Positions 1 through 20,353 of a DNA stretch of 20,353 nt are shown here, in pieces. The stretch is from a virus. The position numbers and the translations under genes were made by a program. A model generated the notes under the pieces. That model saw only the letters and a list, made by a program, of their open reading frames with translations, was not told the DNA's origin and searched no databases. The stretch spans positions 1 to 20,353 of the IMG/VR virus record IMGVR_UViG_3300009422_000066; one strand, written 5' to 3'. Numbering within the stretch: the first letter of the stretch is position 1; each line of letters begins with the position of its first letter.

Positions 1-201
1 CTCTTCAGCTTCTGCATCATCACCCGTAAGAGTATTAAATAGCGAGCGAACGCCTTGGATAGTGCCAATGGTTTGTTCATAGCCAGTCGAAAGCCCCGCG
101 CCAGTCTGGAATATGTCATCTTCGGCAAAAGCGCTGTCTTCAGATTTTTGACTCAGGCGACCACGATTAGTGTCGCCTATCCTCCTGCTTCCGAGAGCCA
201 T
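1..201 (-). CDS. N-terminus of a probable internal virion (ejection) protein, cut by the left edge
   Basis: An ATG at 201-199 opens a frame that runs 67 codons without a stop to the left edge, so only the N-terminus is present. The reading starts MALGSRRIGDTNRGRLSQKS and is acidic and polar after that (DSAFAEDD, DDAEAEE). The start directly abuts the TAG (202-204) of the 539-aa gene upstream, as expected for tight operon packing, although the Shine-Dalgarno signal is weak. I recognise no domain in these 67 residues. By position, after a series of internal-virion-like genes, it could be the large ejection protein comparable in place to T7 gp16; that is inference from gene order only. Confidence 0.6.
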   Translation of the reverse strand, partial: MALGSRRIGDTNRGRLSQKSEDSAFAEDDIFQTGAGLSTGYEQTIGTIQGVRSLFNTLTGDDAEAEE

Positions 202-1821
202 CTATAGGCCGCCCTGTGGAGCGGAACCCATTCTAAGGTTTGGCTTATTGGCGCGATCAGCTGCGTTCACGGCGGTGAAAAAATCGCCCAGTGAAGCTGT
301 TCTTTCTAGTTCAGTAACATTGCCCCTTTCTTCCATGAGCGCCCGTAGGATTTCTCTAGTTTTTTCGGTCGGGACCGATCTTTTTTCATTTTTCGGGTCA
401 GCGTTTAGTACAGAGCGAAGGATTAGGATTTCTCTGTCAGTAAGATCGTCAGGTTTAATAGGGACGCGAGTGGTTTTTCCGTCTACGGTAGATGCTACTC
501 CAAATGGCTGGAGTATTGCGCTTAAAGATTTGTTGGTCCCAAACTGTTCTCTCGTTTCCATAATGCCAATTTCGGCTTCTCTTAAATAAGACGTACGCTT
601 CGGTCTGCCCACTTGTAGCAAATTGTCACCGGCAAGATCATTAAGATCTTTTGCGACCAAAGTGTTATTGTCTTTGCCTGCTATTAATCGGTGATTTGTA
701 GGATATGTTGTCACATGCGCGTATAGGCGATCTTGCTCTTTGCCTAGCGCAACTTGGTAACTGCCCTCATCTTTAAACAGTTTTTGTTTTTGATAAGCTC
801 GTATAGTTGTTCCCGAAATGTCTTCCATTTGGCGCTGTAGTATCCCGTAACCGCCAATGCCGTCCACAACATCTTTGAGAGGTATCTGGAGAGGTTCGTT
901 GTCAGTAGAAACTCTGTTGGGGGTAAGCGGTGCTTGATAGTAATAAGTTACATCTGGGTCGTCAGGATCTCTCAGGGTAACCATAACTGTGCCGGACAGC
1001 GTTGGAGTTCCCTCATAGCCAACAGAAGGATCTTGTCCGACCCCGTCATTGAGGTGCGCCTCAAGGCCGACAACTTCAGTGCTAACCACCTCAAAGCCAT
1101 CATATGCGCGGGGCGCGAAAGGGTAGCTTTCTGAATTTACAATATCGCCCGCCGGTCTGGCAGCAAAAGAACCCACAACGTCCCAAAGGTCTTTATTGTT
1201 CAAATCGCCAGTTCTTGCCGCTGTAGAAACAGACTCGGCCAACCTAGCCATTTCGGCCCCAGACGAATAGCCACTAAGCCCTGTTATCGAATAATTGGTT
1301 CCTTTCGTAGCAGCGTCCACGGCTTGAATTTCGTCCGGTGTAGCAAATGTACCGTTTATTCTATGCTGAGCATTTTGTTCAGCAAATACAGCTATCCCCG
1401 CCGCAGCTTTTTCATCCCTTTGCTGACGGCTTATCTCGTCTTGAGTTTGCTGTAATTTAAGCCCAGCATTCTGTCGGCCCAGCAGGGCTGCGTCAGCGGT
1501 AGTGCCAGCGGTCTTAGCGTTTATCAATCTGACTTGGCTGTCTGCCTGAAGGCCAGCAATAGTGGCTAGCGACTCTGTTTCCCTTAGTCCAAACTCTAGA
1601 TCATTAAGATCAGCTTCGCGTGTTTGAAGCCCAATCTGCTGGTCACGGTATGTAGATTCGGCCTCGGTTTCAGCCATGCGATATGCCGCAGTTGCATCAA
1701 GCTCTTCCTGCTTTAGCCGGTTAATTTCTTTGTCGTTATAGACTTCATTAACCAGCCCAAAACCCTGTGCAAGTCCATCAGCGAATCCTGCCGTTTGACC
1801 CAGTCCGTAATAACGTGCCAT
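202..1821 (-). CDS. Putative internal virion protein, coiled-coil N-terminal region
   Basis: A 539-residue protein beginning MARYYGLGQTAGFADGLAQG. Residues about 25-150 are rich in Glu, Gln, Ala, Leu and Arg with few helix breakers and look like a long alpha-helix or coiled coil. The rest (about 150-539) is mixed and soluble, with no membrane segment or enzyme motif that I recognise. Length and composition fit internal virion or ejection proteins of podoviruses (T7 gp15 is the positional analogue). It lies between the Ala/Gly/Thr-repeat protein and another probable internal protein starting 1 nt after its TAG stop. The start is the ATG at 1821, 13 nt after the neighbour's end, with AGAGGT as a candidate Shine-Dalgarno. 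The structural role is inferred from context; the gene itself is secure. Confidence 0.8.
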   Translation of the reverse strand: MARYYGLGQTAGFADGLAQGFGLVNEVYNDKEINRLKQEELDATAAYRMAETEAESTYRDQQIGLQTREADLNDLEFGLRETESLATIAGLQADSQVRLINAKTAGTTADAALLGRQNAGLKLQQTQDEISRQQRDEKAAAGIAVFAEQNAQHRINGTFATPDEIQAVDAATKGTNYSITGLSGYSSGAEMARLAESVSTAARTGDLNNKDLWDVVGSFAARPAGDIVNSESYPFAPRAYDGFEVVSTEVVGLEAHLNDGVGQDPSVGYEGTPTLSGTVMVTLRDPDDPDVTYYYQAPLTPNRVSTDNEPLQIPLKDVVDGIGGYGILQRQMEDISGTTIRAYQKQKLFKDEGSYQVALGKEQDRLYAHVTTYPTNHRLIAGKDNNTLVAKDLNDLAGDNLLQVGRPKRTSYLREAEIGIMETREQFGTNKSLSAILQPFGVASTVDGKTTRVPIKPDDLTDREILILRSVLNADPKNEKRSVPTEKTREILRALMEERGNVTELERTASLGDFFTAVNAADRANKPNLRMGSAPQGGL

Positions 1822-1833
1822 AACAAAAAACCT

Positions 1834-2529
1834 CTAGCCGAATAGCTGTGAAAGTAAAAAAGCACCACCAATGCCAATTGCCAGTGGTCCGGTCGCTGCT
1901 GCGAGAGCAGCCATTCCTCCTCCGGCGGCAGCGGCCCCTCCTCCGGCGGCAGCAGCAGCAGTTCCAGTCGCGGCAGCAGTTCCAGCAGCAGCAGTTCCAG
2001 CAGCAGCAGTTCCAGCAGCAGCAGTTCCAGCAGCAGTTCCAGCAGCAGTTCCAGCAGCAGTTCCAGCAGCAGCAGTTCCAGCAGCAGTTCCAGCAGCACC
2101 AGCAACACCACCGGCAGCAGTAGTTCCAGCCGCAGTCCCAGCCGCAGTAGTTCCAGCAGTGCCAGCAACACCGCCGGCACCACCCGACTGCAATCCCATG
2201 ATGGCAGCTCCATCGACAGCTGCCTTGGCTTGGCTGGCTTGTAAGGCGGTTTGTCCGACTAGTGCCGAAGATTGCGAGGCCGAACCCACGCCGGATGCGG
2301 CACCCGATACTGGGACAGAGCTAACACTTGTGTAGGTTGGGAGTCCTTGGTTAACAAGATACGCCGCACCGATGCCGCCAACCGTGCCTTTGGTCTGCGC
2401 GTCTTTCGCACTTTTTGCCTGCTTCATTTGCTCATAGAGAGCTTCGCGCTCGGCGTCTTCTTTAGACAGGGCTTGAAGCCCCATTAAGCTTTGCTGTCGA
2501 AGATTGTTTCCTGATGCTAATAATGTCAC
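1834..2529 (-). CDS. Ala/Gly/Thr-repeat structural protein with hydrophobic C-terminus (putative internal virion protein)
   Basis: A 231-aa protein starting at a GTG (2529) with an AGGGG Shine-Dalgarno about 7 nt upstream. Residues 1-50 are polar and helical; 50-113 are small and polar; 114-206 are almost only Ala, Gly and Thr. Within the last stretch, residues 147-187 are nine perfect tandem units of GTAA or GTAAA. Residues 207-230 form a hydrophobic segment (GMAALAAATGPLAIGIGGAF then LLSQLF) that could span or insert in a membrane. Neighbours on both sides look like internal virion proteins, so a role in DNA ejection is plausible, but no family is recognised. The repeat lacks stop codons in several other frames and on the other strand, giving long spurious ORFs there (poly-Gln, poly-Leu). 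Confidence 0.75.
   Translation of the reverse strand: MTLLASGNNLRQQSLMGLQALSKEDAEREALYEQMKQAKSAKDAQTKGTVGGIGAAYLVNQGLPTYTSVSSVPVSGAASGVGSASQSSALVGQTALQASQAKAAVDGAAIMGLQSGGAGGVAGTAGTTAAGTAAGTTAAGGVAGAAGTAAGTAAAGTAAGTAAGTAAGTAAAGTAAAGTAAAGTAAATGTAAAAAGGGAAAAGGGMAALAAATGPLAIGIGGAFLLSQLFG
1969..2091 (-). repeat. In-frame tandem repeat coding (GTAA/GTAAA)9
   Basis: On the minus strand this is a run of 12- and 15-nt units, GGAACTGCTGCT with or without one extra GCT. They encode nine consecutive GTAA or GTAAA units (41 residues). The repeat is near-perfect at DNA level, with Ala codons almost always GCT, which suggests recent growth by slippage or unequal exchange. More degenerate copies continue on both flanks (about 1912-2172). 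Confidence 0.9.
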
Positions 2530-2533
2530 TTTG

Positions 2534-3091
2534 TTACCCCTGTCCTACGCCGCCGCCGTTGCCGCCAATCGGTTCTCTGGCCTTGTTCCCTAAAGGTGAA
2601 AGACCGCCGCCAAGTATCTCCATTCTACGATCTGAATCTCGCACTCTTGTGTCGTTAAGCCCGCCCACCATTGCGCTAGTTTTCTCCTGAGAAAGATCCT
2701 CGGCAGTTCTTTGTGTAGCGCCATATCTCGCTTGGTTTCTGTCCAGTTGCGCCTCCGCGTTTGTGATGCCACCAGTAATGCCTTCTCTGGTGCGTTGCAG
2801 ATCATCTTGCAGATACGTTGTCCCTGTCGCAGTGATAGAGCTTGCAAGCGCATTTTCTAGCGGAGCAAAACGCTTCATGTAATCGTCAGTTTGGCGCTGA
2901 ATAACGTCTGCAAAAAGCTGTTGACCGCCAAAGTCCCCGTCACCCATATAGGCGTCAACATCTAATCGGTCAGTCGGTTGATTGTTAAGACGCCCGCTAG
3001 GCCCGTAAAAACTGCTGACAGTCTCAGGATTAGAGAGCTTGTCGAGAAACTGGTTGTAGTTACTTCTATTGTCTATACCGGAAGAAAGCAT
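2534..3091 (-). CDS. Putative internal virion protein with F-x-P-L-E-N motif
   Basis: A 185-aa protein from an ATG at 3091, with GAGG 5-6 nt upstream lying in the end of the preceding gene (stop at 3100). No membrane segment or catalytic motif is visible. The central part (RFAPLENALASSI, about residues 75-87) is followed by a Gln/Arg/Glu-rich helical stretch. The C-terminus is Gly-rich (GNGGGVGQG). The RFAPLENA motif also appears as VFVPLENS in the adjacent upstream protein, and both have a similar helical layout after it, so the two may be paralogous ejection proteins. Assigned by context and this shared motif; no named family is recognised with certainty. Confidence 0.75.
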   Translation of the reverse strand: MLSSGIDNRSNYNQFLDKLSNPETVSSFYGPSGRLNNQPTDRLDVDAYMGDGDFGGQQLFADVIQRQTDDYMKRFAPLENALASSITATGTTYLQDDLQRTREGITGGITNAEAQLDRNQARYGATQRTAEDLSQEKTSAMVGGLNDTRVRDSDRRMEILGGGLSPLGNKAREPIGGNGGGVGQG

Positions 3092-3099
3092 GCACTACC

Positions 3100-3663
3100 T
3101 CAAGAATTCAGGCCGTATCCAGCGGCAACACCCGTGGCAGTCCCTGCCACTGATTCGTTGGACTGGCTTTTGATGAAGTCTGTTTCTGCTGAGCCGCGAG
3201 CCTTAGATTCTGACGCCGCCGCCAGCCCAATTTGACCCTGCGTAGCCTCCGACTGAATGCCTTGCCCCATTTTGACCAGATTAGTCATCCCACCAAAAAG
3301 CCTGTCAGTATTGTTTGCGCCGGCATCGGCTATGCCCAGCCCCATCGCGCTGCCAAATTTCCCGTAACTGTTCTGGCTGGTGCTTTGAAACTTGCCGGAT
3401 GACGGGTCTATACCCTGTGACAGCATTTGTCGTTGCTGATTTAATAGCTCAGGTGTATACGCGGAGGTAAACGCGCTGCCGGCTGCGCCCGCTGCTCTGT
3501 TATAATTGTCTTCGCTGCCGATATTCACAACGCTGTTGATGTATGAGTTTTCAAGCGGAACAAACACATCCTGATATCGGTTAAAATATGTGCCTGCCTG
3601 CTCTGCCAGCGACTTATACGCTGCTGATTCGCTAGGTGTTTTAGGGTCTCCGCCGCCAGACAT
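3100..3663 (-). CDS. Internal virion protein, T7 gp14-like in position and pattern
   Basis: A 187-aa protein, MSGGGDPKTPSESAAYKSLA onward. I chose the ATG at 3663 over a longer frame because TAGGAG lies 7 nt upstream and the extra residues of the longer frame (Cys-rich, unlike phage proteins) overlap the previous gene. It carries YQDVFVPLENSYINS (about residues 30-44), an Ala/Gly-rich middle, GIDPSSGKF and an Ala-rich tail. I remember this pattern from internal virion proteins of many podoviruses, where a small protein of this kind follows a GNAT-like gp13 homologue, as here. It probably sits in the capsid core and is ejected with the DNA. Function by family pattern; moderately sure. Confidence 0.75.
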   Translation of the reverse strand: MSGGGDPKTPSESAAYKSLAEQAGTYFNRYQDVFVPLENSYINSVVNIGSEDNYNRAAGAAGSAFTSAYTPELLNQQRQMLSQGIDPSSGKFQSTSQNSYGKFGSAMGLGIADAGANNTDRLFGGMTNLVKMGQGIQSEATQGQIGLAAASESKARGSAETDFIKSQSNESVAGTATGVAAGYGLNS

Positions 3664-3673
3664 CTGGGTACTC

Positions 3674-4081
3674 CTACAATAGTTCTTTTCGGTAGAGGCT
3701 CGACACTTTCTCGTAGCCAAATTTTTCAGACAGCAAGCCAACTGACTCAATAGAGGTCACAAACTCAATGGCAGAGTGTCCGGTCTCTCGCGCAATTAAT
3801 TCGCACTGAGACGCGAAGCGCCCAGCTGATCCATCTTGAGGGTCAAAGGCCACCCACATTAATAGGGTTTGCTTGCGCGACACTGGGCAGGACTGAGACT
3901 GCATAACGACAAAACCTTCCGGTGATACGGCGAGGTCCATATACAAAAACGCTTGTTTATTTACGCAGGCGGCATACACATCTTCCTCTATCCAAGGCTG
4001 ACAGCTAGACTCATGCACAACTTTTAGCCCGCGTTTTACCACAGGCCAAACGTCTCTAATATCTGTCAGTTCTAGCGCCAC
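3674..4081 (-). CDS. GNAT-fold internal virion protein, T7 gp13-like
   Basis: A 135-aa protein. The preferred start is a GTG at 4081 with GGAG exactly 5 nt upstream (4087-4090); a TTG at 4096 is an alternative without such a site. The pattern W-P-V-V-K-R-G-L near the N-terminus, PWIEEDVYAAC, a strand with LLMWVAFDP, then a helix and ETGHSAIEFVTS leading to GLLSEKFGYEKVSSLYRKEL, matches the small acetyltransferase-like proteins that T7-like phages carry with their ejection genes (T7 gp13, of similar length). A working acetyltransferase site cannot be confirmed, as the acetyl-CoA loop is not obvious. It is the first gene after the 159-nt gap and heads the internal-virion group. Confidence 0.65.
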   Translation of the reverse strand: MALELTDIRDVWPVVKRGLKVVHESSCQPWIEEDVYAACVNKQAFLYMDLAVSPEGFVVMQSQSCPVSRKQTLLMWVAFDPQDGSAGRFASQCELIARETGHSAIEFVTSIESVGLLSEKFGYEKVSSLYRKELL

Positions 4082-4086
4082 GTAAT

Positions 4087-4090
4087 CTCC
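4087..4090 (-). promoter_or_regulatory. Shine-Dalgarno GGAG deciding the GTG start at 4081
   Basis: On the minus strand GGAG is followed by ATTAC and then GTG, an ideal spacing. It makes 4081 a better start than the upstream TTG at 4096. Confidence 0.55.
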
Positions 4091-4187
4091 ATGCAATAGA
4101 AGGTCAATACGACAAAAGCCATATGCAGTCCGTTGATTACAAAGAGTTTTTCCGATCTGACCCTCGGATAAGGTTTGCGCTTATATC

Positions 4188-4215
4188 ATCATAGCGCGGT
4201 TATCTGATGTTGCAA
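4188..4215 (-). promoter_or_regulatory. Candidate sigma70-like promoter ahead of the internal virion genes
   Basis: On the minus strand TTGCAA (4215-4210) and TATGAT (4193-4188) are separated by 16 nt, matching the consensus at 4 of 6 and 5 of 6 positions. They lie in the largest gap of the window (4082-4240), about 110 nt upstream of the GTG start of the gp13-like gene. The rest of the gap holds only short GCGC-containing repeats, including GCGCT/AGCGC separated by 11 nt overlapping the -10 element. I see no clear terminator there. Confidence 0.3.
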
Positions 4216-4240
4216 TAGCGCTAGATGAGGCTGAGCGCGG

Positions 4241-4435
4241 TCAGTCTTTGGGAGCGTTATTCTTAATCGTCTGGCGCGTAACCAGCATGTCTGTGGCTTT
4301 GGTCCCGATATCAACGCCGCTATCAGACAGAACACGGACGGCTTCCCAGATGGCTGATAATCCATCTCCATCTATTTTTGCATATTCGGTTTTCCTAGCC
4401 TTGTCAGGGTCCACATGAACATATCGCTTACCCAT
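4241..4435 (-). CDS. Hypothetical 64-aa protein
   Basis: Starts at the ATG 4435, with AGAGGT followed by about 6 nt, and overlaps the end of the previous gene (stop 4428-4430) by 8 nt. This supports it as a real, coupled gene. The sequence begins MGKRYVHVDPDKARKTEYAK and is basic and soluble, with a short amphipathic helix (GLSAIWEAVRVLSDSG). It ends in a Lys/Asn-rich tail. No family recognised. It is the last gene before the 159-nt gap, so it closes the tail-fibre group. An overlapping 60-aa frame at 4189-4371 is a shadow. Confidence 0.6.
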   Translation of the reverse strand: MGKRYVHVDPDKARKTEYAKIDGDGLSAIWEAVRVLSDSGVDIGTKATDMLVTRQTIKNNAPKD

Positions 4436-4814
4436 TTTGAACCTCTACTTCTACAGTAACATGCTGTGCATTTTGCAGCGTAAGCGTAAACACTCCCGTA
4501 ACATTCGACTCTAATTCAACCGTGCCATCCATCTCAATCGTCATCTCGCCATCGGGCCATATAACAGACGTATGAGCTGGAACATTAGAAATAACTGGGC
4601 CTTGCACTGAAATCTCAAACTCCGTTTTCTCTTCAACGACCCCTTCACTTACCCAATGCATGTCAATAGAAGCGCCTCCGGTGTGCCATAAATAACCTAC
4701 GGCAGCCGGCAGGCCAGATATCATCGCGTCAGCAGCCTCCGAATTTTCGTCTAGGCCGCACTCAATGATCTGGATGCCGCCATCAATAAGGGCGTAAACA
4801 ATACATTGCCTCAT
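4428..4814 (-). CDS. Hypothetical 128-aa protein downstream of the J-like fibre
   Basis: The start is the ATG at 4814, with AGAGGTG about 5 nt upstream, 2 nt after the stop of the J-like gene. A longer frame from 4829 lacks such a signal. The protein begins MRQCIVYALIDGGIQIIECG and is acidic. The second half looks all-beta: WPDGEMTIEMDGTVELESNV, then alternating hydrophobic residues to the end, like a small beta-sandwich. No family is recognised. Small proteins with a similar N-terminal style often lie next to phage fibre genes, so an accessory tail or assembly role is possible, but this is inference from position. Confidence 0.65.
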   Translation of the reverse strand: MRQCIVYALIDGGIQIIECGLDENSEAADAMISGLPAAVGYLWHTGGASIDMHWVSEGVVEEKTEFEISVQGPVISNVPAHTSVIWPDGEMTIEMDGTVELESNVTGVFTLTLQNAQHVTVEVEVQNG

Positions 4815-4816
4815 GT

Positions 4817-6649
4817 TCACCTCTTGCAAGAATTAACGGTCAGAGTAGACGATAAGATTTTTACTTTCGCGCCTCGTATGAATACCTGAAAAGCGACCCG
4901 ATCTGTTCGCACACCGGCAGCGTTGACGTAGTTGTCAGTGGCAGCGTTGTAGGCTCCAACCGGACCACTGGTTGCCCCGCTAAAACTCACAGGGATCGTG
5001 ATGTTGCTCGATGAAGATCCGTTATTGGGAAGCGCAAATTCTCCCGTAAAGAAACCGTGTGCGCTGGTGCTGCCGGTGATAGGATTGCCCATCATTGCGT
5101 ACATTATTAGACGGGCAGTATCGTTATCCCCAAGGTCCGCCGTTTCCACTAAAGCGTTGACAGTAAACATGACCCTTCCGCCGTCCGTAATGACCATTTT
5201 TTCTAGCACATCTACACCAGCAGAAGTCTGCGGATTTGTATCTCCAAATACGCCGAGTGTATTCGCAACATAACTCCAGTTATTGTAAGTTCCGTTTCCC
5301 CCATGAGCTGAGCTTGGATATATTTGAGCATATGATGTAATCGATGGGACCGTGACTGCATCTCCATCGATCTGTAGGGTTTTGATTCTGGCTCCAGCTG
5401 CGAGAGTGAGAGTGTTAGCTGTAATCGAACCAGTAATAACTGCGTCAGTCGCCCAAAGCAATCCGCCTGCGCTGGCTGTGGGGCTTCCGGCTGGCCCATC
5501 TCTCAAATACAAACCCCACCCCAATACAGGCGGAGTGCCAAACGGAGCAAAACCAACGCTGGTTATTGAGTCGGCAACTGCTGCACTTGTAATATTCGCA
5601 GTCGCTATATTAGCAGTAGTAATTGTGCCTGTTCCGATTGTGGCGGTAGTAATCTGAGCGTCATGAATGAAGGCATCGTTGATGTAGGCTCCGGCAGGGA
5701 TAACAACATTGTTTCCTGCTGCATCAAGAACATTATTACCATCGTCATCTAAAAGAGTGTGATTAGTCGTGAAGACCTTAAATGGGAACTCATTTTCTCC
5801 GACAGCACTATTGGCGCTGGAATTGGCGTTGAATGGCGCGGAAATCGCAAATCTATCTGCCGCTACTATAAAAGCAGATGTAGTTGCTCCTGCAAGATTA
5901 ACGTCTGAAATAATTCCAAATCCAGCTACATGACCGTTTAGGTCTGTCTTAACTGCATACTTGGTGTCTGTTAATTCGATTGCTGTAGTATTGTCGCCTA
6001 GCGCGGTTGTTAAGCCGAGTCCGCTAACATCGTCAGCTAAAATGTCATCGATTAATCCAGATACATATAGATAATCTAGCGCTGTTGTGGCGGCGGTTCC
6101 TGCGGATTGGTTAAAAGGGCCAGCCACTCCATCTATGTTGCGCCCTCTAATCCAGTAGTAATACTGAACTCCACTGGAAACTAGAGTGTCATCAAAAAAT
6201 GCATTGCCTGCAAGATTGTAATTTGCAATAGGTCCGGCTGTCGTAGCCAAAGTAATATTGTCTGTGGGATAACGGTAAATCTCCATTGAGCCAAAGCCGC
6301 GATAGGCGTTCATTTGCCAAGACAACCGGACAAAGCCAAACCCTCCGGTAGCGTTTAGATTAAAAGGCTTCGGCGGAATCTCAACGCCTCCGTCAGGCGG
6401 CGCTGTAGGGTTGACAAGAAGTGGAGGAGCAACCGATCCTGTCGTTAATGTCTGGCCTACCGCGAGCTGCAAGATATTTGCGTCAAGCAAGTCTCTAAAG
6501 GTGACGGCTCTGTCTATCTGCTCTCCACGGCGACCCGCAAGAGTATCAACACTTTCAGCGATAGAGTCTGCAAATTTTCGCTCCTGACCGGCATACTCAC
6601 GCGGAACAGTCGCAACGCTTTTCCGGCGATTCTGGCTGATGTTTATCAT
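4817..6649 (-). CDS. Central tail fibre / host-specificity protein, J-like (FN3 and DUF1983-like regions)
   Basis: 610 aa from the ATG at 6649. GGAG 5 nt upstream and an ATGA overlap with the previous gene's stop fix this start. Residues about 15-65 are charged and helical. About 90-190 form a fibronectin-III-like domain (PPKPFNLNATGGFGFVRLSW, later QYYYWIRGRNIDG). About 226-335 (YAVKTDLNGHVAGFGI, SAFIVAADRFAISAP, AYINDAFIHDAQI) match the DUF1983 pattern typical of the C-terminal part of lambda J-type tail-tip proteins. About 334-364 show a Thr/Ala/Ile periodic run suggesting a beta-helix. The C-terminal 200 residues are beta-rich and probably form the receptor-facing part. Lambda J is much longer, so this is a shortened fibre-like version without the baseplate-hub half. 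Confidence 0.75.
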   Translation of the reverse strand: MINISQNRRKSVATVPREYAGQERKFADSIAESVDTLAGRRGEQIDRAVTFRDLLDANILQLAVGQTLTTGSVAPPLLVNPTAPPDGGVEIPPKPFNLNATGGFGFVRLSWQMNAYRGFGSMEIYRYPTDNITLATTAGPIANYNLAGNAFFDDTLVSSGVQYYYWIRGRNIDGVAGPFNQSAGTAATTALDYLYVSGLIDDILADDVSGLGLTTALGDNTTAIELTDTKYAVKTDLNGHVAGFGIISDVNLAGATTSAFIVAADRFAISAPFNANSSANSAVGENEFPFKVFTTNHTLLDDDGNNVLDAAGNNVVIPAGAYINDAFIHDAQITTATIGTGTITTANIATANITSAAVADSITSVGFAPFGTPPVLGWGLYLRDGPAGSPTASAGGLLWATDAVITGSITANTLTLAAGARIKTLQIDGDAVTVPSITSYAQIYPSSAHGGNGTYNNWSYVANTLGVFGDTNPQTSAGVDVLEKMVITDGGRVMFTVNALVETADLGDNDTARLIMYAMMGNPITGSTSAHGFFTGEFALPNNGSSSSNITIPVSFSGATSGPVGAYNAATDNYVNAAGVRTDRVAFQVFIRGAKVKILSSTLTVNSCKR

Positions 6650-8316
6650 CGAATCTCCGCAGGACACTCAGCAAAAGATATTGAGTGTATCTCTCGCTTT
6701 GTTGTTACCTTAGAGCCAAAGCAGTGATCCTTGTATCCGCTTGGCAGGCGAAATGTTATCTCGTTTACTGTGTCAGGAATTGTTTCCGTGTGTGTAATGT
6801 CCGAGAGAGAAGGCTCATCCAAGGCGTCCGATGATAATAACTTAACAACGGTATTGCCCGCACCCAGATTATCTCCAAAAGCAACTCTAGCGGCTCCAAG
6901 ATTAATTGGCCTTGCGGAATAATAGTGTCGAGAGACCCATTCTGCCTCAAGATAATCGGTACTGGCAGCAAACTTTTTTACAGATCCGCCAGAAACAACG
7001 TACAGTGCATCATCTTTTGTGGAGCTGAATCCTGAATTAACCTCACCGGCTGTATGTTTTGTAAACGCGGCCTTGCCGCCCCGTGGGTCAAAAATAAAAC
7101 CGGTGACACCGTCAACCGCATCGTGAAATGCAACATACTTTCCTTCCCACAAAAACGCCGTAACCGAAGCTGGACTATGAGCTGCGAGCCAACCCTCTGA
7201 AGAAAATAGAGACTCGGTTGCTAACGCTGCGCCGGATGAGGAGACTCTCACTAGCCCTTCCGTACTGCAATAGATCACAGAACCTCCCATGTCTACGGCG
7301 GAGGTGGCGCTGCTAATTGGGTAGGGGACGTTAAGCTCCGTCATAACCATGCCGGCAGGGTCCGCGCCCTGCACAATATATGGCTTTCCTTCAGTCATAA
7401 CTAGCAAGCCTGTTTCAAGAGGCTTAATCGCTGTAATATTATATTGAGTGGTGAGTTGATATCTTTTAGGCCAAGCGTGTGGAAGGAAAGCTTCAGAAAA
7501 ACACACTGTCTGCTCTTTAAATCCAGCGCAAATTCCGTTAGACATCGAACACAGCCCGCTCATTCCGACTGGTGGAGCATTCCAGTCTTGAGAAATCAAC
7601 ACTTCACCCAGCGCGGCGTCCAAGACGGTATCCGTAAACGCAGCAGATGTAGTTGCTGACACTTGGGCCACAAAGCGGAAAGAACCACTAGCGTCTGTTC
7701 TGTATATTCTGTGGTATACAATATTGCGCTGAGCAGCAGAAGAAGCTGCCAGTGTAAGCGCGACAGTTTGATCAGACCTGACATCTAGAATAGCTGTCGG
7801 CACTGAAGGTGGACCCTCTTCACCGAAAGCCGTGTAATGCGTAACCACATAAGCTCTGCTGACAGCCGTTTCTGTCTCGGTTTCCGCAGAGTTTATAGGA
7901 GAAATAGTTTGAGATGGGGTCGCCGCCACAGGTAGACCAAGAAAAAAAGCTGTTGTTGGTGCTGTAGTAGTAGAGACCAGAACAAAAGAACTAGTAGAAT
8001 TATAGCCGTTCGCGTAAACGCGGTTGTGTGCGTCTTCTGCGATAGGACTGTCGATTGCAGTCCAGCTGTCAAAGTTAATGTAATTAAACCATGACCCGTC
8101 ACGGGCTTGAAACAGCAGCTTGCTGCTGCTGGTAGGTGCTGCGGTGCTAGTGCCTCCAGCGATTGTAATAGATGCACTAGCCATCGCCTTAATAGGCCGC
8201 AGTGTTCCTGCATCTAGGTCTGCGTTAACAATAGAGACCGCCATGTCTTCAGGCAGTAGTCGAGGTGATATTTTTTCAGCCATCCCGCGAAACAGACCAA
8301 CTGTAACCGCAACCAT
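6646..8316 (-). CDS. Beta-propeller-like tail or head-closure structural protein
   Basis: 556 aa from the ATG at 8316, with an excellent AAGGAG 6 nt upstream. The N-terminus (MVAVTVGLFRGMAEKISPRL then LPEDMA...NADLDAGTLRPIK) is the pattern of large phage structural proteins that open with 'I..R.LP...A....N.DL..G.LRP'. Residues about 132-240 look like an FN3-type insert (AYVVTHYTAFGEEGPPS, YHRIYRTDASGSFRFV). About 245-450 have repeated beta-blade segments (GICAGFKEQTVCFSEAF, GLLVMTEGKPYIVQG, SVIYCSTEGLVRVSS, KYVAFHDAVDGVTGFIFDP). Possible analogues are the P22 gp10 or T7 gp12 class of tail-closing or nozzle proteins; I cannot distinguish them. It overlaps the J-like gene by 4 nt (ATGA), so the two products may act together. 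Confidence 0.7.
   Translation of the reverse strand: MVAVTVGLFRGMAEKISPRLLPEDMAVSIVNADLDAGTLRPIKAMASASITIAGGTSTAAPTSSSKLLFQARDGSWFNYINFDSWTAIDSPIAEDAHNRVYANGYNSTSSFVLVSTTTAPTTAFFLGLPVAATPSQTISPINSAETETETAVSRAYVVTHYTAFGEEGPPSVPTAILDVRSDQTVALTLAASSAAQRNIVYHRIYRTDASGSFRFVAQVSATTSAAFTDTVLDAALGEVLISQDWNAPPVGMSGLCSMSNGICAGFKEQTVCFSEAFLPHAWPKRYQLTTQYNITAIKPLETGLLVMTEGKPYIVQGADPAGMVMTELNVPYPISSATSAVDMGGSVIYCSTEGLVRVSSSGAALATESLFSSEGWLAAHSPASVTAFLWEGKYVAFHDAVDGVTGFIFDPRGGKAAFTKHTAGEVNSGFSSTKDDALYVVSGGSVKKFAASTDYLEAEWVSRHYYSARPINLGAARVAFGDNLGAGNTVVKLLSSDALDEPSLSDITHTETIPDTVNEITFRLPSGYKDHCFGSKVTTKREIHSISFAECPAEIR
6655..6658 (-). promoter_or_regulatory. Shine-Dalgarno GGAG fixing the J-like fibre start
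   Basis: GGAG followed by ATTCG and the ATG at 6649 on the minus strand, all inside the last codons of the upstream gene. It argues against a longer start at 6667. Confidence 0.6.
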
Positions 8317-8337
8317 ATTTGACTCCTTGTTAAGATT

Positions 8338-8535
8338 CTACTGCGGATCTTCTAGCATTCTAGTCAGCTTGGTTAAAAAAACCTCTCGCGCTACGGTGAT
8401 CTGGTCTAGCTTAAACCGGCAATCAACAGATTGCTGCGCTAAATCGCTGACCTGTCGAACCAAATAGTTTTGCTCGTCACTAAGATTCTCCGTTTCATAT
8501 TCCTTGCCGTTAACCATAATTTTGCTGTTGTTCAT
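8338..8535 (-). CDS. DUF6447-like small protein
   Basis: 65 aa starting MNNSKIMVNGKEYETENLSD. The pattern I-x-V-N-G-K-E-Y-x-x-x-x-L-S-D-E followed by a helical segment with an Arg/Ala/Thr-rich end is what I remember of the DUF6447 family, small proteins of unknown function common in phages of marine bacteria. It is soluble with no membrane segment. It sits 9 nt downstream of the holin-like gene and 21 nt upstream of the propeller-like gene. Family assignment is by motif memory; function unknown. Confidence 0.65.
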   Translation of the reverse strand: MNNSKIMVNGKEYETENLSDEQNYLVRQVSDLAQQSVDCRFKLDQITVAREVFLTKLTRMLEDPQ

Positions 8536-8544
8536 ATTAGTTTC

Positions 8545-8988
8545 TCATTCTTTGTTGCCAAACCTTTTTAGCGCTGCGCCGGCTAGGTCTCCCATAAAAG
8601 GAGCAGCAAAATAAAACCCAAGTATTAGCATGACCGCAGAAACCATTTGCTCTCCAGCAGCATCAGCGATAGCCGCTGAAGCCTGTAGCTGACGCAAAGA
8701 TTCTACGCTGTCGGCCCAAACAGCGAGTATAGACAGCATGGTTGACATCCAGTACATCGCCAGCCAAGTTCCGGTAATCGAAAATGCAATAAGGCGTCTA
8801 GCAAGTCGAGATCCGGTAGATGCTGCAACCCATTCAATAACCATGCTTCTAGCTTTATCTGCGGCTAGAGCCTTAGCGGACGCCTCTTCTTGATCGGTGT
8901 AGAAAGACTCGTCAATAAGATCTTTGGCGGTATCTACCACTTTGGCTAAAGCCTGATCTGAACCAAATAGTTTTCCAAAAAAACTCAT
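8545..8988 (-). CDS. Putative holin, gene-transfer-agent 3TM type
   Basis: 147 aa from the ATG at 8988, 4 nt after the stop of the DUF6127-like gene. A GTG at 9021 gives 11 more residues but overlaps that gene. The N-terminal half is soluble and charged (MSFFGKLFGSDQALAKVVDT onward). Residues about 60-91 (GSRLARRLIAFSITGTWLAM, then a hydrophobic stretch) and about 115-131 (VSAVMLILGFYFAAPF) are membrane segments, followed by a Lys/Arg tail. This layout fits the 'holin of 3TMs, for gene-transfer release' family. Its expected role is to permeabilise the inner membrane at lysis. No Shine-Dalgarno is evident, so translation may be coupled. Moderately sure of the family. Confidence 0.65.
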   Translation of the reverse strand: MSFFGKLFGSDQALAKVVDTAKDLIDESFYTDQEEASAKALAADKARSMVIEWVAASTGSRLARRLIAFSITGTWLAMYWMSTMLSILAVWADSVESLRQLQASAAIADAAGEQMVSAVMLILGFYFAAPFMGDLAGAALKRFGNKE

Positions 8989-8992
8989 AATA

Positions 8993-9268
8993 TTACTGCG
9001 TCCAATTTTTAAACCAAACACCAGTGACTAAAGCGCCAAGCAGTGCCACCGTAAGAACCTTAATCACCGTATGTGCAACAGATCTTCTAACCTCTCTCCA
9101 TGAATCTAACAAGCCGCGCAGTTCTTTTAGGTCATGTATGGCTTCATCATCATGCAGTCCGACATTTTGCAGCGCCTCTTTAGCGCCAGCCAACGCAGCT
9201 CTTTTAATTACGTCTTCAAGATCATCTGTTGACCTTCTGTCATATATCTGGACCACTGTCTTCTCCAT
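8993..9268 (-). CDS. DUF6127-like membrane-anchored protein
   Basis: 91 aa from the ATG at 9268 (MEKTVVQIYDRRSTDDLEDV). A GTG at 9310 would add 14 residues and overlap the upstream gene by 22 nt; neither start has a strong Shine-Dalgarno. The middle reads DLKELRGLLDSWREVRRSVA and is followed by a single C-terminal membrane helix (about residues 67-85) and a short polar tail. This D-L-R/K-x-L-R-x-L-L-x-x-W-R-E-x-R-R plus TM layout matches DUF6127, found in phages and gene-transfer-agent-like clusters beside holins. An antiholin or lysis-accessory role is possible; the evidence for that is location only. Confidence 0.65.
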   Translation of the reverse strand: MEKTVVQIYDRRSTDDLEDVIKRAALAGAKEALQNVGLHDDEAIHDLKELRGLLDSWREVRRSVAHTVIKVLTVALLGALVTGVWFKNWTQ

Positions 9269-9288
9269 CGCAGAATTAGTCAGCAAAG

Positions 9289-9582
9289 CTATCCGCTTAT
9301 CTTCGCCCACACAAAAAACGCTGGTATTCCGACAATCAGAAGAGGCAATACTACCGCGTACAAATGTCCCATAAAATATGCACTAGCCCTGCATGATTCC
9401 ACAAACAAATCAGTATAGCTGTGCGTGTCAGGTGCATTTTTAAATCGCAGCCAGCTGGGCTTCATGGCAGTCTTTAGTATTCTATACTCAGACCCAAGCT
9501 TCCCTAGATTCCGCCTGAAACCATCTTTGCCTACATAGTCATCGGTAAATAATTTTGTGATCCAGACCTTAAACTTTTTCAT
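9289..9582 (-). CDS. Small single-TM protein of unknown function
   Basis: 97 aa, MKKFKVWITKLFTDDYVGKD onward, with AAAGGA 8 nt before the ATG at 9582. The first 60 residues are basic and probably cytoplasmic. Residues about 74-93 (LYAVVLPLLIVGIPAFFVWA) form one membrane helix near the C-terminus, so it is a tail-anchored-like protein. No signal peptidase or lipobox motif is visible, and no family is recognised. It begins the run of three membrane proteins after the tail fibre, hence a possible part in lysis or superinfection exclusion, inferred from context. Confidence 0.65.
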   Translation of the reverse strand: MKKFKVWITKLFTDDYVGKDGFRRNLGKLGSEYRILKTAMKPSWLRFKNAPDTHSYTDLFVESCRASAYFMGHLYAVVLPLLIVGIPAFFVWAKISG

Positions 9583-9617
9583 GTCGAATATCCTTTGAAG
9601 TTTACAATTCCTGACAT
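9579..9617 (-). CDS. Possible 12-codon leader ORF coupled to the small membrane protein
   Basis: Between the fibre stop and the ATG at 9582, the minus strand has AGGAG, 9 nt, then ATG and 12 codons (MSGIVNFKGYST). The stop TGA overlaps the next start as ATGA. Both signal and overlap are what a real coupled mini-gene would show, but the length is so short that chance cannot be excluded. Confidence 0.25.
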   Translation of the reverse strand: MSGIVNFKGYST

Positions 9618-9632
9618 CTAATTTAACTCCTA

Positions 9633-12600
9633 TTAACCTATATCAGCGTACTGATATGTACAGACATGCGTTTGCACATGATCAGTAGCTCCGGTTGTTG
9701 AACCGTTAGTAAGGATAAAATTAACAGTCGCCGTTTGAGGGGCGGCCAACCACTCTAGATACCCACTACCATCAAGCGTAAGAGTAGGGTACAGGTAGTC
9801 ATGGTTGGCAAGAGAAGGTGGGGTCGCATCTGTTTTACCTATAATCTCGCTTATGAAGTGACTAGTGCTAAAGAGCGACGGCAGCGGCCCCAAGCTGACA
9901 AAATATTTACACATGCTGGAATACGGGTAGTTGAGACCGCCGAGAACCAGTACGCCTGTGGTTAGAATAGTAAATTCACCAGCGTATTTTAAGGTGTTGG
10001 TTTGGTTATTTAACCAACTGAATGTCATTGCCGTTTTCGGTTCGTGGTTGCCCGAACCATCAAGCGTTGTTGTGATTGTGGCTTTCTGAGATAGGTTAAA
10101 CGGACCCGCAGGTACTACAGAGTTGCCCTGACTGATATTGCCCGAAGAGTCTGTTATTACATAAGCGGATGTTGCGGGAGCGGCAATAGTCCCTGCTGCT
10201 GCCGTTAATTTAAGAGGCCCATCTATTTCTACATTTCCAGCAGCCCTAGTAGCTGTACTACAATTATTGTTCTTCAGCGTGTACGGGTGCTTATTTGCTG
10301 CCCTGCCGTTAATTGTTGTATTGCCAGCCAGCATATCCCATGCGTCATTAATTGGAGTCGATGAATTGGATTCGCCCAGAAGCTCCTTCGCCCCTATTTC
10401 TCCAAATAAATTTGTGGCATCTCCATCGAAATGTATGCCATCTCCTTGGTGCGCTAGTCCTGTCGAGCTGACATACGAAAAGAAGCTACCGCCCTTTACG
10501 GCCAGAGCTGAAGCGCCGTTCCATTTGTACGGTGGAAATAAGATAGGGTTATTGTTGGCATCGACTGGTGGCAAAGGGTTTGTTGGATTATCAAGCCTGT
10601 TAAAGTGGTCGTGTATATCGTATACAAATACTCTTGTGCGATAGTCCTCAAACCACTTCGTGTTAGAATCCTTCATAGAAGCAAGCCAGTCTGTGGCCCA
10701 AGAATTTGCGTCTTTTGTTGCATTAAACAAAGGGTCTGCGTCCGACTCACCTTGCATGATGTTTAAAATGTCAGGTGACGTTATTCCCCACTCAGACAAC
10801 TCCTGTGTTGCAAGCACTGCTGTCATCTGGGTGTTTAGTGTTCCGTAAGTAGAACCACTGGTACTGTCCCAGTAGTCAGAATTGCCACCATCCCTACTAA
10901 CCTGTAGCACATAAACATTCCGTCCAGACTTTTCGGCAATATACTCAGCCATAGCAAGATGTATGTTGCCTACATTGCCGCCTTTATAACCAATATAGTC
11001 AGTGCCGAGGGAGGGAAGCAAGGCTGTGGGATAATCAGCTTTTACGGTGCTAAATAACCGATTTGGCTTTATCCAATCTAATGCTGTTTGAGGAACATTT
11101 GTGTCTCCCACGGTGGCCCAATCTTTCACTAGGTTGTTTGTGTAAAGACCAGCACTGGTTTCATCCAAACCCGCGCTGTTGCTCTGACCTGTTCCAACAA
11201 TAAATATTGGCCGACCAGCAGGAAACTGAGCTAACCAGTCCAAATCAATATTAGGGGTAGTGCCATCCCTTGGAGCTTTTACAGGCATCTCTAAGCACAG
11301 TCGCGCTGTGTCTTGACCTATTTTAATATTCGATATCGTGTTGGGGTGGATATAGTCTTGTGTACCGTAAACATTCTGTACTCTTGACCCACTAGTTCCT
11401 ACTTTAAAGCCTGTTATGCCTCCAAAAGGGCTTGGGACGGTTCTGTACAGCGTACCAGTGACATTAGAAAAACGATTTAAACCATCAAAGTTTTTCCAAG
11501 CTTCTGCTCCTCCGCCTGCCAATTCAGACCCAGCAGGTGTGTCAATAGAAAACCAGCGAGTGTGTTGGTTTTTAGCCCAGCCGCCGCCAGCAACCGCAGC
11601 AACGCCTCCGTCACCAGCAGCTTCGTTAAGAGCCGGATCACTGGTAGTCCCTTCTGCGGCCTGCGTAAAAGCAAGCATATTTTCAACATATCTCTGGCTA
11701 GCTCTTTCCAGATTTCTAAAATTATTGTTATTTTCCCAGCTGCTTGCAACGATAGTACGAGAAGCATCACCTTGACCGAGGGTATCACCGCAAAAATCGA
11801 CATAAGAGAGGTTGGGAAATGCAGCAGGCATGCCAGCTGTGCCAGCTTGTATAGATGCAAGCGCATTGGCTAGTGCTGTGGTATGCCAGTACCACATGTT
11901 GTTATTCGCTGTTTCTCCACTGGAGATCGCATAGTTAGAATCTGAGCTTGCACTAATAGTGCCTATGCCAGCCGTTATTAAGGAAGGGTGAACCAAATCA
12001 CTGGTTGCCCCGCTAAGTGTCGTTAAGACAAGAAGCACTGTCCCACCAAAAATTTCTTGAAGCTCATTTGCGGCTGCAAGGGCTGGAGACCCTCGTTGAC
12101 CTTTAACATATCCTGTCATCCTCCCTGCATAAGAAGGAACGCTGGGGTCTGTCAGGTCAGGAATAATAGGCGTAGCACTGTGATCGGCTGTTTGCCAAGA
12201 CGCAGTTTGGGTGTCAATGTCAGAAGCCTGCCAGATTAATACATTGGGATTAGCAACCAAGGGTACGTCTGGCTCTTCCGTGAGAAACCCTGCGCTATTA
12301 CTATTTCCAACCCACGATACGACAATTGGTTCTCCGACAGACTTAGAGGGCCATACGTCTAAAACTGACTTGACAGCCACATAATCTTCTACCAACCCCG
12401 CTGTCATTCTTAACTCAAACGTATCACCGACACCAAACGCAAGAGCTGTAGTCCCTTGCTGAGATCGCACTATCGTTGCCGTGTTACCAGTGATAGCTGT
12501 AATCTTAACAATCTCGTTATCAGATGGGGTAGCCGTCTTGGCTATCGTTGCATAGGTGTAATCCCCAGCACCCAGCGAAGGAAAAGCGCTCAGGCTGACG

Positions 12601-12677
12601 CACTCAGCAGTCGGACTACTGGCCGACAAGATATTTGACAAGAGTGTGCTTGCGTTGTTAGAGAATTTTACAGCCAT
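9633..12677 (-). CDS. Tail fibre/spike with two tandem SGNH-type carbohydrate esterase domains
   Basis: 1014 aa from the ATG at 12677, with AAGGGG 7 nt upstream. Residues 1-105 look like the fibre N-terminal attachment domain common in phages (GNTATIVRSQQGTTA, GVGDTFELRMTAGLVEDY). About 117-465 and 488-765 are two SGNH hydrolase-like domains. The first has GNSNSAG (124-130) and DYIH (441-444); the second has GQSNSAG (497-503), MQGESDA (641-647) and DGIH (746-749). Block I Ser with a late D-x-x-H is the catalytic arrangement of SGNH esterases; GQSN plus QGES resembles the sialate O-acetylesterase/CE6-like group. Residues 765-1014 are beta-rich, perhaps for trimerisation or receptor binding. 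Expected role: binding and de-esterifying (for example deacetylating) host surface polysaccharide. Substrate unknown. Confidence 0.8.
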   Translation of the reverse strand: MAVKFSNNASTLLSNILSASSPTAECVSLSAFPSLGAGDYTYATIAKTATPSDNEIVKITAITGNTATIVRSQQGTTALAFGVGDTFELRMTAGLVEDYVAVKSVLDVWPSKSVGEPIVVSWVGNSNSAGFLTEEPDVPLVANPNVLIWQASDIDTQTASWQTADHSATPIIPDLTDPSVPSYAGRMTGYVKGQRGSPALAAANELQEIFGGTVLLVLTTLSGATSDLVHPSLITAGIGTISASSDSNYAISSGETANNNMWYWHTTALANALASIQAGTAGMPAAFPNLSYVDFCGDTLGQGDASRTIVASSWENNNNFRNLERASQRYVENMLAFTQAAEGTTSDPALNEAAGDGGVAAVAGGGWAKNQHTRWFSIDTPAGSELAGGGAEAWKNFDGLNRFSNVTGTLYRTVPSPFGGITGFKVGTSGSRVQNVYGTQDYIHPNTISNIKIGQDTARLCLEMPVKAPRDGTTPNIDLDWLAQFPAGRPIFIVGTGQSNSAGLDETSAGLYTNNLVKDWATVGDTNVPQTALDWIKPNRLFSTVKADYPTALLPSLGTDYIGYKGGNVGNIHLAMAEYIAEKSGRNVYVLQVSRDGGNSDYWDSTSGSTYGTLNTQMTAVLATQELSEWGITSPDILNIMQGESDADPLFNATKDANSWATDWLASMKDSNTKWFEDYRTRVFVYDIHDHFNRLDNPTNPLPPVDANNNPILFPPYKWNGASALAVKGGSFFSYVSSTGLAHQGDGIHFDGDATNLFGEIGAKELLGESNSSTPINDAWDMLAGNTTINGRAANKHPYTLKNNNCSTATRAAGNVEIDGPLKLTAAAGTIAAPATSAYVITDSSGNISQGNSVVPAGPFNLSQKATITTTLDGSGNHEPKTAMTFSWLNNQTNTLKYAGEFTILTTGVLVLGGLNYPYSSMCKYFVSLGPLPSLFSTSHFISEIIGKTDATPPSLANHDYLYPTLTLDGSGYLEWLAAPQTATVNFILTNGSTTGATDHVQTHVCTYQYADIG

Positions 12678-12688
12678 CTGACAGCCCC

Positions 12689-13120
12689 TTAGCTTGCTTG
12701 TACGGTCCAGACTATAGTCAAAGCGTCTGACGCGGATTTATTAACAACAGGAAACACCGTCCTGCACAGCATGCTTCCACCGGAAGCTGCGTTTAGTAAT
12801 GCCGCTTCAGTAATTGCGCTGTTAGACGCAGGAGTGCCAGCAGGAAACTGGGTAGTATAAGTGACAACTGCGCCAGCAACAGATGAGCTGATAAGCGCTA
12901 TTCTAGCCACTTCTGTTTCTGCCGCCGTATTGGCAACAACAGCCGCCGTGGTGCCTGTGCCGATTGCCATGTGACTCATGACGGCAGTTGAGTTACTCTG
13001 CATGCGAGCGGCGACAAATTCTTTTCCTGCCGTTACAACCAGATTTGGAATCTCTCGGACTACCTCGTTGTTTAAATAAACGCAGAGCCTTCCTGTCAAG
13101 GTTAAATTGTCGCTGTGCAT
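12689..13120 (-). CDS. Putative tail/fibre-associated structural protein
   Basis: 143 aa from the ATG at 13120, with AAGGAG 7 nt upstream. It contains MAIGTGTTAAVVANTAAETE (about residues 50-69), a strand with VVTYTTQFPAG, then SAITEAALLNAASGGSMLCR and TVFPVVNKSASDALTIVWTV near the C-terminus. I recall this 'hxIGTGTT...ETE...F.AG...I.EAxLxNA..GG.MLxRTVFP...K...D.L.I.WTV' pattern from phage structural proteins encoded beside tail fibres. Its precise place in the virion is not known to me. It lies 11 nt upstream of the esterase fibre, so it may be a fibre adaptor. Confidence 0.65.
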   Translation of the reverse strand: MHSDNLTLTGRLCVYLNNEVVREIPNLVVTAGKEFVAARMQSNSTAVMSHMAIGTGTTAAVVANTAAETEVARIALISSSVAGAVVTYTTQFPAGTPASNSAITEAALLNAASGGSMLCRTVFPVVNKSASDALTIVWTVQAS

Positions 13121-13131
13121 AACTGTTCTCC

Positions 13132-13608
13132 TTATGCGTTAAAATTAGAGCTGTTAATTATCGATTCATTAAAGACTGAGCTGCTTGACCCAGACGAAAG
13201 GAATTGTAAGCAAACATCTGCCAGCCCCATACTGTCAGTCAAGGAAGATGCAAACCCAACCGATATGGAGGCATTGTCGCTAAACGAAAAATCATCGACT
13301 TGGCCCATTTGAAAGTTTGCCGAAAAATTGTCCAATAGGTCATAGCCCACTAAAATCGAATCTGACACAACAAGCGCGGCGGTGACTGACACTGCGTCAT
13401 TAATTACCGTGGCTTCCGCTAAGGGCGCTAATCCAAAGTTGAGACTCAACGTATCTACGGCAAAAAAGGTGTCATTATTCTGTTGAAAAGCCATATATGC
13501 ATTTTGTGTTACAACAGCCTGAAGAGATGACTGCGATGACGATACACTCAGTTCTAGTACAGAAACCGTGGTGGCAAGATTTACTTTAGTCCATATCGCC
13601 CTTAGCAT
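13132..13608 (-). CDS. Small beta-repeat protein of the tail cluster, unknown function
   Basis: 158 aa. Its ATG at 13608 overlaps the TAA of the upstream gene by 1 nt (TAATG). The protein is rich in Ser, Asp, Val and Leu with no membrane segment. Residues 52-118 contain four copies of D-x-h-S-h with alternating hydrophobic residues: DTLSLNFGL at 52, DAVSVTAAL at 71, DNFSANFQM at 93 and DNASISVGF at 111. They are spaced about 18-22 residues apart, as in an elongated beta-solenoid or stacked hairpins. The C-terminus is Ser/Asn-rich. No family recognised. A fibre or fibre-linker role is suggested by composition and location. Confidence 0.65.
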   Translation of the reverse strand: MLRAIWTKVNLATTVSVLELSVSSSQSSLQAVVTQNAYMAFQQNNDTFFAVDTLSLNFGLAPLAEATVINDAVSVTAALVVSDSILVGYDLLDNFSANFQMGQVDDFSFSDNASISVGFASSLTDSMGLADVCLQFLSSGSSSSVFNESIINSSNFNA

Positions 13609-13982
13609 TAGTCAAAGCCATTCCTAACCTTCATCTTTAAAAGATCAGGGACCGTATGCTTTGCACCGTTATAATAGTTAACCTCAATCTCACCCTCAAA
13701 CAGCCCTGCCGTGCTAAGCGTACCTTCAGGAAAAATTAGTATCGCTTCGCCTTGAGCGCCGTTTAGCACAGTAAAAGATAAAGTAGACGAGACCAGTAGC
13801 GATCCTATAGGTCTCATTCTCATAACAACTGTCGCATTACTGAGATTGACAGGCGACCACGTTTCTGAGTTTTCTTCGTCAAGTATCTTGCCGGCAGCAG
13901 CCAGACTGGAGTCTTTTAAATTCAAAGTAAGCTGCGGAAGGGTGTCGCCGGTTACTAGGTTAATTGTCTGAAAATAAGCCAT
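13608..13982 (-). CDS. BppU-N-like immunoglobulin-type domain protein
   Basis: 124 aa from the ATG at 13982, with AGAGGAG 5 nt upstream. The order GDTLPQLTLNLKDS (12-25), NLSNATVVMRMRP (46-58), an all-beta middle with GAQGEAILIFP (75-85), GLFEGEIEVNYYNG (93-106), and TVPDLLKMKVRNGF (110-123) is that of the N-terminal Ig-like domain of lactococcal phage baseplate upper protein (BppU_N). Here the domain stands alone. It widely serves to attach fibres or baseplate parts, so this small protein may link the fibres to the tail. Context agrees: it lies between the head-tail adaptors and the fibre. Confidence 0.7.
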   Translation of the reverse strand: MAYFQTINLVTGDTLPQLTLNLKDSSLAAAGKILDEENSETWSPVNLSNATVVMRMRPIGSLLVSSTLSFTVLNGAQGEAILIFPEGTLSTAGLFEGEIEVNYYNGAKHTVPDLLKMKVRNGFD

Positions 13983-13992
13983 TGCCGCTCCT

Positions 13993-14616
13993 CTATATAA
14001 AAGCTCTGCCGCGTACTGTTAAAGCTGCACCAGCGTAGCCGTACCTGACCTGTCTCATAATTTCTGTCGATCTTTTCTCAAACAACATTTTGTTGCCTTG
14101 AGCTTGATTCATGTTAGACCAGATCTGATCAGGCATCATTTGCAGTCTATACAATGCGCCGTGGATTAGTGCCTCGCGATATTCCTTTCCTACGGTATCC
14201 GGTATGGAGGAAGACGTTGAGCTGGGCTTTAGCGAGTACAGAATTTTTAGCTTTTCACTTACGGCAGGAACAGGCGCTAAGAAGAACTCTTTATTATCTC
14301 TCTGAGAATATACTTTTGGCGTAGACTTCTCAGATCCATCACCAGTGATCTCTAGCAGGCGAGAGTATGAAACGGGGGTAAGTTTTTCTCTGTCTCTGTA
14401 AACATCAATAATATGATTTAACTCCGTGCCTACGGGTATGGTTAGCGCATACTCTGTTATTCCCGCAGTAATAATAACGTCCTCCGGCTCTGGCCGAAAA
14501 ACATCTGTGGCAATACAAAAATCAATAGCTGAATCCCTGACGGACCTTTCTAAAATAAAATCAGGAACGCCTTGAGCTTCTGCTCTAATATAGGGACTAA
14601 GATCTAAATATTTCAT
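13993..14616 (-). CDS. Head-tail adaptor-like protein (second copy)
   Basis: 207 aa from the ATG at 14616, 11 nt after the stop of the first adaptor gene; the Shine-Dalgarno is weak. Parts: GVPDFILERSVRDSAIDFC (about 16-34, the helical start typical of these connectors), a strand-rich middle with HIIDVYRDREKLTPVSYSRL, then KVYSQRDNKEFFLAPVP (about 101-117), and a helical C-terminus with YREALIHGALYRLQMMPDQ. It shares its layout with the preceding 229-aa gene: 'h-I-D-V-h-R', then 'F-h-h-x-P', then a helix. Expected to sit between portal and tail. Assignment by pattern and location. Confidence 0.65.
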   Translation of the reverse strand: MKYLDLSPYIRAEAQGVPDFILERSVRDSAIDFCIATDVFRPEPEDVIITAGITEYALTIPVGTELNHIIDVYRDREKLTPVSYSRLLEITGDGSEKSTPKVYSQRDNKEFFLAPVPAVSEKLKILYSLKPSSTSSSIPDTVGKEYREALIHGALYRLQMMPDQIWSNMNQAQGNKMLFEKRSTEIMRQVRYGYAGAALTVRGRAFI

Positions 14617-14627
14617 AGCTAGCGGCT

Positions 14628-15299
14628 CTAGGCGCTCCGGTTAGGTAGGATAGGAAGCGGGTCCATTGCCGAATCAGTTCTGGTTTTCATGCCTAGCGCA
14701 TTGGCAAAAGCAGAGTAATGCATCATCGCTCTCTCGCTGTTGCCGGCGTACTCGCTGTCTTTTTGATACGAGCGATACAAGATGAAATCGACAATACAGT
14801 TGCCATACACATCGTCTACAGAAATTGTTGTGGTATCGGTTGAAAAGTTGGTAATGACAACATCTGGCAAAGCAGCACTAATCACAATTTCAAGAGTCAT
14901 CGCGGTTGTCGCTTGCGGATACACATAAAAGTTTTTAGGGTCCGCAGAGTCGTAAATAAAATGCTCTACCTTCTTTATGGGGTCCGCAATACTGTTGTGC
15001 CAGTCCGGCAGGGTCTCATCTAATAGTCTTCGGTCTATCTGGGTTATTGACCGCCCACCAGCTTCATTTCTTATTACATCAACAAGTCGTAAAGCGGTGG
15101 AAGGCAAGCTCTGCTTGCTACCTGTGGCGCAAGTAAAAGATTGGTTGATGGTGTTGGCGTCAGGGCGATTAAGAACAACCTCTCGCTGCGCGTCATTAAA
15201 AAACTTTAGCAGCTCGGCATTCGGATAGCGGACATTGGCAGCATCTTGCAGTATGATGCTCGCCCTTCCAATAAGGTCTGTGACCTTAGTTGTTGCCAT
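14628..15299 (-). CDS. Head-tail adaptor protein (DUF6682-like)
   Basis: 223 aa starting MATTKVTDLIGRASIILQDA. I chose the ATG at 15299 because GGGAG lies 7 nt upstream; a TTG at 15317 has no such site. The first helix pair (DLIGRASIILQD, YPNAELLKFFNDAQREVVLN), LPSTALRLVDVIRNEAGGRS, VEHFIYDSADPKNFYVYPQA and the helical C-terminus are the order I remember for phage adaptor proteins of the DUF6682 type. These bind below the portal ring. It overlaps the previous gene's end by 14 nt, giving coupling. Good confidence in a connector role, less in the exact family name. Confidence 0.7.
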   Translation of the reverse strand: MATTKVTDLIGRASIILQDAANVRYPNAELLKFFNDAQREVVLNRPDANTINQSFTCATGSKQSLPSTALRLVDVIRNEAGGRSITQIDRRLLDETLPDWHNSIADPIKKVEHFIYDSADPKNFYVYPQATTAMTLEIVISAALPDVVITNFSTDTTTISVDDVYGNCIVDFILYRSYQKDSEYAGNSERAMMHYSAFANALGMKTRTDSAMDPLPILPNRSA

Positions 15300-15564
15300 C
15301 AGTCTGCTCCCACTCAATAATTAGCAAGTCAGGATGTTTGGCCCATATAGGGTCGTAAGCAAACTCGTTGCCCGTAATAATATTTCGGACCCGCTTCGGT
15401 ACTTGCTCTGGAGTAGCAGCGGTGTCTGTATCAACTCCAGAGGTTTTTAATCTTTCAAGCTGGTCATAGAGATCCGCGCAAGTCATTCTGCGGTCCAGCT
15501 GAACGCCGAAGTCTTTCTTGGCTTCAGCAAATATTTGGTCTTTCTTTGTTGGAGCGTCAATCAT
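15286..15564 (-). CDS. Small conserved head-region protein, unknown function
   Basis: 92 aa from the ATG at 15564 with only a weak GGATG upstream. The N-terminus is helical and charged (IFAEAKKDFGVQLDRRMTCA, then DLYDQLERLK). A Thr/Asp/Ala linker follows (about 42-54). The end reads VPKRVRNIITGNEFAYDPIW and then an acidic tail. Such short proteins with a helical head and an 'h-R-N-h-x-T-G-x-x-F-x-Y' end lie after the coat gene in many podoviruses. A head decoration or completion role would fit, but I do not recognise a named family. It is the first gene after the probable terminator. Confidence 0.6.
   Translation of the reverse strand: MIDAPTKKDQIFAEAKKDFGVQLDRRMTCADLYDQLERLKTSGVDTDTAATPEQVPKRVRNIITGNEFAYDPIWAKHPDLLIIEWEQTDGNN
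15307..15311 (-). promoter_or_regulatory. Shine-Dalgarno GGGAG deciding the adaptor start at 15299
   Basis: GGGAG, CAGACTG, ATG on the minus strand, within the end of the preceding gene. It supports the ATG at 15299 over the TTG at 15317. Confidence 0.55.
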
Positions 15565-15592
15565 AGTGCATCCAGTTATTCTGATAATAAGA

Positions 15593-15612
15593 GGGGGAGG
15601 TTGCCCTCCCCC
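15593..15612 (-). terminator. Hairpin terminator after the major capsid gene
   Basis: The minus strand reads GGGGGAGG, GCAA, CCTCCCCC: a perfect 8-bp G+C-rich stem with a GNRA-type tetraloop, followed by TCTTATTATC. The T tract is interrupted, so termination may be partial. The site, directly after the coat gene and before the tail genes, is where podoviruses often reduce transcription. Confidence 0.6.
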
Positions 15613-15623
15613 GCTTAACGATT

Positions 15624-15638
15624 GGACTTATTAAGTCC
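15624..15638. repeat. Palindrome over the major capsid stop codon
   Basis: GGACTTA, T, TAAGTCC: perfect 7-nt arms around one base, covering the capsid TAA stop. As RNA it would fold into a short hairpin just before the terminator stem. Confidence 0.5.
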
Positions 15639-16503
15639 ACTTACCGATCACAAGCGCGTCAGGCACTACGACTTTGGAGCCGTAAACCTTCAGGCCACGA
15701 ATGCCGTCACCAAAGGTGCTTTCCAGTCGCACAGTCTCAGTGTTAGTAAACTGAGAAGCGAAACAGGTCGCCTTGGGGTGACCCGCCATAACGTGTGTAT
15801 AGCCGGCGTCTGCACCAGATGCTGGCGTATACAGCATGTTGCTGCTGAAGACTTTAAAGCGGTCAACCACACCAACCTGACCATTACGCAGTGGCGATGT
15901 GCCATCACCTGTCAGGTAAGCCTGTCGGAGTTCAGACAGCTTGAGCAGCGAAATAAACTCAGGCGAAAGAACGATGAATCGCCCTTCTTCTGGAATATTC
16001 AGCTCATCAAGCGCTTGACCCATGCTCAGAATCGAGGCGAGTATGCTGCCTGAAGTTTGAGTAGCCTGCGCCTGAATAGTCGTAGCACCAGTCACTATGC
16101 TAGATAGGACTTGAGTCTCAACAGCAATACGCATTTGCTCAGCAGCATCACCAGATGCGGCAGCAAGCATGTCGATATCACCTTGAGCTTTCAGGATGTC
16201 ATCGACTTTAAAAGCGTAGCTTTTAGCCTGATCAATGTTCAGCTCGACTGTGCTGGTAGTCAGGTTTGAATAGCTGACAGTACCAGTATAGTCGGCAACT
16301 GAGACAGTGGGGACAGTACGGATGTGTACCTTGTCGCCCTGACCAGAGATTTCGCCTTCGTAGTCGGTGTTAGAAATAGCAGGAAGAACCGAAGATTTAT
16401 AAAACTTCGCCTGCAACATTTTTGAAAAGACTTCGGGTATGAAGCCACCTTGGTTGGCCGCGTAAGTAAACGCTGCGCCCGATCCATTTGCACCAATAGC
16501 CAT
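15631..16503 (-). CDS. Major capsid protein
   Basis: 290 aa, MAIGANGSGAAFTYAANQGG onward, with AAAGGT about 9 nt before the ATG at 16503. The N-terminal part (GGFIPEVFSKMLQAKFYKSS then VLPAISNTDYEGEI...GDKVHIRTVPTV) and the helix region (YAFKVDDILKAQGDIDML, DAAEQMRIAVETQVLSSI) are the signature of a widespread HK97-fold coat family in podoviruses. The C-terminal half holds FIVLSPEFISLLKLSEL and DRFKVFSSNML, then FASQFTNTETVRLE and a final VYGSKVVVPDALVIGKW. The order scaffold, coat, adaptors is canonical. Many copies form the icosahedral shell. Confidence 0.88.
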   Translation of the reverse strand: MAIGANGSGAAFTYAANQGGFIPEVFSKMLQAKFYKSSVLPAISNTDYEGEISGQGDKVHIRTVPTVSVADYTGTVSYSNLTTSTVELNIDQAKSYAFKVDDILKAQGDIDMLAAASGDAAEQMRIAVETQVLSSIVTGATTIQAQATQTSGSILASILSMGQALDELNIPEEGRFIVLSPEFISLLKLSELRQAYLTGDGTSPLRNGQVGVVDRFKVFSSNMLYTPASGADAGYTHVMAGHPKATCFASQFTNTETVRLESTFGDGIRGLKVYGSKVVVPDALVIGKWT

Positions 16504-16528
16504 GATAAATTACCTTTCTGACAATAGT

Positions 16529-17425
16529 TTATTGCCGGATGTCTCCTTGGTTCATGGCCGCCAAAATTGCATCTTGATTTTTTTCAAAATCAGTATTAGA
16601 CATTCTGGTAATATCCGCCACGGTCCAAGTTTGTTTTCCGGAACCTGTATTGGGTTTTCTGGATTTAGGGAGCTTCGGCTCTGCCGCTGCCCTTCCTTTT
16701 GCCAGTACCCTCTCTTGCGCCGTAGGTTGAGCATAACCACTGTCCACTTTGAACTTCGTCAAAACTGCAATGACATCGTTGCTAGAGCCGGACTCTACCC
16801 ATTGATGTACTTGCCCATTTTGCTGCTCCATCCAATCGTCCCAGTCTCCCGTCCCGACAATAGCGTCTAGGTCTGGGTGGGACTCTCGTATGAGATCCAT
16901 GTGAGCCGCTTGCGCTGTACGCTGGGCTTCTTCATGCCTCATCTGATGAAGTTGTTCTAATGCACCTGTAGCTTCTGCCACCTTTGCTTGCGTCCTTTCC
17001 ATCTCATCAAGTATAGGAGCCGCAAGATCGGGGTATTCTTCCCTCACTTGTTTAAGCGCCTGTACATCGACATCTTTTTCTGCAAGCTGATTCTTCAAAT
17101 TTCCCAGCTCAGCCATGATCTGCTCGTTTTGCCTTCGCAGTTCTTTAGCCTCAGTGGTTGCCTGAGTCATCTTCCGTTGAGCATTCCTGTAGCGGTCATC
17201 GGCCTTTTTTTGCGCCAACTCCTCTTCCGACACATCGCCGCCTGTATCTTCTAAGGGAATCTCTTGCTCAGATTCAGCCGTATCCGCAGATTCTTTGGGG
17301 GCTGTTGATTTGCGAGTTCGGGCTTCTGTCGGTGTGTCCCCTTCGGGTTCCGCTGGAATGCCTCTTGCTTCGCGCATCATCTCTTGAGCTTCCGCTTCAA
17401 GTGCTTCTGGATCTACTTTTGCCAT
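16529..17425 (-). CDS. Capsid scaffolding protein
   Basis: 298 aa from the ATG at 17425, with AAGGAA about 8 nt upstream. Strongly charged and low in hydrophobics. Residues 1-75 are acidic and disordered (Glu, Thr, Ala, Pro-rich). About 75-175 form a long coiled coil (ELRRQNEQIMAELGNLKNQL, then AEKDVDVQALKQVREE). The middle holds SHPDLDAIVGTGDWDDWM. The C-terminus is basic (KLPKSRKPNTGSGKQTWTV) and then helical. Acidic coiled-coil body plus basic end, immediately before the coat gene, is the hallmark of scaffolding proteins, where the basic helix contacts coat subunits. It guides procapsid assembly and leaves before DNA packaging. Confidence 0.82.
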   Translation of the reverse strand: MAKVDPEALEAEAQEMMREARGIPAEPEGDTPTEARTRKSTAPKESADTAESEQEIPLEDTGGDVSEEELAQKKADDRYRNAQRKMTQATTEAKELRRQNEQIMAELGNLKNQLAEKDVDVQALKQVREEYPDLAAPILDEMERTQAKVAEATGALEQLHQMRHEEAQRTAQAAHMDLIRESHPDLDAIVGTGDWDDWMEQQNGQVHQWVESGSSNDVIAVLTKFKVDSGYAQPTAQERVLAKGRAAAEPKLPKSRKPNTGSGKQTWTVADITRMSNTDFEKNQDAILAAMNQGDIRQ

Positions 17426-17452
17426 ACTACGGTTCCTTTTTGGGGGTGTCCG

Positions 17453-17659
17453 TTATTCAATACTGTGAGTTCGCTTTGGCGCTCTCTCAGCATCAAGAAC
17501 CGCAGATGCGGTTTTAGTTAGCCCCAGCATTTTGCGTAGCTCGTAAGCCCGCCCCTGCTGGTAGCGAAATTGTTTCTCGTCTGCCGCCTCTAGTTTTTCG
17601 AGAGCGTCAGATAGGTCGGCCTCCAGAAGGTGGACCAGATGGGGCCATTCCTCCGTCAT
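17453..17659 (-). CDS. Small 68-aa protein overlapping the portal gene end
   Basis: From the ATG at 17659, with AAGGTG about 7 nt upstream; the gene overlaps the last 53 nt of the portal gene in another frame. It reads MTEEWPHLVHLLEADLSDAL and then a charged helical run (KLEAADEKQFRYQQGRAYEL, RKMLGL). The tail is basic. A longer frame upstream of this ATG is only the portal shadow. No family is recognised; its helical, charged character and position between portal and scaffold suggest a head-assembly accessory. The gap to the scaffold gene is 27 nt. Confidence 0.65.
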   Translation of the reverse strand: MTEEWPHLVHLLEADLSDALEKLEAADEKQFRYQQGRAYELRKMLGLTKTASAVLDAERAPKRTHSIE

Positions 17660-19622
17660 TGACAGCACCTTGATCGCTCTGGCTTGCTTGGGCGAGCATG
17701 CTTTGTTGCTGTAGAAGTGCTTGCTGTTCGGCACGGATCTGATCCTCCGTCTTAATAACTTTTTCAGCATCAATCTCCATGCTCGCAGCGATGTCGCGCA
17801 AAAGCTTAGCGCGGTCAACGAGTCCTGCATCCATAGGGTTTGAGACCAGCGAAAGGAATTGTAATAAGCGCTGGCTTTGCACTTCTTTTTGAATAAGAGC
17901 AGTGCTTCCGCGAGCCACAATTTTCAAATCGCCTTTGGCTCGCTCGTTCGTTCCAAACTCCATATTAAAGTGGAACAATGATTCAATCATAGGGCGTATA
18001 AGGAAATCGTCAATATTTTTTATTGTGCTTTTAAGCGCCACGTTAGCAGCGCCCATCAACATAGACATACCTGTCGCTGTTTTATTTAAACCTTGCGACT
18101 GCTCGCCGTGCGTGTACGAAGGTAGAGATGTCGTTTCATCGGCAAACCGGCGAAAAATTTCAATGATTTGATTAAGGCCATTTGCGTTGGCGGTTGGCTG
18201 GTAGTATCGAACAGCCGGCATCGATCCATCACCACCAGAGCGCAGGAATACTCGCCAAGGATGAAGGTCTGTAGGATCTTCCCCTGCCGCGAGCAAATCA
18301 GTATTCACTTCTACCATTGGCCCAGAAGACAGGGCCATGTTGTCTAGCCAGATTCGGGTGGCAGCGTTCATCGTTTGCTGCGAATCACGCATCATCCTCG
18401 GCACACCTATGCCCCAAAATTGATGGGGGGTACGCTCGTAAGGAAAAATTTGGTACGGAATGCGGTATCCCTTTACCGCATTGAGCGAGGCTTTAATCAC
18501 CTTAGTTCCTGTGAGCCAGATGTTCGCATCAAACTCCTCGGACGGGTCGGAGCCTTCAGGAAGCTCAACGCCAGCGTCCATGAGGTCATAGCCATCGATG
18601 GAACCCCAGTATTCTAAAAGCTCGTAGCGGTGAGAGCTTTGATGTTGGTTAATGCCGGCAATATGCCGCCGTGTGCGCTCATGATTTTCTTCTGTGTGAT
18701 TCCCCTTGCGATTGTCTTTCAAGACAGACAGGATCATCTCGGTATCAAAAGAAGGAAGATCGGCCAAGTCTCTTAGCTGGCGGCGAGTAAGTATATGGCG
18801 GCGGAACAGCCCATCACAGTCTTCCAGTGTCGTGCAGTATGGATCTGGATACAGGTCAAAAATTGACACCGACTCAATTTCTGGGCGGACCTGTTCTTCC
18901 ACGCTCATTTGATAGCTTTCGTTGCCAAGATCGTCAGTGGCTAAAGAGTACGCCTTACTGGCTTCAATCTTAACCGTTCCACTTTTGATTGCGCCACTGC
19001 CATAAATACAGGCTTCCAGCATCGCCTCTTTTAATTTTTGATCCGCGTTTTGCTCAAGCAACTGGTCAGTAATGTCCGTCTGCATTTCTTTTGCTGCAAG
19101 CGCTGCCCAATCTTCCTCTTGCTGGCGTAGCCCTTTTTCAATGCGCTCTTCGTTTTCTAAAAAAACCTGTTGAATAACCTCCGGTGGCTGGCCTTGAGCC
19201 ATTGCCATGATGTTTTGCACCAAGTTTTGCTGCATTTGCATGCGTTTTCGCGGGTTTATGGTGGGTCTGGGGGTGGGCTTTATAGAGAAAAACTGGTCAG
19301 AAGTTTGAAACAAAAGGTCAACAATACGGCTATATGCCGCCATTACCTTAGTTCTGGTGAGTCCAACAAAGACTTTGCTGCGCTGTCCGGCTCCGCCGTT
19401 AAGCCTAGCAAGGATTTCAGGGCTGTACTGTCCGGAGAATTGACGGAGATCGTCTATCCATTCATCTTCAGTGTCTCTGCGGGCGTCTTTAAATTCATCA
19501 AACATCAAGCGCAGGCGATTGCCAATATTGGTTAGCTCGACATCTTGCTGCCCATCAGGGTTCTCAACGTCTATTCCTTCGTTGCCTTCAAATTCCTGAT
19601 CGTCTTCAAAATCTTCTTCCAT
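17607..19622 (-). CDS. Portal protein
   Basis: 671 aa, with the ATG at 19622 overlapping the terminase TGA by 1 nt (TGATG), so translation is probably coupled. The N-terminus is acidic (MEEDFEDDQEFEGNEGIDVE). Parts typical of portals of podoviruses follow: WIDDLRQFSGQYSPEIL, KVFVGLTRTKVMAAYSRIVD, then LLFQTSDQFFSIKPTP. Later come YGSGAIKSGTVK, FDLYPDPYC, the PYQIFPYERTPHQFWGIGVP segment and LNKTATGMSMLMGAAN (about 535-550). The C-terminus is helical and Gln-rich (EQQALLQQQSMLAQASQSDQ), suiting a barrel. It forms the dodecameric ring for DNA entry and exit at the capsid vertex and docks terminase. Confidence 0.88.
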   Translation of the reverse strand: MEEDFEDDQEFEGNEGIDVENPDGQQDVELTNIGNRLRLMFDEFKDARRDTEDEWIDDLRQFSGQYSPEILARLNGGAGQRSKVFVGLTRTKVMAAYSRIVDLLFQTSDQFFSIKPTPRPTINPRKRMQMQQNLVQNIMAMAQGQPPEVIQQVFLENEERIEKGLRQQEEDWAALAAKEMQTDITDQLLEQNADQKLKEAMLEACIYGSGAIKSGTVKIEASKAYSLATDDLGNESYQMSVEEQVRPEIESVSIFDLYPDPYCTTLEDCDGLFRRHILTRRQLRDLADLPSFDTEMILSVLKDNRKGNHTEENHERTRRHIAGINQHQSSHRYELLEYWGSIDGYDLMDAGVELPEGSDPSEEFDANIWLTGTKVIKASLNAVKGYRIPYQIFPYERTPHQFWGIGVPRMMRDSQQTMNAATRIWLDNMALSSGPMVEVNTDLLAAGEDPTDLHPWRVFLRSGGDGSMPAVRYYQPTANANGLNQIIEIFRRFADETTSLPSYTHGEQSQGLNKTATGMSMLMGAANVALKSTIKNIDDFLIRPMIESLFHFNMEFGTNERAKGDLKIVARGSTALIQKEVQSQRLLQFLSLVSNPMDAGLVDRAKLLRDIAASMEIDAEKVIKTEDQIRAEQQALLQQQSMLAQASQSDQGAVNDGGMAPSGPPSGGRPI

Positions 19623-20353
19623 CAGTAGCCCACCACGGTATCAACAGCTTCAAAGCGGCGAGGAGCCAAAAGTCTCTTGGGTCGCGGCATAGTTGCCAGT
19701 CCGTGGAGTGCGATAGCAAAAGCCATCACTCTGTCATCATAGCAGCCAGATTGAGCATTGGTAGCCCCCTTTTCATTTATGACATATGTCCGCAGTTCGC
19801 GAATTAAATGAACGTCTGCAACTCCCGCATCTCGCTGGCGAATGAGGGCCGCAAGGTTGTCAATAATTAGCGGTTTGGTTTTACTGGTCGTTAAGAAACC
19901 TCCGCGCTTCGTCATCTTGTCTCCATAGGCTCCGTCTACACTGCTCTCGACAAACATAGACGGATAGCTGATCTCTTGCAGTCTTCTCAGTGTGGTCAAA
20001 CCGTGATTGTTTCTTTCAACAACCATGTAAGCGCCGTTGTAACGCTGGCCCAGTTGAGACAGAATTTCGCCAAACTCCCAAGGGTCTACATGCCCGTGAT
20101 AGCAAGCGACTTGCCTGCCCCTAGCATCCAGCACTTGAGCGCAAGAGTAGTCGCCGTGAGATAAGCCTTCGGCAATGTCAGCGCCAATCACATAGGACTC
20201 GTTGTCCATTGGGCGATGCCATTCTCTGTAGGGTCCAGAATCTCTTTCGTAAAGTTGCGACTCGGATAGCTCGCCAATAAAGTCTGGCGTATAGCACTCT
20301 TCTTCCGCCGCTGACAACACGTTGTCTTCCACAAAGCATCGGCCAGATGTCAG
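19622..20353 (-). CDS. Large terminase subunit, C-terminal nuclease domain (cut by the right edge)
   Basis: 243 codons are present and the frame is open to the right edge (first codons L-T-S-G-R-C-F), so the N-terminal ATPase part lies outside. The visible part is the RNase H-like nuclease: VIGADIAEGLSHGDYS with the first Asp (about residue 59 from the edge), VVERNNHGLTTL with Glu (about 113), GGFLTTSKTKPLIIDNL, and GCYDDRVMAFAIALHG with the last acidic pair (about 206-207). This is the Terminase_6C type of arrangement. It cuts concatemeric DNA and works with the portal encoded next. A GTG at 20332 is an in-frame internal codon, not the start. Confidence 0.88.
   Translation of the reverse strand: MTSGRCFVEDNVLSAAEEECYTPDFIGELSESQLYERDSGPYREWHRPMDNESYVIGADIAEGLSHGDYSCAQVLDARGRQVACYHGHVDPWEFGEILSQLGQRYNGAYMVVERNNHGLTTLRRLQEISYPSMFVESSVDGAYGDKMTKRGGFLTTSKTKPLIIDNLAALIRQRDAGVADVHLIRELRTYVINEKGATNAQSGCYDDRVMAFAIALHGLATMPRPKRLLAPRRFEAVDTVVGY

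Follow-up and report, generated by a model that had tools for sequence, protein, structure and literature searches.

Two diverged SGNH hydrolase domains predicted in series within one tail fibre of an HMO-2011-like podovirus

Analysis of a virus record of 20,353 bases (the whole stretch, here called the window) points to a host-recognition tail fibre in which an N-terminal anchor is followed by two diverged SGNH hydrolase domains in series and then by a tip, an explanation to which, taken as a whole, we give a probability of roughly two in three. The tandem of two diverged SASA-type SGNH domains is supported by a Pfam match for the second domain (D2) and by homology to the D2 family together with a fold match for the first (D1), in line with the initial annotation, which had placed two such domains in one polypeptide. 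That a single SGNH domain is usual in phage fibres, as was also stated there, is well known, and all relatives found here carry one; the new element is the occurrence of two in one fibre.

The fibre gene and its surroundings

The fibre gene is an ORF of 1014 aa on the minus strand (window 9633-12677; all fibre features given below lie on this strand), with an ATG start, a stop codon within this range and an AAGGGG ribosome-binding-like stretch upstream at ~12685-12690. Its neighbours encode a terminase, an SU10-like portal, a major head protein, an adaptor, a fibre-I-like protein and internal virion and fibre proteins. The best named relatives of the portal are found in Pelagibacter, Roseobacter, Puniceispirillum HMO-2011 and Rhizobium phages (30-35% identity), and we therefore regard the window virus as an HMO-2011-like podovirus. 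A small gene adjoining the fibre (window 8993-9310) matches DUF6127 (2e-20), and two ORFs of 539 and 231 aa at window 202-2529 gave no confident match in Pfam or PHROGs.

Residues 1-105 (12363-12677) represent the N-terminal virion-anchor domain of tail fibres, with matches to phrog_8469 (tail fibre, 2.7e-21) and to a solved relative, PDB 8jov (putative tail fibre, 3.9e-11), while 77 other IMG/VR loci match the fibre in this anchor alone and have unrelated C-terminal parts. With an N-terminal fibre anchor, a position in the tail module and a variable C terminus, the product has the features of a phage tail fibre or receptor-binding protein. The anchor is followed by D1 (residues ~113-469; 11271-12341), D2 (residues 481-767; 10377-11237) and a linker with the C-terminal tip (residues 768-1014; 9636-10376); the linker is common to the L162 fibre (37% identity over 99 aa, E = 2e-11), and a family search with residues 768-1014 gave no match.

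Frequently the same anchor is found alone, as an ORF of ~120 aa (L002, L005, L009, L020, L023 and others), which gives it the look of an adaptor serving separate fibre proteins. Another locus, L014, shows local multiplication of fibre genes, with three consecutive fibre-like ORFs of ~480 aa each (7909-12247) sharing the start MSNLSELLP.

Sequence, catalytic motifs and predicted fold of the two domains

D2, searched as an isolated domain, narrowly exceeded the gathering cut-off of the Pfam family SASA (PF03629; 24.9-25.0 bits against 24.8), whereas the full-length fibre scored 22.1 bits and thus fell below it; D2 is moreover 50% identical to the corresponding domains of the L162-L166 fibres. 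D1 matched no Pfam family, and no SASA match appeared at E values up to 5. Its relationship to D2 emerged from direct comparison, with a one-to-one BLASTP E value of 4e-6 and, when D1 was compared with a profile built from D2 and five relatives, a score of 35.4 bits, whereas none of 2000 shuffled sequences exceeded 11.5 bits. The two domains are 24% identical, and D1, which carries larger inserts, is the most divergent of the family (22-27% identity to the others).

In both domains the sequence motifs of SGNH hydrolases occur in order. The residues proposed for catalysis in the initial annotation (Ser126, D441 and H444 in D1; Ser499, D746 and H749 in D2) were all found at the positions claimed, as were both GxSNSAG motifs and the intermediate motif common to the two domains. 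In D1, block I is GNSNSAG (residues 124-130; 12288-12308) with the candidate nucleophile Ser126, block II is LSGATSD (221-227; 11997-12017), and block V is D441-x-x-H444 (11346-11357). The corresponding D2 elements, identified by motif and alignment, are GQSNSAG with Ser499 (497-503; 11169-11189), RDGGNSD (595-601; 10875-10895), which aligns with LSGATSD, and D746-x-x-H749 within DGIHF (10431-10442). Block III had previously been overlooked and reads LGQGDAS in D1 (300-306; 11760-11780) and, by alignment, MQGESDA in D2 (641-647; 10737-10757); in the spike of Salmonella phage Vi01 the latter is matched by QGEEDA. Across the alignment of seven domains (D1, D2 and five relatives) the Ser, the block III Gln (Gln302 in D1) and the His are invariant. 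Because D1 contains a second DxxH at 227-230, this motif by itself is weak evidence.

The residue three positions before the His is Asp in both D1 and D2; among the relatives of D2 it is Glu in L162-L166, Pro in L086 (10498-11394) and Tyr in L168, with Ser and His unchanged. Judged from this alignment, the acid of the putative triad is not fixed in the D1/D2 family, and, given this variation, the relatives may use a Ser-His dyad or an acid at another site. This bears on a reading, close to one raised in the initial annotation, in which both domains adopt the SGNH fold and one alone is active, the other having degenerated and been retained as a module for carbohydrate binding. The loss of the acid in L086 and L168 indicates that catalytic loss may occur in the family, and D1 is not only the most divergent domain but also has Asn before its Ser and, in block III, Gly-Asp where the relatives have Gly/Ser-Glu. 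However, D1 retains Ser126, Gln302 and a full D441-x-x-H444, and D2 retains blocks I-III and the DxxH as in the Vi01 esterase. As both domains keep the Ser, the block III Gln-Gly, the His and the Asp three residues before it, a combination of one catalytic and one binding copy is less favoured, and we consider it unlikely.

A further reading holds that D1 is not an SGNH enzyme, its first ~120 residues being locally similar and the remainder belonging to a different binding fold. Significant similarity of D1 to the D2 family is indeed limited to blocks I-II (residues ~113-256, the first ~140 residues of the domain), and the second half alone ranked 29th of 3001 sequences, all others being shuffles (p about 0.01). 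With similarity in this half being marginal, the SGNH case there rests on motif order and on the fold model. HTRWFSID (372-379) in D1 aligns with R/HTRVFVYD of D2 and its relatives, and blocks III and V lie at the places expected from the fold.

The AlphaFold model of D1 was built from the alignment of the seven domains and reached a pTM of 0.65 at a mean pLDDT of 51, with low confidence at 113-151 and 270-337 (domain numbering, as in the following), which again speaks for the different binding fold; since the alignment included D2 relatives that could pull the model towards their fold, the result depends in part on the D2 family. A whole-fibre model from one sequence (pLDDT 30) was left out of the evidence. 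In the D1 model, a strand at 10-17 leads to the Ser and is followed by a helix (90-102), a strand (106-113) and a helix (148-169), and then by a strand at 182-189 before Gln-Gly-Asp, a helix (210-234), a strand (260-270), the DxxH and a helix (339-355). SGNH hydrolases show this order of strands and helices; Ser126 follows the first strand, Gln302-Gly-Asp the third, and D441-x-x-H444 directly precedes the last helix.

In a Foldseek comparison with the PDB, the sole match of the D1 model below 0.001 was 2apj (Arabidopsis At4g34215; E = 5.3e-4, probability 1.00), which we take to be a carbohydrate esterase family 6-type acetylesterase. It covers the entire domain (363 columns), which argues against a different fold in the second half. 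Weaker matches were the Xanthomonas acetylesterase XAC1771 (probability 0.77) and sialic acid esterases including SIAE (0.35 and below); these solved proteins, of which 2apj is clearly the best match, are cellular enzymes rather than fibre modules and share 10-12% identity with D1. Among the best viral fold matches are the Vi01 Vi maturation/adhesion protein (4.7e-7) and the Vi06 fibre (1.7e-6), while sequence searches of the PDB with the domains or profiles returned chance matches only. D1 thus combines the fold, at modest model confidence, with blocks I, II, III and V in order, and for D2 the order GQSNSAG, RDGGNSD, MQGESDA and DGIHF is read from sequence. The outcome that would have spoken against the tandem, namely an SGNH fold in just one of the regions, did not arise, with D1 judged by a model of modest confidence and D2 by its sequence, and we regard a non-SGNH D1 as very improbable.

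Relatives and distribution of the tandem

A second contig, IMGVR_UViG_3300009526_000122, is 99.89% identical to the window over 15.9 kb and carries the same tandem, with 18 SNPs in total and none in the fibre. Although the complete tandem is known from the window virus alone, the reading that it arose as a metagenome assembly artefact or on a single chimeric contig is rejected as highly improbable, because this separate contig from a slightly different strain has an identical gene; the frame is moreover open for 1014 codons with similar G+C between segments. As a separate observation, 17 of the 18 SNPs fall within ~2.2 kb of the capsid and portal genes (window 15948-18105) and the remaining 13.6 kb (window 2308-15947) differs by one base, a clustering between the contigs of the two strains that, on sequence grounds, suggests recent recombination.

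The sister phage L086 (IMGVR_UViG_3300006947_000036) has a capsid protein 96% identical to that of the window virus, and across the capsid and portal genes its DNA runs collinear with the window (79% identity); it then diverges at the fibre except for the anchor, and the similarity resumes beyond. Its fibre of 928 aa has an equivalent anchor at the equivalent genome position (41% identity in a 212-aa match starting at the anchor) but carries one D2-like SGNH domain, in which Pro replaces the acid before the His, and ends in a Peptidase_S74 chaperone, which the window fibre lacks. The L162-L166 fibres likewise have one SGNH domain, behind N-terminal anchors that differ from that of the window fibre, and L162 shares both D2 and the following linker with the window fibre behind another N terminus.

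Homologues with the same double architecture were thus found in the near-identical contig and not beyond it: IMG/VR scans with D1, with D1+D2 and with family alignments found neither D1 nor the tandem anywhere else. A family-profile search of 50 related virus records returned the same five that the model contains and no others. Against 50,697 phage records, tblastn queries with D1, D2 and the tip gave no match, so that no tandem was found at this sensitivity, and 60 records with Vi01-type esterases likewise contained none. A profile search, run without a positive control, of 385 genomes of the class around a Sinorhizobium MAG gave no match, and neither a tandem nor two esterase domains in one phage fibre were found in the open-access literature searched. 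The tandem was found only in the window virus and the near-identical contig, and these searches do not prove its absence elsewhere.

Two candidates were dismissed. Citrobacter phage NS1, which appeared as a tandem in two places, has one esterase domain in two frames and a chance match elsewhere; in its Vi-esterase-like gene (L176, 3347-5356) the middle lies partly in another frame than in relatives, probably owing to a sequencing frameshift. "Two SGNH" in a report on deacetylating fibres (PMC13123978) refers to two separate proteins.

Among characterized proteins, the closest counterpart is Vi01_171c of phage Vi01, like the window fibre a tail component of the virion that includes an SGNH domain of SASA type, and its relatives occur in Vi II-E1 and Vi06. 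In a one-protein search the D1/D2 family profile matched its blocks I-III (GQSNAAG, GGRS, QGEEDA; i-E 1.4e-8), and its DYTHF corresponds to DGIHF of D2. Vi01_171c has one esterase domain (PF03629/DUF303 acetylesterase, 66 bits in Pfam) and a different virion anchor, without full-length similarity to the window fibre. In published work, the acetyl groups carried by the Vi capsule are given as the target of the Vi01 domain (PMC3220722). Esterase activity has been reported for G7C gp63.1 and for two SGNH fibres of Klebsiella prophages, and G7C gp63.1 and Possum gp66, which we set beside the window fibre by their description, are deacetylating fibres of Schitoviridae with a single SGNH domain (PMC13123978).

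Putative function, origin and significance

For the preferred reading of a fibre with two SGNH hydrolase domains, residues 1-105 would attach the fibre to the tail, and each domain would probably employ its Ser (126 and 499) with its His (444 and 749), assisted by an acid. By analogy with the Vi01 and G7C fibres, both domains would probably cleave O-acetyl or similar esters off the host surface polysaccharide at adsorption. Both are probably active deacetylases, and the virus probably strips acetyl groups from the bacterial sugar coat by two routes. The most likely origin of the tandem is a recombination event that joined D2, the linker and the tip as one module to the back of a fibre made of anchor and D1.

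With D1 and D2 sharing 24% identity and D1 carrying extra insertions, the two domains may differ in substrate preference. The suggestion of two different ester substrates in the initial annotation fits this divergence and the larger inserts of D1. Tentatively, the fibre could be a two-enzyme receptor-binding protein with distinct ester specificities, allowing one virion to handle a doubly O-acetylated polysaccharide or two host coats; whole esterase modules would then stack in series, beyond being swapped.

Phage fibres commonly carry one SGNH esterase domain, which can determine host range via O-acetylated capsule or O-antigen, and the overall view of fibre modularity is unchanged by the tandem. 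The tandem may supply a new pair of polysaccharide deacetylases, and a diverged tandem beside a sister phage with one domain offers a tractable test of whether range or activity is gained by enzyme stacking.
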